64,000 bases of DNA from NCBI GenBank assembly GCA_902578815.1, contig CACHEI010000007.1, positions 1 through 64,000 on the forward strand. The letters are read 5' to 3'. The notes under the pieces were generated by a model. That model was not told the origin of the DNA and searched no databases. It worked only from the letters and a program-made list of their open reading frames with translations. The position numbers and the translations under genes were made by a program. Shown here piece after piece: positions 1 through 64,000 of the stretch; the stretch's first letter is position 1; the number at the start of each line of letters is the position of its first letter. This stretch comes from an uncultured SAR116 cluster alpha proteobacterium (GTDB lineage: Bacteria; Pseudomonadota; Alphaproteobacteria; Puniceispirillales; Puniceispirillaceae).

Positions 1-129
1 CCGTCAGCGTATCGACCAACCGCATTCACCTTTTTGACTTTCAAGGCTATCAACTTATTTGAATTTGCCGCTATCCACCTGCGCTTAGGCTGGATTGGAC
101 TGGATGTCATTAGACAAAAGATAAAATAA
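1..129 (+). CDS. possible C-terminal end of an unidentified gene, cut by the window edge
   Basis: Frame 1 is open from the first base to a TAA at 127-129 and gives 42 residues that look protein-like: a hydrophobic stretch followed by LRLGWIGLDV and a basic end, RQKIK. No start codon is visible because the window begins inside the frame. I do not recognise the family. An open frame of this length can arise by chance, so this is a tentative call. The 77 bases between its stop and the tRNA are AT-rich and hold nothing else I can name. Confidence 0.35.
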   Translation, partial: PSAYRPTAFTFLTFKAINLFEFAAIHLRLGWIGLDVIRQKIK

Positions 130-206
130 ATTTCCATAAAATCCCATATAGACAGGGGGTAAATGGTCATTCGCTAGTTAATGCTAGTTAGCAATGTAGA
201 GAGAAA

Positions 207-298
207 TGGCGGAGGGGAAGGGATTCGAACCCCCGAAAGGAATTTCTTCCTTTAACGATTTAGCAAACCGCCGCCTTCAGCCACTCGGCCACCCCTCC
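207..298 (-). tRNA. tRNA-Ser (anticodon GCU)
   Basis: Read on the minus strand, the gene starts GGAGGGG and ends CCCCUCC-G-CCA, so the seven-base acceptor stem is perfect and the 3' CCA is encoded. The anticodon loop UUGCUAA puts anticodon GCU at plus-strand 262-264, which reads AGC/AGU serine codons. A long variable arm (stem AAAGGAA/UUCCUUU) and the T-loop GGUUCGAAUCC are present, as expected for a class II serine tRNA. The roughly 200 bases between it and gatB contain no further gene that I can see. Confidence 0.97.
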
Positions 299-496
299 GC
301 CGGGGATTGCGCACAAGAGGGCCACAACACTCCCTCCGCCCGCACTAAACAATTCACGGCGTATGCAGCCACATTCGTAGCTTTGAAAACCGATGCTGTC
401 AAATCTGAAATCAGTTGATCAGCGGTTTTGGCAAAGCGTTCCACGGTAGCTGGTCACGGCAAGCCAAGGCGGCTTTTCAGACGTCCCAGATAAGTC

Positions 497-1954
497 TCAT
501 CCATCGAGCCTAGTGCGGAGAATCTGATTCACGATCCCAGGATTGGCCTGACCGCCGGATTGTTTCATTACCTGCCCAACAAAAAAGCCGAATAGCTTTT
601 CTTTGCCTGCTCGATATTCAGCAACCTTGTCCTCATTCGCCGCAATCACCGCGTCGATCAACGCTTCGATCACGCCGCTATCCGAGACCTGCTTGAGACC
701 CCTTTCCTCGATAATGCTGGCTGCGTCTCTACCAGTCTTGAACATAACAGCAAAGACATCCTTTGCGATTTTGCCGGAAATCGTGCCATTGCTGATCAGT
801 TCGACTAAGCCACCAAGGCTTTCTGGAGTAACTTTACATTCAGCCAAAGTCTGGCCAGATTTGTTCAGAGCGCCAAACAGTTCCACCGTCATCCAGTTGG
901 CAACAAGCTTGCGATCATGTCCATGGCTCGCCGCCTCGTAAAACAATGCGGTTTCCCTTTCGTCGGTAATCACCGCTGCATCATAGGCAGATAGACCATA
1001 GTTATCGGTCAGCCGGTCCTTGATCTGGTCCGGCAGTTCCGGCAGAGCCGCTGCCAGTTCGTCGACCTCATCCTGCGAAATCACCAGAGGCAGCAGATCA
1101 GGATCAGGAAAATATCGGTAATCATGCGCATCTTCTTTCGAACGCATCGTCCGAGTGGTGCCAGTGGTTGTATCAAACAGCCGCGTTTCCTGGTCAATCT
1201 CTCCGCCATCCTCAAGAACCTCGATCTGGCGCACCACCTCGAAATCAATCGCCTGCTGAATGAACCGCAGCGAATTCAGATTCTTGGTTTCAGTACGTGT
1301 GCCGAGCGCCTCTCCCGGACGCCGCACCGACACATTCACATCCGCCCGCAACGATCCCTCTTCCATATTGCCATCACAGGTTCCCATATAGCGCAGAATT
1401 GAGCGCAGTTTACGCACATAGGCCACCGCATCGATTGAGGAGCGCATGTCCGGTCGCGAGACAATCTCCATCAGGGCCACACCGGTTCGGTTCAGATCGA
1501 TGTAGCTTTTGCTTGGGTGCTGGTCATGCATGGATTTTCCAGCGTCCTGTTCGAGATGCAGGCGTTCGATCCCAATATCACGGCTGCTTCCGTCAGGCAG
1601 ATCAATGCTAAGCATGCCCTCACCAACAATCGGCTGTTTGAACTGACTGATCTGATAGCCCTGCGGCAGATCGGCGTAAAAATAGTTTTTCCGGTCAAAA
1701 ACACTTACAAGATTGATCTTGGCCTTCAAGCCAAGACCTGTCCGCACCGCCTGGCGCACACATTCACGGTTGATCACCGGCAACATTCCTGGCATCGCGG
1801 CATCAACAAGCGATACATTCTGATTGGGATCTGCACCGAAGGTGGCTGAAGCCCCAGAGAACAGCTTGGCATTGGAAAAAACCTGGGCATGCACCTCCAG
1901 ACCGATGACAACCTCCCAGTCACCAGTCGCACCGCTGACAAGATTGCTAGTCAT
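497..1954 (-). CDS. gatB: Asp-tRNA(Asn)/Glu-tRNA(Gln) amidotransferase subunit B
   Basis: GatB is the kinase/tRNA-binding subunit of the GatCAB amidotransferase. It activates the misacylated Glu or Asp on tRNA so that ammonia from GatA can convert it to Gln or Asn. The 485-residue length is normal. The N-terminus has the family motif [10 protein letters not shown], and the catalytic cradle holds the [11 protein letters not shown] motif followed by RADVNVS. The C-terminal YqeY-like tail ends in the conserved NPGIVNQIL stretch. Its ATG overlaps the gatA stop by one base (TAATG), so it is translationally coupled as the last gene of gatC-gatA-gatB. Confidence 0.97.
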
Positions 1955-3432
1955 TATACACCTCCTGCACGCCGGGTCGGATTTGCAACAAAGCCGGCGG
2001 CATCCTCAAGCACTTGGCCGGCAGCATAAAGTGTCGCCTCATCAAAGGGCCTGGCCAGAAGCTGCAACCCAAGTGGAAGGCCATCGCCATTCATCCCGGC
2101 CGGCACCGCCATTCCGGGCAATCCGGCTAGATTGGCCGGAACGGTAAAGACATCGTTAAGAAAATTGGTTACTGGATCATCCACCTTACGGCCAACCGGA
2201 AAGGCGGCACTTGGTGTTGCCGGCGTCAAAATGGCATCGACTGTTTCAAAAGCCGTGTCAAAATCATTGCGAATCAGCCTGCGAACACGCTGCGCCTTTA
2301 GGTAGTAGGCGTCATAATATCCAGCAGACAGAACATAGGTGCCAATCATGATGCGGCGCTGCACCTCCTCGCCAAAACCTTCGGCTCGAGTCAGCGCATA
2401 CATCTCATCCAGCGAATCCGCCTCAACACGCTTGCCGTAACGCACACCATCATAACGGGCCAGATTTGACGACGCCTCAGCGGGTGCAATGATGTAGTAG
2501 GCGGGCAGCGCATATCTGGTGTGGGGCAGCGAAATATCGACCAGCTCAGCCCCGGCAGCGCGCAGCCAATCCTGTCCATGTTGCCAGATGGTGGTAACTT
2601 CGGGATCCATGCCATTTATAACATATTCGGAAGGAATGCCAATCTTCATGCCCTTCACACCCATCATAACCGCGGCAGACAGATCCTGCAGTGGCACATC
2701 AGCCGAAGTTGAATCCTTCGGATCAAATCCCGACATTGCCTGCATCATCAGCGCATTGTCAGCGACATTCCGGCTGAATGGACCCGCCTGATCAAGCGAG
2801 CTGGCAAAAGCGATAATTCCCCATCGCGAGCAACGACCGTAGGTTGGCTTCAGACCAACGACTCCGCAAAACGCGGCTGGTTGACGGATAGAGCCACCTG
2901 TGTCAGTGCCTGTGGCTAGAAGCGCCGACCGCGCTGCGACAGCCGAGGCCGAGCCACCCGATGAGCCACCAGGCACAAGATCTGTACCGTCAGCAGTCTG
3001 CCACGGATTGATTGCAGGCCCGTAGGCGCTTGTCTCATTCGCCGATCCCATAGCGAATTCATCACAATTGAGCTTTCCAAGCATGACCCCACCCTCACGC
3101 CAAAGATTGGCCGTTACGGTGCTTTCATAAGTCGGGGTAAACCCTCTCAGAATATTGGAACAGGCGGTACTGCTGTAGCCGGCAGTGCAGAAAAGATCCT
3201 TAACGCCAATTGGCACGCCCTCAAGCAGACCAGCCTCACCTTTGGCAAGTCTGGCATCCGAAATGGCGGCCATTTCAAGTGCGTGTTCGGCGGTTAGCGC
3301 CACATAATTATTCAGCCCGGCTGTCTCCTCTGCCGCCGCAATATAGGCCGAGGCAAGCTCGACTGCTGAAATCTCGCCGGCATGCAGCGCAGCACGCGCC
3401 TCAACAGCGCCAAGATCGAGTATGTCCACCAT
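1954..3432 (-). CDS. gatA: Asp-tRNA(Asn)/Glu-tRNA(Gln) amidotransferase subunit A
   Basis: GatA is the amidase-signature subunit that hydrolyses glutamine and passes ammonia to GatB. At 492 residues it is full length. The Ser-cisSer-Lys triad is visible: Lys78 in [10 protein letters not shown], the cis-Ser in PGGSSGGS (about 154-161) and the nucleophile Ser181 in [10 protein letters not shown]. The ORF starts one base inside the gatC stop and ends one base inside gatB, so the three subunits form a tightly coupled operon. The cell probably lacks GlnRS and/or AsnRS, which is usual for Alphaproteobacteria (inference). Confidence 0.97.
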
Positions 3433-3719
3433 TATTCGACCACCTTTGGCACAACAAAAAAGCCACCTTTTGTTTCTGGAACATTAGCCAGCACGTCATC
3501 AATACGGTCACCGTCTGTCACAACATCTTCACGCATTGGCAACGAATGGCCAGTAACACTTGCCAGTGGCTCCACATTATCGGTGTTAACCTCATTAAGT
3601 TCATCGACCCACGAGAGGATTCCATTCAGTTCGGTGGCAATTGCCTGCCGGCGCTCATCCGACACATGAATGCGTGCAAGACGAGCGATTTTGGTAACTG
3701 TGGTCTTGTCAACAGACAT
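3432..3719 (-). CDS. gatC: Asp-tRNA(Asn)/Glu-tRNA(Gln) amidotransferase subunit C
   Basis: This is the small (95-residue) belt subunit that wraps around GatA-GatB and stabilises the complex. It shows the family pattern: [14 protein letters not shown] near the N-terminus, [14 protein letters not shown] in the middle, and a C-terminal strand ending in FVVPKVVE. It is the first gene of the gatCAB operon. The 55-bp gap to the divergent ruvX must hold promoters for both directions, although no clear -35/-10 pair stands out. Confidence 0.95.
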
Positions 3720-3774
3720 ATCACTGTGCTTTTTGCTGTTATCGAAAATTTAATGACAGCAACTATCATTCAGA

Positions 3775-4266
3775 ATGCCGATCTGCAAGCTTAACCATGT
3801 AAAAGACGTGATTTCTGACGGCCAACGCCTACTTGGGCTGGATATTGGCAAGAAAACCATTGGTCTTGCGCTTTCCGACAAAAGTCTCGCCATTGCGTCG
3901 CCGGTGAAAATCCTGTGGCGTAGCAAATTTACCCCCGATGTGAACTCAATTTTTGAGTTTGCCGATACCGAAGAGGTTGGCGCGATGGTTTTTGGCTGGC
4001 CGGCAAACATGGATGGAAGTGCCGGTCCACGCTGCGACTCGGTGCGTGACTTCGCTCATGCAATGATGCGTATCCGTAACATTCCCGTAGTTTTTCAGGA
4101 TGAACGGCTTTCGACACAGGCGGTGGAGAGCGCCATGGTCGAGGCCGATATGACCCGGGTAAAACGTGCCCGGCGCCGCGACGCTCTAGCCGCGGTCTGG
4201 ATACTGCAATCGGCACTTGACCGGTTGCATGATAACCGGATTATCTCAACCTCCCCCAGCCCGTGA
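3775..4266 (+). CDS. ruvX: RuvX/YqgF family Holliday junction resolvase-like protein
   Basis: YqgF-family RNase H-fold nuclease, implicated in 16S rRNA 5'-end maturation and proposed as an alternative Holliday junction resolvase. Seen in the 163-residue product: LGLDIGKKTIGLALS with the first catalytic Asp, the FGWPANMDGS loop, QDERLSTQAVE with the catalytic Glu, and a final RRDALAAVWILQ helix carrying the last acidic residue. It is divergent from gatC and lies just ahead of pyrB, a common alphaproteobacterial order. Confidence 0.93.
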   Translation: MPICKLNHVKDVISDGQRLLGLDIGKKTIGLALSDKSLAIASPVKILWRSKFTPDVNSIFEFADTEEVGAMVFGWPANMDGSAGPRCDSVRDFAHAMMRIRNIPVVFQDERLSTQAVESAMVEADMTRVKRARRRDALAAVWILQSALDRLHDNRIISTSPSP

Positions 4267-4344
4267 TTTCGACGCAGATATCTGCAGCACCATATTGAAT
4301 AGGGCTAGACCAGCCATAGCGGTTTGACCTATAAGCTGATTTTC

Positions 4345-5376
4345 ATGACCAAATCGACCGATACCACCTCTGCGATCGCTGTCTCGTCGCTGCATGCGAG
4401 TAATGCAGCGATGCTGCCAACACGGAATCTCCTCGGCATTGAGGGAATGAACCCTCTTGAAATCCGCTCCTTGCTCGACCGCGGCGACCAGTTCGCCGAT
4501 GCGATGCAGCAATCCGGCGATGATCTAAGTCCACTGAGTGATGTTCTGCGGGGCAAGACAATTATCAACCTGTTCTATGAGAATTCAACCCGAACGCGCG
4601 TTTCCTTCGAGCTTGCGGCGAAAAGGCTTGGTGGGGCAGTACTGAATATCGCCGTTGCCGGATCATCGGTGAAAAAGGGCGAGACGCTTTTGGATACAGC
4701 GACAACACTCAACGCGATGCACCCGCATATTCTTGTCGTACGTCACAATTGCTCTGGCGCAGCACGGCTGCTTAGCCATCAAGTTGATGCCGCGGTGATC
4801 AACGCTGGGGACGGGCGGCATGAGCACCCCACCCAGGCATTGCTTGACGCGCTGACAATCCGGCGCAGGGTTGGCCACATAGAGGGGCTAAAGATTGCCA
4901 TCTGCGGAGATGTCGCCAATAGCCGCGTTGCACGTTCCAATATCCACCTGCTTGGCACGTTAGGGGCTGAGGTTCGCCTTGTCAGCCCGGCAACCCTTCT
5001 GCCCACCGGGATCGAACAGATGGGAGTAAGCATTGCCACCAACCTTCAGGAAGGCATCTGCGATGCAGATATCGTGATGATGCTTCGCTTGCAGACAGAA
5101 CGCATGGCCGGCACTGAGACGCCATCCCAACGCGAATATTACAACCTCTTTGGCCTTGACCGCTCAAAATTGATGCGGGCAGCACCCAATGCCCTGATCA
5201 TGCACCCCGGTCCGATGAATCGCGGGGTCGAAATTGACTCGGCGATGGCCGATGACGCGCAGAAAAGCCTGATCCGCACCCAAGTGGAAATGGGCGTTGC
5301 CGCCCGCATGGCTTGCCTTGAGGCGATGGCTGTCAATCTGGCCAGCGAGACCGAAAAACGGGGAAATGGGTCATGA
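4345..5376 (+). CDS. pyrB: aspartate carbamoyltransferase catalytic subunit
   Basis: Catalyses carbamoyl phosphate + L-aspartate to N-carbamoyl-L-aspartate, the committed step of pyrimidine synthesis. The carbamoyl-phosphate loop STRTRVSFE, the GSSVKKGE loop, the [10 protein letters not shown] motif and the C-terminal [10 protein letters not shown] aspartate-binding motif are all present. I chose ATG 4345 (343 aa). A TTG at 4324 would add seven residues that look unlike the family. The roughly 30-residue lead before LLGIEGM is longer than in enteric PyrB. The stop overlaps the next start (ATGA), which fits formation of a PyrB-PyrC' complex. Confidence 0.96.
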
Positions 5377-6665
5377 CCGATATCCTTTTCACAAATGTCC
5401 GCCTAATCGACCCCTCGCAGAATTTGGATGCTAGCGGCCAGCTTGCGATCACCGATGGTATAATCAGCGCCGTTGGTGCAGGAACGGCTGACAGCAATTC
5501 AGCCAAGGCCGACAAGGTCATTGATTGCAGGGGCGCTTGCATTGCACCCGGTCTTGTTGATATGCGGGTGCAGACAGCCGATCCCGGATCAGAGCATCTG
5601 GAAGACCTTGCCACCCTGCTAGCCGCAGCTGCGGCGGGGGGCATCACTGGACTTGGGTGCCTACCAAACACGCAGCCGGTGATCGATAATGCGGCGATGG
5701 TCGACTCGCTTGGCCTGCGGGCATCTCGCGCGACAGGACCGCGCCTGCATATATACGGCGCCGCAACCAAGGGGCTTGCCGGCAAGGAAATGGCCGAACT
5801 CGGATTGATGGCAGAAGCTGGAGCGGTGGCCTTCACCAATGCGACAACAAGCATCGGCGATACTTTAGTAATGCGTCGGCTGCTTACATACGCCAATATG
5901 CTTGACAAGCCAGTGATCCAGCATTGTGAGGACTCCAGCCTTGCAGCTAATGGTGAGATGAATGAGAGCGAGACCTCGACTCGTCTTGGTCTTATCGGCA
6001 TTCCAGCGATTGCTGAAGCCGTGATCGTCGAGCGGGACATCCAGCTGATGCGTCTGACAGGTGCACGCTATCATGTTGCACATCTGTCCACGCGGGCTGG
6101 TATTGATGCTGTGCGCCGAGCGAAGGCCGACGGTCTGCCGATTACGGCAGACACGGCACCACCCTATTTTCTGCTTAATGAAATTGCTGTTAGCACCTAT
6201 GACACCGCCTTCAAACTTTCGCCCCCCCTGCGGTCAGAAGATGACAGGCAGGCAGTAATCAAGGCGATTGCCGATGGCACCATCGACGCTATTGCCTCGG
6301 ACCATGTGCCGGTTGATGGTGATGCAAAAGCTCAGCCATTCGGCCCTGCCCAGCCGGGTGCGTCTGGTTTGGATACGCTGCTTGCCCTGACAATGACGCT
6401 CGTCCAACAGGACCAAATTTCTTTGCTGCGAGCGTTTGAGGCATTGAGCCTTGCTCCTGCGACCATCCTTGAAGTTACCGGTGGCACCTTGCTGCCCGGC
6501 GCCGCAGCAGATATAGTAGTGTTCCGTCCAAATAGCGGTTGGCTAGTGCATGGCGCTGATTTTAAGTCGCTGTCCAGAATAACGCCGTTTGAAGGGCAGC
6601 CCGTTCAGGGCCTTGTCGATGCAACCTATGTTAATGGTGTCTGCGTGTTTAACCGCCACACATAG
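5373..6665 (+). CDS. pyrC: dihydroorotase-like protein (pyrC'), probably non-catalytic partner of PyrB
   Basis: A 430-residue class I dihydroorotase fold: family framing at both ends, HCED around the middle, [21 protein letters not shown] and the substrate-loop motif GASGLDTLL. The HxH metal pair that should follow the first strand is missing: residues 63-72 read [10 protein letters not shown] where active enzymes have DxHVHLRxPG. The PHH region reads APPYF instead. Such inactive PyrC' proteins in Pseudomonas and many Alphaproteobacteria act as a scaffold needed by PyrB, while a separate PyrC does the catalysis. Four-base overlap with pyrB supports this pairing. A true pyrC is expected elsewhere (inference). 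Confidence 0.9.
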
Positions 6666-6747
6666 GCAACACCACAGTACGAGTATTCTCTGATCAGGGA
6701 CTCATGGGCGATTCGATACGCGATTTTGATTATAGGGCAACGAGCTC

Positions 6748-7347
6748 ATGGAAATGATCACAGGTTCCTATCCATTGGTGGCCATCATTGCCTATCTGGT
6801 AGGGTCAATCCCATTTGGCCTGATCCTCACAAAAATGGCTGGCAGGGGTGACATCCGGGCCGTCGGCAGCGGTAATATAGGTGCAACAAATGTTCTGCGT
6901 ACAGGTAGCAAAAAACTGGCAGCCCTTACCCTGTGTCTTGATGCTGGTAAGGGTGCAGCGATCACCCTGTTGGTCGCTTTCTCTGGCAATCATGTGGCAG
7001 TAGCACTGGCTGGACTTGCCGTAACTTTTGGCCATTGCTTCCCGGTCTGGCTGCGTTTTCAGGGTGGTAAGGGCGTCGCCACAAGCCTGGCGGTGTTTGC
7101 TGCCTTTGACTGGCGTCTTGGTTTGCTCTTCTGCGTTATCTGGCTGGGTATGGCGCTTGTTCTGCGCTTTTCATCTTTGGCGGCGCTCGTTGCCACAATG
7201 ACCTGTGGCATTGCAAGTTTTGTGCTGCAGCTGCCAGCACCGATTGCCATTTCAATGCTGGTGTTGACCGGACTGATCTGGACCCGCCACCACCAGAATA
7301 TTGGCCGTCTTCTTGCCGGTACTGAGCCAAAGATCGGCAGGGAATAG
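6748..7347 (+). CDS. plsY: acyl-phosphate glycerol-3-phosphate acyltransferase
   Basis: PlsY moves an acyl chain from acyl-phosphate to glycerol-3-phosphate at the inner membrane, the first step of phospholipid synthesis. The 199-residue product has five or six hydrophobic segments and the three cytosolic motifs: GSIPFGLI with GSGNIGATNVLRT, FGHCFPVWLRFQGGKGVAT, and the C-terminal RHHQNIGRLLAGTEPK. It sits where plsY is commonly found, just before the dprA-topA block, although dprA is broken here. Confidence 0.95.
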   Translation: MEMITGSYPLVAIIAYLVGSIPFGLILTKMAGRGDIRAVGSGNIGATNVLRTGSKKLAALTLCLDAGKGAAITLLVAFSGNHVAVALAGLAVTFGHCFPVWLRFQGGKGVATSLAVFAAFDWRLGLLFCVIWLGMALVLRFSSLAALVATMTCGIASFVLQLPAPIAISMLVLTGLIWTRHHQNIGRLLAGTEPKIGRE

Positions 7348-7411
7348 TTGCAGACAATCCACTTTGGTTACCTTTTTGTTCATTTACATACTCTATACAC
7401 GTTGGAAGGGG

Positions 7412-8500
7412 ATGAGCGAAAAACTGACCTGAATAAATTCGATCCCAACCCGCAATTTAGGCCCCTTTACCCATTACTCGTTGATGCATTGTTAAGGTTC
7501 GGCGCGGGAGGCATTATGGGTGATTCCGGAGCTGGCGCTTCGCGGCGGCCGTAGACTTGAACCAGTTGCCCTCAGCATGGTCTAGGCTGAAATTGCAGCT
7601 AATAATGCAGCGAACGCCACCCTGCTGTTTCTCGGCAACAATCGTTTTCCTGAACACCTTGACCAATTTGATGAGGCGCCCGCGATACTCTCGTTCAAAG
7701 GCAATCAACAATTACTGTCTCGACCAACTATTGCGATGGTTAGCGCGAGAAACGCCTCTCCCGATGCGCTATGACATGCTAAATCTGGCCGGCGCATTTG
7801 CCAGGATACCTATGTCAACAACTCTGGCCTCTTACATGGCATTGACGCAGCCGCGCACAATGGTGCGCTTGCAGGAGGTACCATCGCAGTGATTGCCGGC
7901 GGTATCGACAGTTACTACCCGCCAAAAAATACAGATTTATAACAGATGATCGAAGAAACAGAGCTGCTACTTGCAAAAATGCTCCTTGCACACAACCAAT
8001 CGCATGGTGCATACCTTTTCGCAAATCGGATAATTGCCGGCCTTGCACTTGGGGTTGTAGTGGTCGAGGCAACCTCGCGCTCTGGGTCGCTGATCACTGC
8101 ACATGAAGCTTCGGAACGTGGCGGCGAGGTCATGGCCATTCCAAGCTCGCCGCTCGATCCGAGATCAGAAGGGTGCAGTAACGTGATCCATGACAGCGCA
8201 ACACTTGTGCAAAACTGTGCTGACATCATTGAATGACTGTCTCGTTCAATCGAGACGAGCCTGTCGGTGTCGGCTGATTTGGACGCGCCTGCCCCGCCTT
8301 ACGGATTAGAGGCTGAGATCGCTGATTGCCGTAAAATCTTGCTCGCGGGGCTTGGCACAGAGCCAACAGACATTGGAAATTTGGTGTAATGGTACGCCAC
8401 GCCAACCGCTTGCGTGCAGGTCGCACTGCTCGAGCATGAACTCGCCGAAAAGATCACAAGGCATCATGAAAACCGCGTGTCAAAACTTGTCACAATGTAA
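7412..8500 (+). pseudogene. dprA: decayed dprA (DNA processing protein A)
   Basis: DprA loads RecA on incoming single-stranded DNA during natural transformation. Fragments of it are recognisable across this stretch but no intact frame remains. After an ATG at 7412 with an AGGGG-type RBS, the reading breaks several times. VIPELALRGGR is followed by an in-frame TAG at 7583-7585. The Rossmann part survives as IAMVSARNASPDAL, HGIDAAAHNGALAGG and IAGGIDSYYPPKN, then TAA at 7940-7942. Beyond that, [24 protein letters not shown] and [10 protein letters not shown] are readable. The C-terminal winged helix survives as QVALLEHELAEKI up to TAA 8498-8500. There are at least three stops and more than one frame change, so this is real decay and not a single error. 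It lies in the usual slot between plsY and topA. Confidence 0.9.
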
Positions 8501-8518
8501 TTTTTTTTCACGAGAGTT

Positions 8519-8547
8519 TTGACAAATTCTGCTTAACGTACTATCGG
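8519..8547 (+). promoter_or_regulatory. candidate sigma-70-type promoter of topA
   Basis: A perfect -35 TTGACA (8519-8524) is followed after 17 bases by TATCGG (8542-8547), a partial -10. It lies immediately after the last dprA remnant and about 30 bases before the topA ATG, which has a GAGG ribosome site at 8567-8570. The -10 match is only moderate. Confidence 0.45.
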
Positions 8548-8576
8548 ATGGCCTACATCAATCCCCGAGGAAGCGC

Positions 8577-11198
8577 ATGAAGCTCGTCATCGTTGAGTCC
8601 CCCGCCAAAGCCAAAACCATCAATCGTTACCTTGGTGACGACTACAAGGTACTAGCGTCATACGGCCATGTCTGTGACCTGCCTAGCAAAGATGGTTCGG
8701 TGGCGCCAGACGATGATTTTGCAATGAAATGGCAGGTCTCAAGCGATTCTGAAAAACATCTCAAGGAAATCAAATCTGCGCTCAAAAAGGCAGACAAACT
8801 GATTCTGGCGACTGATCCGGATCGTGAGGGTGAGGCTATCAGCTGGCATGTACTGGAGCATCTCAAGGAAAAGAAGCTCGTTGAGGGCAAAGCCATTGAA
8901 CGCGTCGTTTTCAACGAAGTGACCAAAAATGCAGTCCTGAAAGCAATGGACCAGCCGCGTGACCTGGACACGGAACTAATCGATGCCTACCGCGCCCGCC
9001 GTGCCCTTGATTATCTAGTCGGCTTTTCGTTATCGCCAGTGTTGTGGCGCAAGCTGCCGGGATCACGTTCCGCCGGCCGCGTGCAATCGGTTGCCCTACG
9101 CTTGATCTGTGAGCGCGAGGCAGAAATCGAAACCTTTGTCAGCGACGAATATTGGAGTGTTGAGGCTGAATTGGGAAAGGCCGATGGTCGCAATTTCATT
9201 GCCCGGCTGACCCATCTGGATGGTGAAAAGCTGGATAAGCTGAGCATTGGAGGGAAAGACAAGGCGCTGGCGGCGGTGGCGAAAATTGACAGCTGCGCGC
9301 TGTTTGTCAAGGACATCGAGACCAAGCGCGTCCGCCGCAATCCATCACCCCCCTTCACCACCTCGACATTGCAACAGGAGGCGTCTCGCAAAATTGGTTT
9401 TTCAGCAAGCCGGACAATGCAGATTGCCCAGAAGCTCTATGAAGGCATTAATATTGGCAGCGAGACCACCGGCCTCATCACCTATATGCGAACTGATGGT
9501 GTGCAGCTCGGCGCGGAGGCCATCGCCGCATTGCGCGATGATATTGGCACCCGCTATGGCGCGCGATATGTCCCGGATAAACACCGTGTCTACAATACGA
9601 AGGCCGCGAATGCACAAGAAGCTCACGAGGCCATCAGACCGACCGATATCAAAAGGTCCCCGGACAAAATACGGTCCTATCTCGACCATGATCAGGCACG
9701 CCTCTATGAACTGATCTGGAAGCGGACAATCGCCAGCCAGATGCAGTCAGCAGAGCTTGACCAGACAGGTGTTGACATTGGTGACGCCGCCGATAGCGTG
9801 ACAATGCGGGCCAATGGACAGGTGATCGTGTTTGACGGTTTCATGTCGGTCTATCGTGAAAGCAAGGATGCGGCGGATGACCGTGAAAAGTCAGCAGACG
9901 GCAATCAGGGGGGCAGCAGCACCGTTGGTGCCATTCTGCCGGAAATGTCTAAGGCCGAGGCGCTGGCCACCCGTAAAGTCACTCCTGAGCAGCACTTTAC
10001 TCAACCGCCACCTCGTTTCACCGATGCCAGCCTTGTCAAACGCATGGAGGAGCTGGGTATCGGCCGACCATCGACCTATGCGTCAATCATGCAGGTTCTG
10101 CAGACACGCAACTATGTGATCAAGGATCGCAGCCGGTTTATTCCAGAAGACCGTGGACGCCTCGTTTCGACCTTCCTGAACAATTTCTTTGACCGTTATG
10201 TCGAGTATGACTTCACGGCTAAACTAGAGAACCAGCTGGATGCAGTATCGGCTGGCGAGCTGGATTGGCGTGAACTGCTGGGTATCTTCTGGCGTGATTT
10301 TAAATCCGCCATTGATGATACAAAGGATCTGACAATCACCAATGTGCTGGATGTGCTGGATGAAGAGCTGGGGCCACATTTCTTCAAAAAGGGTGATGAT
10401 GGTACGCTGATCCGCACCTGCCCGAATTGTGATGGTGGCCGGCTCGGCCTGAAACTTGGCAAGTTTGGCGCGTTTGTCGGCTGTTCGAACTATCCGGAGT
10501 GTAAATTCACCCGTCAACTCTCCAGCGGTGATGACGCCGATGAGGATAATGCGCCCGTAGGTGATAAGAACATTGGTGATGACACTGCGACCGGCCTGCC
10601 GATCTATCTGCGACGCGGACCATATGGCCCCTATGTCCAGCTTGGAGATCCGGAGACGAAAAAGCCAAAACGTGCCTCGCTGCCAAAGGGGCTGTCGGCA
10701 GCTGATCTTGATCTTGAACGCGCCATCGGCCTGTTGGCATTGCCGCGCGATGTTGGTCCGCACCCAGAAACCGGCGACATGATTCAAGCTGGTCTTGGCC
10801 GGTTTGGCCCCTATCTGAAATATCAGGGCAGCTTTGCCAGCCTGCCAGCCGAGGACGATCTACTGACTATTGGACTGAATCGTGCTGTTGACCTGCTCGC
10901 CGAGGCCGCCAAGAAAAAGGGGCGGGTATTGGGTCAGCATCCCGACGGCGGGGATGTGCATGTCAAGGCCGGGCGCTATGGCCCCTATGTCGAACATAAC
11001 AAGCTGCGGGTGACACTGGCAAAGGGCAGTGATATCAGTGAGATGACGCTTGAGGAAGCGCTGCCGTTGCTCGCGGCGAAAGCAGCAACAGCACCGGCAG
11101 CAAAAAAGACCACGAAAAAAACTGCCAAGAAAGCTGCGAGGAAAACCACCGCAAAGAAAACCGCCACGAAAAAGATAGCGGAACCAAAGGCCAGCTAG
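8577..11198 (+). CDS. topA: DNA topoisomerase I
   Basis: Type IA topoisomerase that relaxes negative supercoils. The TOPRIM domain opens with VESPAKAKTI and carries DPDREGEA at about 80-87. The active-site tyrosine is Tyr303 in GLITYMRTDG. A C-terminal zinc ribbon starts CPNCDGGRLG with the second pair CSNYPEC. Several repeats of the RFGPYLKYQG / RYGPYVEHNK type follow. The last 40 or so residues are a Lys/Ala-rich tail (repeated KKTAKK-like units), common in Alphaproteobacteria and presumably DNA-binding. It is 873 aa, and its stop TAG overlaps the rnr GTG start by one base. Confidence 0.97.
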   Translation: MKLVIVESPAKAKTINRYLGDDYKVLASYGHVCDLPSKDGSVAPDDDFAMKWQVSSDSEKHLKEIKSALKKADKLILATDPDREGEAISWHVLEHLKEKKLVEGKAIERVVFNEVTKNAVLKAMDQPRDLDTELIDAYRARRALDYLVGFSLSPVLWRKLPGSRSAGRVQSVALRLICEREAEIETFVSDEYWSVEAELGKADGRNFIARLTHLDGEKLDKLSIGGKDKALAAVAKIDSCALFVKDIETKRVRRNPSPPFTTSTLQQEASRKIGFSASRTMQIAQKLYEGINIGSETTGLITYMRTDGVQLGAEAIAALRDDIGTRYGARYVPDKHRVYNTKAANAQEAHEAIRPTDIKRSPDKIRSYLDHDQARLYELIWKRTIASQMQSAELDQTGVDIGDAADSVTMRANGQVIVFDGFMSVYRESKDAADDREKSADGNQGGSSTVGAILPEMSKAEALATRKVTPEQHFTQPPPRFTDASLVKRMEELGIGRPSTYASIMQVLQTRNYVIKDRSRFIPEDRGRLVSTFLNNFFDRYVEYDFTAKLENQLDAVSAGELDWRELLGIFWRDFKSAIDDTKDLTITNVLDVLDEELGPHFFKKGDDGTLIRTCPNCDGGRLGLKLGKFGAFVGCSNYPECKFTRQLSSGDDADEDNAPVGDKNIGDDTATGLPIYLRRGPYGPYVQLGDPETKKPKRASLPKGLSAADLDLERAIGLLALPRDVGPHPETGDMIQAGLGRFGPYLKYQGSFASLPAEDDLLTIGLNRAVDLLAEAAKKKGRVLGQHPDGGDVHVKAGRYGPYVEHNKLRVTLAKGSDISEMTLEEALPLLAAKAATAPAAKKTTKKTAKKAARKTTAKKTATKKIAEPKAS

Positions 11199-13468
11199 TG
11201 GCAGAACGGGACCAGACGAAAGCCGATCTACCTGATGAAGCGGCAATCATCGAATTCATAAACAGCTGTCCGACACCACCCTCAGCGCGCGACATCGCCC
11301 GGGCTTTCAAACTTCCCGCTGATCAACGCGCCCCCCTGCGGCGCATGTTGCGCGAGATGGCCGCGTCCGGCAAAATCAACCGACGTGAGGGGCGACGCGT
11401 CGCCACCCCGGACCAACTACCAGAAGTCACAGTTCTCGAACTTGTCTCATTTGATGACAATGGCGATGGTCTCGCCCGACCAGCAGCGGGTTATGATGGT
11501 GATTTACCGGAGATACGGGTGATTCTAAGCCGCAAGGCAGGGCGTGCGCCCGCTATTGGCCAGACAATCCTGGCCCGCCTTGCCCGGACTGGACCGGTAC
11601 ATTACGAGGCACGTATAATCCGTGTTCTCGAACGCCAGCAACAGCGTCTGTTTGGCGTTGTTGAAACAGCCGCCAAAGGGTTGATGCTGGTCCCGGCCGA
11701 GCGCGGCAAACGGCATCCCGTGAGTTTACAGTCTTTCACTGACCTTCCCTGCAATGCCGGTGATCTGGTCGAAGCTGAAATGGTGTCCTCGCGTGGCTAT
11801 CTTGGCAAGACAGCACGCGCCATCCGCAATCTCGGACCGGTTGACCAGAAGGGTGCATTCAGCGCACTTGCCCTTGCCGAATTTGGCATCCGACATGTCT
11901 TTCCAGAACCGGTTCTGGCGGAATCCCGTGGGCTGAAGGTACCACCAGCAAAAGGTCGCAGCGATTTGCGTGACGTGCCACTGGTCACAATTGACGGCGC
12001 CGATGCCCGTGATTTCGACGATGCTGTCTTCGCCGAACCAATGGATAATGGTGGCTGGCGGCTGCTGGTGGCAATTGCTGATGTTGCCCATTATGTGCGT
12101 CCAGGTTCCGCACTCGATAAAGAGGCGCGCCTTCGTGGCAACTCAGTCTATCTGCCAGATCTGGTAGTGCCAATGCTGCCAGAGGATATTTCAAATAATT
12201 TATGTTCGCTACGCCCTGATGAGGACCGCGCCGTCATGGTAGCCGAAATCAACATTGACGAGGATGGCAAGCGAAGAGATTTCAGCATCTACCGCGCGCT
12301 GATCCGCTCGCATGCCAGACTGACCTATGATCAGGTGCAGTCGGTCTTTGAGGGAACCCTCGATGAGGCTGATGTCGGGGTTGGGCATGGCACTTTGCAC
12401 AACCTGTTCGGTGCCTGGCGGTCCCTTGATCGGGCGCGGCATGAACGCGAACCGCTGGCACTCAATCTCAAAGAACGCCGGGTCGTAATGAATGAGGATG
12501 GTGAAGCCATAGCCATCAGCCAGCGCAGCCAAAGCGAATCGCAGCGGTTGATCGAGGATTTCATGATCACTGCCAATGTCGCGGCGGCCGACAGTCTGCT
12601 TGGCGCGCGCCAGACTTGCGTTTTCCGTGTACATGGTGCGCCTGATCCAAAAAAGACAGACACGCTGTTCGCGCTGGCCGCGACAATCGGAACTCCCTTT
12701 GCCAAAGGACAGGTGTTGCGTCCCCGTCAATTCAACAGTCTGCTTGCAAAAGTGGCTGACACATCGGATGAGATGATGGTCAATGAGGCGGTTCTGCGCA
12801 GTCAGACAAAGGCTGTTTATAGCATTGATAATATTGGGCATTTTGGCTTATCCCTACGCAATTATGCGCATTTCACCTCGCCGATCAGACGGTATTCGGA
12901 TCTGCTGGTCCATCGCGCTCTGATTGACGCCGCAAGTGCAAAAAAGCCACCGGGTGATGGCCAGAATGGGCTGCCAGCCGAACAGATTGCCGAAATCTGC
13001 ATTCACATCTCCGAGACAGAGGCCAGCGCTGCTGCTGCCGAACGGCGCACCATCGACCGCTTTGCCGCTGCTTTGTTCACAAAAAGGCTGCGCGATGTCG
13101 TTGAGGGGGTGATTATCGGCATAACTGGTTTTGGTGCTTTCGTAAGGCTTGAGGATGGCGCAGCCGATGGCTTTTTACCTCTGGCCGGCCTGCCCGATGA
13201 TTTCTACGATCTTGACGCGGCAGGGCCGTGTCTCACCGGGCGGCATAGCGGTTGGAGCTTTACCGTTGGCACAACTCTGAAGGCAAAGGTTGAGGAGGTC
13301 ACTCCGATCAGCGGCGGCATTCTGCTAAGCTGGATGGAGGGTGGCACGATCACCGAAAAGAAAAAACGCAAAGCCTCCTCCTCCCGCCGACAGACCAAAG
13401 GAGCCAAGGCGGGCGCGCTTTTCGGCAACAAAGGTGCCAAGCGCAAAGGCGCACGAAAAAGGCGATGA
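11198..13468 (+). CDS. rnr: ribonuclease R (3'-5' exoribonuclease)
   Basis: RNase R degrades structured RNA and takes part in RNA quality control. The 756-residue product starts at GTG, overlapping the topA stop. An N-terminal winged-helix region (FINSCPTPPSARDIA) precedes cold-shock-like domains. The RNB catalytic core has DGADARDFDDAVFAE with the metal-binding aspartates and a later HFTSPIRRYSDLLVHR motif. An S1 domain (VIIGITGFGAFVRLEDG) and a Lys/Arg-rich tail close the protein. topA-rnr is a conserved alphaproteobacterial pair. Confidence 0.96.
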   Translation: MAERDQTKADLPDEAAIIEFINSCPTPPSARDIARAFKLPADQRAPLRRMLREMAASGKINRREGRRVATPDQLPEVTVLELVSFDDNGDGLARPAAGYDGDLPEIRVILSRKAGRAPAIGQTILARLARTGPVHYEARIIRVLERQQQRLFGVVETAAKGLMLVPAERGKRHPVSLQSFTDLPCNAGDLVEAEMVSSRGYLGKTARAIRNLGPVDQKGAFSALALAEFGIRHVFPEPVLAESRGLKVPPAKGRSDLRDVPLVTIDGADARDFDDAVFAEPMDNGGWRLLVAIADVAHYVRPGSALDKEARLRGNSVYLPDLVVPMLPEDISNNLCSLRPDEDRAVMVAEINIDEDGKRRDFSIYRALIRSHARLTYDQVQSVFEGTLDEADVGVGHGTLHNLFGAWRSLDRARHEREPLALNLKERRVVMNEDGEAIAISQRSQSESQRLIEDFMITANVAAADSLLGARQTCVFRVHGAPDPKKTDTLFALAATIGTPFAKGQVLRPRQFNSLLAKVADTSDEMMVNEAVLRSQTKAVYSIDNIGHFGLSLRNYAHFTSPIRRYSDLLVHRALIDAASAKKPPGDGQNGLPAEQIAEICIHISETEASAAAAERRTIDRFAAALFTKRLRDVVEGVIIGITGFGAFVRLEDGAADGFLPLAGLPDDFYDLDAAGPCLTGRHSGWSFTVGTTLKAKVEEVTPISGGILLSWMEGGTITEKKKRKASSSRRQTKGAKAGALFGNKGAKRKGARKRR

Positions 13469-13582
13469 TCCTGACTTGACAAAAGCCACGCCATCGCGCA
13501 CGTTGCCGGTTAATATCAGTTTCACGCAGCCCCACGCGGCACAATCATTGGGGATCTGCGACACTTGTTAGGAGCAATAGCT

Positions 13583-13750
13583 ATGGCAAAGCCAGCCACC
13601 CTGCAGATCCGGCTCGTTAGCACAGCCGACACGGGCTATTTTTATGTCACAAAAAAGAATCCGCGCACAAAACCAGAAAAACTCGAAGTGATGAAATATG
13701 ATCCACGTGCGCGAAAGCATGTGCTGTTTCGTGAAGCCAAAATTAAGTAA
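13583..13750 (+). CDS. rpmG: 50S ribosomal protein L33
   Basis: A 55-residue basic protein starting [18 protein letters not shown], with [16 protein letters not shown] and [18 protein letters not shown], all typical of L33. It lacks the CxxC pairs, so it is the zinc-independent form. The ATG at 13583 is preceded by AGGAGC at 13570-13575. A longer in-frame start upstream adds residues foreign to the family. It often follows rnr in this group. Confidence 0.96.
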
Positions 13751-13769
13751 GCCGACTGTCCGCGCCTAG

Positions 13770-14659
13770 ATGCTGCGCTTGTCCGTTGACAAGAATATGT
13801 TTCATGCCGCCATTCTATTGGATGGCGACGACGTTGTTTCCAACTTTCAGACTCCCACCTCTGCTTACAGCTATCTTGACTGCCTGCTGGCAGTAAGCGA
13901 CGACGTCACTACGCTGAAATCCAAAGCGCCGTCACACCGCCCCACCGGCATAGCACTTCCCATTGTCATTCTTGATAAAATAATGCAAAACGCGCCACTT
14001 GGCTGTTTGAATCGCAAGCCCATCAACCAGGATTGCAGGACAGCCTCGGGCGCGAAATCGTAATTGTAGGCTATGGCACCTGTTTCACTCTCTATGAAGC
14101 ATTGTACGGTGCGGGCTATGACGCAGAAACCTTGTTCAGCATGCATATCGATGCCAAGTGCACCGGCGTATTTGTGGCCGGCGGACGCTAGCTTGCTGGT
14201 GCTAGAACCATCACCGTGAACTGGGCGCATCTGCCGCTTCCATCCTCGGCCCCCGATGAATTGGACGGGCATGATTGCTGGTGCCGGCGCACTGGTTGCA
14301 TGTAATCGTTTCGGCTGAAGGTGTCGAGCAGGATTACTTCAAAATCATCGAAAGCCGGACCTTTGCCGCCCCCATTGCAAGTACTGCCGCCAACAGCGAT
14401 ATCCTCACCAAAGATTAAGTTGCAGGTGCTCAGGGACCGGCTTGGAAGCGCCGCATCCGCCTTGATCACAATAGTTAACCCAGAGGTGGTAGTGATCGGT
14501 GGTATGGTGGGAATGATGGAGCAAATGTGCAGGACAGTGCCTCGCAAATGGCCTGGCTATGTCATAGCACAAAATCCAGTGAAGAGGCTTGTGCCAGCGC
14601 AATGCTGTTTCAAGGCAGCAGTGACCAAAGCGACATTGTTGGCAAAAACAAAGGAGTGA
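13770..14659 (+). pseudogene. decayed ROK-family sugar kinase
   Basis: Pieces of a ROK kinase (glucokinase, fructokinase or N-acetylglucosamine kinase type) lie in order but in different frames. First, an N-terminal stretch LRLSVDKNMFHAAILLDG. Second, at about 14040-14190 in another frame, LGREIVIVGYGTCFTLYEAL and DAKCTGVFVAGGR, ending at TAG. Third, after that stop, VNWAHLPLPSSAPDELDG and the zinc-motif remnant CWCRRTGCM, then a TAA. Fourth, from about 14321 a C-terminal part with NPEVVVIGGMVG, VPRKWPGYVI and VKRLVPA. The nucleotide-binding DxGGT motif is gone (SVDKN). Several frameshifts and stops make function very unlikely. The exact substrate cannot be told. Confidence 0.88.
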
Positions 14660-14668
14660 CGCCCCTCG

Positions 14669-15496
14669 TCAACGGCAGACCGGCGCCTCGATATCTTCAA
14701 TTTTGGTCAGGTCGGCCGCAATGCTGAAATCGCCGTAATCAATGACATAATTGCGAACAACACCATTGGGCTGCATTGAAAATTTTATCTCATATTCGGG
14801 TTCGGACGTTTTTGCCGTCGGCTTAAAATAAGCCACCTGTATAGGCCAGAATCCATCTTCTCCAAGTCCACCGAGGTCTATTGCATCTTCAACTGTCTGC
14901 CAGACACCAACCACGGTGCTGGTGGTCATCAGCGCATCATCTGGTTCACCGCCGGTAAAAATCGTCGCAGCAATCATCGTTTTGCCACTGTCAGCAGCAT
15001 CAAGAATGCTTTCCAGATGGCGGACCGGGAAATAGGTACCCTGCGGCAACTTCAACTCAGCCTCCGGGTCCAGCGAGAAAAAGGCGCTGCCACTGTCTTT
15101 GGCGGACAGGTCAGCAAAACCGCCAAAATCCTTGCGCCCAAGAAAAGTACTGTCTTCCGTGACATCAAAGCTGAATTTATCACCGCTATCGGCTTCCCAG
15201 GATTCGAAATGTGAGAGAATTCGGTCGCTGCCGCCAGTGTCATTTATAAATTCGATCATATAATCCTCGACCGAAACCCATCCATCACAATCGCGCTCAA
15301 CAATAAAGGCCGACCTGCCAACAACATTGACGATGCGTGAATTTTGGACACGATCACCAAGACGCATCTCATAGAACGCCTTGTGCGCAGAGATACTACC
15401 GGCATTGGCCGCTTGTGTTGTTACCACAAGGCCGACAAGTACGCCGATCAGTAATCGGTTCCGATATTTCAGTTTAATCACATCAATCCTCATCAT
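14669..15496 (-). CDS. eipB: EipB-like (DUF1849) periplasmic cell-envelope protein
   Basis: EipB is a beta-spiral periplasmic protein needed for envelope integrity, studied in Brucella. The 275-residue product has a signal peptide (basic start, hydrophobic LLIGVLVGLVV core, probable cleavage after ANA at residue 32). The mature protein begins with the family-like AHKAFYEMRLGD. Two cysteines, Cys70 in ERDCDGW and Cys274 two residues from the end, sit where the conserved EipB disulfide is expected. SHFESWEAD and VAYFKP also fit the family. It faces the ROK pseudogene with a 9-base gap. Confidence 0.88.
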   Translation of the reverse strand: MMRIDVIKLKYRNRLLIGVLVGLVVTTQAANAGSISAHKAFYEMRLGDRVQNSRIVNVVGRSAFIVERDCDGWVSVEDYMIEFINDTGGSDRILSHFESWEADSGDKFSFDVTEDSTFLGRKDFGGFADLSAKDSGSAFFSLDPEAELKLPQGTYFPVRHLESILDAADSGKTMIAATIFTGGEPDDALMTTSTVVGVWQTVEDAIDLGGLGEDGFWPIQVAYFKPTAKTSEPEYEIKFSMQPNGVVRNYVIDYGDFSIAADLTKIEDIEAPVCR

Positions 15497-15617
15497 CTGA
15501 TCTCGAAATATGGCTGGAAATTGGTGTTTTCAATAGGTTTGCCTTCACCTGCTGCAATTTTTCCTCTATACCTCCGTCATTCCAGAGTGAACGCAGGCCC
15601 CAAAAATAGTGGTAAGT

Positions 15618-16808
15618 ATGTCACGCACCCCAAAAGCTCCAAAAATCCCCACCTCAAATACACATGAGCCAATTACCACCACAAAGGCGCTTGCTGCCAT
15701 TGTAGAACGCTACCAGTCAGCGCCTTTTCTAGCAGTAGATACCGAATTCATGCGGGAAAAAACCTATTATTCGCAGCTCTGCCTGATTCAGATCAGCGAT
15801 GGCAAGAAGGCGGTCTGTATCGATCCGTTGGCACAGGGTCTGGAACTGGATGCACTGTGGAGTTTGATGCGCGATGAGGCCATTCTCAAAGTGTTTCACG
15901 CGGCGCATCAGGATCTGGAGATTTTCCTGAATTTGATGGGTGACCTGCCCCGCCCTGTATATGACACGCAGATCGCGGCGATGGTGATGGGTCAGGGTGA
16001 TCAGGTTGGGTATGACAAGCTTGTCAAGGCCGTTCTAGACCATGACATCGACAAAACATCACGGTTTACAGATTGGTCAAAGCGTCCTCTCAGTGACCGG
16101 CAAATTGCTTATGCGCTGGATGACGTGATTTTTTTGGCACAACTATACCCTATCATCATCAACCAGTTAGACAAACAGGGACGGGTCGCCTGGCTGGCAG
16201 ATGAATTTGACCGGCTAGCCAGCCCTGATACCTATAGGACAATACCTGAGGACGCATGGAAGCGTATCAAAATCCGCCATATGAAGCCTCCTGCGCTGCT
16301 CCGTCTGATTCATCTCGCCGCATGGCGCGAGCGTGAGGCCCAAACACGTGATCTGCCACGCAACCGCATTTTACGTGATGAAACATTGATTGATCTCGCC
16401 GGCAGCAACCCCGAAAACCGCGGCGCCTTTTCCAAGATTAGGAATTTTCCCGGCGGTACTGATGGCAAGTTGATCGACCCAGTTCTTAAGGTTCTCGCTA
16501 CGGCGGCAACAGCATCTCCGGATGATGCCCCAACGCAGGACAAAAGTAAAAGACAGAAGCGGCCACCAGCTGCCATTTTGGAGTTACTTCGCGTTCTGCT
16601 TAAACATGTTACTGACTATCATGACATCGCACCCCGCCTTATTGCCTCGGCCGAGGATCTAGAGGCGTTAGCACTTGATGACAATGCCCCCATTCGGGCA
16701 CTTGATGGATGGCGGCGTGATATTTTTGGAACGCCGGCCCTGAAACTGAAAAACGGCGACATTGCCATTGCCATTGAGAACAAAAAAATCCGGTTGATTG
16801 ATTTGTAG
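15618..16808 (+). CDS. rnd: ribonuclease D
   Basis: DEDD-type 3'-5' exoribonuclease for tRNA and small RNA maturation. The exonuclease motifs are all visible: Exo I VDTEFMREKTYY, Exo II HAAHQDLEIF, Exo III SDRQIAYALDDV. The C-terminal half carries HRDC-type helices (REREAQTRDLPRNRILRDE). ATG 15618 gives 396 aa; a GTG at 15609 would add three residues, and neither has a strong ribosome site. Its end is convergent with hda, separated by 16 bases. Confidence 0.94.
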   Translation: MSRTPKAPKIPTSNTHEPITTTKALAAIVERYQSAPFLAVDTEFMREKTYYSQLCLIQISDGKKAVCIDPLAQGLELDALWSLMRDEAILKVFHAAHQDLEIFLNLMGDLPRPVYDTQIAAMVMGQGDQVGYDKLVKAVLDHDIDKTSRFTDWSKRPLSDRQIAYALDDVIFLAQLYPIIINQLDKQGRVAWLADEFDRLASPDTYRTIPEDAWKRIKIRHMKPPALLRLIHLAAWREREAQTRDLPRNRILRDETLIDLAGSNPENRGAFSKIRNFPGGTDGKLIDPVLKVLATAATASPDDAPTQDKSKRQKRPPAAILELLRVLLKHVTDYHDIAPRLIASAEDLEALALDDNAPIRALDGWRRDIFGTPALKLKNGDIAIAIENKKIRLIDL

Positions 16809-16824
16809 ACCTGCTTCAAAGCAT

Positions 16825-17511
16825 CTATTGCGGCAGTTTCTCCTGCCGAAAATCAACCTGACCTGGTTCCATGACAGATCTTGCCAGGGACAGTGTGATG
16901 TGGCTTCTGTTTGCCAATGAAAGACTGTCCATTCTAACGACAACATCATGAGCAGCAGAGAAGGAACGTTCCATGCGGGCGACAAGATAACGGATTACAT
17001 TCTCCGGCGCATATAATTGCCGTTCGGCGAATTTCTTATGTAGCAGGGCGTGCAGAAGTCTGTCATCAGGCCCATCAATCATCGCCAGATTGACGGCCCG
17101 TATCCGTGACGCAAGGTCAGGTAACCGCCAAGCCATCCTGGCCACTGGCTGAGTGCTTATGATCAACAGTGATCCACCAATGTCACGCGTATGATTGAAG
17201 AGATGAAACAACCCCTTTTCGGCCAGCGAAACTCTGCCGAGGTGGATGACGAAATTCAACGCATCACCAAGACCTTCAAGATCGTCATCAAGATCACTAA
17301 GCAGTACCGCGCCACTTTTTGCCTGCCAGACAGCCGCCAGATGCGATTTACCACTTGCCTTTGGGCCGGCGATGTTTAGCGCACAGAACTGACCTACCCA
17401 ATCCGGCCAGCGATCAATCCATTCGGCGGCAATGTAGTTACACTCGCTAATGATGAAATCACCATGCTCATCAGTTCTGCGAATCTGCAAATCAAGGGGA
17501 AGTTGCTGCAT
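16825..17511 (-). CDS. hda: DnaA-related regulatory protein Hda (HdaA-like)
   Basis: Hda works with the sliding clamp to stimulate ATP hydrolysis on DnaA and so limits re-initiation. The 228-residue product opens with QQLPLDLQ, a likely clamp-binding motif (QLPLDL), and has an intact Walker A, GPKASGKS at 49-56. Sensor-type stretches LPDLASRIRA and LVARMERSFSAAHDVV match the family. Oddly, the Walker B segment reads NFVIHLGR (86-93) with no acidic pair, so ATP hydrolysis by this protein itself looks doubtful. It lies just downstream of a DUF2066 gene on the same strand. Confidence 0.85.
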   Translation of the reverse strand: MQQLPLDLQIRRTDEHGDFIISECNYIAAEWIDRWPDWVGQFCALNIAGPKASGKSHLAAVWQAKSGAVLLSDLDDDLEGLGDALNFVIHLGRVSLAEKGLFHLFNHTRDIGGSLLIISTQPVARMAWRLPDLASRIRAVNLAMIDGPDDRLLHALLHKKFAERQLYAPENVIRYLVARMERSFSAAHDVVVRMDSLSLANRSHITLSLARSVMEPGQVDFRQEKLPQ

Positions 17512-17525
17512 TGGCTTGCTACCCT

Positions 17526-18680
17526 CTAATTGCCAGTCAGCGGGATAACCGACTGATGGCCATCTTCTGTTATGACCAGTGACAAACCATGCGCCATAAG
17601 TGCATTCTTCACAGCGGCCTTTGTTCCCTCAACATTGACCGTAACCGTGCCCGAGGTCACATCGAGCTTGCGGATTTGGTAACCATTGAATACTGCAATC
17701 TTGTCAAAAACTGCCAGCCGCGCCGCCCACTCCTCAAGTGAACTGATGGGCAGGATCAACGTTATCTTCTGGGTATCACTGCCCGAAATGGCGTTAGCCG
17801 CATACCAGCTGGCCTGCATCTCCAGCAAAATCTGCGAGCGGGCAACAGCCAATTTACCAACAAGATCACTCGACACCGGCAGATCGATCATCCTTGCCAA
17901 AGTGGTGATCAATTCACCATCACGGGAAAACAGCTGGCCATCAACTGTTAGGACCGGGGTTGAACCATCATAATCAAGACGCGCAATGACTAGCATGGTC
18001 TGCTCCGCCTCAGCCAACGTTGCGGCATGGGTCAGTGTCACGGGATTGGCCTGAGCAAGATCTTCGGCCCTAAGGCTCCGCTCATTGATGATCGTCGGCT
18101 CCAACAGCACAAAATTTACTAACCCGTTTGAGGTCTCGACAGCCTCTCGCCATCCAGACAGCCAGCTGTTTTCACGCTGCCAGGCGCGAGCGCCGTCCGG
18201 CCCCTGCCAAACGGGAATAACGAGTATGGGAGGGCTGCGGAGCTCGGTCCATTTTAGACCATCTTTGCGGAAGGTTGCTCGCAGGCGGTTGGCATCAAAA
18301 CAAAAATCAAGCAGTGCGATGTAACGGCCCTGAAGACTATTCTCCTCGGTGATGTGAACGAAATCAGAAAACTGATCAAGATCATAGCGCTCTAGAAACT
18401 GGCTGATTTTTTCAGGATCGTTCAGGAGACGCTCAAGTAAAATGGCGAAAGCCGTCTCAGCGGCAGCTCGCGTCCCCAGCTCACGCGCTTCACCGGCAGT
18501 ATCAGCAAGTTGGTCAATACTGACATCCTGAACACCGAACTCGGGGGTGCTACACTCTTCGGCATGAGTTTGAAACCCGACAAACAACAACAGGACAAGG
18601 ACCAAAAAATGGCTTTTGATGGAGCGCAGGATAACTGACAAAACACCACCTCGCCTGAAAATTAATACTGCAAATACCAC
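17526..18680 (-). CDS. DUF2066 domain-containing secreted protein
   Basis: A 384-residue protein of unknown function. A hydrophobic N-terminal segment (SHFLVLVLLLFVGFQTHA) looks like a signal peptide ending near residue 40, so it is probably periplasmic. The DUF2066 region follows: ARELGTRAAAETAFAILLER, then repeated tests of a FxxD/PILVIPVWQGPDGARAW kind, and a C-terminal ISSLEEWAARL repeat. The true start may be an internal TTG after the first 13 residues, since an AGGCGAGG-like ribosome site sits there. It precedes hda, a conserved pair in Alphaproteobacteria. Divergent from purM. Confidence 0.75.
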   Translation of the reverse strand: MVFAVLIFRRGGVLSVILRSIKSHFLVLVLLLFVGFQTHAEECSTPEFGVQDVSIDQLADTAGEARELGTRAAAETAFAILLERLLNDPEKISQFLERYDLDQFSDFVHITEENSLQGRYIALLDFCFDANRLRATFRKDGLKWTELRSPPILVIPVWQGPDGARAWQRENSWLSGWREAVETSNGLVNFVLLEPTIINERSLRAEDLAQANPVTLTHAATLAEAEQTMLVIARLDYDGSTPVLTVDGQLFSRDGELITTLARMIDLPVSSDLVGKLAVARSQILLEMQASWYAANAISGSDTQKITLILPISSLEEWAARLAVFDKIAVFNGYQIRKLDVTSGTVTVNVEGTKAAVKNALMAHGLSLVITEDGHQSVIPLTGN

Positions 18681-18742
18681 CGCAACGCCCTATGATACGA
18701 CAGGTTGCCTCCTTTATACCATTACCTACAGATGAAGCCAGT

Positions 18743-19825
18743 ATGCCAGACAAAAATCTAAACGGTGAATCGCTGAGTTATCGGGACGCCGGCGTTGATA
18801 TCGATGTTGGAGATCAGCTTGTCACCGAAATTGCACCCCATGCAAAGCGCACTAGACGAAGGGGGGCTGATGCCTCACTTGGCGGCTTTGGCGGATTATT
18901 CGACCTGCGCGCCGCCGGCTTTAATGATCCGATACTGGTGGCCGCAACGGATGGCGTCGGAACAAAGCTTGAGCTAGCGAGACAGTTAGGCATACATCGG
19001 GGTCTTGGAATTGACCTGGTGGCCATGTGTGCGAATGATATTCTTGTACAAGGCGCTATGCCAATGTTTTTTCTCGATTATTTCGCCACCGGAAAGCTTG
19101 ATATCGCGGTGGCGGCAGAAGTCGTGGCAGGCATCGCCGATGGCTGTCTAGAGGTTGAATGCGCATTGATTGGCGGTGAAACGGCCGAAATGCCCGGCAT
19201 TTATCCATTTGGATCATATGATCTCGCCGGATTTTGTGTCGGCGCGGCGGAGCGCAGTACCCTGCTCAGCCCGGGGATGGCAAAAGCAGGTGATATTGCC
19301 ATCGCGTTGCCCTCTTCTGGCATCCATTCGAACGGCTATTCGCTTGTTCGTAAAATTATTGAAACTACCAACGCGGACCTTGCTGCGCCAGCACCTGGCG
19401 AGACGGGCCAAACCCTAGGCGAGGCTTTGCTTGAACCAACGCGCCTGTATAAGAAAGCCGTCAGCTGCGCATTGGCAACAGGCGGCGTTCATGGAATAGT
19501 GCATGTCACCGGCGGCGGTCTGATCGAAAACCCGTCACGCGTCTATGATGATGATGTCAGCCTTGTGATGGATTTTGCTACAAAATCACTGCCACCACTT
19601 TTTTCTTGGTTACAGGCAGCTGGCAATATTGAGACATATGAGCTTGCCAGAACGTTCAACTGCGGCATTGGCATGCTGATTTTTGCTGCACCTGACAGCG
19701 CCAACGCCCTTTTGGCTGCTTTAGCGGAGGGACCCGAACCCGACGCATGGGTTGCTGGCAAATTGATAGAGCGGGGGTCTCAACCAGCAGTTATTCTACA
19801 GAACAACGAGAGTTGGGCCTCTTGA
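18743..19825 (+). CDS. purM: phosphoribosylformylglycinamidine cyclo-ligase (AIR synthetase)
   Basis: Converts FGAM to AIR with ATP in purine synthesis. The 360-residue product begins MPDKNLNGESLSYRDAGVDI; the SYRDAGVDID motif marks the true N-terminus. I therefore chose ATG 18743 over an upstream ATG at 18692 that would add 17 unrelated residues. Family motifs: GGFGGLFDL, VAATDGVGTKLELA, GGETAEMPGIY and VTGGGLIENPSRV. The last bases overlap the purN start (TTGA), making purM-purN an operon. Confidence 0.96.
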   Translation: MPDKNLNGESLSYRDAGVDIDVGDQLVTEIAPHAKRTRRRGADASLGGFGGLFDLRAAGFNDPILVAATDGVGTKLELARQLGIHRGLGIDLVAMCANDILVQGAMPMFFLDYFATGKLDIAVAAEVVAGIADGCLEVECALIGGETAEMPGIYPFGSYDLAGFCVGAAERSTLLSPGMAKAGDIAIALPSSGIHSNGYSLVRKIIETTNADLAAPAPGETGQTLGEALLEPTRLYKKAVSCALATGGVHGIVHVTGGGLIENPSRVYDDDVSLVMDFATKSLPPLFSWLQAAGNIETYELARTFNCGIGMLIFAAPDSANALLAALAEGPEPDAWVAGKLIERGSQPAVILQNNESWAS

Positions 19826-20502
19826 TCAAGACCCGCATTGCCATTCTTGTATCCGGCCGAGGCAGCAATATGCAGAACCTCATCCAGGCCTGTGAACAGC
19901 ACTTGCCTTCTGTCGAAATAGTTCTGGTTGCTAGCAACAAACCCTGCGCTGGAATTGACTTTGCTGCGGCCCGCGGCCTGCCAACAGCAATGATTGACCC
20001 GCAGACCCATAACAGCCGGCAAGCACAGGAAACAGCCCTTGCCAAAACCATCGAAACAGCGGCAGCCGATTGGATTTTCCTTGCAGGCTACATGGCCGTT
20101 TTAAGCGCTGATTTCGTCGAGCGATTTGCCAGCCGAATACTTAATATTCATCCGTCTCTCTTGCCTGCATTCAAGGGTTTGGACACCCATCAACGGGCGC
20201 TTGATGCCGGGGTATCACAGCATGGTGTGTCTGTACATATTGTCACAGCTGCCTTGGATGATGGACCAGTTATTCTTCAGGCTGGCCTAAAAATCAATGA
20301 ATACGAGACGGCCGAAACATTAGCTGAGCGCGTTCTCCAGTTAGAGCATCTCCTTCTTCCATTTGTGCTGGCGAGCCTTGCCACAGGCAAATTGACAATT
20401 AGCAATGCCGTCCCACACTGGGCAGAGCGCAACGAGATTTTTGCCACAATTGACGCGGTGACGCTTGATTTTCTTGAAGAATATGCAATTTGGCCCAGAT
20501 GA
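19822..20502 (+). CDS. purN: phosphoribosylglycinamide formyltransferase
   Basis: Transfers a formyl group from 10-formyl-THF to GAR. From a TTG start at 19822, which overlaps the purM stop, the product is 226 aa: IKTRIAILVSGRGSNMQNLI at the N-terminus with the phosphate-binding loop, the folate motif LAGYMAVLSADFV, and NIHPSLLPAFKGLDTH with the catalytic Asn-His. An in-frame ATG further upstream (19747) lies deep inside purM and would add 25 foreign residues. The C-terminus, about 30 residues beyond the usual core, ends in FLEEYAIWPR. Confidence 0.93.
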   Translation: MIKTRIAILVSGRGSNMQNLIQACEQHLPSVEIVLVASNKPCAGIDFAAARGLPTAMIDPQTHNSRQAQETALAKTIETAAADWIFLAGYMAVLSADFVERFASRILNIHPSLLPAFKGLDTHQRALDAGVSQHGVSVHIVTAALDDGPVILQAGLKINEYETAETLAERVLQLEHLLLPFVLASLATGKLTISNAVPHWAERNEIFATIDAVTLDFLEEYAIWPR

Positions 20503-20624
20503 TCCCGAGACGGCCGTTACCAGGCGGGCTGCGACCGATCGCCTGATCAAAGAAGCATGAATTGATTCCAGTCAGGTAATGCGCGATAGTAGTAATTATT
20601 ATTTGCCCAGGGGAGTTATTGGAA

Positions 20625-20756
20625 ATGGACACAAGCAATCTGGACAAGCAGGCAAAAGCACACCTAGCCGTCTATCACAATTTCATGACAGCATCCAAAA
20701 TCATCACGGGTCTTATCATTTTTACATTGGTCATCATGGCGGCAACTCTGCTGTAG
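20625..20756 (+). CDS. aa3-type cytochrome c oxidase subunit IV (small)
   Basis: A 43-residue frame with an ATG at 20625 and an AGGGGAG ribosome site about ten bases upstream. It encodes a short polar head (MDTSNLDKQAKAHLAVYHNF) and a single membrane helix (ITGLIIFTLVIMAATLL). This head-plus-helix layout, with the YHNFMTASK approach to the membrane, fits the bacterial aa3-oxidase subunit IV family (PF07835). Those proteins bind the large subunits of the terminal oxidase, none of which is in this window. It stands alone between purN and ndk. Confidence 0.75.
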   Translation: MDTSNLDKQAKAHLAVYHNFMTASKIITGLIIFTLVIMAATLL

Positions 20757-20839
20757 CTGTGGCTTAACTGCCGCAATCATTTATAAAAAAGCGGGCTTTG
20801 TCCTCCTTTTTCAGCAATATGTCCTGACTTTTCTGCTGG

Positions 20840-21262
20840 CTAGTCAGTGATCTCAAAGCCGGCAAAGAAATAGGCAATTTCGATGGCTGCGTTCTCAGGA
20901 CTGTCAGAGCCGTGTACAGAGTTGGCCTCAATTGACTCGGCAAATTCCTTTCGAATAGTGCCGTGAGCCGCATCAACCGGGTTTGTTGCTCCCATTGCCT
21001 CACGGTTCTTTGCAATCGCGTTCTCACCTTCAAGAACCTGCAGTACAACCGGACCAGAAGTCATAAATGTAACTAGGTCATTAAAAAATGGACGCTCAGC
21101 ATGAACCGCATAAAAAGCTTTCGCTTCGGCCTCAGTCAGTTGCTTGCGCTTCTGGCCAACAATGCGTAGGCCAGCAGCCTCAAGACGGGAATTTATCTGA
21201 CCTGTCAAATTGCGGCGTGTTGCGTCGGGTTTAATGATGGAGAAGGTTCTTTCGAGGGCCAT
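20840..21262 (-). CDS. ndk: nucleoside diphosphate kinase
   Basis: Balances nucleoside di- and triphosphate pools by ping-pong phosphate transfer. The 140-residue product starts [14 protein letters not shown] and contains the active-site histidine motif [14 protein letters not shown] near residue 117. [14 protein letters not shown] and [15 protein letters not shown] complete the fold. It is on the minus strand, opposite the small oxidase-subunit gene, and is followed upstream by holC. Confidence 0.97.
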
Positions 21263-21450
21263 TGTGCTTCCTTTTCATTTCTAATAACTGCGTCGAGTGG
21301 CTCAGGCTTTCAATAAACTTCGCGGGCAGTGGCTGACCTCATTCAAAGCTAAAGCCGCCAATACCCTCAAGTCGCCGTAATAGGCGATGCCAAGCGTGGT
21401 TACAAGCTCCAATTAACCTGCCGCACAGAATCCTGGCCAGCGCCGGGCTC

Positions 21451-21903
21451 TCAGGCATTTTTCTGCCATCTTCCGTCATCAGCTTGTGCATAATAGCCAA
21501 GCAGTAATGAAGAATTTTTTCCCCACTTTTTCCATTGAGCGCGGGCGGCGGTCGTCTGCGTTTCAGAGCGGCCATCAAACAGGTTGAACACCCGCTCAAA
21601 GCCCTCCAGGCTTGGAGGTGTCTGCCCATGGACCAGAAACAGGAATGGCGCATTAATGGGGTTTAGCGCCGGATCCGTCGAAATCCAGACAGGGGCAACT
21701 TCAATACCTTCGGCTTCGTCTACCCCATGCGGAATCCACGATTCTGCTTCATACGTCCAAAGCGCTTCGTCCAATGAAGTAGCAGCAGGCTTTGGACACA
21801 AGATCAATGCAGTCTTTCCAGCCGCGATGGTCTTTTTCAACAGCACAACAACCGCTGTTTCAAGATCAGAATGCGTTAGATGATAGAAATCAACTTGGGT
21901 CAT
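21451..21903 (-). CDS. holC: DNA polymerase III subunit chi
   Basis: The chi subunit links the clamp loader to SSB at the replication fork. The 150-residue product opens MTQVDFYHLTHSDLETA and shows the family pattern: LLKKTIAAGKTALILCPKP, LDEALWTYEAESWIPHG and FLFLVHGQ. The ending YAQADDGRWQKNA matches alphaproteobacterial HolC. It is downstream of pepA on the same strand (29-bp gap), the usual neighbour. The 190 bases between holC and ndk contain nothing I can support. Confidence 0.93.
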   Translation of the reverse strand: MTQVDFYHLTHSDLETAVVVLLKKTIAAGKTALILCPKPAATSLDEALWTYEAESWIPHGVDEAEGIEVAPVWISTDPALNPINAPFLFLVHGQTPPSLEGFERVFNLFDGRSETQTTAARAQWKKWGKNSSLLLGYYAQADDGRWQKNA

Positions 21904-21932
21904 GTTGCCGCTTCACATCGTCGTCTTGATGT

Positions 21933-23402
21933 CTATTCCTCCCTTGAGAGGCTGACATCCGTCCAATGATCAATCATCCTGTTCAGCAACCTGACACCAA
22001 AGCCTGTGCCACCTTTTGGCACGGTTGCTGTAGCCTTGTCAGACCAGGCCTTGCCAGCAATATCGAGATGGGCCCAGGGGGTGCCATCAACAAAACGCTC
22101 AAGAAAACAGGCTGCGGTTATTGAGCCACCGTAGGGGCCACCGATATTCTTCATATCGGCAATATGCGATTTCAGCAATTTGTCATATGCCTCGCCCATC
22201 GGCATTCGCCAGAGTTTCTCATCGGTTGCCACGCCCGCAACGCTTAGCTGTGCCGAAAGATCATCACTGTTTGAAAACATGCCGGCATATTCCTTACCAA
22301 GTGACACCAGAATAGCACCTGTCAATGTAGCAAGATTGACCATTGCCTGTGGTCTAAATCTAGTTTCAGTGTAATGCAAAGCGTCCGCCAGAACGAGGCG
22401 CCCCTCGGCATCGGTGTTTATGACTTCAATCGTCTTGCCAGACATTGCAGTAACAACATCACCCGGGCGCTGAGCATTGCCGTCAGGCATGTTTTCAACA
22501 AGACCAATCACGCCAACAACATTACGCTTTACCCGCCGTCCAGCAAGTGCGCACATCGCGCCAGTCACCGCAGCCGATCCACCCATATCCCACTTCATGT
22601 CTTCCATGCCTTTTGGAGGTTTCAGAGAAATGCCGCCAGTATCGAAGGTCACCCCCTTGCCCACAAGTGCCACAGGAGCTTCGCTACCTCCCCCCTTCCA
22701 ATTCATGACAACCATACGTGACTCGCGGCGGCTACCCTGACCAACACCAAGCAAGGCTCCCATTCCAAGCTCCTCCATCGCCGTCTCATCCAACACATCC
22801 ACCTCGAGACCTAGCCCGGTTAGTGCTTTACACCGATCAGCATACTCAGCTGGATACAGTTTGTTGGCAGGTTCAAAAACGAGATCACGGGCGAGACAGA
22901 CACCATCGACCAGTGCATACCGATCTACGATTAGGGGGTGCTGGTCATCAATGCCATTGGCGGTGAGAGTGAGTGAGACTGTTTCAATGACGCTTTCAGA
23001 CACAGTGAAGTAATCTTCGAAATGATAGGCCGCAAGCCGCATGCCAAGGACAAGATCGGCAGTAATCTCATGCGCAAGTTGATGTTCAGGCATATACCCA
23101 CGTTTCTGCGCCGTTGCTTCGAGTGCTTTGAATACGGCTCCCCCAATGTCCTCGGCATCGCGTCCAGCATCCAGCGCATCACCAATGCCAATTAGCAAAT
23201 ACGTTCCAGCCGCTCCATAAAGTGTCAGGCTCTTGCCCTTCTTGCCGGTAAATTGGGCCGCGCCCATTGCTGCTATTAGCCAAGCCGCTGCTGTCTTATC
23301 GAGATGTGGAATGATCGTTGAGTTTGTGCCAATCAAACAGATCGTCACAACATCACCCTCGGGTAGTGCAGAAGAAAGAACGAGTTTCAACTTATTAGCC
23401 AT
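21933..23402 (-). CDS. pepA: leucyl aminopeptidase (cytosol aminopeptidase)
   Basis: Two-metal M17 aminopeptidase that releases N-terminal residues from peptides; in some bacteria it also binds DNA. The 489-residue protein has an N-terminal macro-like domain and a C-terminal catalytic domain with GKGVTFDTGGISLKPPKGME, DMGGSAAVTG and NTDAEGRLVLADAL, which hold the metal ligands. It begins pepA-holC and is divergent from lptF, an arrangement conserved across Alphaproteobacteria. Confidence 0.96.
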   Translation of the reverse strand: MANKLKLVLSSALPEGDVVTICLIGTNSTIIPHLDKTAAAWLIAAMGAAQFTGKKGKSLTLYGAAGTYLLIGIGDALDAGRDAEDIGGAVFKALEATAQKRGYMPEHQLAHEITADLVLGMRLAAYHFEDYFTVSESVIETVSLTLTANGIDDQHPLIVDRYALVDGVCLARDLVFEPANKLYPAEYADRCKALTGLGLEVDVLDETAMEELGMGALLGVGQGSRRESRMVVMNWKGGGSEAPVALVGKGVTFDTGGISLKPPKGMEDMKWDMGGSAAVTGAMCALAGRRVKRNVVGVIGLVENMPDGNAQRPGDVVTAMSGKTIEVINTDAEGRLVLADALHYTETRFRPQAMVNLATLTGAILVSLGKEYAGMFSNSDDLSAQLSVAGVATDEKLWRMPMGEAYDKLLKSHIADMKNIGGPYGGSITAACFLERFVDGTPWAHLDIAGKAWSDKATATVPKGGTGFGVRLLNRMIDHWTDVSLSREE

Positions 23403-23628
23403 AAATTCACCTTAATATTTTATGTTTTTGGAGTGCTTGCAGACACTGTTGCGTCAAACGATAGAACAGAGTTGTTACAACCTTGTCAAACCGGGTCAAC
23501 CAATCCCGTGCTTGTTACTTCTGCCTATTCACATCAGGCCATTGAATCCAAGTGCAGAAACGATCAATGTTTTTGCGTTTTCGATAATGGATGTGTTATC
23601 TAGACGTCTCAACGTCAATGGACAAAAC

Positions 23629-24726
23629 ATGCAATTCAGCAGATATATTTTTGCGCAGCTGTTGCGCACAACATGTGCAGTTACCTTGGTGATTATCGGC
23701 ATCGTCTGGCTTTTCCAGACAATCCGCCTTCTCGAAATGGTGATCAGCCGGGGCGCAGCATTTTCTGATTTCCTCCTGATGTCCTTCGCGGTGATACCAC
23801 TTTGGCTGACAATTGCCCTACCAATCGGTGCCTTTGTCGCCGTCAACTGGGTTTTTCACCGGATACTCAACGACCGTGAACTCACGGTAATGCAGGCAAT
23901 CGGCCTGAGCCCGATGCAAATTGCACGCGCACCGATTGCCCTTGGCGCACTTGTCAGCGCAGCCATGTTAGGCAATTCCATTTTCATTCTCCCGAGTTCC
24001 TTCGGCGTATACAAAGAACAACAATTCAAAATCCGCAACAGCATTCCCGCAATTTTTCTTCAAGACAATGTGTTTGTTGATGTTGTCGATGGCATGACTA
24101 TGCTGATCGATAGGCATGGAAGCAATGGTATTGCCAGCGATGTTTTCATTCACGACACCAGGAATGAAGGCAAAATTGTCACTGTTATTGCTGAGACTGG
24201 GCAGTTCATCAAGACAAATGGCGCGCCTTCTCTTGTGCTGCAAAATGGCCAGCGGGTGGAATTGACCGATGACACTAACAACAGTGCCATGCTATATTTT
24301 GATAGTCACACTATGTCAATTGCCGTCACGGGAGGATCAAAATCCAAGCGCATGCCGATCGACATGAACGAGGACACGATCTCCAATCTTCTGGATCCGA
24401 CAAAATCTCCAAGTCCCAATTATTTCTATGAACGGCGCGCGGAGGGTCACTATCGAATCATGTCACCCTTTCTCGGCTTTGCTATGATACTTATTGCGAC
24501 AGCACTTACCCTGCGGGGCCAGATACGGCGTGATCTCTGGGGGCAGCGCGCTCTCGCCAATATCGTTCTTGGCATTGGCACAATCATCCTTCTGGTTATG
24601 TCACGGAGCATAGCAACCTCAACGCCTCAATTTATTCCGCTGCTCTATGCCAGTATACTTATCCCAGTTACCATTTGTCTTTGGTCACTAAACTCAACCC
24701 GTGGGGTTGCCACATCCAGTGGTTAG
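23629..24726 (+). CDS. lptF: LPS export permease LptF
   Basis: Membrane subunit of the LptB2FG transporter that extracts LPS from the inner membrane. From ATG 23629 the product is 365 aa and begins with the typical MQFSRYIFAQLLRTT and the first membrane helix. The frame is open back to 23422 but those extra 69 residues are not LptF-like. There are six membrane segments in two groups of three around a periplasmic beta-jellyroll domain (about 140-270, with ENGQFIKTNGAPSL-type strands). It is followed by lptG after 20 bases. Confidence 0.93.
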   Translation: MQFSRYIFAQLLRTTCAVTLVIIGIVWLFQTIRLLEMVISRGAAFSDFLLMSFAVIPLWLTIALPIGAFVAVNWVFHRILNDRELTVMQAIGLSPMQIARAPIALGALVSAAMLGNSIFILPSSFGVYKEQQFKIRNSIPAIFLQDNVFVDVVDGMTMLIDRHGSNGIASDVFIHDTRNEGKIVTVIAETGQFIKTNGAPSLVLQNGQRVELTDDTNNSAMLYFDSHTMSIAVTGGSKSKRMPIDMNEDTISNLLDPTKSPSPNYFYERRAEGHYRIMSPFLGFAMILIATALTLRGQIRRDLWGQRALANIVLGIGTIILLVMSRSIATSTPQFIPLLYASILIPVTICLWSLNSTRGVATSSG

Positions 24727-24746
24727 ATGTCAGACGAGTTTAGCAC

Positions 24747-25853
24747 ATGAGCAAAATGTCTGTTTTCGGATTGCTGTTCCGCTATTTTGCCCAACGGCAC
24801 CTTTTCTGGACTGGTCTCTGTCTTTTGGGCCTTACCACTGTTGTCTCAATAATCCAGACAGTGGAATTAATCCGACGCGTCAGCACATTGAAAAACAATA
24901 ATGTTGAAGTCAATTTCCTGATTCTTTCGATGCTGAACCTACCTGCAGTTATAGATGTTATTTTGCCCTTTGCGGTGCTAAGCGGCTCAATGCTGTGCTT
25001 CAATGCCTTGAATAAAACAAATGAATTTGTTGTTACGCGCGGTATAGGGACATCCATCTGGAGCGCCCTGAGCCCGTCCTTTCTTGCGGCTTTTGGGGTT
25101 GGATTGTTCTATGTAATGGTGATAAATCCGATTGGGTCTTTTACCGCAAAACAATATGAAAAACAAATGGTTGCCATTTTTGGCAAAGAAGATCGTAACC
25201 TTTCGGTGACGGCAGACGGCATTTGGTTGCGTGATAAGCAAGAAGGTCGCCAGTTAATCATTCATGGCGACGCATTGGATACCGCTAACGTCAGCATCAT
25301 TAATCCGGTAATTTATCAATTTGCCGCACCCGGAGAGTTGCAGACCCGTCTGCGCGGTAGCGCCGTGTTGCTTACGGACAGCGGTTGGATGATTGAAAAT
25401 GCGATGGCCTGGGACAATGATGGCAGCAGAAAAGAGATTGGAACTCTGATGCTTGCCACAAACATCGCCACTCTTGACATTGAACGGTCAACCGAACCGC
25501 CACACACAATCCCAGTCTACACACTTCCCAGTTTCATTCAGATGTTGGAAAATACAGGGTTGCCTACAATCAATCACAGTATTCATTTTCATCAATTGTT
25601 GGCGCTGCCACTTTTGATGGTCGGCATCACAATGCTGGGTGCACGTTTTACCCTGAAAAATGTAAACCAGGGCAGGCGTAGGCAGCTTTTCACTCGGGGC
25701 ATCTTGATTGCAACGGCTATTTTCATTTATGGCTATTTAATGCAAATCCTTGGTTCAACTTTTCGGGTACCGCCGGCTGTTGCCGGCTGGACACCCGCAA
25801 TCACAATTCTGCTTATTGGCGCGGCGCTTTTGGCAAGACTCGATGAAAGTTAG
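24747..25853 (+). CDS. lptG: LPS export permease LptG
   Basis: Partner of LptF in the LPS extraction complex. The 368-residue protein has an N-terminal helix group (FWTGLCLLGLTTVVSIIQTV; LPAVIDVILPFAVLSGSML with the coupling region LNKTNEFVVTRGIG), a periplasmic jellyroll domain and C-terminal helices ending LIGAALLARLDES. It is translated from ATG 24747, 20 bases after lptF, and is followed by surA after 12 bases, so lptF-lptG-surA-pdxA-rsmA is probably one transcript. Confidence 0.93.
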   Translation: MSKMSVFGLLFRYFAQRHLFWTGLCLLGLTTVVSIIQTVELIRRVSTLKNNNVEVNFLILSMLNLPAVIDVILPFAVLSGSMLCFNALNKTNEFVVTRGIGTSIWSALSPSFLAAFGVGLFYVMVINPIGSFTAKQYEKQMVAIFGKEDRNLSVTADGIWLRDKQEGRQLIIHGDALDTANVSIINPVIYQFAAPGELQTRLRGSAVLLTDSGWMIENAMAWDNDGSRKEIGTLMLATNIATLDIERSTEPPHTIPVYTLPSFIQMLENTGLPTINHSIHFHQLLALPLLMVGITMLGARFTLKNVNQGRRRQLFTRGILIATAIFIYGYLMQILGSTFRVPPAVAGWTPAITILLIGAALLARLDES

Positions 25854-25865
25854 GGACATTCTTTT

Positions 25866-27122
25866 ATGAAGCAAATGATTGCTTTTGCTATCACGCTTAT
25901 AGTGTTTTGTAGGCTTACTTTTGCCGGATTGGCATCAGTCAGCATTGTTGCAACAGTGAATGGAGAACCAATCACCAGCTATGAACTTGAGCAACGAATT
26001 CTGATGCTTAAGGACGCAACAAACATCGAAATTAATGGCCAGACAGAAAAGCGGATAAGTGATGACGCCTTGCAAATGTTGATTGACGACAGTTTGAAGC
26101 AGCAGGTAGCAATTCATGGCAACGATGCTCTGAAATCTGCCGCCATCGCCAAGGCGAATGAACTTATCGAAGCTTCTTTTGCTGCAGATGGCAAAACAGG
26201 CGCAGCAACATTGCGGGAGATTGGCATTGACCCAATGACAGTCCAATCGAAATTCGTCAGTGACCTTATCTGGTCAGATCATCTTCAGCGGATTTACAGT
26301 GACAAGTTTGCTGGCATTGACAACAAAATTGATGCAGAACTGGCACGCCTTAAAAAAAATGCAAGCAACCCACAGATCAAGCTCAGCGAGATTGTTCTAG
26401 CACCAGCGCCAAACCGCGATCTTAAGCAAACCCTTAATCTGGCAACGCAGTTGGTTGCTGCCATCCGAAAAGGTGCAAATTTCAACGCCATTGCACAGCA
26501 ATATTCTGGTGCCGGCAGTGCCAAGCAGGGAGGTCGTGTAGGCTGGCTTGTAGCCAATCGTTTGCCCCCTCTTTTTCTGGAAAAACTAACAGCCACCGCC
26601 AACGGTGGGACTACCGACCCAATTGAACTTGATGGCGCCATTTATATCTTAAAAAAAGACGGTGAGCGAAAAATGGGATTGGCAGACGAGTCTCAATCTA
26701 GGATTTGGCTTGCCCGCGCCCTTATTCCATTATCCGTGGATGCAACCAATGCTGACAGGCTTGAGGCTGGCGCCCGGATTGAGCGCGATACCGCAGCCAT
26801 AAACAGTTGCGACGAGCTTGTAGAACTCAACGCCAGCTATGGCTCCAACGCTGAGGCCCGTCTTAATGAGATGGTTTTGGCCGACCTCGCACCACAAATG
26901 CAGAAACTAGTGAGCACGCTAGAAAACAATCAGGCGAGCGAGCCAATTGCCTTTTCGGAGGGAATTGCAATCATGATGGTTTGCCGCCGCGACAAACCCA
27001 AGCTGAATTTGCCAAGCCGCGAGGAAATTCGTAAGCTTCAATTCAACCGTTTGTTTGGTGATCTGAGCGAACGACATCTGGTTAGATTGCGTCGTAGTGC
27101 CTTGATCGACATGCGCAATTGA
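25866..27122 (+). CDS. surA: SurA-like periplasmic chaperone / peptidyl-prolyl isomerase
   Basis: SurA escorts outer-membrane proteins through the periplasm. The 418-residue product has a signal peptide (FAITLIVFCRLTFA). A SurA N-terminal domain begins IVATVNGEPITSYELEQRIL. One recognisable parvulin region (about 165-270) contains LSEIVLAPAP, FNAIAQQYSGAGSAKQGGRV-type and GWLVANRLPP. A C-terminal region with a SurA-like closing helix follows. E. coli SurA has two parvulin domains; here the second half is not clearly parvulin. Its place before pdxA and rsmA supports the call. Confidence 0.85.
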   Translation: MKQMIAFAITLIVFCRLTFAGLASVSIVATVNGEPITSYELEQRILMLKDATNIEINGQTEKRISDDALQMLIDDSLKQQVAIHGNDALKSAAIAKANELIEASFAADGKTGAATLREIGIDPMTVQSKFVSDLIWSDHLQRIYSDKFAGIDNKIDAELARLKKNASNPQIKLSEIVLAPAPNRDLKQTLNLATQLVAAIRKGANFNAIAQQYSGAGSAKQGGRVGWLVANRLPPLFLEKLTATANGGTTDPIELDGAIYILKKDGERKMGLADESQSRIWLARALIPLSVDATNADRLEAGARIERDTAAINSCDELVELNASYGSNAEARLNEMVLADLAPQMQKLVSTLENNQASEPIAFSEGIAIMMVCRRDKPKLNLPSREEIRKLQFNRLFGDLSERHLVRLRRSALIDMRN

Positions 27123-27128
27123 CAGATC

Positions 27129-28145
27129 ATGGCAACTGAAGCGCAACCTCCTGTTGTGGTAACACCTGGTGATCCTGCTGGCATCGGTGGCGAGATCGCG
27201 CTCCGCGCCAAAAAAGCCGGTTGCGACGACTTTTGCCTGATCGAAAATGCATCCCGCATAACAGCGCTCGCACAGACGCTGGACCTTGACGTAGAGGTAG
27301 AGAAAATCTCACATCCTACCGAGTTTCGTCCCAACAGTGACGCCCTGCAAATTCTCGATATTGCCTGGCCGGTAGCACCCGTTGCGGGAAGTCCTGATGT
27401 TGACAATGCTCAAACGGTCATCAAAGCAATAGAAACTGGCGCAAGATGGGCGCAGCATGGAACTGTTGCAGCGTTGGTAACCAATCCGATTGCCAAGGCG
27501 ACACTCTGTGATGCGGGCTTCGCCTATCCCGGGCATACCGAATTTCTGGGAAGCATGGCCCCGGCCTGTCCCGGTGGACCCACGATGATGCTGGCCTGTG
27601 ATATACTTCGGGTCGTTCCAGTAACTGTTCATATCCCACTATTGGCGGTTGCATCTGCATTGACAACTGAGCTGATTATCGACAAGGGCCGCCTTGTGGC
27701 GCATGCCTTACGCATGCATTTCGCCATCCCATCTCCCCGTCTGGCCGTTTGTGGGTTAAACCCACACGCTGGTGAGCAGGGACGTATGGGCGAGGAAGAC
27801 GCGTCGATCATTAAACCTGCAGTTAACCAGCTACGTGCCGATGGCATCGATGCGACGGGCCCGCATCCTGCCGACAGTTTGTTTCATGAGGACGCCAGAA
27901 AAACCTATGACGTTGCACTTGGTATGTACCATGACCAGGCTCTTATTCCACTGAAAACAATAGATTTTTTTGGTGGTGTTAACATCACATTGGGGCTTGA
28001 TTTCATCCGCACATCACCAGATCATGGTACGGGCTTTGAAATTGCTGGCAAGGGAGTGGCCCGACCTGACAGCCTGATTGCCGCAATTCGGACAGCCCAT
28101 TCAATGTCGCGCGAGAAAACACATTATGACGGTGGCATGGCCTGA
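27129..28145 (+). CDS. pdxA: 4-hydroxythreonine-4-phosphate dehydrogenase
   Basis: Oxidises 4-phosphohydroxy-L-threonine in pyridoxal phosphate synthesis (DXP-dependent route). The 338-residue product shows VTPGDPAGIGGEIALRA at the N-terminus, GHTEFLGSMA, CGLNPHAGEQGRMGEED with a metal-binding histidine, and YHDQALIPLKTIDFFGGVN with another. The stop overlaps the rsmA ATG by one base (TGATG). Confidence 0.96.
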   Translation: MATEAQPPVVVTPGDPAGIGGEIALRAKKAGCDDFCLIENASRITALAQTLDLDVEVEKISHPTEFRPNSDALQILDIAWPVAPVAGSPDVDNAQTVIKAIETGARWAQHGTVAALVTNPIAKATLCDAGFAYPGHTEFLGSMAPACPGGPTMMLACDILRVVPVTVHIPLLAVASALTTELIIDKGRLVAHALRMHFAIPSPRLAVCGLNPHAGEQGRMGEEDASIIKPAVNQLRADGIDATGPHPADSLFHEDARKTYDVALGMYHDQALIPLKTIDFFGGVNITLGLDFIRTSPDHGTGFEIAGKGVARPDSLIAAIRTAHSMSREKTHYDGGMA

Positions 28146-29029
28146 TGACAGACAATGAGTTATCAACCACCGAAATGGAACAGATAAATCAACAGATTGA
28201 TGCGCTGCCTCCATTACGCACACTTGTCGATGAATTAGATATTAAAGCTCGCAAATCACTGGGGCAGAATTTTCTCTTCGACATGAACCTCACTCGCCGG
28301 ATCGCCCGTTCGGCGCAACCACTGACGGGAACAACAATCGAGATTGGGCCCGGGCCGGGTGGACTTACAAGAGCAATACTTCTTGAGGGCGCCAACGATC
28401 TAATAACCATTGAGAAGGACTGGCGTGCCAGTGCTCTTCTGCAATCTCTGATGATGGCTGCCGGGAAACGTATGACGCTGGTTGAGGACGACGCGCTAAA
28501 ATGTGCTATCTGGCAGATGGGAACGACGCCAAGGCGCGTTATTGCAAATCTGCCCTACAACATCGCAACGACACTGCTCATCAAATGGCTGGAGCATGCA
28601 TCTGATTTTACCTCGCTCACGCTGATGTTTCAACGTGAGGTAGCGCTCCGCATCACTGCCCGTCCTGGTGATAGCGAATATGGCCGCTTGAGTATTCTGG
28701 CCAACTGGAAAGCCGAAACCGAAATCCTTTTTGATGTTCCGGCATCGGCTTTTGTACCACAACCAAAGATTATCTCCTCAGTAATAAAGGTTATCCCGCT
28801 AGCGAAGCCACGATTTGACTGCAACCAGAGCTATCTCGAAAATGTGACACGCCATGCCTTTAGACAACGCCGCAAAATGTTGAGCAATTCACTCAAACAT
28901 ATAGGCGGGCAAGAGTTGCTAGCAGAAGCGGGCATAAACCCCAAGGCACGCCCGCAGGAACTAGAAGTTGCTGAATTCTGCGCGCTCGCACGCTGCCTGG
29001 AGGCTAGAGACCGCCAGAAACGGCCCTAA
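28145..29029 (+). CDS. rsmA: 16S rRNA (A1518/A1519) dimethyltransferase
   Basis: Also called KsgA; dimethylates two adenines near the 3' end of 16S rRNA late in 30S assembly. The 294-residue product has KSLGQNFLFDMNLTRRIA, the SAM motif IEIGPGPGGLTRAIL, and the catalytic motif IANLPYNIATTLL. The C-terminal helical domain contains RHAFRQRRKMLSNSLK. It is the last gene of the lptFG-surA-pdxA operon and ends 18 bases from the convergent gmk. Confidence 0.96.
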   Translation: MTDNELSTTEMEQINQQIDALPPLRTLVDELDIKARKSLGQNFLFDMNLTRRIARSAQPLTGTTIEIGPGPGGLTRAILLEGANDLITIEKDWRASALLQSLMMAAGKRMTLVEDDALKCAIWQMGTTPRRVIANLPYNIATTLLIKWLEHASDFTSLTLMFQREVALRITARPGDSEYGRLSILANWKAETEILFDVPASAFVPQPKIISSVIKVIPLAKPRFDCNQSYLENVTRHAFRQRRKMLSNSLKHIGGQELLAEAGINPKARPQELEVAEFCALARCLEARDRQKRP

Positions 29030-29047
29030 AAGCCCCGTTAAGTTCCT

Positions 29048-29692
29048 TTATAGGCCGGCGCGCATCCTCTTAACAAAATCTGTCAAGCCGACCTGACGGT
29101 CGCGTTTTAGCCGTTCCGCCGTCAAAATGGCTTTGACCGATGCTACCGCAATGTCAATGTCATGGTTGACGACAATATAATCATATTCGCGATAATGGCT
29201 GATTTCATCGGATGCTCTGGCCATTCGGGCTGAAATCACCCCGGCGGAATCCTGCGCTCGCTTACTCAGGCGGATTTCTAGATCACGCGTTGATGGTGGA
29301 AGAATGAAAACCGAGACGAGATCTTCACGTTTGGCATCGGCGATCTGCTGCGTCCCCTGCCAGTCTATATCAAACAGCACATCTCGTCCTCCCTCAAGTG
29401 CTTTCATAACCGCTCCCTTGGGCGTGCCGTAATAGTGGTCAAACACTTTGGCATATTCCAGAAATTCACGATTGTTGATCATGATGTGAAAACTGTCACG
29501 GTCGACAAAATGATAATCTCGCCCCTCAACCTCACCTGGGCGGCGCTTTCGGGTGGTCGCCGAAATCGACATTTCGAGCGTGAAGTCCTCATTTAGGAGC
29601 CTACGGGCGATTGATGTTTTGCCGGCTCCTGATGGGGATGACAGCACTAGCATCAGGCCACGTCGGCCAATCACGTTGTTGGAGTCACTCAT
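29048..29692 (-). CDS. gmk: guanylate kinase
   Basis: Phosphorylates GMP to GDP. The 214-residue product has the P-loop LVLSSPSGAGKTSIARRLL, the GMP-binding stretch SATTRKRRPGEVEGRDYHFV, and the lid and base-binding residues in DVLFDIDWQGTQQI. It is on the minus strand after fabF-mltG, a conserved order. Confidence 0.96.
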   Translation of the reverse strand: MSDSNNVIGRRGLMLVLSSPSGAGKTSIARRLLNEDFTLEMSISATTRKRRPGEVEGRDYHFVDRDSFHIMINNREFLEYAKVFDHYYGTPKGAVMKALEGGRDVLFDIDWQGTQQIADAKREDLVSVFILPPSTRDLEIRLSKRAQDSAGVISARMARASDEISHYREYDYIVVNHDIDIAVASVKAILTAERLKRDRQVGLTDFVKRMRAGL

Positions 29693-29730
29693 TTCTTACT
29701 ACATCTCTAATATGCTTTTGACAGAACCAC

Positions 29731-30720
29731 CTATTGAGGCGCGGCTACCTGTCGTTGGCGAAATAGTTGTACATTCTTGTTATGGGCGTCCAGTGTTTTC
29801 GCAAATAACAACCCGCCCTTGCCATCTGAGACGAAATACATATTCTTTGTCTTTGCAGGGTGCAACACAGCCTCGATTGATTCCCGACTAGGATTGCAAA
29901 TAGCGGTTTGTGGCAGGCCCTTGATGACATAGGTATTCCATGCTGTTCTGCGTTTCAGGTCAGATTTGCGGATGGATCGCGAATTATTGCTATCCACTCC
30001 ATAAAGAACAGTTGGATCAGATTGCAGGCGCATGCCAGAGCGTAGCCGATTGACAAAAACCCCAGCCACCTCACGACGATCTGCACTGTCACCCGTCTCG
30101 AGCTCGACAATAGACGCGAGAATTACCGCTTCCTGTGGTGTCTTGAGAGGCAGATCGGCGCTGCGTTCTAACCAGGCCTCAATCAACTCCATTTCACGCT
30201 TCTGCTGCATCCTGTCCAGCAATGCTTGTCGGGAGGTTCCATAGGTGAAAAAATAAGTTTCGGGCAAGAGGCTGCCCTCATCAGGTGTGGATTTTACCTC
30301 GCCCGTCAACGTTGACAAGTCATTAAGAAGCCCAACTATCTGGGCAACCGTCATTCCCTCAACAATAGTAAGGCGTCGCTGATAGCTCTTTCCCTGATGA
30401 ATCAGTGCCAGCGTGACGCCGAGACTGGCGCGAGCTGGAATCAAATATTCGCCTGCTTTTGGCAGATAGCTATCACCAGCAAGGAATTTGGCCAGATCAT
30501 AATGAAATAGCTCGGTGATGACACCGGCACGTTTTAGGTGCTGGCGGATCGTAGTATGCCCATCTCCAAACCCTACGACGACAAATACATCGTTGCTGTG
30601 CGGTCCGGGGGACTGCAACACCTTAGCATGCCAACTCCACAACCCAATCGTGATAAGACCGGCAACAACAGCAATACCCGCGAACGACCAGATCAGATAC
30701 CGGACGGCACGGGATGCCAT
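29731..30720 (-). CDS. mltG: endolytic murein transglycosylase MltG
   Basis: Membrane-anchored transglycosylase that cuts nascent glycan strands and limits their length. The 329-residue protein has one N-terminal membrane helix (YLIWSFAGIAVVAGLITIGLW), a LysM-like region (GEYLIPARASLGVTLALIHQG) and the YceG catalytic domain. The predicted catalytic Glu is in ILASIVELETGDSADR, followed by RLQSDPTVLYG and the closing LPQTAICNPSRESIEAVLHP. Its ATG overlaps the fabF stop by one base. Confidence 0.94.
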   Translation of the reverse strand: MASRAVRYLIWSFAGIAVVAGLITIGLWSWHAKVLQSPGPHSNDVFVVVGFGDGHTTIRQHLKRAGVITELFHYDLAKFLAGDSYLPKAGEYLIPARASLGVTLALIHQGKSYQRRLTIVEGMTVAQIVGLLNDLSTLTGEVKSTPDEGSLLPETYFFTYGTSRQALLDRMQQKREMELIEAWLERSADLPLKTPQEAVILASIVELETGDSADRREVAGVFVNRLRSGMRLQSDPTVLYGVDSNNSRSIRKSDLKRRTAWNTYVIKGLPQTAICNPSRESIEAVLHPAKTKNMYFVSDGKGGLLFAKTLDAHNKNVQLFRQRQVAAPQ

Positions 30721-32006
30721 CAGGTCACTTCGCCAAAAATTAAAGAGGCATTGGTACCGCCAAAACCAAATGAATTTGACATCGCATTACGCACCCGGCG
30801 CTGCTTCGCCTCCAACGGCACGAGATCTAAGCCAGCTACTGCATCCTCAGGATCATTTAGATTAAGTGTCGGCGGCACTTCGCCAGTCTGCACCGCCTTG
30901 ATTGAATAGATCGCCTCAATCGCGCCGGCAGCACCAAGCAGATGGCCCGTGGCACTCTTGGTAGAAGACATGGACACGGTCTTGATGGAATCGCCAAGCA
31001 GGCGAGACACCGCGGCAGCCTCAATCAAATCACCAAGTGGAGTTGAAGTGCCATGGGCGTTGACATAGTCAATCTGCTCAGGTGCCAAAGCTGCGCGTTT
31101 GAGCGCCGCTTGCATGGCCCTGAAGCCACCATCACCATCCGCTGCCGGTGCGGTGATATGATGCGCGTCCCCTGACATGCCATATCCCTTGATTTCAGCA
31201 TAAATGGTCGCGCCCCTAGCTTTTGCATGTTCAAGTTCCTCGAGGACGACAATGCCAGCCCCCTCACCCATTACAAAACCATCACGTCCCTTATCCCATG
31301 GCCGCGAAGCACTTTCTGGCGTCTTATTATAGCCTGATGACAACGCTCGCGCCGCAGCAAAACCTACCATACCGATACGGCAAACCGCAGCTTCAGCGCC
31401 ACCAGCCACCATCACATCTGCATCGTCCAGCGCAACCATGCGTGCAGCATCACCAATTGCATGCGACCCTGTTGAACAGGCAGTCACAACCGAATGATTT
31501 GGCCCACGAAATCCATATTTTATGGAGACGTGGCCTGAAATCAAATTGATCAGCGCAGAGGGAATGAAAAACGGGCTAATGCGCCGCGTCCCCCTGTCAT
31601 TCATTAGCTGATCTGTCTGAACAATTGTGTCAAGGCCACCAATGCCTGAGCCAATCATTACTCCGGTACGGTTCTGCGCCTTCACATCCTTTGGTTTCCA
31701 CCCTGCGTCTTCGACCGCCTGAATAGCGGCAACAAGGCCAAGCTGGATGAAACGGTCCTGTTTTCGCTGTTCCCGCGGTTCGATCCAATTATCTAGATTG
31801 AGACCACCAACAGCATCAGCGGCCGGTACCTGTCCTGCAATACGGCAAGTGATATCACTCACATCAAAGCTGCCGATGCGTGAAATTCCACTCTTCCCAT
31901 TTGTAATCTGGGACCAGTTATGGGCAACACCAACCCCGAGTGGTGTAACCATACCCAGACCGGTAACAACAACACGGCGCAAGGCAAGCCTCCGGACAGG
32001 TTTCAA
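30720..32006 (-). CDS. fabF: beta-ketoacyl-[ACP] synthase II
   Basis: Condensing enzyme for fatty-acid elongation. The 428-residue product starts with VVVTGLGMVTPLGVG; the nucleophilic Cys is in VVTACSTGSHAIGDA, and the two histidines are in NAHGTSTPLGD and KSATGHLLGAAG. The C-terminal NSFGFGGTNASLIF is typical. It follows acpP on the minus strand after a 73-base gap and is coupled to mltG. Confidence 0.96.
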   Translation of the reverse strand: MKPVRRLALRRVVVTGLGMVTPLGVGVAHNWSQITNGKSGISRIGSFDVSDITCRIAGQVPAADAVGGLNLDNWIEPREQRKQDRFIQLGLVAAIQAVEDAGWKPKDVKAQNRTGVMIGSGIGGLDTIVQTDQLMNDRGTRRISPFFIPSALINLISGHVSIKYGFRGPNHSVVTACSTGSHAIGDAARMVALDDADVMVAGGAEAAVCRIGMVGFAAARALSSGYNKTPESASRPWDKGRDGFVMGEGAGIVVLEELEHAKARGATIYAEIKGYGMSGDAHHITAPAADGDGGFRAMQAALKRAALAPEQIDYVNAHGTSTPLGDLIEAAAVSRLLGDSIKTVSMSSTKSATGHLLGAAGAIEAIYSIKAVQTGEVPPTLNLNDPEDAVAGLDLVPLEAKQRRVRNAMSNSFGFGGTNASLIFGEVT

Positions 32007-32079
32007 TCAATATTGTATTCGGCCTCCAATCAACGCGTACGCGTGAGAAACTCCAGAGGCCGAATATAAAGTCAATGGC

Positions 32080-32316
32080 TTAGGAAGCGCTTTCCTCTAA
32101 GAAAGAGACAGCATCTTTCACAGTTAGAATACGCTCGGCAGCATCGTCTGGAATTTCAACGCCAAACTCTTCCTCAAACGCCATCACCAACTCAACAGTA
32201 TCGAGGCTGTCTGCTCCTAGATCATCAATAAAGCTCGCGCCATCGACTACCTTTTCGGCATCAACTCCAAGATGTTCAACCACAATATTTTTCACACGAT
32301 CTGCGATATCGCTCAT
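32080..32316 (-). CDS. acpP: acyl carrier protein
   Basis: The 78-residue acidic carrier of fatty-acid synthesis. The 4'-phosphopantetheine attachment serine is Ser37 in [20 protein letters not shown], and the start [12 protein letters not shown] is typical. It lies between fabG and fabF as in many proteobacteria. The 138-base gap to fabG upstream may hold its own promoter, as is common for this highly expressed gene (inference). Confidence 0.97.
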
Positions 32317-32454
32317 TTATGCCCCCATTCAGACGGTTACAGTTACCCCCTCAAACGGGGAAAATTTGGAAGTTGCGCGGCAATAACATAGTTTTTTACT
32401 CGGCGCCACCCCGAATAATGTCATTCATCGCTGCGGGATTCAGCAACGCCAATC

Positions 32455-33192
32455 TTATAGCATAGCCATTCCGCCATTCACATGTATTGTAGCGCCGGTA
32501 ACATAGCCCGCCTCGTCGCTGGCAAGATAGGCAACAGCGGCAGCAATTTCATCAGCCTGGCCAAGACGCGCCGCCGGGACACGGCCAAGCAGCAACGTTT
32601 TCTGCTCATCACTCAATACATCCGTCATCGGTGTTTCAATAAAACCGGGAGCAACAATATTGACCGTCACACCCCGATTGGCAACCTCCTGTGCAAGCGA
32701 TTTGCTAAAGCCAATTATACCTGCCTTTGAGGCCGCATAATTGGTTTGTCCAGGATTACCAGTAAAGCCAACAATTGAAGATATCGAAATGATCCGCCCA
32801 TGGCGCGCCTTCATCATCCCGCGCATTGCGCAGCGGCATAGCATCATGCTGGCTGTTAGATTGATATCTAGTACCTTTTCCCATTCCTCATCCTTCATGC
32901 GTATAGCTAAATTATCGCGGGTAATACCAGCATTATTTACCAAAATGGAGATTGACCCCGCCTTCTGGATAGCCTCCCCAATGATTTCGGCAACCTCCTC
33001 ACGGTTGCCAAGATCGGCGGTGACGGTATAGGCGCGTTCTCCAAGCTCTGCTTGCAGCGCAGCCAGCCTTTCCGCTCGGGTGCCATGAAGGACGACGCTG
33101 GCACCCTGCAAATGCAGTGCACTTGCAATTGCCGCACCAATCGCACCACTTGCGCCTGTTACAAGCGCTGTCTTGCCGGATAAATCAAACAT
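32455..33192 (-). CDS. fabG: 3-oxoacyl-[ACP] reductase
   Basis: NADPH-dependent reduction of 3-oxoacyl-ACP. The 245-residue short-chain dehydrogenase has the nucleotide loop TGASGAIGAAIA, NNAGITRDNL, the catalytic Ser in ISISSIVGFTGNPGQ and the YxxxK pair in TNYAASKAGIIGFSK. The C-terminal end reads GGMAML. fabD, often directly upstream, is not in this window; a serine protease gene lies there instead. Confidence 0.95.
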   Translation of the reverse strand: MFDLSGKTALVTGASGAIGAAIASALHLQGASVVLHGTRAERLAALQAELGERAYTVTADLGNREEVAEIIGEAIQKAGSISILVNNAGITRDNLAIRMKDEEWEKVLDINLTASMMLCRCAMRGMMKARHGRIISISSIVGFTGNPGQTNYAASKAGIIGFSKSLAQEVANRGVTVNIVAPGFIETPMTDVLSDEQKTLLLGRVPAARLGQADEIAAAVAYLASDEAGYVTGATIHVNGGMAML

Positions 33193-33307
33193 ATTTATAC
33201 CCCGATACTATCATAGCCCACCACACCAAAAAGTGACTACCCTCTTGATATTTGTTCAGACCATAATAAACGGCCTAAGCGCGCGCAAGTGGCGTCCACA
33301 ACGCCAA

Positions 33308-34072
33308 TCAGAACCGGACACCATCGGCACGCATTGCCTCCAAACTCTGTTCGATCATCGGCAAGCTGACGGCAAAATTAACACCACCATCAATATCTGC
33401 CTCTTTGGTGAAAATACCATCAACCATGCCCACCAACTGGCCACCAGGGCTCACCAGCGCCCCGCCAGACGCACCCGGATTGACAGCGGCATCCGTCTGG
33501 ATGAAATCTTCGATCTGATTGAAACCAACACCGCTGCGCCTAGTTGCGGAGACAACACCACAGGTTAACGAAATCCCTATTCCAAACGCATTGACCAGGG
33601 CACAGACATGACTACCGACTGTTGGATCCCCAAGGGATAGCTCTATTGCTGGAAAGACTTCATCAACATGAAGTACAGCAACATCACGGCGTCGATCGAT
33701 GCCGTGCAGGTTTGCCGGGTACCGCGTCCCTGCTGCATCAACCACCTCAATTTTAGCAGCCCTTGCCACAACATGGGCTGCGGTCAGGATGTAACTGCCT
33801 GTCGCTGTCTCCAGTGGATAGACAATACCGGTGCCAGCGGGGGCGATACCAGGTGGTGCGCCAAAACCTGGACGTGCATGGCCCGGCCAAGTCGGCTCAA
33901 CCATCAGCACAGATCGTTGAGCCGCTTGCCAAGTCCGTGGACCATGATCAGCAGTCGCAGTAACAGAAGCGCTAAGTACCAGTGAGACAAAAACATGAAA
34001 CAGGCGCGAAAAGCAAATGATGCTTGATTTCAGGTCGCAAATTATTTCCGCGCGCATGACCAAATGCCCCAA
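33308..34072 (-). CDS. trypsin-like periplasmic serine protease (S1C, DegP-type core without PDZ)
   Basis: A 254-residue protein with a hydrophobic N-terminal segment (LFHVFVSLVLSASVTATA) that should act as a signal peptide or anchor. The full trypsin triad is visible: His100 in ILTAAHVV, Asp130 in RRRDVAVLHV and Ser202 in AVNPGASGGALV. No PDZ domain follows, so it is shorter than DegP/DegQ. It lies downstream of the formate dehydrogenase genes on the same strand. It could mature or quality-check their periplasmic parts, but that is inference from position. The start may be the later Met at residue 6. Confidence 0.8.
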   Translation of the reverse strand: MGHLVMRAEIICDLKSSIICFSRLFHVFVSLVLSASVTATADHGPRTWQAAQRSVLMVEPTWPGHARPGFGAPPGIAPAGTGIVYPLETATGSYILTAAHVVARAAKIEVVDAAGTRYPANLHGIDRRRDVAVLHVDEVFPAIELSLGDPTVGSHVCALVNAFGIGISLTCGVVSATRRSGVGFNQIEDFIQTDAAVNPGASGGALVSPGGQLVGMVDGIFTKEADIDGGVNFAVSLPMIEQSLEAMRADGVRF

Positions 34073-34151
34073 AAATTTTGCAGGGTGAACCTTACAGGAA
34101 CGAAGCGAGTCTGCAGTTAAAATTAGATATACTGCGGGAACTGACAGTCGG

Positions 34152-34274
34152 CTAGAGACGGACGTTTTCGCCGCTGTAAACAGATGCCGAGTCCATTCCT
34201 GTACTTATCAACACATAATAGGCGACGACAGCGATAATTACGGCTACGCAGCCACTAATCAGAACCATTTTCAT
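34152..34274 (-). CDS. 40-residue single-pass membrane protein of the formate dehydrogenase cluster
   Basis: A minus-strand frame from ATG 34274 to TAG 34152, with GGGAG about ten bases before the start. The product has one hydrophobic segment (MVLISGCVAVIIAVVAYYVL) and a short polar end with SASVYSGENVRL. It sits 51 bases downstream of the WD40-cytochrome c gene and on the same strand. Similar tiny proteins with a helix followed by a Tyr-Ser/Thr-Arg-Leu-type tail occur near such genes as I recall, but I cannot name a family. Function unknown; perhaps an accessory subunit. Confidence 0.6.
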   Translation of the reverse strand: MKMVLISGCVAVIIAVVAYYVLISTGMDSASVYSGENVRL

Positions 34275-34325
34275 AATTTCGATACTCCCAATTAAACTCT
34301 CTTATAACATTGATCGATAGAAGGC

Positions 34326-35711
34326 TCAATCGTCGGGCATCGTGGCCGATTTTAAAAAAGTTACTAGATCACGCCTATCCTGCGGATTTTTCATCCGCTG
34401 AATTGGCATTTTTGTGCCGGGTGTTACTATATCGGGTCCCTCATCAAACAAACGGCTGATTGTGGTTTCATCCCAGATGATCCGCGATGCCAAAAGTGCC
34501 TCGGAATAGGGGTAACCATCAAGTGTTCCAGCCTCTCTGCCGAAAACACCAAACAATGTTGGGCCGGCGCGACGCTTGCCATCTTTTTCAAGCGTATGGC
34601 AAACGCTACATTTGCGGGCAAATTGCTTTTCTCCATTAGTCATGGCTACACTCGGATGAAATCGACGCGGTTTTCCTGGCGACTCAAGAAATTCGGGTGG
34701 AAACTCAAAAATCGACCATTCCGTGATGTGATCATCGAGACCACCGATAACCAATGTATCCCCCTTTGGCATAACCAACATGCTCCAGACAGGACCATTG
34801 GCCGCCCTGAACTCACGAAAAATACTCCAGTCCCGGGTGTCGGCAAGCATGATCCGGCCCTTTGCTGTCCCAAACCCGATCATATTATCGGCCGCATTAT
34901 AGTGTAGTGAGAGAACCGGAACTCGGTCGTCTCCAAAACGCAATAACTCCGTCTGGTCGGAAAAGCTCACGACATACATTCCGCCATCGGCTGTTCCATA
35001 GGCGAGCATGTCACGTTCTTCATCAATTTCAAAAACGCTCACACCCCAGCCATTACGCACAAGAGAACGCTGATACTCGCCAGTAGCCACAAGCCATCGG
35101 CGGATCGAGCCATCATAGCCGGCGCTGTACAAGTGCTCCATGTCACGTGAGAACTGCACCATGTTAACAGGGCCTTGATGGCCTGTGATAAACCGATCCA
35201 GACGCGGGGCAGCATCCCCTCGCATTTGCCAGAGACCAATCGAGCCATCCCAACTTGCCGAAGCCAACTGGCTCCCATCTGGCGAGAAAGACAGTCCCAC
35301 AACCTTGCCCTTATGACCCGAAAGTATCACTGGTTCGGCGTCATCTTTGTTGGCTGCAATGTCATCCATGTCCCATAAGAGAATAAGTCCATCATCTCCA
35401 GCAGTTGCCAGAATTGCGCTGTCCGGAGAAAAGGTGCCCACATTGACTGCCGCTTCGTGGCCAAAGAGCGTCGCTCGCGGTGCGATTTGGTCCGTCGACC
35501 AGACAACTACAGTATAATCAAAACTGGCGCTCACCATTGCCGAATTGTCAGGTGAAATAGCAAGCCCTTTTACTGGTCCGCCATGTGCAGTATATGTCTG
35601 CATGGCACGGGTGGAGAATGGCAAAAGACAAGCAGCCACAAAGCAGGCAGAGAGATATACACATCCGACCCACCTAAACAGCTTACTATTGCCTCTTGTC
35701 AGCACAAACAT
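34326..35711 (-). CDS. WD40-repeat protein fused to a class I cytochrome c domain
   Basis: A 461-residue exported protein. A signal/anchor helix (VYLSACFVAACLLPFSTRA) precedes seven or so WD40 repeats at about 37-345, with units such as GPVKGLAISPDNSAMVSASF and GHKGKVVGLSFSPDGSQLAS. The C-terminal domain has one haem site, CSVCH at 368-372, the GPTLFGVFGREAG loop and a likely axial Met in PGTKMP (Met435). It follows the cytochrome b subunit of formate dehydrogenase by 18 bases, so it is probably part of the operon. It may carry electrons from the enzyme or hold periplasmic partners on its propeller; neither role is shown by sequence alone. Confidence 0.88.
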   Translation of the reverse strand: MFVLTRGNSKLFRWVGCVYLSACFVAACLLPFSTRAMQTYTAHGGPVKGLAISPDNSAMVSASFDYTVVVWSTDQIAPRATLFGHEAAVNVGTFSPDSAILATAGDDGLILLWDMDDIAANKDDAEPVILSGHKGKVVGLSFSPDGSQLASASWDGSIGLWQMRGDAAPRLDRFITGHQGPVNMVQFSRDMEHLYSAGYDGSIRRWLVATGEYQRSLVRNGWGVSVFEIDEERDMLAYGTADGGMYVVSFSDQTELLRFGDDRVPVLSLHYNAADNMIGFGTAKGRIMLADTRDWSIFREFRAANGPVWSMLVMPKGDTLVIGGLDDHITEWSIFEFPPEFLESPGKPRRFHPSVAMTNGEKQFARKCSVCHTLEKDGKRRAGPTLFGVFGREAGTLDGYPYSEALLASRIIWDETTISRLFDEGPDIVTPGTKMPIQRMKNPQDRRDLVTFLKSATMPDD

Positions 35712-35729
35712 GACGAGCCAACGAAAGGT

Positions 35730-36791
35730 TTATTCGGCGGGTGACGGCGAGCTCTTAGCCCTCTGCTGCTCTTCCTCGACCCACAGATTATGATGCTCCT
35801 TAGCCCAATTTAGGTCGACTTCGCCAGTATGCATGGCATCTATAGCACCTTCCATACCAACTGATCCGATATAAATATGAGCGATGATCATCGCAATAAG
35901 CACAAGAGAAACTAGTCCATGCCAAAGTTGGTTATATTGTTGCTCTTGCATCGGTGTAAAATCGGTCGGAAGGCCTAAACCCACAGTGTTTAGCAATGCG
36001 AAAGTATCAGAAAACATCGTCGTCTGAAATGGAAACATCAAAGCAATCCCTGACAAGCTGACAGAGAGACCGCCAATCATAGTTACCCAGAAAATGATTT
36101 TCTGGCCTGCATTAAACTTTTTTGCCGGTGGATGAACCCCTTTTTTAAAAATGCCACCGCCCATGCGCAGCCACTGCAAGTCAAGTTTGGTGGGGATATT
36201 ATGACGCACCCACAAAACGAAGGAAAGAGCCAGGCCAATCATAAACGCAAACGCTAAGTAGTTATGTGCGTATTTACCACCCGTAGTAAGTGCCGAAAAT
36301 GCCTCCGGACCTATCACTGGGAGTATAACATATCGTCCATAAAGTAAATTTAAACCGGTGAGACCAAGCACCACAAACGATCCAGCCATCAACCAATGTG
36401 CAAACCTATCTATTGAACCGAACCTTACTATCGTTTTATTGGAAGGTCCTTTTTCGATCCTGATTTTACCCCTGATCATATAGAACATTGTGAGGACAAA
36501 CAGCATCATGAAGATTAAAAATCCTCCGATTGTCGACAAAGGCCCATTCCGCAAAGACCTCCAATTGTCACCCTCGGACTGGATCATCACAGCCCCCAGT
36601 TCATTTTTCATCGACACCGACCCAGCATTTCCGGTACGCACAAAGCGCCATAAATCGGCATCAGACTTTAGGCCTAGAGCCTGGCCAGGGACTTCACCCT
36701 GTTGTTGTGCAACAGCGGTAGAATTCAAGGCAACAATACCAGAAAAAAGAGTTACGATGACGGCGACTACGGAGAGAATTCTGCTGTTCAT
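35730..36791 (-). CDS. fdoI: formate dehydrogenase gamma subunit (cytochrome b556)
   Basis: Membrane subunit that takes electrons from the Fe-S subunit and reduces quinone. The 353-residue protein has a cleavable-looking N-terminus (VVAVIVTLFSGIVALNSTAVA), a periplasmic stretch of about 60 residues, then five membrane helices. Candidate haem ligands are the histidines in DRFAHWLMAG, KYAHNYLAF, NQLWHGLVS and MIIAHIYIG. The C-terminal GAIDAMHTGEVDLNWAKEHH is a family signature. It carries a longer N-terminal domain than E. coli FdoI, as in the Rhodobacter/Pseudomonas-type enzymes. Confidence 0.92.
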   Translation of the reverse strand: MNSRILSVVAVIVTLFSGIVALNSTAVAQQQGEVPGQALGLKSDADLWRFVRTGNAGSVSMKNELGAVMIQSEGDNWRSLRNGPLSTIGGFLIFMMLFVLTMFYMIRGKIRIEKGPSNKTIVRFGSIDRFAHWLMAGSFVVLGLTGLNLLYGRYVILPVIGPEAFSALTTGGKYAHNYLAFAFMIGLALSFVLWVRHNIPTKLDLQWLRMGGGIFKKGVHPPAKKFNAGQKIIFWVTMIGGLSVSLSGIALMFPFQTTMFSDTFALLNTVGLGLPTDFTPMQEQQYNQLWHGLVSLVLIAMIIAHIYIGSVGMEGAIDAMHTGEVDLNWAKEHHNLWVEEEQQRAKSSPSPAE

Positions 36792-36815
36792 TTCAAAGCC
36801 TCCCTGGGAACCTAA

Positions 36816-37016
36816 TCAATAATTACTTTGGAAACGCGTTCTACTATTCAGTTCTCTAAGCTGTTCATTATTCAAAGACGAGTCCACCTTGCCTAAATAC
36901 GTCCCTTTTTCATAATTGAGGGGTCTTCCTTGCTCTTCTTCGCGGCAGGCAGACATGCCAGAAGCCAAAGAAATCACCAACAGCAGAAAAACTGATCTTG
37001 TCAAAATATGACGCAT
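36816..37016 (-). CDS. small lipoprotein of the formate dehydrogenase operon
   Basis: A 66-residue protein from ATG 37016, preceded by a GGGCGGG purine-rich site. The upstream in-frame extension has no support. The N-terminal hydrophobic segment VFLLLVISLASGMSAC ends in a cysteine that fits a lipobox, so the mature form is a short outer- or inner-membrane lipoprotein. The tail contains YEKGTYLGKVDSSLNNEQ. Genes of this size and pattern sit between the Fe-S and cytochrome b genes in related clusters. Function unknown. Confidence 0.7.
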   Translation of the reverse strand: MRHILTRSVFLLLVISLASGMSACREEEQGRPLNYEKGTYLGKVDSSLNNEQLRELNSRTRFQSNY

Positions 37017-37117
37017 AGAAACCCGCCCACAGTCTAGAGCCCCGCGTTGGGGACAGTTCTTAAACAAAACGTGCGAAACCCCGGTGTTTAAGAGAGGTTT
37101 CGCACAATGTATTTTTG

Positions 37118-37708
37118 TTAGCTCTTGATGGAGTAAGCGGTACCCCAGCCCCATGCGCCGGATCCAAAGCCTCTCGCCACGATGCGCTCGCGGAAGATGT
37201 TAGCAACTTGATCACCGTCACCCGCCAACAAAGCTTTGGTCGCACACATTTCCGCACATATGGGAAGCTTGCCTTCAGCAAGGCGGTTTCCACCATACTT
37301 TTGGTATTCTGCTGAAGACAGGTCCTCCTCCGGACCACCCGCGCAAAACGTACATTTGTCCATTTTCCCACGTGATCCGTAGTTTCCAGCCTGTGGAAAT
37401 TGAGGCGCTCCAAATGGGCATGCGTAGAAGCAATACCCACAACCAATACAAAGGTCTTTTGAGTGCAACACAACCCCTTGATCTGTCTGGTAGAAACAAT
37501 CTACCGGGCAAACAGCCATGCAAGGCGCATCAGAACAGTGCATGCAGGCGACGGAAATCGACCGCTCCCCAGGCTTACCATCCTGAATTGTCACCACACG
37601 ACGGCGATTAACACCCCAAGGAACCTCATGTTCATTCTTACAAGCGGTAACGCAAGCATTACATTCGATACAACGCTCTGCATCACAAAGGAACTTCATT
37701 CGTGCCAT
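37118..37708 (-). CDS. fdhB: formate dehydrogenase beta (Fe-S) subunit
   Basis: Electron-transfer subunit with four 4Fe-4S clusters. The 196-residue product shows CIECNACVTACKNE, CMHCSDAPCMAVCPV, CIGCGYCFYACPFG and the split fourth set CTFC...CAEMCATKAL. There is no C-terminal membrane anchor, unlike E. coli FdnH, so it must dock directly on the cytochrome b subunit. It is 11 bases downstream of fdhA. The roughly 100-base gap after it to the lipoprotein gene shows no obvious terminator. Confidence 0.95.
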   Translation of the reverse strand: MARMKFLCDAERCIECNACVTACKNEHEVPWGVNRRRVVTIQDGKPGERSISVACMHCSDAPCMAVCPVDCFYQTDQGVVLHSKDLCIGCGYCFYACPFGAPQFPQAGNYGSRGKMDKCTFCAGGPEEDLSSAEYQKYGGNRLAEGKLPICAEMCATKALLAGDGDQVANIFRERIVARGFGSGAWGWGTAYSIKS

Positions 37709-37719
37709 TATTACCTCCT

Positions 37720-40611
37720 TTAAGCCCGCTCAATTTCACACAGAGAACATTTTGTTTCCTGCATCAATGTCACGGAGTCATAGCCGTATGTAAAAGCTGT
37801 ATTAGCTGCTTCTCCAAGCACGTAAGGATCTGCCCCCTCTGGATACTTGGACCGAAGGTCCTCACCCTCCATGTGACCACCAAAATGGAATGGAAGGAAG
37901 GCGACACCTTTTGCAACACGCTCAGTGACCATAGCCATCACCTTAATGCGAGCGCCTTCAGGGGTCATTACCCACACCATGTCACCATCACGAATTTGCT
38001 TTGTGTTGGCATCAAACGGATTCATTTCAACAAACATATCTTGCTGAAGTTCAGCAAGCCATGGGTTGGAACGGGTTTCATCACCACCGCCTTCGTATTC
38101 AACAAGCCGTCCTGAGGTGAGGATCATGGGAAACTTTTCAGTATGATCAACATCTTGAATTGACTTATAGAGTGTTGGCAAACGGTAAAGCTTACGATCT
38201 GAATAGGTCGGATAATCAGCAACCAAATCACGGCGCGAGGTGTAAAGAGGCTCGCGATGCAATGGGATTGGGTCAGGGAATGTCCAGACCTTCACCCGTG
38301 CTTTAGCGTTACCAAATGGTGCACACCCATGCTTGATCGCAACGCGCTGGATACCGCCTGAGAGGTCAACCTTCCAGTTAGTTTTATCACCAGCTACAGC
38401 ATCGATTGCGGACCGCTCTTCTGAAGTCAAGTCACCGTCCCAGCCTAGCTTTTTGAGCATGCCCATGGTGAATTCCGGATACCCGTCCTTGATTTCTGAA
38501 CCGACAGGGTATGAACCCTCTGCCAAAAGGTTTTTGCCCTCATGCTCGACACCAAAACGGGCACGGAAGCACAGACCACCCTCTGCTACAGGCTTCGAAG
38601 TATCATAAAGATTTGGCGTGCCTGGGTGGCCCATTTCTGCTGTTCCCCAACAGGGCCAAGGCAGACCGTAATATTCTCCGTCGAGTTCGCCCCCTACTGC
38701 TTGCAGTGTAGTCTTGTCAAACATGAACTGGTTTGCCATGTGGGCCTTAATACGCTCCGGAGACTGCCCTGTATATCCGATGGTCCACATACCACTGTTG
38801 AATTCACGAGTTACGTCTTCAACGTAAGGCTCATCATTATCAACCTTTATTTGGCGGAACATTCGGTCTGCAAAACCAAACTTCTTTGCAAACTTATATA
38901 TGATGGTGTGATCAGGCAGAGAGTCGAACGAAGGCTCGATAACCTTTTCACGCCATTGCAAAGAACGGTTCGATGCAGTGACTGACCCATAGGTCTCAAA
39001 CTGCGTTGTTGCGGGCAGCAGATAAACACCATCGGTACGGTCAGACAGCACAGCGGAAACCGTCGGATATGGATCGATCACGACCATCAGATCGAGTTTT
39101 TCCATCGCCGTCTTCATTTCCTTCATACGCGTCTGAGAGTTCGGGGCATGCCCCCAAAACACCATCGCCCGCAGATTGTCCGGCTGATCCATATTGTTCT
39201 TGTCCTCAAGAACACCATCGATCCAGCGCGAAACGGGGATGCCTTTCAGGTTCATCAGGCTCTTTTTCTTGCCATCAGACCCCTTGATCGAGTCAAACCG
39301 GCCTTTCAGCCAGTCGATATCCTCACCCCATACTCGGGCCCAGTGCTTCCAAGCACCTGCCGAAAGGCCATAGTAACCGGGCAGTGAATGCGAGAGCACA
39401 CAGAAGTCGGTAGCACCCTGCACATTACAGTGGCCGCGGAATATGTTTGCGCCACCACCGGAAACGCCCATGTTACCAAGCGCGAGCTGAAGCGCACAGT
39501 ACGCACGGGTGTTATTGTTACCATTTGTATGCTGAGTTCCACCCATACACCAAATGAAAGTACCAGGGCGGTTGTTTGCCATAATTTTGGCTACACGCTT
39601 CAATTGTGATCCAGGAACGCCAGTGACGCGTTCTGTCTCTTCCGGGGTCCATTTCTTGACCTCGGCCATCACGTCTTCCATCCCATAAACGCGCTGGCGG
39701 ATAAACTCTTTATCTTCCCACCCATTTTCAAATATGTGCCACATAATACCCCAAATCAGACCCACATCTGAGCCAGGGCGGAAACGCACGTACTCGTCTG
39801 CGTGAGCTGCTGTACGAGTGAAGCGCGGGTCACAGACGATAATTGGTGCATTATTCTGCTCCTTGGCCTTCAATACATGCATAAGCGAAACAGGGTGCGC
39901 TTCTGCCGGGTTGCCACCGATTATAAAAACAGCTTTTGAGTTGTGAATATCGTTGTAGGAGTTAGTCATCGCCCCATAGCCCCAAGTGTTTGCAACACCC
40001 GCAACTGTGGTTGAGTGACAAATACGGGCCTGATGGTCACCGTTGTTGGTACCCCAATAAGCGTAAAACTTGCGGAAAAGATAAGCCTGCTCATTGCTGA
40101 ATTTTGCTGAACCGAGCCAATACACAGAGTCGGGGCCTGATTTTTCACGAATGTCGATCATCTGATCGCCGATCTCGCTTATCGCATCATCCCAACTCAT
40201 GCGGGTCCACTTACCCCCAACAAGCTTCATTGGGTATTTCAAACGGCGCTCTCCACTGGCGGTTTCACGAACTGAAGCGCCTTTTGCACAATGTGCTCCA
40301 AGGTTGATTGGGCTGTCCCAACCGGGCTCCTGACCGGTCCAGACACCATTTTGCACCTCTGCCACGACGGTACATCCAACCGAACAATGTGTACAAACCG
40401 ACTTTCTTATCTGAGCTGCAGCAGAACTGCCAGCAGCAAGTGCCGGTTTAACGCTCGGGCCAACAAGTGTAGCTGCGGCAGCCAATCCACCAACCGCTAT
40501 ACCCGAGCCGCGCAAAAACGTGCGTCTATCAACGACTGTCTCGACAGCCTGTCCGAGAAAAGATGATGACTGGGGGCCTCTCGCAACCCCGGACGTCTTC
40601 TTTCTAAGCAT
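37720..40611 (-). CDS. fdhA: formate dehydrogenase catalytic subunit (Mo/W-bisMGD)
   Basis: Oxidises formate to CO2 at a bis-MGD molybdenum or tungsten site. The 963-residue protein carries a twin-arginine signal (DRRTFLRGSG, Arg29-Arg30) and so is exported folded. The N-terminal 4Fe-4S site is CTHCSVGC...GAHCAKGAS (about 73-111). The metal ligand is Cys198, followed by His199, in RICHSTTVAG; the codon is TGT, so this is the cysteine and not the selenocysteine form. The C-terminal molydopterin dinucleotide-binding domain begins near FPMILTSGRLVEYEGGG. It is preceded by a small Tat protein and a TorD-like chaperone. Tungsten is suggested by the nearby TupA gene but not proven. Confidence 0.96.
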   Translation of the reverse strand: MLRKKTSGVARGPQSSSFLGQAVETVVDRRTFLRGSGIAVGGLAAAATLVGPSVKPALAAGSSAAAQIRKSVCTHCSVGCTVVAEVQNGVWTGQEPGWDSPINLGAHCAKGASVRETASGERRLKYPMKLVGGKWTRMSWDDAISEIGDQMIDIREKSGPDSVYWLGSAKFSNEQAYLFRKFYAYWGTNNGDHQARICHSTTVAGVANTWGYGAMTNSYNDIHNSKAVFIIGGNPAEAHPVSLMHVLKAKEQNNAPIIVCDPRFTRTAAHADEYVRFRPGSDVGLIWGIMWHIFENGWEDKEFIRQRVYGMEDVMAEVKKWTPEETERVTGVPGSQLKRVAKIMANNRPGTFIWCMGGTQHTNGNNNTRAYCALQLALGNMGVSGGGANIFRGHCNVQGATDFCVLSHSLPGYYGLSAGAWKHWARVWGEDIDWLKGRFDSIKGSDGKKKSLMNLKGIPVSRWIDGVLEDKNNMDQPDNLRAMVFWGHAPNSQTRMKEMKTAMEKLDLMVVIDPYPTVSAVLSDRTDGVYLLPATTQFETYGSVTASNRSLQWREKVIEPSFDSLPDHTIIYKFAKKFGFADRMFRQIKVDNDEPYVEDVTREFNSGMWTIGYTGQSPERIKAHMANQFMFDKTTLQAVGGELDGEYYGLPWPCWGTAEMGHPGTPNLYDTSKPVAEGGLCFRARFGVEHEGKNLLAEGSYPVGSEIKDGYPEFTMGMLKKLGWDGDLTSEERSAIDAVAGDKTNWKVDLSGGIQRVAIKHGCAPFGNAKARVKVWTFPDPIPLHREPLYTSRRDLVADYPTYSDRKLYRLPTLYKSIQDVDHTEKFPMILTSGRLVEYEGGGDETRSNPWLAELQQDMFVEMNPFDANTKQIRDGDMVWVMTPEGARIKVMAMVTERVAKGVAFLPFHFGGHMEGEDLRSKYPEGADPYVLGEAANTAFTYGYDSVTLMQETKCSLCEIERA

Positions 40612-40659
40612 TTGTTTCCTCCAACAAATAGGTGTTTACAAAACTATCATTCGCTTCAA

Positions 40660-40857
40660 CTAGAACCGCGCAAGATCGTAAAATGTCTTGACGTGGTTGG
40701 TCAGCCGGTAGCCTGCGCCTTTCGGTGCCTCGACCGTCTCAGCGGCAGCCGCCTTTCCGACAAGCATCGCTCCACCTGCGGCCGCTACACCAGTTGCAGA
40801 CAGCTTCAAGAAGTCACGACGGCCGGATTGTGTTACCTCATCCTTGTCAATCTTCAT
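40660..40857 (-). CDS. formate dehydrogenase-region small Tat protein
   Basis: A 65-residue protein from ATG 40857 with a strong AGGAGGT ribosome site; the longer in-frame start lacks one. It is almost entirely a twin-arginine signal: SGRRDFLKLSATGVAAAGGAM, then a short tail with YRLTNHVKTFYDLARF. This matches the small Tat-target family found just upstream of fdhA in many proteobacteria (TIGR02811). The role is unknown; it may assist export or assembly of the catalytic subunit. Confidence 0.88.
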   Translation of the reverse strand: MKIDKDEVTQSGRRDFLKLSATGVAAAGGAMLVGKAAAAETVEAPKGAGYRLTNHVKTFYDLARF

Positions 40858-40903
40858 TCTTACCTCCTTATTTATCTCAACATTGAGACCATTTGTCCGG
40901 CCG

Positions 40904-41524
40904 TTAGTCACGATCGGTCAAATCCATTTCAAAAGCCTTGCTTTCAACTTCTAAAAACACACGCCCCAATGTGCCAACTGGGGCGAAAAAGATGGCGGTC
41001 TTCGCCCCTTCTACATCGCGCATTAAAAGTTGACCCCATGGTTCAATATGCTTTGAGTAAAATGTCTGCTGTTCAGCAACGCTGAATGCACGGCCATAAT
41101 CACCCCTAATCAAACCAGCCATCATATCAAAAAGACTCGCAATGTGATCTTCCGGTTCACGAACGCCGTCAGCGCGCTTGATGCCAATCGCGTTCATGTC
41201 TCCTCGCAAATTAGCTAGAGGTCTATCATTCAAAAAACCGGTTAAATAATATGACGCGAAAGGCAACACCTCACCTCTCCCAACGCCAATGAATAATTCA
41301 ACGTATTCATTTCGTATCATACTATAATCGATTGAGGCAGCTAGTTTTGCCATTGTGGCGCATGCGTTTCCTATGGGAGTATCATCACCCTCTAGCGATG
41401 CAACTCGATCAAGAAGGTCGTCTGTTGGCTCGGACCGCAACAAAGACGCGAGGAAACCGTACATATCGGCTCTTAATCTATCCTCTTCTGCGATAGACAT
41501 GTTTTCAGCAATTTCCGCAGACAC
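40904..41524 (-). CDS. TorD/DmsD-family molecular chaperone
   Basis: A 206-residue all-helical protein of the TorD family, which binds the Tat signal or apo-form of molybdo/tungsto-enzymes until the cofactor is inserted. Seen: RADMYGFLASLLRSEPTDDL at the N-terminus, YVELFIGVGRGEVLPFASYYL in the centre (the family's PYxS-like element) and EPEDHIASLFDMMAGL with the conserved EP-DH. It is two genes upstream of fdhA with a 46-base gap to the small Tat protein gene, so the enzyme served is very likely this formate dehydrogenase. Confidence 0.88.
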   Translation of the reverse strand: MSAEIAENMSIAEEDRLRADMYGFLASLLRSEPTDDLLDRVASLEGDDTPIGNACATMAKLAASIDYSMIRNEYVELFIGVGRGEVLPFASYYLTGFLNDRPLANLRGDMNAIGIKRADGVREPEDHIASLFDMMAGLIRGDYGRAFSVAEQQTFYSKHIEPWGQLLMRDVEGAKTAIFFAPVGTLGRVFLEVESKAFEMDLTDRD

Positions 41525-41636
41525 GTAATCAAAGACCCCCTACTCACAATAAAGGTGTAACACAGTGTTTAAGGACTTCCAATGAATTAATGTTATAAAG
41601 TGTTAATTATGCCAGCATGAAAGCAATAATATTGCG

Positions 41637-41655
41637 AATGATAACAGTTATCATT
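41637..41655. promoter_or_regulatory. palindrome upstream of the torD-fdh genes
   Basis: AATGATAAC and GTTATCATT flank a single A: a perfect nine-base inverted repeat in an AT-rich 170-base gap between the DUF3306 stop and the TorD-like gene. It is about 110 bases upstream of that gene's start and is a good candidate operator for the fdh operon. It shares the GTTAT/ATAAC element with the palindrome next to the ModE-like gene, but the two are not identical. No regulator can be assigned from the sequence. Confidence 0.45.
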
Positions 41656-41697
41656 ATTATACGCGGGTCAAAGCACCCTGATCTTTAGTTGTTTCGA

Positions 41698-42570
41698 TCA
41701 GCTTTTTGGAATTTTGAAGACCATTTTTTTTGGTCTAACATTCTGATTTTCGGCCCCTTCTAAAACTGTACTAATTTGATCCTCTTTTTGCCTACCGTCG
41801 TTAGCTTTTTGGGAATTTAGACTCTCAACATTTTTCTCTTCGTTTTCATGTTGCGACAATTTGCGCGCTGAGAGATCGAAAGCTTCCTGTTTCTGCGGCT
41901 TGGAGGCATTTTTTCTGTCAACTTTTTTTTCTATATTTCCCCCATCATTATTCGCATTAGGACCGGATTTTGAAGCTCCTCCTAGATCAACTTCTTTTTC
42001 ACCATGGTTCTCAAGACCATCCGTTTTGACCTTTTTATTTTGGGGATCAAGAGTCTTACTTGAACCCGTTTCTGTATTTCCCAAGCTAGGTCTTGTTTCC
42101 CCGTCGATGATATTATCATCGACACCTTCCCCCTCTAGCGCTTCTTTGACCTTTGCCAAATACCCCTTGCCTACCTCATAGGCGGTTTGCATGCCTTCAA
42201 CTACGGTCGCTGCGTCTGTGTAATCCTCCCCATATTCAACCATCTCATCAGCAAAGCGAAATAGCGGATTTAATCGCCAGACGCGACGCAAAGCCAAACG
42301 CTTGAGCCTTTCTGGCATATCTCCCTCGAAAAACTGGTCCAACGCCGCTTCATCCTCAACCGTTTCCGGGTCAGGCAGCTCATATCTTTTTAAAAGCTCA
42401 CTGTCGCTGAGCGCGTCTTCCTCATCTGCAATATCCGTGTCGTCAAGATCTTTGGAAACAAGATGCTCTTCATCGGTCTGATCACTGCGGGCCTCTGCCG
42501 CGACCTTCTCCCGTCGCCTGTTAAACCGGTCTATCAAAGACTCAGATTCTGGATTTGTCGGCTTTGCCAT
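41698..42570 (-). CDS. DUF3306 protein of the formate dehydrogenase cluster
   Basis: The first 150 residues match DUF3306: FLDRFNRRREKV-like start (SLIDRFNRRREKVAAEAR), LLKRYELPDPETVEDEAALD, and FFEGDMPERLKRLALRRVWR with LNPLFRFADEMVEYGEDYTD. The rest, to residue 290, is low-complexity, rich in Lys, Asp, Asn and Ser, and is more AT-rich than its neighbours. This family is linked to formate dehydrogenase genes in many proteobacteria and has no proven function. It precedes torD-fdhA and follows a DUF3305 gene by 43 bases. Confidence 0.85.
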   Translation of the reverse strand: MAKPTNPESESLIDRFNRRREKVAAEARSDQTDEEHLVSKDLDDTDIADEEDALSDSELLKRYELPDPETVEDEAALDQFFEGDMPERLKRLALRRVWRLNPLFRFADEMVEYGEDYTDAATVVEGMQTAYEVGKGYLAKVKEALEGEGVDDNIIDGETRPSLGNTETGSSKTLDPQNKKVKTDGLENHGEKEVDLGGASKSGPNANNDGGNIEKKVDRKNASKPQKQEAFDLSARKLSQHENEEKNVESLNSQKANDGRQKEDQISTVLEGAENQNVRPKKMVFKIPKS

Positions 42571-42613
42571 ATGTTCCGTATTCCTCTGTTAAGCCGTGGT
42601 GCAATCTATTTGT

Positions 42614-43249
42614 TTATTGGTAATCGCGGCGACGAGGTGGCGTTTGAAAGACATCACCGCTCTGTCTACGCCGAACATCACCGCGCCCCGCATCTCGCAA
42701 CGACACATGCGCCTTGTCTCGCCGGCGTTTTTTGAAAGGCTCAGGCTGAAAATGTTTTGCAACGAACGCTTCAACAAATTCAGCAATCGGACCCTGCAAC
42801 TGGAGCTTTTCGACCTGATCCTCGCCACAATCCTCGTAATCCTGTATGTGATAGGGAGACAAGCTAATTTCGGCTACGTGTACATCAGCGGCGTCTTTGT
42901 CAGCTTCAACATCCGCGTAGTCATCACTGTTATCGTTCTTGCGCAGCACCAGATAAATCGCGGGATCAGACGATGCCAAATTTTCAGCATAGGCTTCAGA
43001 CTCGGCATGATGCAAATCTAGCAATGCGTCAGCAGTAAACAACATCGAAAGCCCATCATCCCCAGCGCGTAGGGGTATCAGCGGGATATCGTTGATTGGT
43101 GGCGTGCCATTTCCCGCCACACGGTCTAACGGCATCAGGTCATGAATTACCCACCTGTGGGACTGCCAGACATTGTCGATCTTCTGGCGCTCCACAATTA
43201 CGCGCACGCAGTACAACACGTGTTTTTCATCAGCCGAAACACTATTCAC
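42614..43249 (-). CDS. DUF3305 protein of the formate dehydrogenase cluster
   Basis: A 211-residue soluble protein. VRVIVERQKIDNVWQSHRWVI at the N-terminus and the NDIPLIPLRAGDDGLSMLF and YLVLRKND stretches fit DUF3305. PYHIQDYEDCGEDQVEKLQL and a helix ending FVEAFVAKHFQPEPFKKRRR come later, then a basic tail with many Arg. It is the first gene of the minus-strand fdh run and is divergent from the ferredoxin gene. Unknown function; the constant pairing with DUF3306 and Tat formate dehydrogenases suggests an assembly role. Confidence 0.85.
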   Translation of the reverse strand: MNSVSADEKHVLYCVRVIVERQKIDNVWQSHRWVIHDLMPLDRVAGNGTPPINDIPLIPLRAGDDGLSMLFTADALLDLHHAESEAYAENLASSDPAIYLVLRKNDNSDDYADVEADKDAADVHVAEISLSPYHIQDYEDCGEDQVEKLQLQGPIAEFVEAFVAKHFQPEPFKKRRRDKAHVSLRDAGRGDVRRRQSGDVFQTPPRRRDYQ

Positions 43250-43485
43250 GGGTGATCCCCAAATTAGTTATTGGAAGAATAAACACCGAAACAGAGGACT
43301 TTACAATTAGCATAAAATGACAAGTTGTCACGGGTCTAATTCTGGCTTCCATCAACACCTGACCCAAGTGCAAGCCTCTCATGGCCTTGGTGCACTGAAA
43401 GCAATGGGTTGTTTTACGGCCACCGCACACTACAATCATATGCAGTAGGTATTGTGCCCAAACTGTAAAAGTCAAGAGCGTTCCG

Positions 43486-45516
43486 ATGAGAGTAAATGAC
43501 ACTGACGTGCTGGTGTGTGACTGCGGCGACACCATGACCATTGACGCTAAGGCGTTAGCAAAGGGTTGCGGCGCAACCGGCGAGTGCAGCCCATCAACAA
43601 GCCTGTGCCGCACACAGACGGAAAGGCTGGCCTCTGCAATGCAGGCGGCGGCGGCTGCAGGTAGAAACGTTCTTGTCACTTGTACGCAAGAACTGGGTAA
43701 ATTCACCCAGATCGCCGAGGAAATCGCAACGCCGGTGCCACAAACTGTCAATATCAGAGAGATGGCCGGCTGGTCTGATCAGGGGGTTCAAAGCACTCCC
43801 AAAATGGCAGCCCTGATTGCTGATGCCCTAGCTGTTAAGCCATCGGCCCGCAGCATGGGGTTGGAGTCGCATGGTCGGTGCCTGATTTACACCGATGGCG
43901 GTTCCCATTCATCTAATTCAGACGCAGCCTTTGCGCTGGCAGCAAAGCTTGAGGGTAGCCTTGGTGTCACGGTACTAATCAAAAACCCTGCTGATACAAT
44001 TATGGCGCAGAGCGCACCGGCTAGCGTAACAATCGGCACAATCCGCTCAGCCATCGGTCATTTCACAAATTTCAAACTTGTCATAGACCAGTTTGCAGAA
44101 GCGCTACCTCATGGACGCGACAGCCTTATTTTTGGCGGGCGCAGTGATGGTGTTGAAACAAGCTGTGACATATTAATCGATTTAAGTGGTGGCAAACCGC
44201 TTTTCACTGGCTGGGAAAAGCGCGACGGCTATTTTCGTGTGGCAGCAGATGACAGCATTGAACTCACCGCCCTTGAGGCAAAGGTCATGCCAATGATCGG
44301 TGAGTTTGAAAAACCTATCTATGTTAATTTTGATGAAAATCTTTGCGCCCATTCCAGAAACCAAATTGACGGCTGTTCGCGTTGCCTCGACGTCTGCCCT
44401 GCTGGCGCGATTACCAGCGCTGGAGACACAGTATCCATTGATCCGGCAATCTGTGGTGGCTGTGGTTTTTGCGGTGCCGTATGTCCATCTGGTGCTGCGC
44501 AAACGGTCTATCCACCTATTGATGCGCTTCTGGGCAATGTTGACAGGCTCGTTGACACCTATATAGAGGCTGGTGGAAAGGCCCCCGCCCTACTTTTGCA
44601 CGACGAGAGTTTTGGCGTTGAAGCAATTGAAATGATGGCTCGGTATGGCCGTGGCCTGCCCGCGCACGTGCTGCCGCTGGCCCTGCATGACATTGGTCGC
44701 GCAGGACATGATTTAATGGTTGGCGCAATTGGTCTTGGCTGTAATCAGGTCTTTATTCTGGCCAATCCGCGCAAGACAGACGAAGCGCATCCCGTCGGCG
44801 CGCAGATCGCACTCGCCCGGGACCTACTAGCTGGCGTAAATGCCGATGCAGATGGCCGACTTGTTCTAATCAATGAGAGCGATCCTGATGCCATCGCCAA
44901 TATTCTTTATGGTACCAAATGTGCCAGCAAAGCGAAACCAGCGCCCTTTGGCCCAGTAGGGACACCGCGTGGCATGGTGCGACTGGCGATGCGCGGGCTT
45001 GGCTCCAATAACAACGCCAACGAGGATGTAATAGCCCTCTCGCAGGGTGCACCGTATGGGCGTGTCAGTATCGACACAGAAAACTGTACGATCTGTCTTT
45101 CCTGCGTTAGTGCCTGTCCGGCTGGGGCGCTACAAGACAATCCGGATGCGCTACAACTGCTCTTCCGCGAGGATGCCTGTATACAATGCGGGATCTGTGC
45201 AAAGACCTGTCCAGAAAATGTGATCAGCCTTGTTCCACAATTCAATCTGTCCGATACCGCCATGGCAGCCGAAATGGTTATTGAGGATACGCCTTTTCAT
45301 TGTGAGGGTTGCGGCAAGGCCTTTGGTTCCACCCGCTCAATTGAACGGGTGATCGCAAAACTCTCAGACCACAGCATGTTCCAGCAGAAAGGTGGCACCG
45401 ATATGCTCAAACTTTGCGAGAATTGCCGAGTCGAGGTCATGTTCACACATGATGATAAAATGCTTGATGTCGGCGAACGGCCAAAACCACGCACCACCGA
45501 CGATTACCTCAACTGA
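43486..45516 (+). CDS. multi-cluster 4Fe-4S ferredoxin-like protein
   Basis: A 676-residue soluble protein with no signal peptide. Four ferredoxin motifs are seen: CSRCLDVCPAGAI and CGGCGFCGAVCPSGAA in the middle, CTICLSCVSACPAGAL and CIQCGICAKTCPENVI near the C-terminus. Further Cys groups occur at the N-terminus (VCDCGD, CGATGEC, SLCRTQ) and at the C-terminal end (CEGCGKAFG and LCENCR, zinc-ribbon-like). The intervening domain has a nucleotide- or substrate-like fold I cannot name. It is divergent from DUF3305, so it belongs to the cluster by position. A cytoplasmic electron donor for assembly or cofactor reduction is possible, which is inference. Confidence 0.82.
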   Translation: MRVNDTDVLVCDCGDTMTIDAKALAKGCGATGECSPSTSLCRTQTERLASAMQAAAAAGRNVLVTCTQELGKFTQIAEEIATPVPQTVNIREMAGWSDQGVQSTPKMAALIADALAVKPSARSMGLESHGRCLIYTDGGSHSSNSDAAFALAAKLEGSLGVTVLIKNPADTIMAQSAPASVTIGTIRSAIGHFTNFKLVIDQFAEALPHGRDSLIFGGRSDGVETSCDILIDLSGGKPLFTGWEKRDGYFRVAADDSIELTALEAKVMPMIGEFEKPIYVNFDENLCAHSRNQIDGCSRCLDVCPAGAITSAGDTVSIDPAICGGCGFCGAVCPSGAAQTVYPPIDALLGNVDRLVDTYIEAGGKAPALLLHDESFGVEAIEMMARYGRGLPAHVLPLALHDIGRAGHDLMVGAIGLGCNQVFILANPRKTDEAHPVGAQIALARDLLAGVNADADGRLVLINESDPDAIANILYGTKCASKAKPAPFGPVGTPRGMVRLAMRGLGSNNNANEDVIALSQGAPYGRVSIDTENCTICLSCVSACPAGALQDNPDALQLLFREDACIQCGICAKTCPENVISLVPQFNLSDTAMAAEMVIEDTPFHCEGCGKAFGSTRSIERVIAKLSDHSMFQQKGGTDMLKLCENCRVEVMFTHDDKMLDVGERPKPRTTDDYLN

Positions 45517-45534
45517 TCTTAGCCAGAAAGGCTC

Positions 45535-46524
45535 TTACTGGCTGACAATTGGCAAATTCACAAGGAGGTTCTGCGGTTTCATGCGGGAAACCCCGGCACG
45601 GTCCATCGCCAGCGCCATATAAACCGGATGGCCCTGCATCTCCGGAACAAAGCCACTCTCGACGGTGAGCTTGAACAGGCATAGGATTTGCGCCAGCCGG
45701 TCCTCGCCAACTTCCCTGTATTCATAGAGATCATTCAAAATACCGGTGGCATCCGCATCGAGACCGACGTGCCATTTCCAGTTTTCCTCCTCGATCTTGA
45801 CCACCGGAATGATCGTCACGGTTTGGCCAAGGAAATGCTGAACCCACTTTTCCATCACGCGGCACAGTCCATCCAGCGCTGGTTGGGTGAACGCGATGTC
45901 GACCGATGTATTAAACATGTCTGAACGGGACCAATATTCATCGGCATTTTCTGAGGACAGAATGTCAATCATCACCTCATCCGGACGCTCACTCTGTTTG
46001 AGCGCCTTCTGATAGCCAGCATGAAGCTGCACTGTCGCATGGTCAGCAACCATGATCCGTCCATCATCCAATGTCACCGCCTGATGCCGGAACAACAACT
46101 CCGCTGCGCGGATCTGCATCGGATCGGACACACCGTCCAGAATGCCACGCAGCATGACCTGGACAAGCTGTTCGGTGAACAATGGTGGAATGCCGCTGGG
46201 TGCTTCACCCCGGATCAGCGCCAAGTAGGCAGATTCTATGGTGTCATATTTTGCCAGAAAATCGCGAAACCGCAGAACCGCCTTATAATTGTGAACAACG
46301 TCGCAGTCCTTGATGGCTGCCAGTTCGACCTCATCAACCGCACCAAACGGGTCCTCAACAAGACGTGCATGTAGCGCCCGCTCGGCATCACAGGATTCCT
46401 CAACCGGCGCAACTTCATCACGGAAAAAATATGCCGCCATGAAATCCACCGACGGCATCGCTCTACCCTCAGACGTCCTGTCAGTCAGATGCCACCCCGA
46501 GGTGATCCAAAAATCTTTTGCCAT
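45535..46524 (-). CDS. DUF6352 family protein
   Basis: A 329-residue soluble protein that I recognise as DUF6352: MAKDFWITSGWHLTDR at the start, FMAAYFFRDEVAPVEESCDAE, and ILSSENADEYWSRSDMFNTS. The centre has an AELLFRHQAV-type helix, and the end reads RMKPQNLLVNLPIV. Nothing catalytic stands out. It closes the minus-strand run DUF6494-mrp-ligase fold-DUF6505-DUF6352 and is convergent with the ferredoxin gene after 18 bases. Role unknown; likely part of enzyme maturation by association. Confidence 0.78.
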   Translation of the reverse strand: MAKDFWITSGWHLTDRTSEGRAMPSVDFMAAYFFRDEVAPVEESCDAERALHARLVEDPFGAVDEVELAAIKDCDVVHNYKAVLRFRDFLAKYDTIESAYLALIRGEAPSGIPPLFTEQLVQVMLRGILDGVSDPMQIRAAELLFRHQAVTLDDGRIMVADHATVQLHAGYQKALKQSERPDEVMIDILSSENADEYWSRSDMFNTSVDIAFTQPALDGLCRVMEKWVQHFLGQTVTIIPVVKIEEENWKWHVGLDADATGILNDLYEYREVGEDRLAQILCLFKLTVESGFVPEMQGHPVYMALAMDRAGVSRMKPQNLLVNLPIVSQ

Positions 46525-46557
46525 AAGCTATGTCCTATATTTCTTGGCGGACCCGTG

Positions 46558-47064
46558 TTATTGGCCTCCACCTTCGTTTCCGCTATCATCATCTGCAACC
46601 ATCGTCCAGATTTTCTGCTCGGCGCACGACTCCGGTTTTGGTAGGCTGCGGAATTGTTCGGTGATGCCATTCTCACCAGCCTCGCGCTGAATGCAGAGCA
46701 ACGTGCCAATCTTGTGCGACTCGCATAGGTCAGCCATGAAGCTGATTTCCTGCTCTGCCGCGGCCAATGCGTCCTGTCGAGAGGGTGCACCAAATACCTG
46801 TTCAAACCAATCAGCAAGACTCGCCTCAAGTGCCTCCACATCCCGCGGCTTCGCCGTTGCCACGCTAACCAGGGTCGAAAACCCATGGCTCTCACACCCC
46901 ACAAACCCATTGGCAAATGCCTGATTCCACTTGCCGGTGATTTGGTCAGCCTGCATTGAGGAGAAAACAAAACTACCCGGAAGCGCCCATTCGCCCTCCT
47001 CGGCAACATGCGGAAAGACATTCAGGTCGGACGCGTCGAAGCGGATTGTCCGGGCCAGTTTCAT
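46558..47064 (-). CDS. DUF6505 family protein
   Basis: A 168-residue protein, start MKLARTIRFDASDLNVF, with GEWALPGSFVFS, QAFANGFVGCESHGFSTLV and FMADLCESHKIGTLLCIQRE. These features agree with DUF6505. Its start overlaps the stop of the ligase-fold gene by four bases (ATGA), so the two are translationally coupled. No membrane segment or signal is present. Unknown function. Confidence 0.78.
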   Translation of the reverse strand: MKLARTIRFDASDLNVFPHVAEEGEWALPGSFVFSSMQADQITGKWNQAFANGFVGCESHGFSTLVSVATAKPRDVEALEASLADWFEQVFGAPSRQDALAAAEQEISFMADLCESHKIGTLLCIQREAGENGITEQFRSLPKPESCAEQKIWTMVADDDSGNEGGGQ

Positions 47065-47840
47065 AGTGGCCTCATCGGGCCCGTCATGTCTGCAAAGCGG
47101 TGGGCTGGTATGCTGATGACCTGACCATCAATTTTCAGTAGCGCCTGACCATCTTCATCTAGTCCTAGCCAATCGGCGACTGAACCAGCCCCGAGCTCGA
47201 CAACCGCATTGGTCAGCGCCCGGTTCTGCCAGGCGTCAAAAAGAGGACGAAAACCATCCTGTTCCCAGCGATTGATCCAAGCCAGAAAATGCCGACTAGA
47301 TGCCTCGATGATGCGGGTGGTAGAAATGTGAGTGCCGCTCTCCTCGATCAGCGAGGTTTCATCATGCACTCCAGAGGCCAGCGTTGCCTCTATGTCGGTA
47401 TCCATCCGGATGGCGGCACTTGCAACCATCCATCTCGGTTCATCACCGAGCTCTGCAGCCGGGTCAGAGGCAATCTGAACATGCCCCGCCCTTCCCTTGT
47501 TGAGCAAAATGTAACCGGGGAAGAGATAATTAACTTCAACCTCGGGTGGAGCGATGGCCCCGATTGCGTCACCGACACCGATTATCAGCGCGTGGAACAT
47601 CTGCGCCGCCTTCAATGAGGTCACGTCCGGTGCCAACGCAACCGACAGCTGGGCGAGCCCGCCAGCCGCCGCATAGAAAACGGTGCCAACCTCACTCTGG
47701 TTGGCAGCCGATACAGCAAGGGCATGGACATCGCCATGGTGCGCCAGCGCATCTGCATCCACCTCACAGGGTGTCAACAGAGGAGGCAATCGTGGCTCAC
47801 CCTCATAATCATCCGGGTCGGGTGTATAATAAATGCTCAT
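47061..47840 (-). CDS. biotin/lipoate-protein ligase-fold protein, probably catalytically degenerate
   Basis: A 259-residue protein with the BPL/LplA/LipB fold: LAVSAANQSEVGTVFYAAAG and LKAAQMFHALIIGVGDAIGA. The C-terminal small domain includes WLGLDEDGQALLKIDGQV. The biotin-ligase motif KWPND should sit where residues 103-109 read VNYLFPG, and the GRGR loop is absent, so normal ligase chemistry is unlikely. Starts and stops overlap by four bases on both sides (mrp before, DUF6505 after). That tight coupling suggests it acts with Mrp and DUF6505, perhaps as a binding module. Confidence 0.78.
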   Translation of the reverse strand: MSIYYTPDPDDYEGEPRLPPLLTPCEVDADALAHHGDVHALAVSAANQSEVGTVFYAAAGGLAQLSVALAPDVTSLKAAQMFHALIIGVGDAIGAIAPPEVEVNYLFPGYILLNKGRAGHVQIASDPAAELGDEPRWMVASAAIRMDTDIEATLASGVHDETSLIEESGTHISTTRIIEASSRHFLAWINRWEQDGFRPLFDAWQNRALTNAVVELGAGSVADWLGLDEDGQALLKIDGQVISIPAHRFADMTGPMRPL

Positions 47841-48913
47841 CGCCCCGCCTCGAGCCGGAGCCCTGCAACATCGATCAGACGGCGAGCAATGGTGCGAAAA
47901 ATTTTTGCCTGCACTGAACGTGGTTCAGTAACCACAACGGGTGATCCTCCATCACCTCCAACACGAATTGAGAGGGACAACGGCACCTCACCAAGCATCT
48001 CAACACCGCGCCTTCGGGCTTCAGTAGCAACACCACCCTCACCAAAAATGTGATCCTCACGCCCACAGTCAGGGCATTTCCATATTGCCATATTCTGGAT
48101 CATCCCAAGGATTGGCACCTCTGCTTTTTCAAACATAGTCAATGCCTTGACTACATCAAGAAGTGCAATATCCTGAGGCGTCGACACAATCACTGCACCC
48201 GACAAATTGACCTGCTGCGCAAGCGAAATCTGTATATCGCCGGTACCAGGGGGCAAATCGACAATGATTACATCAAGCTCGCCCCAAGCAACATTGTCCA
48301 GCATTTGCGTCAGCGCCGACTGCACCATTGGTCCACGCCAGATCATCGCGGTGTTATCAGGCACAAGCAACCCCATCGACATTAGCTTTACACCGTAATT
48401 TTCAAGCGGCACGACCATGTCGCCACCGGCGCTTGCTGGTCGGCCGCTCACACCAAGCATCCGCGGCTGCGAGGGACCGTAAACATCGGCATCCAGAATG
48501 CCGACACGCAGCCCCTCAAGTTTCAGCGCCACGGCTAAATTTGCGGCTGTCGTGGATTTGCCAACACCGCCCTTGCCCGACGCCACGGCAATGAAGCGGC
48601 GCACCCTACTCTCGATCACTTTTTCAACGGTAGTGTCGGGCGGTGTCTCAGCAGTGGCCGCGCTGCTATGGGCTGTAACCATTACTGTGGTACTGGTCAC
48701 ACCCGGAATCGCCCGCACAGCAGCTTCAGCGGCACGGCGCACCGGCTCCATTGCCGGACCACGATGCGGTGGAACCTGTAGGGCAAAGCTGACATTGCTC
48801 TTTTTGACATGCAGGCCAGTCACCATGTCGAGCGTGACAAGATCCTTGCCCTGCGAGGGGTCCTCGACCTTACGCAGCGCCGTCAGAACCTGGTGTTCGG
48901 TGATATCCGCCAT
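47837..48913 (-). CDS. apbC: Mrp/NBP35-type iron-sulfur cluster carrier ATPase
   Basis: P-loop ATPase that carries and delivers Fe-S clusters. From ATG 48913 the product is 358 aa; a TTG four codons earlier is less likely. The N-terminal DUF59/MIP18-like domain (VLTALRKVEDPSQGKDLV) is followed by the deviant Walker A SGKGGVGKST, DADVYGPSQPRML, DLPPGTGD and the CxxC cluster site CPDCGRED. It is in the middle of a tight operon (9 bases after DUF6494). That places a dedicated Fe-S carrier beside an Fe-S-rich formate dehydrogenase. Confidence 0.93.
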   Translation of the reverse strand: MADITEHQVLTALRKVEDPSQGKDLVTLDMVTGLHVKKSNVSFALQVPPHRGPAMEPVRRAAEAAVRAIPGVTSTTVMVTAHSSAATAETPPDTTVEKVIESRVRRFIAVASGKGGVGKSTTAANLAVALKLEGLRVGILDADVYGPSQPRMLGVSGRPASAGGDMVVPLENYGVKLMSMGLLVPDNTAMIWRGPMVQSALTQMLDNVAWGELDVIIVDLPPGTGDIQISLAQQVNLSGAVIVSTPQDIALLDVVKALTMFEKAEVPILGMIQNMAIWKCPDCGREDHIFGEGGVATEARRRGVEMLGEVPLSLSIRVGGDGGSPVVVTEPRSVQAKIFRTIARRLIDVAGLRLEAGR

Positions 48914-48921
48914 CACCAGGA

Positions 48922-49173
48922 TCAATTCTCGCCGTCAGGTGCGATCACTTGGGCCGAAACGCTGTGCGACAACCCCAACTCGGCAATCCTTAACTCAGCT
49001 GTGATGTCAATGCTGCCACCTGGGGCAAGTTTGCCGTCAGCAACGGCCTTGGCCACAGCTGCCTCGAGTTCCTGATGTGCGGTCACGCCAAGCTGTTTCA
49101 GAAATTTGCGCATACTTATCTCTGAAGCGGTCATCTCTCCTTGGTTTCTGCGACCATTGGATTTATCACTCAT
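48922..49173 (-). CDS. DUF6494 family protein
   Basis: An 83-residue protein. The core ISMRKFLKQLGVTAHQELE, then VADGKLAPGGSIDITAELRI, agrees with DUF6494. The N-terminal 15 residues are polar and probably flexible; a start at the later MTASEISM is possible. It is the first gene of the coupled run DUF6494-mrp-ligase fold-DUF6505-DUF6352. Function unknown. Confidence 0.8.
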   Translation of the reverse strand: MSDKSNGRRNQGEMTASEISMRKFLKQLGVTAHQELEAAVAKAVADGKLAPGGSIDITAELRIAELGLSHSVSAQVIAPDGEN

Positions 49174-49251
49174 TTTTTCTCCCTATAACACTCACAATCG
49201 TATCGTTAGATCCGCGTTCCAGACCACCGATGTTAAAGTCAGGCCAGATTT

Positions 49252-49674
49252 CTAATTTTTGACAGTATCTACATAGGCAAGTATGCGGTCCAAGTCATCA
49301 ACACTCAACTTTATTTCCTGCACAAAAGCGGGACGAGATTTGTCACGTTCCTCACTGATCCCAACAACAGTTACGAGGGCTGGGTGCGGTGGTAGTGTGA
49401 AAAACACTTCAAACCGGCGACGCCAATCCGCGAGATGCTTCATTCCCTTGAATGACGGAGTGGACTCAATACCGCCCTTGGGATTGATTTCGGGGACAAC
49501 ATGACAACGGGTGCAATGCTCAGCCACGATCGCTCGGCCCTCGGCGATCAAGTCAGCGCCAGCTGTCTGCGGTAAATAGAACAGAAGCAAGGCAACAGCA
49601 CCATGCCAGAATGGTGATTGTTGGCATTGCCTAAACTTCGTGCTCAACCGTGTAATCCAATCTCGTTTTGGCAT
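49252..49674 (-). CDS. small mono-haem c-type cytochrome
   Basis: A 140-residue exported protein: a hydrophobic segment (FWHGAVALLLFYLPQTAGA) ends near residue 40, and a single haem site CTRCH follows in the mature part. VPEINPKGGIESTPSFKGM may supply the distal ligand. The C-terminal helix (LSVDDLDRILAYVDTV) matches class I cytochromes c. It is near the formate dehydrogenase genes and could take electrons to or from the WD40-cytochrome c, which is inference. A 51-base gap separates it from the DUF3144-like gene. Confidence 0.82.
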   Translation of the reverse strand: MPKRDWITRLSTKFRQCQQSPFWHGAVALLLFYLPQTAGADLIAEGRAIVAEHCTRCHVVPEINPKGGIESTPSFKGMKHLADWRRRFEVFFTLPPHPALVTVVGISEERDKSRPAFVQEIKLSVDDLDRILAYVDTVKN

Positions 49675-49725
49675 CGTCTTCCTCCTGCCATTTGATTGTT
49701 TATTACGGACCCTGAATGATAGACC

Positions 49726-50049
49726 CTAGACGGTCGGATCTGCCATGTGAGTGCGCAGCATGTCCTGATACTGTTTGGTCATGTGATCAATGAATTTTTC
49801 CTGTTCATCTACAGCCAGTACATTTTTGCCGACATGTGCAGCGTATCTGGCGGCAGCAAACATCATCACCAGTTGCAGATCTGTGGCTGCCACTTTTTTA
49901 CTGCGTTGATTGGCCAACGAAATGAATTGGTCAGCTAGCCGGACAAACGAATCACCATCAAGGCAGCCACTGTTTGCCCCTGCCTGTTCGCGCGTTTCCG
50001 GTCGATCATGCCAATTTGGAAACGCGGATTTTTCGTCTAAAGCCGTCAT
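49726..50049 (-). CDS. DUF3144-like small protein
   Basis: From ATG 50049 (107 aa), chosen because it overlaps the stop of the ModE-like gene by one base (TGATG); the longer in-frame start adds eight residues. The central FVRLADQFISLANQRSKKV, VMMFAAARYAAHVGKN and the final MTKQYQDMLRTHM resemble DUF3144. It is helical and soluble. The coupling to the regulator suggests both are made together. Function unknown. Confidence 0.6.
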   Translation of the reverse strand: MTALDEKSAFPNWHDRPETREQAGANSGCLDGDSFVRLADQFISLANQRSKKVAATDLQLVMMFAAARYAAHVGKNVLAVDEQEKFIDHMTKQYQDMLRTHMADPTV

Positions 50050-50531
50050 CACTCTTCCCCTTGCCCTGTCCATACTCGAACTAAGTTACCATTTCTGGAC
50101 AATTTCCGCTGTGTCTCTGGCCCCTCCACATCATCAAGGCTAGCTTTGCCGATATTGGCCGTTGCCTGAACAGTCTGCAACCATTCTGACAGGCCAGCAA
50201 ACCCTGACTGAATTTTTGCTTCATGGCTATTAAATCGTCGCACGAGTTCTTTACCGAGCTCAGTGATTGCCGCCCCACCATGTTTGCTTCCACCTCGCAC
50301 CGTCTCAATGAGCGCTGCATCAAACCCCTGCTGCAACGAGGTAATTAGGAACCAGGCGCGCCGATAACCCATACCTAACTCGCGGGCGGCAGCGCTAATA
50401 GACCCAAGCTCGTCAATCTTTTCCAAAAGGCGTATTTTGCCGATGCCGATGGTTTCGTCGGCAACAAACCATTTAACGCGGATACCGGGTGTCCGCGGTC
50501 TCCTGGCATTCGCTTCGTTCATAATCGACAT
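50049..50531 (-). CDS. ModE-like winged-helix regulator lacking the metal-binding domain
   Basis: A 160-residue protein with the ModE N-terminal winged helix-turn-helix: IGIGKIRLLEKIDELGSISA, AARELGMGYRRAWFLITSLQ and GGSKHGGAAITELGKELV. In ModE this is followed by two molbindin (TOBE) domains that sense molybdate; here only a short tail remains, so direct oxyanion sensing is not evident. A palindrome starts ten bases upstream of its ATG and lies between it and the divergent tupA, which suggests it controls both genes. It may act as a tungstate- or molybdate-linked regulator of the FDH cluster (inference). Confidence 0.82.
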   Translation of the reverse strand: MSIMNEANARRPRTPGIRVKWFVADETIGIGKIRLLEKIDELGSISAAARELGMGYRRAWFLITSLQQGFDAALIETVRGGSKHGGAAITELGKELVRRFNSHEAKIQSGFAGLSEWLQTVQATANIGKASLDDVEGPETQRKLSRNGNLVRVWTGQGEE

Positions 50532-50540
50532 CCATTCTAC

Positions 50541-50564
50541 CGTTATGTCATTTTTGACATAACG
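50541..50564. promoter_or_regulatory. perfect palindrome between the ModE-like gene and tupA
   Basis: CGTTATGTCA and its reverse complement TGACATAACG flank a four-base T spacer. The outer CGTTAT...ATAACG layout resembles the ModE operator (CGTTATATA-type half sites). It lies ten bases from the regulator start and about 105 bases before tupA, so it could regulate both directions. The ModE-like protein is the natural candidate to bind it. Confidence 0.6.
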
Positions 50565-50669
50565 ACTTTACAATTTCACCAAAAAGAACAACAAGAGAGT
50601 GGATCAACGTTCTCACGCAGGCAAGGGTACCTTGCGGCAATATTCGCTTTTTTTCGGAGTTTGGAAAGA

Positions 50670-51506
50670 ATGTGTAACAGTGTTTTAGGTTGTGTGCTCT
50701 CAGTATTCATTATAGGGACAGGGTTTTGCGTCAGTTCCGTCAATGCTGCAACAGTCAACGCTGAGTCGATTATCGTGCAATCGACAACATCGACACAGAA
50801 CGCGGGTTTCTATGAACATATAGTCCCGCTTTTTGAGCAAGCGAGCGGCATCAAGGTAAAAGTTGTTGCTGTTGGCACAGGTCAAGCACTGCAAAATGCC
50901 CGCAATTGCGATGGTGACCTACTAATCGTCCATTCAACAAAGCACGAATTGGCCTTCGTCGCCGCTGGTTTTGGCCTCGCTCGTCATAATCTAATGTATA
51001 ATGATTTCATCCTTCTCGGCCCGAAATCCGACCCTGCGGGCATCAGAGGCGGTTCTGACATCGGCGTAGCTCTATCCATAATCGCATCTAAGAATGCAAA
51101 ATTTGCGTCACGCGGCGACAATAGCGGAACGAACGAGGCAGAGCGACTGCTTTGGGCACTAACCGACACCAAGCCAGACAGCAGTATCAATGGCTGGTAT
51201 CTCGAAACTGGACGCGGTATGGGCGCGACACTGAATTTTGCGGTTCAGTCTGACAGCTACACGTTAAGTGATCGGGCTACATGGCTGGCTTTTGGCAACA
51301 AGATGACGCACGAAATACTTCTTGAGGGAGACCCACGCCTATTCAATCAGTATGGCGTCGTAACGATCAATCCGGCGCGGTGTCCAGAAGTTAAATCAGC
51401 TGCTGCCGCCAAATTTGTCGATTGGCTGTTGTCCGCTGAAGGCCAGACTAGCATCGGCACCCTAACGCGTGACAGCCAACTACTGTTTTTTCCCAACGCC
51501 AATTAA
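50670..51506 (+). CDS. tupA: tungstate-binding periplasmic protein TupA
   Basis: Substrate-binding component of the TupABC tungstate transporter. The 278-residue product has a signal peptide (VLSVFIIGTGFCVSSVNA). The family motifs follow: STTSTQNAGFYEHIVPLF, VGTGQALQNARNCDGD, LMYNDFILLGPKSDPAGI, SRGDNSGT and GWYLETGRGMGATL. ATG 50670 was chosen over a TTG nine bases earlier. Genes for the permease and ATPase (tupB, tupC) do not follow; glnB does. It is divergent from the ModE-like regulator across the palindrome. Confidence 0.92.
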   Translation: MCNSVLGCVLSVFIIGTGFCVSSVNAATVNAESIIVQSTTSTQNAGFYEHIVPLFEQASGIKVKVVAVGTGQALQNARNCDGDLLIVHSTKHELAFVAAGFGLARHNLMYNDFILLGPKSDPAGIRGGSDIGVALSIIASKNAKFASRGDNSGTNEAERLLWALTDTKPDSSINGWYLETGRGMGATLNFAVQSDSYTLSDRATWLAFGNKMTHEILLEGDPRLFNQYGVVTINPARCPEVKSAAAAKFVDWLLSAEGQTSIGTLTRDSQLLFFPNAN

Positions 51507-51665
51507 CCTTTAGCCGATTGGCAGCTTTAGAACGCCGCCAAATTATTTGCATATTTTTTAGGCAATCTGCACAAAAACCGCGCTATGGCAGCTGATTCGC
51601 CTATGCGAACGGCGCCGGGTTGTCCTTAGTGATTGCGTGTTTTGTTGGGGACAGGTGTTATGTGA

Positions 51666-52055
<390 letters not shown>

Positions 52056-52142
52056 CTCGATAATCCACATAGCACGGTTGTTTCAATCAAGACGTTGGCA
52101 TGAGCCGACACCAACTGCACAGAACAATGGAAGGATACCCAA

Positions 52143-53552
52143 ATGTCTGACGCAAAACAAATCATGGACATGATCCGTGAAAAAGACATCAAATATGTTG
52201 ATCTGCGGTTCACTGATCCGCGTGGCAAAATGCAGCATGTGACCCAGCATATCGATACCATTAATGAAGATAGCCTTGCGGAGGGCTTCATGTTTGACGG
52301 ATCGTCGATTGCTGGCTGGAAAGCCATAAACGAGTCTGACATGACACTGATGCCGGATCTGTATCGCGCCTATGTAGACCCATTCTTTGCTCAGCCAACC
52401 CTTGCACTTTTCTGTGATGTGTTGGAGCCAAACACTGGTGAGCCCTACTCTCGCGACCCACGTGGAACAGCGAAAGCCGCTCTCGCCCACATGGAAGCCA
52501 CGGGTATCGGCGACAAAGCGTTTTTTGGTCCGGAGGCCGAATTTTTCCTATTTGAGGATGTGAAGATCGACGTTTCAATGAACCGCGCTATGTACGAGGT
52601 CGATTCCGTTGAAGGGCCGTACAACAGTTCTCGCGAATATGACGAAGGTAATATGGGCCACCGTCCAGGCGTCAAGGGCGGGTACTTCCCTGTACCACCG
52701 ATTGACTCCGGACAGGATATTCGCTCCGAGATGGTATCAGTGATGGCCGACATGGGAATCAATGTCGAAAAACACCACCACGAGGTCGCTCCATCGCAGC
52801 ACGAGCTTGGCATTAAGTTCGGTACATTAATCGAGACAGCTGACAACCTGCAGCTCTATAAATATTCTGTGCATCAAGTAGCGCATGCTTATGGTCTTTC
52901 AGCAACCTTCCTGCCAAAGCCGATTGCCGGTGACAATGGGTCAGGCATGCATGTCCACCAGTCAATCTGGAATGATGGTAAGCCACTGTTTGCAGGAAAT
53001 GGCTATGCTGACCTGTCGGAGAACGCGTTGTTTTATATTGGCGGCATCATCAAGCATGCCAAGTCATTGAACGCATTCACCAATGCCTCGACGAACAGCT
53101 ACAAGCGGCTGATTCCCGGCTATGAGGCACCAGTGCTTCTTGCGTACTCATCGCGCAACCGCTCCGCCTCATGTCGTATCCCGCACGTGAATTCGCCAAA
53201 TGGCAAGCGCATTGAAGTCCGCTTCCCCGATGCAACAGCTAACCCCTACTTAGCGTTTTCAGCTATGTTGATGGCCGGCCTTGACGGTATCCAGAACAAG
53301 ATTCACCCAGGCGATCCCATGGACAAAGATCTGTACGACCTGCCAGCTGAAGAGCTGGCGCAAATCCCAACAGTTAGTGCATCGCTGCGTGAAGCGCTGG
53401 AAGCACTTGATTCAGACCGTGCGTATCTTACCCAGGGCAACGTCTTCACCGACGAGCAAATAGACGCTTATATAGAGTTAAAGATGGAAGAAGTTATCAA
53501 GCTAGAACACACACCGCACCCAGTCGAGTTCCAAATGTATTACTCTTACTAG
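52143..53552 (+). CDS. glnA: type I glutamine synthetase
   Basis: Makes glutamine from glutamate and ammonia. At 469 residues it matches the adenylylated GSI-beta class. Seen: DGSSIAGW near the N-terminus, the metal-ligand stretch [37 protein letters not shown] and [10 protein letters not shown]. The regulatory Tyr of KDLYDLP corresponds to E. coli Tyr397. It is cotranscribed with glnB and ends at a strong terminator. Confidence 0.97.
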
Positions 53553-53620
53553 GCCAAAGCTCTAACAAGTAAAATCAGGCAGAGGCGATTACACCAGCCC
53601 CAGCCCGGCCTAAAATGCAT

Positions 53621-53645
53621 CCCCCCGATAACAACATCGGGGGGG
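53621..53645 (+). terminator. rho-independent-type terminator after glnA
   Basis: CCCCCCGAT and ATCGGGGGG form a nine-base GC-rich stem around a six-base loop (AACAAC), followed by TTTGACTTT. The T-run is short, but the stem is strong and lies 70 bases after the glnA stop, before parE. Confidence 0.75.
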
Positions 53646-53748
53646 TTTGACTTTGAGGCTCAATATTTCGGGGGGAGTGTTGAACAAGAGCACTACATAT
53701 GGTAGGCTCAAAACATAGGTCATTATTTCCAATTTAAGAATTCAAAAC

Positions 53749-55731
53749 ATGACTGATCTGTTTGGCGCGATGGCGCCTGATGACAATTATGACGCGTCCA
53801 ACATTGAGATACTGGAAGGGCTCGAACCGGTGCGGCATCGCCCGGGAATGTATATTGGCGGCACTGACGACCGTGCTCTTCATCATCTCGCAGCCGAAAT
53901 CCTTGATAATTCTATGGATGAAGCCGTTGCCGGGCACGCTAATCGCATCGACATTACATTGGAATCACCTGACACGCTTTCGATCCGTGATAATGGCCGT
54001 GGCATGCCAATTGGCCGGCACCCTAAATTCCCCGACAAATCAGCCGTCGAAATAATCATGACAACGCTACATGCCGGAGGCAAATTTTCTGGTGATTCTT
54101 ATGCCACCTCGGGTGGCTTGCATGGCGTTGGCGCATCGGTGGTGAATGCGCTGTCCTCGCTCCTAACGGTAGAAATTGCCCGCGACAAAAAGCTCTATAG
54201 TCAGACGTTCTCACGCGGCCTGCCGCGGGGAAAGCTAACCGAGATTGGCAGCGCGCCAAACCGGCGCGGAACAAAAGTGAGCTTCACTCCCGATACCGAA
54301 ATTTTCGGTGACACGGCGCATTTCAAGCCTGCCACTCTCTTCCGATTAGCAAAATCAAAGGCGTTCCTGTTTGCCGGCGTGAAAATCCGTTGGAAATGTG
54401 ACTCAACGCTGCTAGGCAATGATGATTCTGTGCCGCCTGAGGCGGTGCTGCATTACCCGGGCGGACTTACTGATTATCTGAATGATGCCACTGCCCACAG
54501 AGCGCTGATGATCTCGACGCCCTTTGCCGAGCTGGCCGAACTGGATGGTCAGAAATTTGAGTGGGCGATCACATGGCTTGATATTGGTGAGGATGGGTTT
54601 TTCAATTCCTATTGCAATACCGTGCCAACACCAAATGGTGGCACCCATGAGACTGGGTTTCGGCAGGCGATCGTGCGTGGTTTAAGATCCTTTGGTGAGC
54701 TGTCTGGCAATCGCAAAGCGGCCGACATCACCGCCGATGATGTTCTTTTTAACAGTGCTGTCATGCTGTCGGTTTTCTTGCGTGATCCCCAATTTCAGGG
54801 TCAGACCAAGGATAAACTGGTTTCAAGTGATGCCACCCGCCTGACCGAGCAGGCGGTGCGCGACCGTTTTGATCATTGGCTTTCCGCCGACTCTGCCCGC
54901 GCAACGTTTTTGTTGGAGGCAGCAATTGAACGCGCCGAGGAACGCAAACGCCGCAAGAAAGAAAAAGAAGTTGCGCGCAAATCAGCAACCCGCAAGCTAC
55001 GCCTTCCAGGCAAACTTGCCGACTGCACAGCTAGCGATACCGAAATAACCGAATTGTTCCTTGTCGAGGGCGACTCAGCAGGTGGGTCAGCAAAGCAAGC
55101 GCGAAACCGCAAGACTCAAGCAGTACTTCCGCTGCGCGGCAAAATACTGAATGTAGCAAGCGCAACCACAGAAAAGCTGAGCGCAAATCAGGAACTGTCT
55201 GATCTGGCGTTGGCATTAGGTGTACGCCCCAGCAAGGATTTTAGACTTGATGACCTGCGCTATGGCCGCATAATAATCATGACGGACGCCGATGTTGATG
55301 GTGCACACATCGCGGCGCTGCTGATGACCTATTTTTATCGAGAGATGCCGCAACTGGTGGAGGCTGGTCGTCTTTATTTGGCGCAGCCACCGCTCTACCG
55401 CATGACGCAGGGCGGCAAAACACTGTATGCACTTGATAATGACCAGCGTGAGGAAATGATCACCAACAGCTTCGATGGGCGGGGCAAGATTGAAACCAGC
55501 CGCTTTAAGGGACTTGGTGAGATGCCCCCAGCACAGCTCAAGGAAACTACGATGAACCCGGAGAGTCGACGCCTGCTGCGCGTGGATTTGCCACGACGGG
55601 ATACGGTAGGGGCTGACTCGCGCCGCGACACCGACCAGCTTGTCAACACTCTGATGGGAAAGAAAGCCGAGCTGCGCTTCGGCTATATCCGCGATCACGC
55701 TGAGGAAGTACTTGCCGAGCTGGATGTTTAG
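53749..55731 (+). CDS. parE: DNA topoisomerase IV subunit B
   Basis: ATPase subunit of topoisomerase IV, which separates linked daughter chromosomes. The 660-residue product has the GHKL ATPase domain (EILDNSMDEAVAGHAN, IRDNGRGMPIGRHP, GGLHGVGASVVNAL), the TOPRIM motif VEGDSAGGSAKQARN and IIIMTDADVDGAHIAALL. The ParE versus GyrB choice rests on the short length and the start NIEILEGLEPVRHRPGMYIG. Its 3' end converges on the hydrolase gene after 16 bases. Confidence 0.94.
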   Translation: MTDLFGAMAPDDNYDASNIEILEGLEPVRHRPGMYIGGTDDRALHHLAAEILDNSMDEAVAGHANRIDITLESPDTLSIRDNGRGMPIGRHPKFPDKSAVEIIMTTLHAGGKFSGDSYATSGGLHGVGASVVNALSSLLTVEIARDKKLYSQTFSRGLPRGKLTEIGSAPNRRGTKVSFTPDTEIFGDTAHFKPATLFRLAKSKAFLFAGVKIRWKCDSTLLGNDDSVPPEAVLHYPGGLTDYLNDATAHRALMISTPFAELAELDGQKFEWAITWLDIGEDGFFNSYCNTVPTPNGGTHETGFRQAIVRGLRSFGELSGNRKAADITADDVLFNSAVMLSVFLRDPQFQGQTKDKLVSSDATRLTEQAVRDRFDHWLSADSARATFLLEAAIERAEERKRRKKEKEVARKSATRKLRLPGKLADCTASDTEITELFLVEGDSAGGSAKQARNRKTQAVLPLRGKILNVASATTEKLSANQELSDLALALGVRPSKDFRLDDLRYGRIIIMTDADVDGAHIAALLMTYFYREMPQLVEAGRLYLAQPPLYRMTQGGKTLYALDNDQREEMITNSFDGRGKIETSRFKGLGEMPPAQLKETTMNPESRRLLRVDLPRRDTVGADSRRDTDQLVNTLMGKKAELRFGYIRDHAEEVLAELDV

Positions 55732-55747
55732 GGTCAGGCACCAGCAA

Positions 55748-56473
55748 TCACGCGCGCTGAAGCAGTTCAATCACCGCATTACTGACAGCCTGTGGTGCCT
55801 CAAGGCTGGAGAGATGGCCAATTTCAGGCAGAAGCTGCAAATCAGCGCGTGGCGCCAGCGCTGCCATCTCGCGCGACCGTTCAGGTGGTGTCAACTCATC
55901 CAGAAGTCCGCACAGGATCATCACCTCACCCTGATAGGCTGCCAAAGTGTCACTCTGATCACGGCGGTTCAGAATGGCTGTCTGCTGGCTGATAAAGACA
56001 TCACGCCCAACATCCTGCGCCATCCTCAGAACGCGCGCTACCATTGCCGCATCTGCCAGCGCTGTAGGTGACAGAAAGCTGCCAAGCAGATGCCGGGTGA
56101 CACCCCGAAACCTGTCGCTTTCAGCCATTTTGATTGTCGCCATTCGTTGGGCGCGTTTTTCTGCCGTATCGCTTTTATAGCTGGTGCTGAGCAAGGCCAA
56201 TCCCTGAACACGGTCAGGCGCAAGACGGGCCATCTCCAGCGCCACATAACCACCCATCGAAAGGCCGATGGCAACCACCGGCCCCTTCGTTGCCGTCAAT
56301 GCCGCAGCCGCCATCGCCTCAATACTTCCGCACGATAATGTGTCGGCAACCTCTGGCGCATTAACCGCTGGATCTCTCACTGCCAGATCGCAAAGCGCCT
56401 GCAATTGGTCGTGAAAAAGCTCCGCCGTGCAGAGCAAACCGGGGATCAGGACGGGTGTAATCAAACCATGCAT
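55748..56473 (-). CDS. alpha/beta hydrolase
   Basis: A 241-residue alpha/beta-hydrolase with the whole catalytic set: the nucleophile elbow GLSMGGYVAL, the acidic residue in MILCGLLDELTPPE and the His in EIGHLSSLEAP. VLIPGLLCTAELF provides the oxyanion HG-like loop. The substrate cannot be told; similarity is to 3-oxoadipate enol-lactonase/esterase-type members. It stands alone between parE and the helicase gene. Confidence 0.8.
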   Translation of the reverse strand: MHGLITPVLIPGLLCTAELFHDQLQALCDLAVRDPAVNAPEVADTLSCGSIEAMAAAALTATKGPVVAIGLSMGGYVALEMARLAPDRVQGLALLSTSYKSDTAEKRAQRMATIKMAESDRFRGVTRHLLGSFLSPTALADAAMVARVLRMAQDVGRDVFISQQTAILNRRDQSDTLAAYQGEVMILCGLLDELTPPERSREMAALAPRADLQLLPEIGHLSSLEAPQAVSNAVIELLQRA

Positions 56474-56674
56474 TCATTAGTGCCACTGTAAAAAGGTGAA
56501 CCGGGTGGTTTTCCTCATGGCCAATGAATTATTGACCTTTACGACAATCCTCTGTATCACGTGCATCAAGAGATTCCCAGCGCAAAGCACACGCGGTGCG
56601 CGGCCAGCGCGGGACAGCACTTTTCGAATGACCTGTGATTGCAATCTCATCCACTTCCGACAAGGACATTATCA

Positions 56675-58069
56675 TTGAAATTTATAGACCTTGGGCTTTG
56701 CGACGAGCTGAGCAAGGCGGTAGCTGATTTAGGCTATGAGAGCCCAACCCCCATTCAGGAAAAATCAATCCCTATAGTGCTGATGGGACGTGACATTCTT
56801 GGCTCGGCACAAACCGGCACAGGCAAGACTGCCTCATTCACACTCCCTATGATTGAAATTCTAGCCTCAGGTCGCGCTAAAGCACGGCTTCCCCGCTCCC
56901 TCATTCTCGCCCCAACACGCGAATTGGCGGCGCAGGTAGCCGAATCTTTTGAAAAATTTAGCACCTATCACAAATTGACGATGGCGTTGCTGATCGGTGG
57001 AGTGAGCTTTGCCGACCAGAATGCCGCCCTCGACAAAGGCGTGGATGTTCTGATCGCCACACCCGGACGCCTGCTAGATCATTTCGAGCGGGGCAAGGTG
57101 TTGCTCAATGACGTGAAAATTCTGGTCATTGACGAGGCTGATAGAATGCTCGACATGGGATTCATTCCCGACGTTGAGCGGATCGTGAGCCTTCTCCCTC
57201 AAATCCGGCAAACCCTGTTTTTCTCGGCTACCCTGTCCGAGGACATTCACAGGATCAGTGGAAAATTTGTAAGCAACCCAAAGGTAATAGAGGTTGCACC
57301 GCCGGCAAGCACAGCCGATACAGTGGCGCAGCATCTCACCTGGACCGACATGAAGGGCAAGCGCGATGCATTGCGCCGCCTGCTGCGCAATGAAGATGTA
57401 AAGAATGCGGTAATTTTCTGCAACCGCAAGCGTGACATCGGGGTGTTGATCCGGTCGCTGACGCGGCATGGGTTCGACGCTGTTGCCCTGCATGGCGATA
57501 TGAGCCAATCCGCGCGTCTAGAAGCGTTGCAAAAGTTCAAGGATGGCGAGGTGCCGCTGCTAATCGCATCTGATGTTGCTGCCCGGGGGCTCGATATTGC
57601 CGGTCTCAGTCACGTGTTCAATTTTGACGTTCCATCTAGCGCCGAAGATTATGTTCACAGAATAGGACGCACGGGACGAGCCGGCAAGTCAGGCCGCGCC
57701 TTCACCATCGCCGCCAGCAAGGATGACCAGCGATATATTGGCGCCATCGAAAAACTAATCGGCAAATCCATTCCGCTGTTTGGTGATACACCAGATACGG
57801 GCGCCAGCGGCGCCGCTGAAAAGCCAGCGTCAAAGAAATCACGCAGCCGGAGCAAAACTGGGAAAGCCGCAGAGACCACTCCAGACAAAAAAAATGATAC
57901 AATAGCTGCCACCAGCAAACCCGTTGGTAAGAGCAGCAGGTCGAAAAAGGGTGGTAAGGCGAATTCTAGCGCCAACCGGAACCGCGCAGATGAGTTACCG
58001 TCACCACCAGATTGTGTTGGCAACACGCTTGAGGATACAGGCCATATTCCAGCATTTTTGACGCGCTAG
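56675..58069 (+). CDS. DEAD-box ATP-dependent RNA helicase
   Basis: RNA-unwinding enzyme of the RhlE/CsdA kind. From TTG 56675, preceded by AAGGA, it is 464 aa; another TTG at 56639 would add 12 residues. Motifs in order: Q-motif YESPTPIQEKSIP, I AQTGTGKT, Ia PTRELAAQV, Ib TPGRLLDH, II DEADRMLDMGF, III SATLSED, V ARGLDIAG and VI HRIGRTGRAGKSG. A Lys/Ser/Arg-rich tail of about 95 residues follows, probably for RNA binding. The stop is four bases from the convergent pepN stop. Confidence 0.93.
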   Translation: MKFIDLGLCDELSKAVADLGYESPTPIQEKSIPIVLMGRDILGSAQTGTGKTASFTLPMIEILASGRAKARLPRSLILAPTRELAAQVAESFEKFSTYHKLTMALLIGGVSFADQNAALDKGVDVLIATPGRLLDHFERGKVLLNDVKILVIDEADRMLDMGFIPDVERIVSLLPQIRQTLFFSATLSEDIHRISGKFVSNPKVIEVAPPASTADTVAQHLTWTDMKGKRDALRRLLRNEDVKNAVIFCNRKRDIGVLIRSLTRHGFDAVALHGDMSQSARLEALQKFKDGEVPLLIASDVAARGLDIAGLSHVFNFDVPSSAEDYVHRIGRTGRAGKSGRAFTIAASKDDQRYIGAIEKLIGKSIPLFGDTPDTGASGAAEKPASKKSRSRSKTGKAAETTPDKKNDTIAATSKPVGKSSRSKKGGKANSSANRNRADELPSPPDCVGNTLEDTGHIPAFLTR

Positions 58070-58073
58070 GCAT

Positions 58074-60656
58074 TCAGCCATTTGCCGTCAGAGCTTTGTC
58101 CACAACTTCACCAAGATCGTTTGATGGAGAGGCTGCAGCAATCGTCTTCAGCGCCGCCGTCATCCGAAGTTGACGTTCAGCATCATAGGCGGCCATTCGC
58201 GTCAGTGGTAGAACCATGCGTGCTGCCACCTGAGGGTTACGCCTGTCGATATCGATCAGACAGGACGCAACGAATCTGTAACCCGAGCCATCGGTCGCAT
58301 AAAAACGCATTGGATTGCCAGCCATGAACGCACCGAGCACTGAGCGGAGCTTGTTTGGATTGTTCCAGTCAAACGCAGGATGTTTCATCAGGGCAGCAAG
58401 TCGCTCGATGGTGCCGCCAACGGCCGACATGGCTTCCATCTGAAACCATTTTTCCATTACCAGTGCCGAACTTTGCCAACGGTCATGGAAGGCCTGCAGC
58501 GCTGTCATCCGAGCCTTGTTCTCGCAATTAATCAAGGCGCGCAAAGCACCCTGCGAGAGGGTCATGTTCTGATGCAGCACCTGCACCTCCGCAACTACAA
58601 TTGCTGTCGCGTTTCCAGCCGCAACCCCAAGGGCCAACATCTGGTTCAGCAATGCGCGGCCACCAGCGCTGATGCTGAGTCGCGCGCGGCCAGATGGAGA
58701 CAGGGCGGTATCTATTTCCTTCTGCAAGGCCTCACCAAGCGCCGCCATTAGCGCCTGCTTGGCAGCATGAAGCGCAACCGGGTCAGCTGGGCTCATCCGA
58801 CTCTCCAGCACCGGAATTCCGGGTATTAACAGCATTCCAGCCTTGAAATCATCTCGCAGGCGGCTATCCGCTACTATTTGGCGATATCCCGTGGCAAGCG
58901 CCTCTACATCTACATTGCCGTCAATTGCTCCAATGACCGCATCCACCAGCAGCGTCTGGCCAGCATCCCACCGATTGAACTGGTCACTGTCATACGCCAT
59001 TACATGCAGCCGTTCATCACGCGTCAAATCATCTGCCAAGATAACAGGCGCGGAAAAACCACGCAGCAGGCTTGGTGTCAACCCGCCCACCATCACTTCG
59101 GCGTCAAACCTCACCGTCTGGCTGGCTTTGTCGATCAGCAGCACATGCTCATCCCGCACTGTCTGTTCGTCATTGTAACGCGTCGCCACCGGCTGGCCGT
59201 CTGGACCGATAAAGCCAACACGCACGGGGATTGGCAGCGGATCGCGTGGGGTGGCGGCTGCCGTTTCCAGAATGTCCTGCGTCAGCGTCATTTCAAGACA
59301 GTGATCATCCAGCTGTTTGCGTACTATCGAGAGGTGCGGTGTTCCTGCCTGCGCATACCAACCAGCAAAGGCAGACAGATCGGTCGCTGTGGCATCGGCA
59401 AGCGCGGCGACAAAATCGTCACAGGTCACCGCCTTTCCGTCATGCCGCTGAAAATACAGATCCATCCCCCGGCGAAATCCCTTACGGCCAAGATAGCCAG
59501 CCAGCATGCGGATTACCTCAGCACCCTTTTCATAGACGGTGGCTGTATAAAAATTGTTGATTTCACGATAGCTTTCCGGCCGGATGGGATGCGCTGTCGG
59601 ACTCCTGTCCTCAGGGAACTGGGCAGCACGCAGGGTGCTGACATCGCTGGCACGCTGTACCCCCTCATCATGCATATCAGCCGAGAAGAGCTGGTCGCGG
59701 TAAACGGTTAAACCTTCTTTCAGGGTCAGTTGGAACCAGTCACGGCAGGTAACTCTGTTGCCCGTCCAGTTATGAAAATATTCATGGGCGACAATCGACT
59801 CGACATTATCCAGGTCGTTGTCGGTAGCCGTGCTTTCGTCAGCCAGCACATATTTGCTATTGAAAATATTGAGGCCCTTATTCTCCATCGCCCCCATGTT
59901 AAAATGGCTGACGGCAACAATCTGAAACAGGTCAAGGTCATATTCTAGGCCAAAACGCTCCTCATCCCATTTCATAGATTTCTTCAGTGACTCCATTGCA
60001 TGACCGATCAGGTCAACATTGCCTTTTTCAACATAGATATGCAGGTCAACATGACGATTTGAAGCGGTTACAAAACTATCTCTCGCACAATCCAGATCAC
60101 CAACAACACACGCGAACAAATAGGCTGGCTTTGGATGCGGGTCATGCCACAAGGCGTAATGCCGGTCGTTGGCCGCATCACCGGCTTCCACCAGATTGCC
60201 GTTCGACAGTAATTGTGGAAAGGCACGATCCGCCTCAATGCGAACAGTGAAAACTGTCATTACATCCGGACGATCAGGGTAAAACCCAATCCGTCGGAAC
60301 CCTTCTGGCTCGCATTGTGTGCAGTACATGCCACCTGACAGATATAGACCCTCGAGCGTCGTGTTGGTCTCTGGGTGGCAAATGGCAACGGTCTCGACAA
60401 CCACCTGCTCAGGCAAATCGGCCAACATCAGGCCGTCATCGGTCATCGGCCAGTCGGGCTCGGCGATGATCGTATCGCCTATCCGCAGTGATTGCAGGTC
60501 CAGGTCTCGGCCATGCAGTAGAAAGGGCGCGGAGTCAAGCCGTTCAAGCGACAGGGTCGTTGTCACCAGCGTATGGTCATCATGAATGTCTATATTCAGC
60601 CGTGAGTCAACAACGCGGCATGAGGGTGGCTTATAATCAGACCTTAATTTCAACAT
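58074..60656 (-). CDS. pepN: aminopeptidase N (M1 family)
   Basis: Zinc aminopeptidase that degrades peptides. The 860-residue product has the exopeptidase motif GAMENKGLN, the zinc motif HEYFHNWTGN and, 18 residues on, the third ligand Glu in KEGLTVYRDQ. The length and the C-terminal DUF3458-like region fit gammaproteobacterial/alphaproteobacterial PepN. It lies between the helicase (convergent) and gcrA on the same strand, three bases downstream of the gcrA stop. Confidence 0.95.
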   Translation of the reverse strand: MLKLRSDYKPPSCRVVDSRLNIDIHDDHTLVTTTLSLERLDSAPFLLHGRDLDLQSLRIGDTIIAEPDWPMTDDGLMLADLPEQVVVETVAICHPETNTTLEGLYLSGGMYCTQCEPEGFRRIGFYPDRPDVMTVFTVRIEADRAFPQLLSNGNLVEAGDAANDRHYALWHDPHPKPAYLFACVVGDLDCARDSFVTASNRHVDLHIYVEKGNVDLIGHAMESLKKSMKWDEERFGLEYDLDLFQIVAVSHFNMGAMENKGLNIFNSKYVLADESTATDNDLDNVESIVAHEYFHNWTGNRVTCRDWFQLTLKEGLTVYRDQLFSADMHDEGVQRASDVSTLRAAQFPEDRSPTAHPIRPESYREINNFYTATVYEKGAEVIRMLAGYLGRKGFRRGMDLYFQRHDGKAVTCDDFVAALADATATDLSAFAGWYAQAGTPHLSIVRKQLDDHCLEMTLTQDILETAAATPRDPLPIPVRVGFIGPDGQPVATRYNDEQTVRDEHVLLIDKASQTVRFDAEVMVGGLTPSLLRGFSAPVILADDLTRDERLHVMAYDSDQFNRWDAGQTLLVDAVIGAIDGNVDVEALATGYRQIVADSRLRDDFKAGMLLIPGIPVLESRMSPADPVALHAAKQALMAALGEALQKEIDTALSPSGRARLSISAGGRALLNQMLALGVAAGNATAIVVAEVQVLHQNMTLSQGALRALINCENKARMTALQAFHDRWQSSALVMEKWFQMEAMSAVGGTIERLAALMKHPAFDWNNPNKLRSVLGAFMAGNPMRFYATDGSGYRFVASCLIDIDRRNPQVAARMVLPLTRMAAYDAERQLRMTAALKTIAAASPSNDLGEVVDKALTANG

Positions 60657-60659
60657 CGG

Positions 60660-61061
60660 CTAACGGTTTTCGCGAGAGGTCGTGTACGCTTCCTCACAAT
60701 GTGCAAGGCAATAGGGCTTGCCTGGCACGATTGCGTCACCACAAAAAGAAAACCCGTTATTTTTGGGGTCACCTGACGGCCAGCAGCATTTGCTGCGAGA
60801 CCATTCGAGTCGACGCAACTCAAGACGAAGGGGCAGATTTCTGTCTGGTGCTGCGGCCTTGGCTGGCACTTTTTTCTCAGACGCGTTCTTGGCGATCGGT
60901 GAGGGTCGTTTTGGCAACTTCATGCGATGCGCCTTACCTGCAATCGCATTGCGTGACACACCCAGTGCCTCGCCAATCTGTGAGATGGACAGCCCCTCAT
61001 CCCACAATTGCCGCAGCTTGTCCAAGCGCTCTTCAGTCCAAGAATTCGTGGTCTCAGCCAT
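60660..61061 (-). CDS. gcrA: GcrA family cell-cycle regulator
   Basis: GcrA binds RNA polymerase sigma-70 and methylated GANTC sites to drive cell-cycle genes in Alphaproteobacteria. ATG 61061 was chosen because MAETTNSWTEERLDKLRQLW is the family start; a purine-rich GGGGGC site lies just upstream. The N-terminal HTH reads SISQIGEALGVSRNAIAGKAH. The C-terminal sigma-binding part has CCWPSGDPKNNGFSFCGD and YCLAHCEEAY. At 133 aa it is a little short of Caulobacter GcrA, with the same plan. Presence implies a CcrM methylase elsewhere. Confidence 0.92.
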   Translation of the reverse strand: MAETTNSWTEERLDKLRQLWDEGLSISQIGEALGVSRNAIAGKAHRMKLPKRPSPIAKNASEKKVPAKAAAPDRNLPLRLELRRLEWSRSKCCWPSGDPKNNGFSFCGDAIVPGKPYCLAHCEEAYTTSRENR

Positions 61062-61245
61062 TTTGCCCCCTTTTGCCCAAATCGCTTGCTTGCACGCCAA
61101 AAGGGCGCTGCCACATCGGCGCGGGTAGTCATGTCAATCTTGACCGTGTTATATCGCTGTCGAACACCAAACTCAATTCACTTCTTGTCGCGCCCCAGCA
61201 ATAAAACAGAACCCTATGTAGCGGAAGTAAAAAAGGGCAATTCAG

Positions 61246-62055
61246 CTAAAGCGCGCCTATAAATTTTCCAATCAACTCAACCTGAAAATCAAGCATGTGG
61301 CGTCCATAATGGGTTGCGAGGCCTCGTTTTTCAGCATCGGTGAGCCAGGCCGTCTTCTCTGGTTTCATGATGATCTCAGCGATCAACGTACTATCGGCCA
61401 CCATGTCCAGAGGCAGCGGCAACGCATCACCGTTATGTAGACCTATACTGGTGGCATTGATCACAATATCGACGTCACTACCATCATGGCTAGTTACCGC
61501 ACACGCCTGCTCAAAGCCACCTTTGTCCTCAAGAGCTGACACAAGTGCAGTGGCATTCTCATGCGTTCTGTTAAGAATTTTCAGCTCCCTGATACCATGG
61601 GCACATAAAGCGGTGGCGATGGCTCGCGCTGCGCCGCCTGCCCCCAACAACAAGGCGGTCTTGCCGGTGATTTCGTGCCCCTGATTGATCATGCCAGCAA
61701 CAAACCCCTTGCCATCAAAATTATCACCATAAATTGTTCCGTCAGCATTGAGACGAACCGCATTGACAGCGCCACTGACACGGGCTGCGGGTCCAAGCGT
61801 ATCGCATAGATCAGCCATCGCCATCTTGTGCGGAATGGTCACGGTCAGTCCGCAAAAATTAGACTGGGACTGCAGGGCCCGAGTCATCGCCGTGAGATCG
61901 GACGGCGGAACAGAAATTGGAATCATGACATGATCAAGCGACCGCTCGGCAAATAGCTGATTGAACACCATTGGTGCACGGACATGGTCGGTGGGGTGGG
62001 CAATCACCCCAAAAACTCTTGTTGCGCCAGTAATCCACGGCATTTTTCCAGTCAT
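61246..62055 (-). CDS. shikimate dehydrogenase-like protein (AroE paralogue)
   Basis: A 269-residue protein with the AroE fold: catalytic Lys in GLTVTIPHKMAMA, catalytic Asp in GDNFDGKGFV, the NADP(H)-binding loop LLGAGGAARAIA, NRTHENA and the final FQVELIGKFIGA. The shikimate-binding pair, usually HSLSP near residue 20, reads HVRAP at 24-28, so both serines are gone. This fits the AroE-like paralogue class with a different or broader substrate and not the biosynthetic enzyme. A true aroE is expected elsewhere (inference). The gap to gcrA (184 bases) holds nothing I can call. Confidence 0.82.
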   Translation of the reverse strand: MTGKMPWITGATRVFGVIAHPTDHVRAPMVFNQLFAERSLDHVMIPISVPPSDLTAMTRALQSQSNFCGLTVTIPHKMAMADLCDTLGPAARVSGAVNAVRLNADGTIYGDNFDGKGFVAGMINQGHEITGKTALLLGAGGAARAIATALCAHGIRELKILNRTHENATALVSALEDKGGFEQACAVTSHDGSDVDIVINATSIGLHNGDALPLPLDMVADSTLIAEIIMKPEKTAWLTDAEKRGLATHYGRHMLDFQVELIGKFIGAL

Positions 62056-62258
62056 CGTATAACTCCAGGAGCACTCATACAGGGCTCAAGTTGCATTCGG
62101 CAGCATTTTCAAAAATCACCATGCCACCGCCCCTATTGTGCCTTTTTTGGGATCCATCTTAACTTCCAACATCAGTAATCGACCACGCCTTTATCAACTT
62201 TGCGACGTTGATTGCTGATGTCGCTTGCATCTTCTAACCGTATCAGACAGGATTTCCC

Positions 62259-62639
62259 ATGAAAAAAATCAGTAGATCAGCTATTCTTGAAATCTTCCTT
62301 TTTATTTCCAGTGCTCTTGTAGTCGGCCTTGCGACAACTGCCACCTTTTCCGAACACAAAGGGTTTGGCTATCACGGCAAAATCAACGCGGTGAAACTTG
62401 ACTCAAACAACGACGACGCTCTCAGCAAGGATGAGTTGCTGAGCCACAATACAAGGCGATTTACAAGACTCGACAGCAATAAGGACGGCAGCATCAGCGA
62501 GGATGAGTTCAACGCTCACCTTATCGTCATGTTCGAGGCAATGGACAGTAATGGTGACGGCATGCTCAAGGGCAACGAAATGCCGAAACGCCATCAGGGT
62601 GGGCGTGGCAAGCATGATTATGGCCAGAACCACGGATAG
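62259..62639 (+). CDS. exported EF-hand calcium-binding protein
   Basis: A 126-residue protein with a basic start and hydrophobic segment (ILEIFLFISSALVVGLATTA), so secreted or membrane-anchored. Three EF-hand loops are visible: DSNNDDALSKDE, DSNKDGSISEDE and DSNGDGMLKGNE, each with the 1-3-5-12 acidic pattern. The tail is Gly/His/Lys-rich (HQGGRGKHDYGQNHG). Role unknown; a calcium buffer or sensor outside the cytoplasm is likely. The 163 bases after it hold nothing I can support. Confidence 0.85.
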   Translation: MKKISRSAILEIFLFISSALVVGLATTATFSEHKGFGYHGKINAVKLDSNNDDALSKDELLSHNTRRFTRLDSNKDGSISEDEFNAHLIVMFEAMDSNGDGMLKGNEMPKRHQGGRGKHDYGQNHG

Positions 62640-62801
62640 AACCAACTCCCAAAAAAGCCATGCCCTCGACTTTGCGATTTCCCCCACGCGGTCGACAGGG
62701 CTGGGTCTGGAGGCCCGCAAACGCTGTTGCGTTGCAACGGAGCTGGCTCTCGCTACAAGTCATGTTTGTTTGCTCGTCACCCTCATCGCCTCACAAATGG
62801 C

Positions 62802-63206
62802 CTAATCCCCATCTTTTTTTTGAAAGGCCAGTGACGCGGAATTGATGCAATAGCGAAGCCCTGTTGGCTGTGGCCCGTCCTGAAAGACATGACCCAGATG
62901 TGCCTCACAGCGCTTACAATGCACTTCTACACGTCGCATCATGAAGCTGTTATCCTCAGTCTCGGCGATCGCGTCATTGCCCAAAGTATCATAGAAACTT
63001 GGCCAGCCTGACCCTGAGTCATATTTTGTTGCCGAGGAAAACAACTCGGCATCACAGCAGACGCAATGATAAGTGCCCTCGTCATAGATTTTATTCAGCT
63101 TGCCTGTAAAAGCTCGCTCGGTGCCGTGATGGCGGGTAACCTGATATTGCTCCGGAGTCAGTTGCGCCCGCCATTCAGCGTCACTCTTTTCAATTCTGTC
63201 AGACAT
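62802..63206 (-). CDS. msrB: peptide-methionine (R)-S-oxide reductase
   Basis: Repairs Met-R-sulfoxide in proteins. From ATG 63206, chosen because MSDRIEKSDAEWRAQL is the family start, the product is 134 aa. Zinc pairs CVCCD and CKRCE, the GSGWPSFYD stretch, and the catalytic Cys in RYCINSASLAF are present. The upstream in-frame extension covers the intergenic gap. It follows the xanthine dehydrogenase-family gene by 17 bases on the same strand. Confidence 0.95.
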   Translation of the reverse strand: MSDRIEKSDAEWRAQLTPEQYQVTRHHGTERAFTGKLNKIYDEGTYHCVCCDAELFSSATKYDSGSGWPSFYDTLGNDAIAETEDNSFMMRRVEVHCKRCEAHLGHVFQDGPQPTGLRYCINSASLAFQKKDGD

Positions 63207-63223
63207 CGTTCTGCCTTTCCCTG

Positions 63224-64000
63224 TTATTTTTCCTGTAACGCCCCCCAAATGGCCGCTGGTGTCGCCGGCATGTCGATATGGGTAACGCCAAGCGCATCGC
63301 AAAGTGCCGAGATTACCGCTTGCGTCGCACCGATCGCCCCCGCCTGACCTGCACCCTTGATTTCGAGGTGATTGTTACCAGCAGGCGTTCCGCGAAAATA
63401 TAAGTCGATCGATGGCAGGTGATCAGCACGCGGCAACGTGTAATCCATCAGTGAACCGGCAAGAAGCTGCGCCTGATCATCGAAAGCAGCATATTCATAG
63501 AGTGCCTGGCCAACACCCTGCGCGATGCCGCCATGAATCTGGCCACGCAGCGTGACTGGATTGATAATGACGCCAAAATCATCAACAACAGTGTAGCGTT
63601 GTATCTGGGCAAGACAGGTGTCGGGATCAACCTCTATCTCAACAACATGGCACCCGTAGGGATAGGTCGCCCCGGCAGACTCATAAGCATGATACATGTT
63701 GTACGGATGCGCACCCTGCGCCGGCGCAAGCCTGATCACAAGCTCCTCCAGCCCAATCGTCAGATTACTGTCCCGGGCAAAAAACAGACCATTTGCAAAG
63801 CTGACATCGGCAGGGGTACAGCCAAGATGGTTTGCCGCATGGGGTATCGCCTTTCGCAGCGTCTCGGCAGCAATATGGGCAACACCTGAACCGTTGATGA
63901 TGCTCATCCTGGCACCACCAGTCGTGCCGGGGGGCGTTTGCGCCGAGTCCCCCTGCCGGATAGTTATCCTGCCAGCGTCATATCCAAGTCGGTCAGACAG
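63224..64000 (-). CDS. xanthine dehydrogenase/CoxL-family molybdopterin subunit, C-terminal part, cut by the window edge
   Basis: The frame runs off the window at 64000 with no start, giving 258 residues. RITIRQGDSAQTPPGTTGG at the visible N-terminus and HGGIAQGVGQALYEYAAFDD and YTLPRADHLPSIDL belong to the large molybdopterin-cytosine-dinucleotide subunit of xanthine dehydrogenase / CO dehydrogenase-type enzymes. The active-site Glu of GVGExG is replaced: residues read KGAGQAGAIGA, with CAG (Gln) at plus-strand 63344-63346. This may change or abolish the usual hydroxylase chemistry. Substrate unknown; the small FAD and Fe-S subunits would lie outside. Confidence 0.85.
   Translation of the reverse strand: MSDRLGYDAGRITIRQGDSAQTPPGTTGGARMSIINGSGVAHIAAETLRKAIPHAANHLGCTPADVSFANGLFFARDSNLTIGLEELVIRLAPAQGAHPYNMYHAYESAGATYPYGCHVVEIEVDPDTCLAQIQRYTVVDDFGVIINPVTLRGQIHGGIAQGVGQALYEYAAFDDQAQLLAGSLMDYTLPRADHLPSIDLYFRGTPAGNNHLEIKGAGQAGAIGATQAVISALCDALGVTHIDMPATPAAIWGALQEK

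Follow-up and report, generated by a model that had tools for sequence, protein, structure and literature searches.

Agrobacterium has a one-domain ModE regulator, ModE(S), whose activity Hoffmann et al. 2016 are said to have found dependent on the synthesis or supply of the molybdenum cofactor, and the modA gene of Agrobacterium has two boxes. A published consensus for E. coli ModE is ATCGNTATATA-N6-TATATANCGAT, which holds the core CGNTAT-N12-ATANCG, and the same source describes a single-domain ModE of Desulfovibrio that consists of the DNA-binding domain alone and occurs in genomes with oxyanion uptake genes (PMC545781). Cj1507c of C. jejuni, a ModE-like protein without a metal-binding domain, represses molybdenum and tungsten transport according to a second-hand account (PMC7011364). 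In Methylorubrum, moeA1-mobB-tupBCA form one cluster that is linked to a tungsten formate dehydrogenase (PMC13197769). A literature search returned no publication joining SAR116, formate dehydrogenase and tungsten.

We analysed a 64,000-nucleotide stretch of SAR116 DNA (the window; G000:C7:1-64000) from a draft genome that is 70% complete (2.07 Mb, 82 contigs). At 50541-50564 the window holds the palindrome CGTTATGTCATTTTTGACATAACG, in which perfect ten-base arms (CGTTATGTCA at 50541-50550 and TGACATAACG at 50555-50564) flank a TTTT spacer, between a ModE-type gene (50049-50531, minus strand) and a tupA-type gene (ATG at 50670 to 51506, plus strand). Arms, spacer and coordinates all bear out the initial annotation, made from the sequence alone, which had described a perfect palindrome with a T4 spacer between a divergent regulator and tupA. 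Chance readily produces palindromes of this size: when the window was dinucleotide-shuffled 60 times, pairs of perfect ten-base arms with a spacer of up to 4 bases arose 0.48 times on average, 40% of the shuffles held at least one, and the window itself holds two. Leaving its sequence aside, the bare palindrome is unremarkable, and palindromy alone proves little.

The sequence of the palindrome is more telling. Upstream of modA in E. coli K-12, 19 nt before the start, lies the site CGTTATATTGTCGCCTACATAACG, with the same hexamers, spacing and 24-bp span as the window's box; in both, CGNTAT half-sites face each other over 12 bases with no mismatch, as in an E. coli-type Mo-box. We used the core contained in the published E. 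coli consensus, CGNTAT-N12-ATANCG, as the test pattern, and a scan of the whole draft genome found the palindrome as its only exact match, while sites with up to one mismatch numbered 40 in all against 57 for a backwards control. The complete form CGTTATGTCA-N4-TGACATAACG likewise recurs nowhere else in the 2.07-Mb draft genome with 0-2 mismatches. Its sole three-mismatch place, 10194-10217, was dropped as a second operator, having three mismatches and lying inside a topA-like coding sequence. We annotate 50541-50564, without strand, as a ModE-type operator CGTTAT-N12-ATAACG on the basis of the E. coli modA hexamers and 24-bp span, the match in congeners and the uniqueness in the draft genome.

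The regulator gene was present in 20 of the 61 family genomes, the window's own included, and we tested the 230 bp upstream of all 21 loci (one genome, G003, has two) with 300 shuffles each. CGNTAT-N12-ATANCG was exact at five loci (G000, G010, G011, G022 and G024), which none of the 300 shuffles of any of these loci matched: besides the window's own, two congeners (G010 and G011) have the box at the same place, and two further species of the family have it before the same gene. Six loci had two mismatches, a level that 7-9% of shuffles reach, nine had three and one had four, and the box in these remaining 16 of 21 loci is not convincing. In the congeners the inner bases differ and the long palindrome is gone, with the hexamers nearly all kept, so the conserved unit is CGNTAT-N12-ATANCG and not the ten-base arms. 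Since the consensus stays exact in congeners though the ten-base palindrome is lost, it is the hexamers rather than a hairpin that are conserved, as fits a protein site. A chance palindrome, or an RNA hairpin or terminator, is thus a very improbable reading despite the frequency of such palindromes in shuffled sequence. We rejected a terminator or hairpin RNA at this place, as the palindrome is followed by no T-run, is absent from the terminator scan and has no Rfam match. The ModE-like character that the initial annotation gave the sequence holds as well, with E. coli modA hexamers and spacing that are conserved in part of the family.

Loss of the site and loss of regulator residues do not always go together within the family. 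In the aligned regulators of genus g2 (L043, L044 and L045) the YRRAW and GG..GGA stretches, which we take to be the recognition helix and wing of ModE, are missing, and their loci have no site; the aligned regulators of genus g5 keep both stretches, yet most g5 loci have degenerate sites. The ModE helix and wing residues are indeed kept in most regulators of the non-convincing loci. We observed that the g2 regulators (L043:9241-9726, L044:1361-1771 and L045:10105-10563) still lie beside tupA, and they may no longer bind DNA in the ModE fashion. Over the 37 family stretches (558,346 bases) there were eight exact sites against none for the control, three of the eight inside open frames away from the operator; these three, in L036 (4222 and 18938) and L041 (12516), were set aside as background. 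Separately, the regulator match at L042:9926-10243 (G029) comes in two pieces (loci L019 and L024) and resembles a frameshift or assembly error.

A link between short ModE proteins and this box was found across the class. A class-wide search of 385 alphaproteobacterial genomes gave a match in 100. Leaving out the family, 97 genomes with 98 places remained, and of these places we examined a non-random 36, the best 27 (L122-L148) and nine chosen from the next ranks (L160-L168). Genes of the mod transporter were in view at 21 of the 36 loci, with modA beside the regulator in seven, 11 more reached by extension, and L162, L165 and L168. In 20 of these 21 a box with at most one mismatch stood before a transporter gene, ten of them exact (L125, L128, L129, L134, L148, L150, L151, L156, L159 and L168) and ten with one mismatch (L138, L142, L149, L152, L153, L154, L155, L157, L162 and L165); at L158, the sole miss among the 21, no box was found before the transporter. 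At L149, L154, L156 and L162 the site stands before modB, modA having gone undetected there. The proxy used for modA starts gave five poor results among 17, and on re-reading the site lies between regulator and modA in L125, L129, L142 and L168. Where no mod genes were in view (15 loci), there was no exact site, and two loci (L161 and L163) held three one-mismatch sites between them, against two for the control. Over the first 27 loci (87,936 bases) the backwards pattern gave no exact and one one-mismatch site, and the true pattern five and three.

The regulators at these loci are short, with frames of 113-180 aa in 33 of the 36; in L126, L131 and L133 the open frame extends further upstream and carries the ModE domain at its end. 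Ten regulators scanned with NCBIfam, those three included, had the ModE DNA-binding domain and no match to the Mop model, and the TIGR00637 scores of all ten short proteins fell under the cut-off. We predict that the box marks the targets of one-domain ModE proteins across Alphaproteobacteria. Given the sequence of the operator, the family members that conserve it, the one-domain ModE next to it and the box at 20 of 21 mod transporter loci, the palindrome is very probably a ModE box through which both tupA and the eight-gene array of the regulator could be controlled.

The regulator itself (50049..50531, minus strand) is a protein of 160 aa in which Pfam finds only an HTH_1 domain (PF00126, E 5e-7), and it is annotated as a one-domain ModE on this match, on TIGR00637, and on its resemblance to E. 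coli ModE and 2IJL. It scores 74 bits against TIGR00637 ModE_repress (NCBIfam), below the cut-off of 98.5, and shares 34% identity with E. coli ModE over 85 aa of the DNA-binding domain. A profile search of solved structures placed 2IJL closest (135 aa, E 1e-30), followed by E. coli ModE (1O7L and 1B9M), and a fold search with the predicted model (mean pLDDT 76, residues 130-160 under 50) also returned 2IJL as the best match (E 8e-8). The 2IJL entry is titled a putative ModE from Agrobacterium tumefaciens, which we take to be ModE(S), the one-domain ModE of that species. The protein has the winged helix of the ModE DNA-binding domain at a TIGR00637 score of 74 against 98.5, with a YxxAW helix and a GG-rich wing that presumably fill the roles of the ModE winged-helix motifs. 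The C-terminal MOP/TOBE molybdate-binding domains of a full-length ModE are missing, PF00126 being the only domain in its 160 aa, and neither Pfam, NCBIfam nor the fold search found a MOP or TOBE domain. With a DNA-binding domain only, and an E. coli-type box before what are probably its targets, the adjacent promoters, it belongs with ModE(S). Translation may perhaps begin at the ATG at 50522-50520, in line with the start in the congeners, and a profile search found no second match to the ModE model in the window's genome.

This domain structure bears on what the regulator could sense. The initial annotation had proposed metal-responsive control of tupA and of the regulator, and control of both remains likely; the place of the box between regulator and tupA, together with membership of the ModE family, would fit a regulator that, like full-length ModE, binds tungstate or molybdate directly. 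The regulator has no MOP or TOBE domain for such binding, however, and the Mop model TIGR00638 matched none of six genomes (in a set of 14 control genomes that included E. coli, the same model matched five, E. coli being one), so the direct metal response is not supported and is quite unlikely. Nine TOBE matches occurred in five of the six genomes, each in an open frame of 327-410 aa, roughly as long as an ABC ATPase, and three of the nine, including both from the window's genome, were under the cut-off; G024, rated 100% complete and bearing the exact box, had none. The same findings can be read another way, in which the operator and regulator are as we describe them but the protein represses its own gene constitutively: without responding to metal or cofactor, it would simply keep tupA and its own array at a fixed low level of expression. 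The lack of any detected sensing domain, the Mop model at 0 of 6 genomes and the low confidence of residues 130-160 in the model are in keeping with this. Against it, the short Agrobacterium ModE is reported to respond to cofactor supply, and the C. jejuni ModE, also without a metal domain, is described second-hand as a repressor of molybdenum and tungsten transport. We regard constitutive autorepression as improbable, though less so than direct metal binding.

A tupA divergent from the regulator was seen in 18 of 20 relative loci and was absent in G025 and G027. The tupA-type periplasmic binding protein of the window (50670..51506, plus strand) opens with an ATG at 50670, has a further TTG at 50661, and is identified by PF12849 and by NF041772 TupA (E 2e-61), its best match, at 208 bits against a cut-off of 400. 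Its translation contains STTSTQ, resembling the TTTS motif described for TupA (PMC4139814). From family similarity below the curated cut-off, the protein may be tungstate-specific. The operator lies 105 nt from tupA and overlaps a promoter-like ATGTCA-N18-TACAAT for that gene (50545..50574, plus strand), a weak match in a consensus scan (9/12) whose TACAAT part the two congeners share unchanged. Towards the regulator, the operator is 9 nt from the first ATG and 18 nt from the ATG aligned with the congeners.

The regulator heads an array of eight same-strand genes, none more than 78 bp from the next, and the genes behind it are mostly the same in relatives where the contig reaches. All on the minus strand, they encode a DUF3144 protein (49726..50073; domain match), whose open frame overlaps the end of the regulator gene and which occurs in most relative loci, a small c-type cytochrome-like protein (49252..49674; PF00034, E 4e-4), a DUF6494 protein (48922..49173; domain match), an ApbC/Mrp-type Fe-S carrier P-loop NTPase (47837..48925; domain matches), a biotin/lipoate ligase family protein (47061..47840; PF16917), a DUF6505 protein (46558..47064; domain match) and, last in the array, a DUF6352 protein (45535..46524; domain match). 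Judging from position, the array would be one operon whose genes serve formate dehydrogenase. The formate dehydrogenase cluster (35730..43249) lies on the same strand, and its control by the operator is a candidate relation. It comprises the gamma subunit (35730-36791; NCBIfam, over cut-off), a 4Fe-4S beta-like protein (37118-37708; cysteine motifs and position), the alpha subunit (37720-40611), a TorD-like protein (40904-41524) and a DUF3305-type protein (42614-43249), the last three by NCBIfam matches under cut-off and all five on the minus strand. We also observed at 43486-45516 a 676-aa protein with several 4Fe-4S domains, encoded on the strand opposite the cluster and at the same place in many relatives.

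The tupA gene stands apart from its usual partners. The genes after it read from their translations as glnB and glnA, and tupB and tupC, which would make up a TupABC operon, are not in the tupA operon. In the window's genome a tupB homologue (E 4e-65) with an adjoining tupC homologue lies on contig C11 (L063:4420-5803) with no tupA there, and the only strong tupA match is the locus beside the regulator; a tupBC pair without tupA occurs likewise in G010-G013. Six genomes combine tupBC elsewhere with their only strong tupA at the regulator locus (G000, G010, G011, G022, G024 and G060), and in five of them, all except G060, the box is exact, while the other 14 regulator-bearing family genomes have no exact box. 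Of these 14, three that likewise have one tupA match each (G015, G020 and G023) yielded no tupB. This pattern was noticed after seeing the data and represents at most two independent events, since the five exact cases fall in two clades. At five loci of genus g5 (L029:10314-11705, L031:6603-8009, L036:6824-8284, L037:4239-5645 and L038:10901-12289) we observed a multicopper oxidase after tupA, in place of tupB or tupC. The Methylorubrum cluster may be taken to support a tungsten reading of the link between tup and fdh genes, short of proof at the window's locus.

Further targets were sought with looser patterns. CGWTATG-N10-CATAWCG with up to two mismatches gave 12 sites in the window's genome against 12 for the control, the palindrome alone having 0-1 mismatch. 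Sites exceeded control in G022 (22 against 11), G024 (35 against 21), G027 (20 against 9) and G001 (34 against 20), and also in G019 (25 against 18), G021 (25 against 15), G013 (16 against 13) and G060 (30 against 28), and fell below it in G010 (16 against 20), G011 (11 against 16), G012 (14 against 24) and G025 (18 against 25). The variable-gap pattern CGTTAT-N6-18-ATAACG gave two sites in the draft genome against four for the backwards control, thus no genome-wide excess, and the site other than the palindrome is at G000:C28:10853 with a 22-bp span. The initial annotation had offered, as a check on its reading, a scan of the whole genome for the same arms, above all before fdh and cofactor genes; this produced no second exact site, and the best operator match in the divergent promoter on the fdh side has four mismatches. 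Shared control of tupBC was also considered and rejected: in the window's genus nothing better than 3-4 mismatches, hence no site, occurs within 300 bp. A second target did not emerge, within the limits of a genome that lacks a third of its sequence and of loose scans with little power; further boxes may be missing from a draft that is 70% complete.

In G019 and G021 we observed a one-mismatch site about 79 bp before tupBCA (L067:6538-6561 and L071:6663-6686), identical in the two and counted once. The box at the regulator locus of these genomes is degenerate, and control may perhaps have moved to tupBCA; the tupBCA site is weak, since the pattern gives no more one-mismatch sites than the control does (15 against 18).

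Taken as a whole, we think it likely that the adjacent one-domain ModE uses the palindrome as its operator, where it would block both tupA and the array headed by the regulator in response to the state of the cofactor. A dimer of the regulator would bind CGTTAT-N12-ATAACG, sitting just upstream of the regulator start and over the candidate tupA promoter, and from this position could block both promoters. It would thereby repress tupA in one direction and, in the opposite one, the regulator together with the seven genes that accompany formate dehydrogenase, and our best guess is that it would be released when cofactor is short. The signal would most likely be the state of the molybdenum or tungsten cofactor, relayed by a partner, because the regulator lacks an oxyanion-binding domain; this is in line with what is reported for the short ModE of Agrobacterium. 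More tentatively, the one-domain ModE might act as the cofactor sensor of a whole tungsten formate-dehydrogenase module, setting both capture by a stand-alone TupA and the helper genes of the enzyme, a broader reading that we hold possible but doubtful. With a single operator and a target of tungsten rather than molybdenum type, the locus would be a compact case in the mostly uncultured marine SAR116, and it bears on the mechanistic question of how a ModE without a metal-binding domain learns of the metal supply.

Among known systems, Agrobacterium ModE(S) resembles the window's regulator in consisting of the DNA-binding domain only, with 2IJL closest by both profile and fold, and alphaproteobacterial mod promoters likewise hold the CGNTAT-N12-ATANCG box. 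The neighbours here differ, being tupA without tupBC and an array linked to formate dehydrogenase instead of modABC, and a single box is present where Agrobacterium modA has two. Compared with the E. coli ModE/modA operator, hexamers and spacing are identical and the DNA-binding domain is 34% identical over 85 residues, whereas the regulator lacks the C-terminal molybdate-binding domains of E. coli ModE and its proposed target is TupA-type and not ModA-type. The Desulfovibrio single-domain ModE is alike in having the ModE DNA-binding domain alone, but its predicted operator, CGGTCACG-N14-CGTGACCG, is unlike the window's box (PMC545781). Although it belongs to a distant organism and its targets are full transporter operons, C. 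jejuni Cj1507c is, by the second-hand account (PMC7011364), likewise a ModE without a metal-binding domain that acts on a tungsten transporter.
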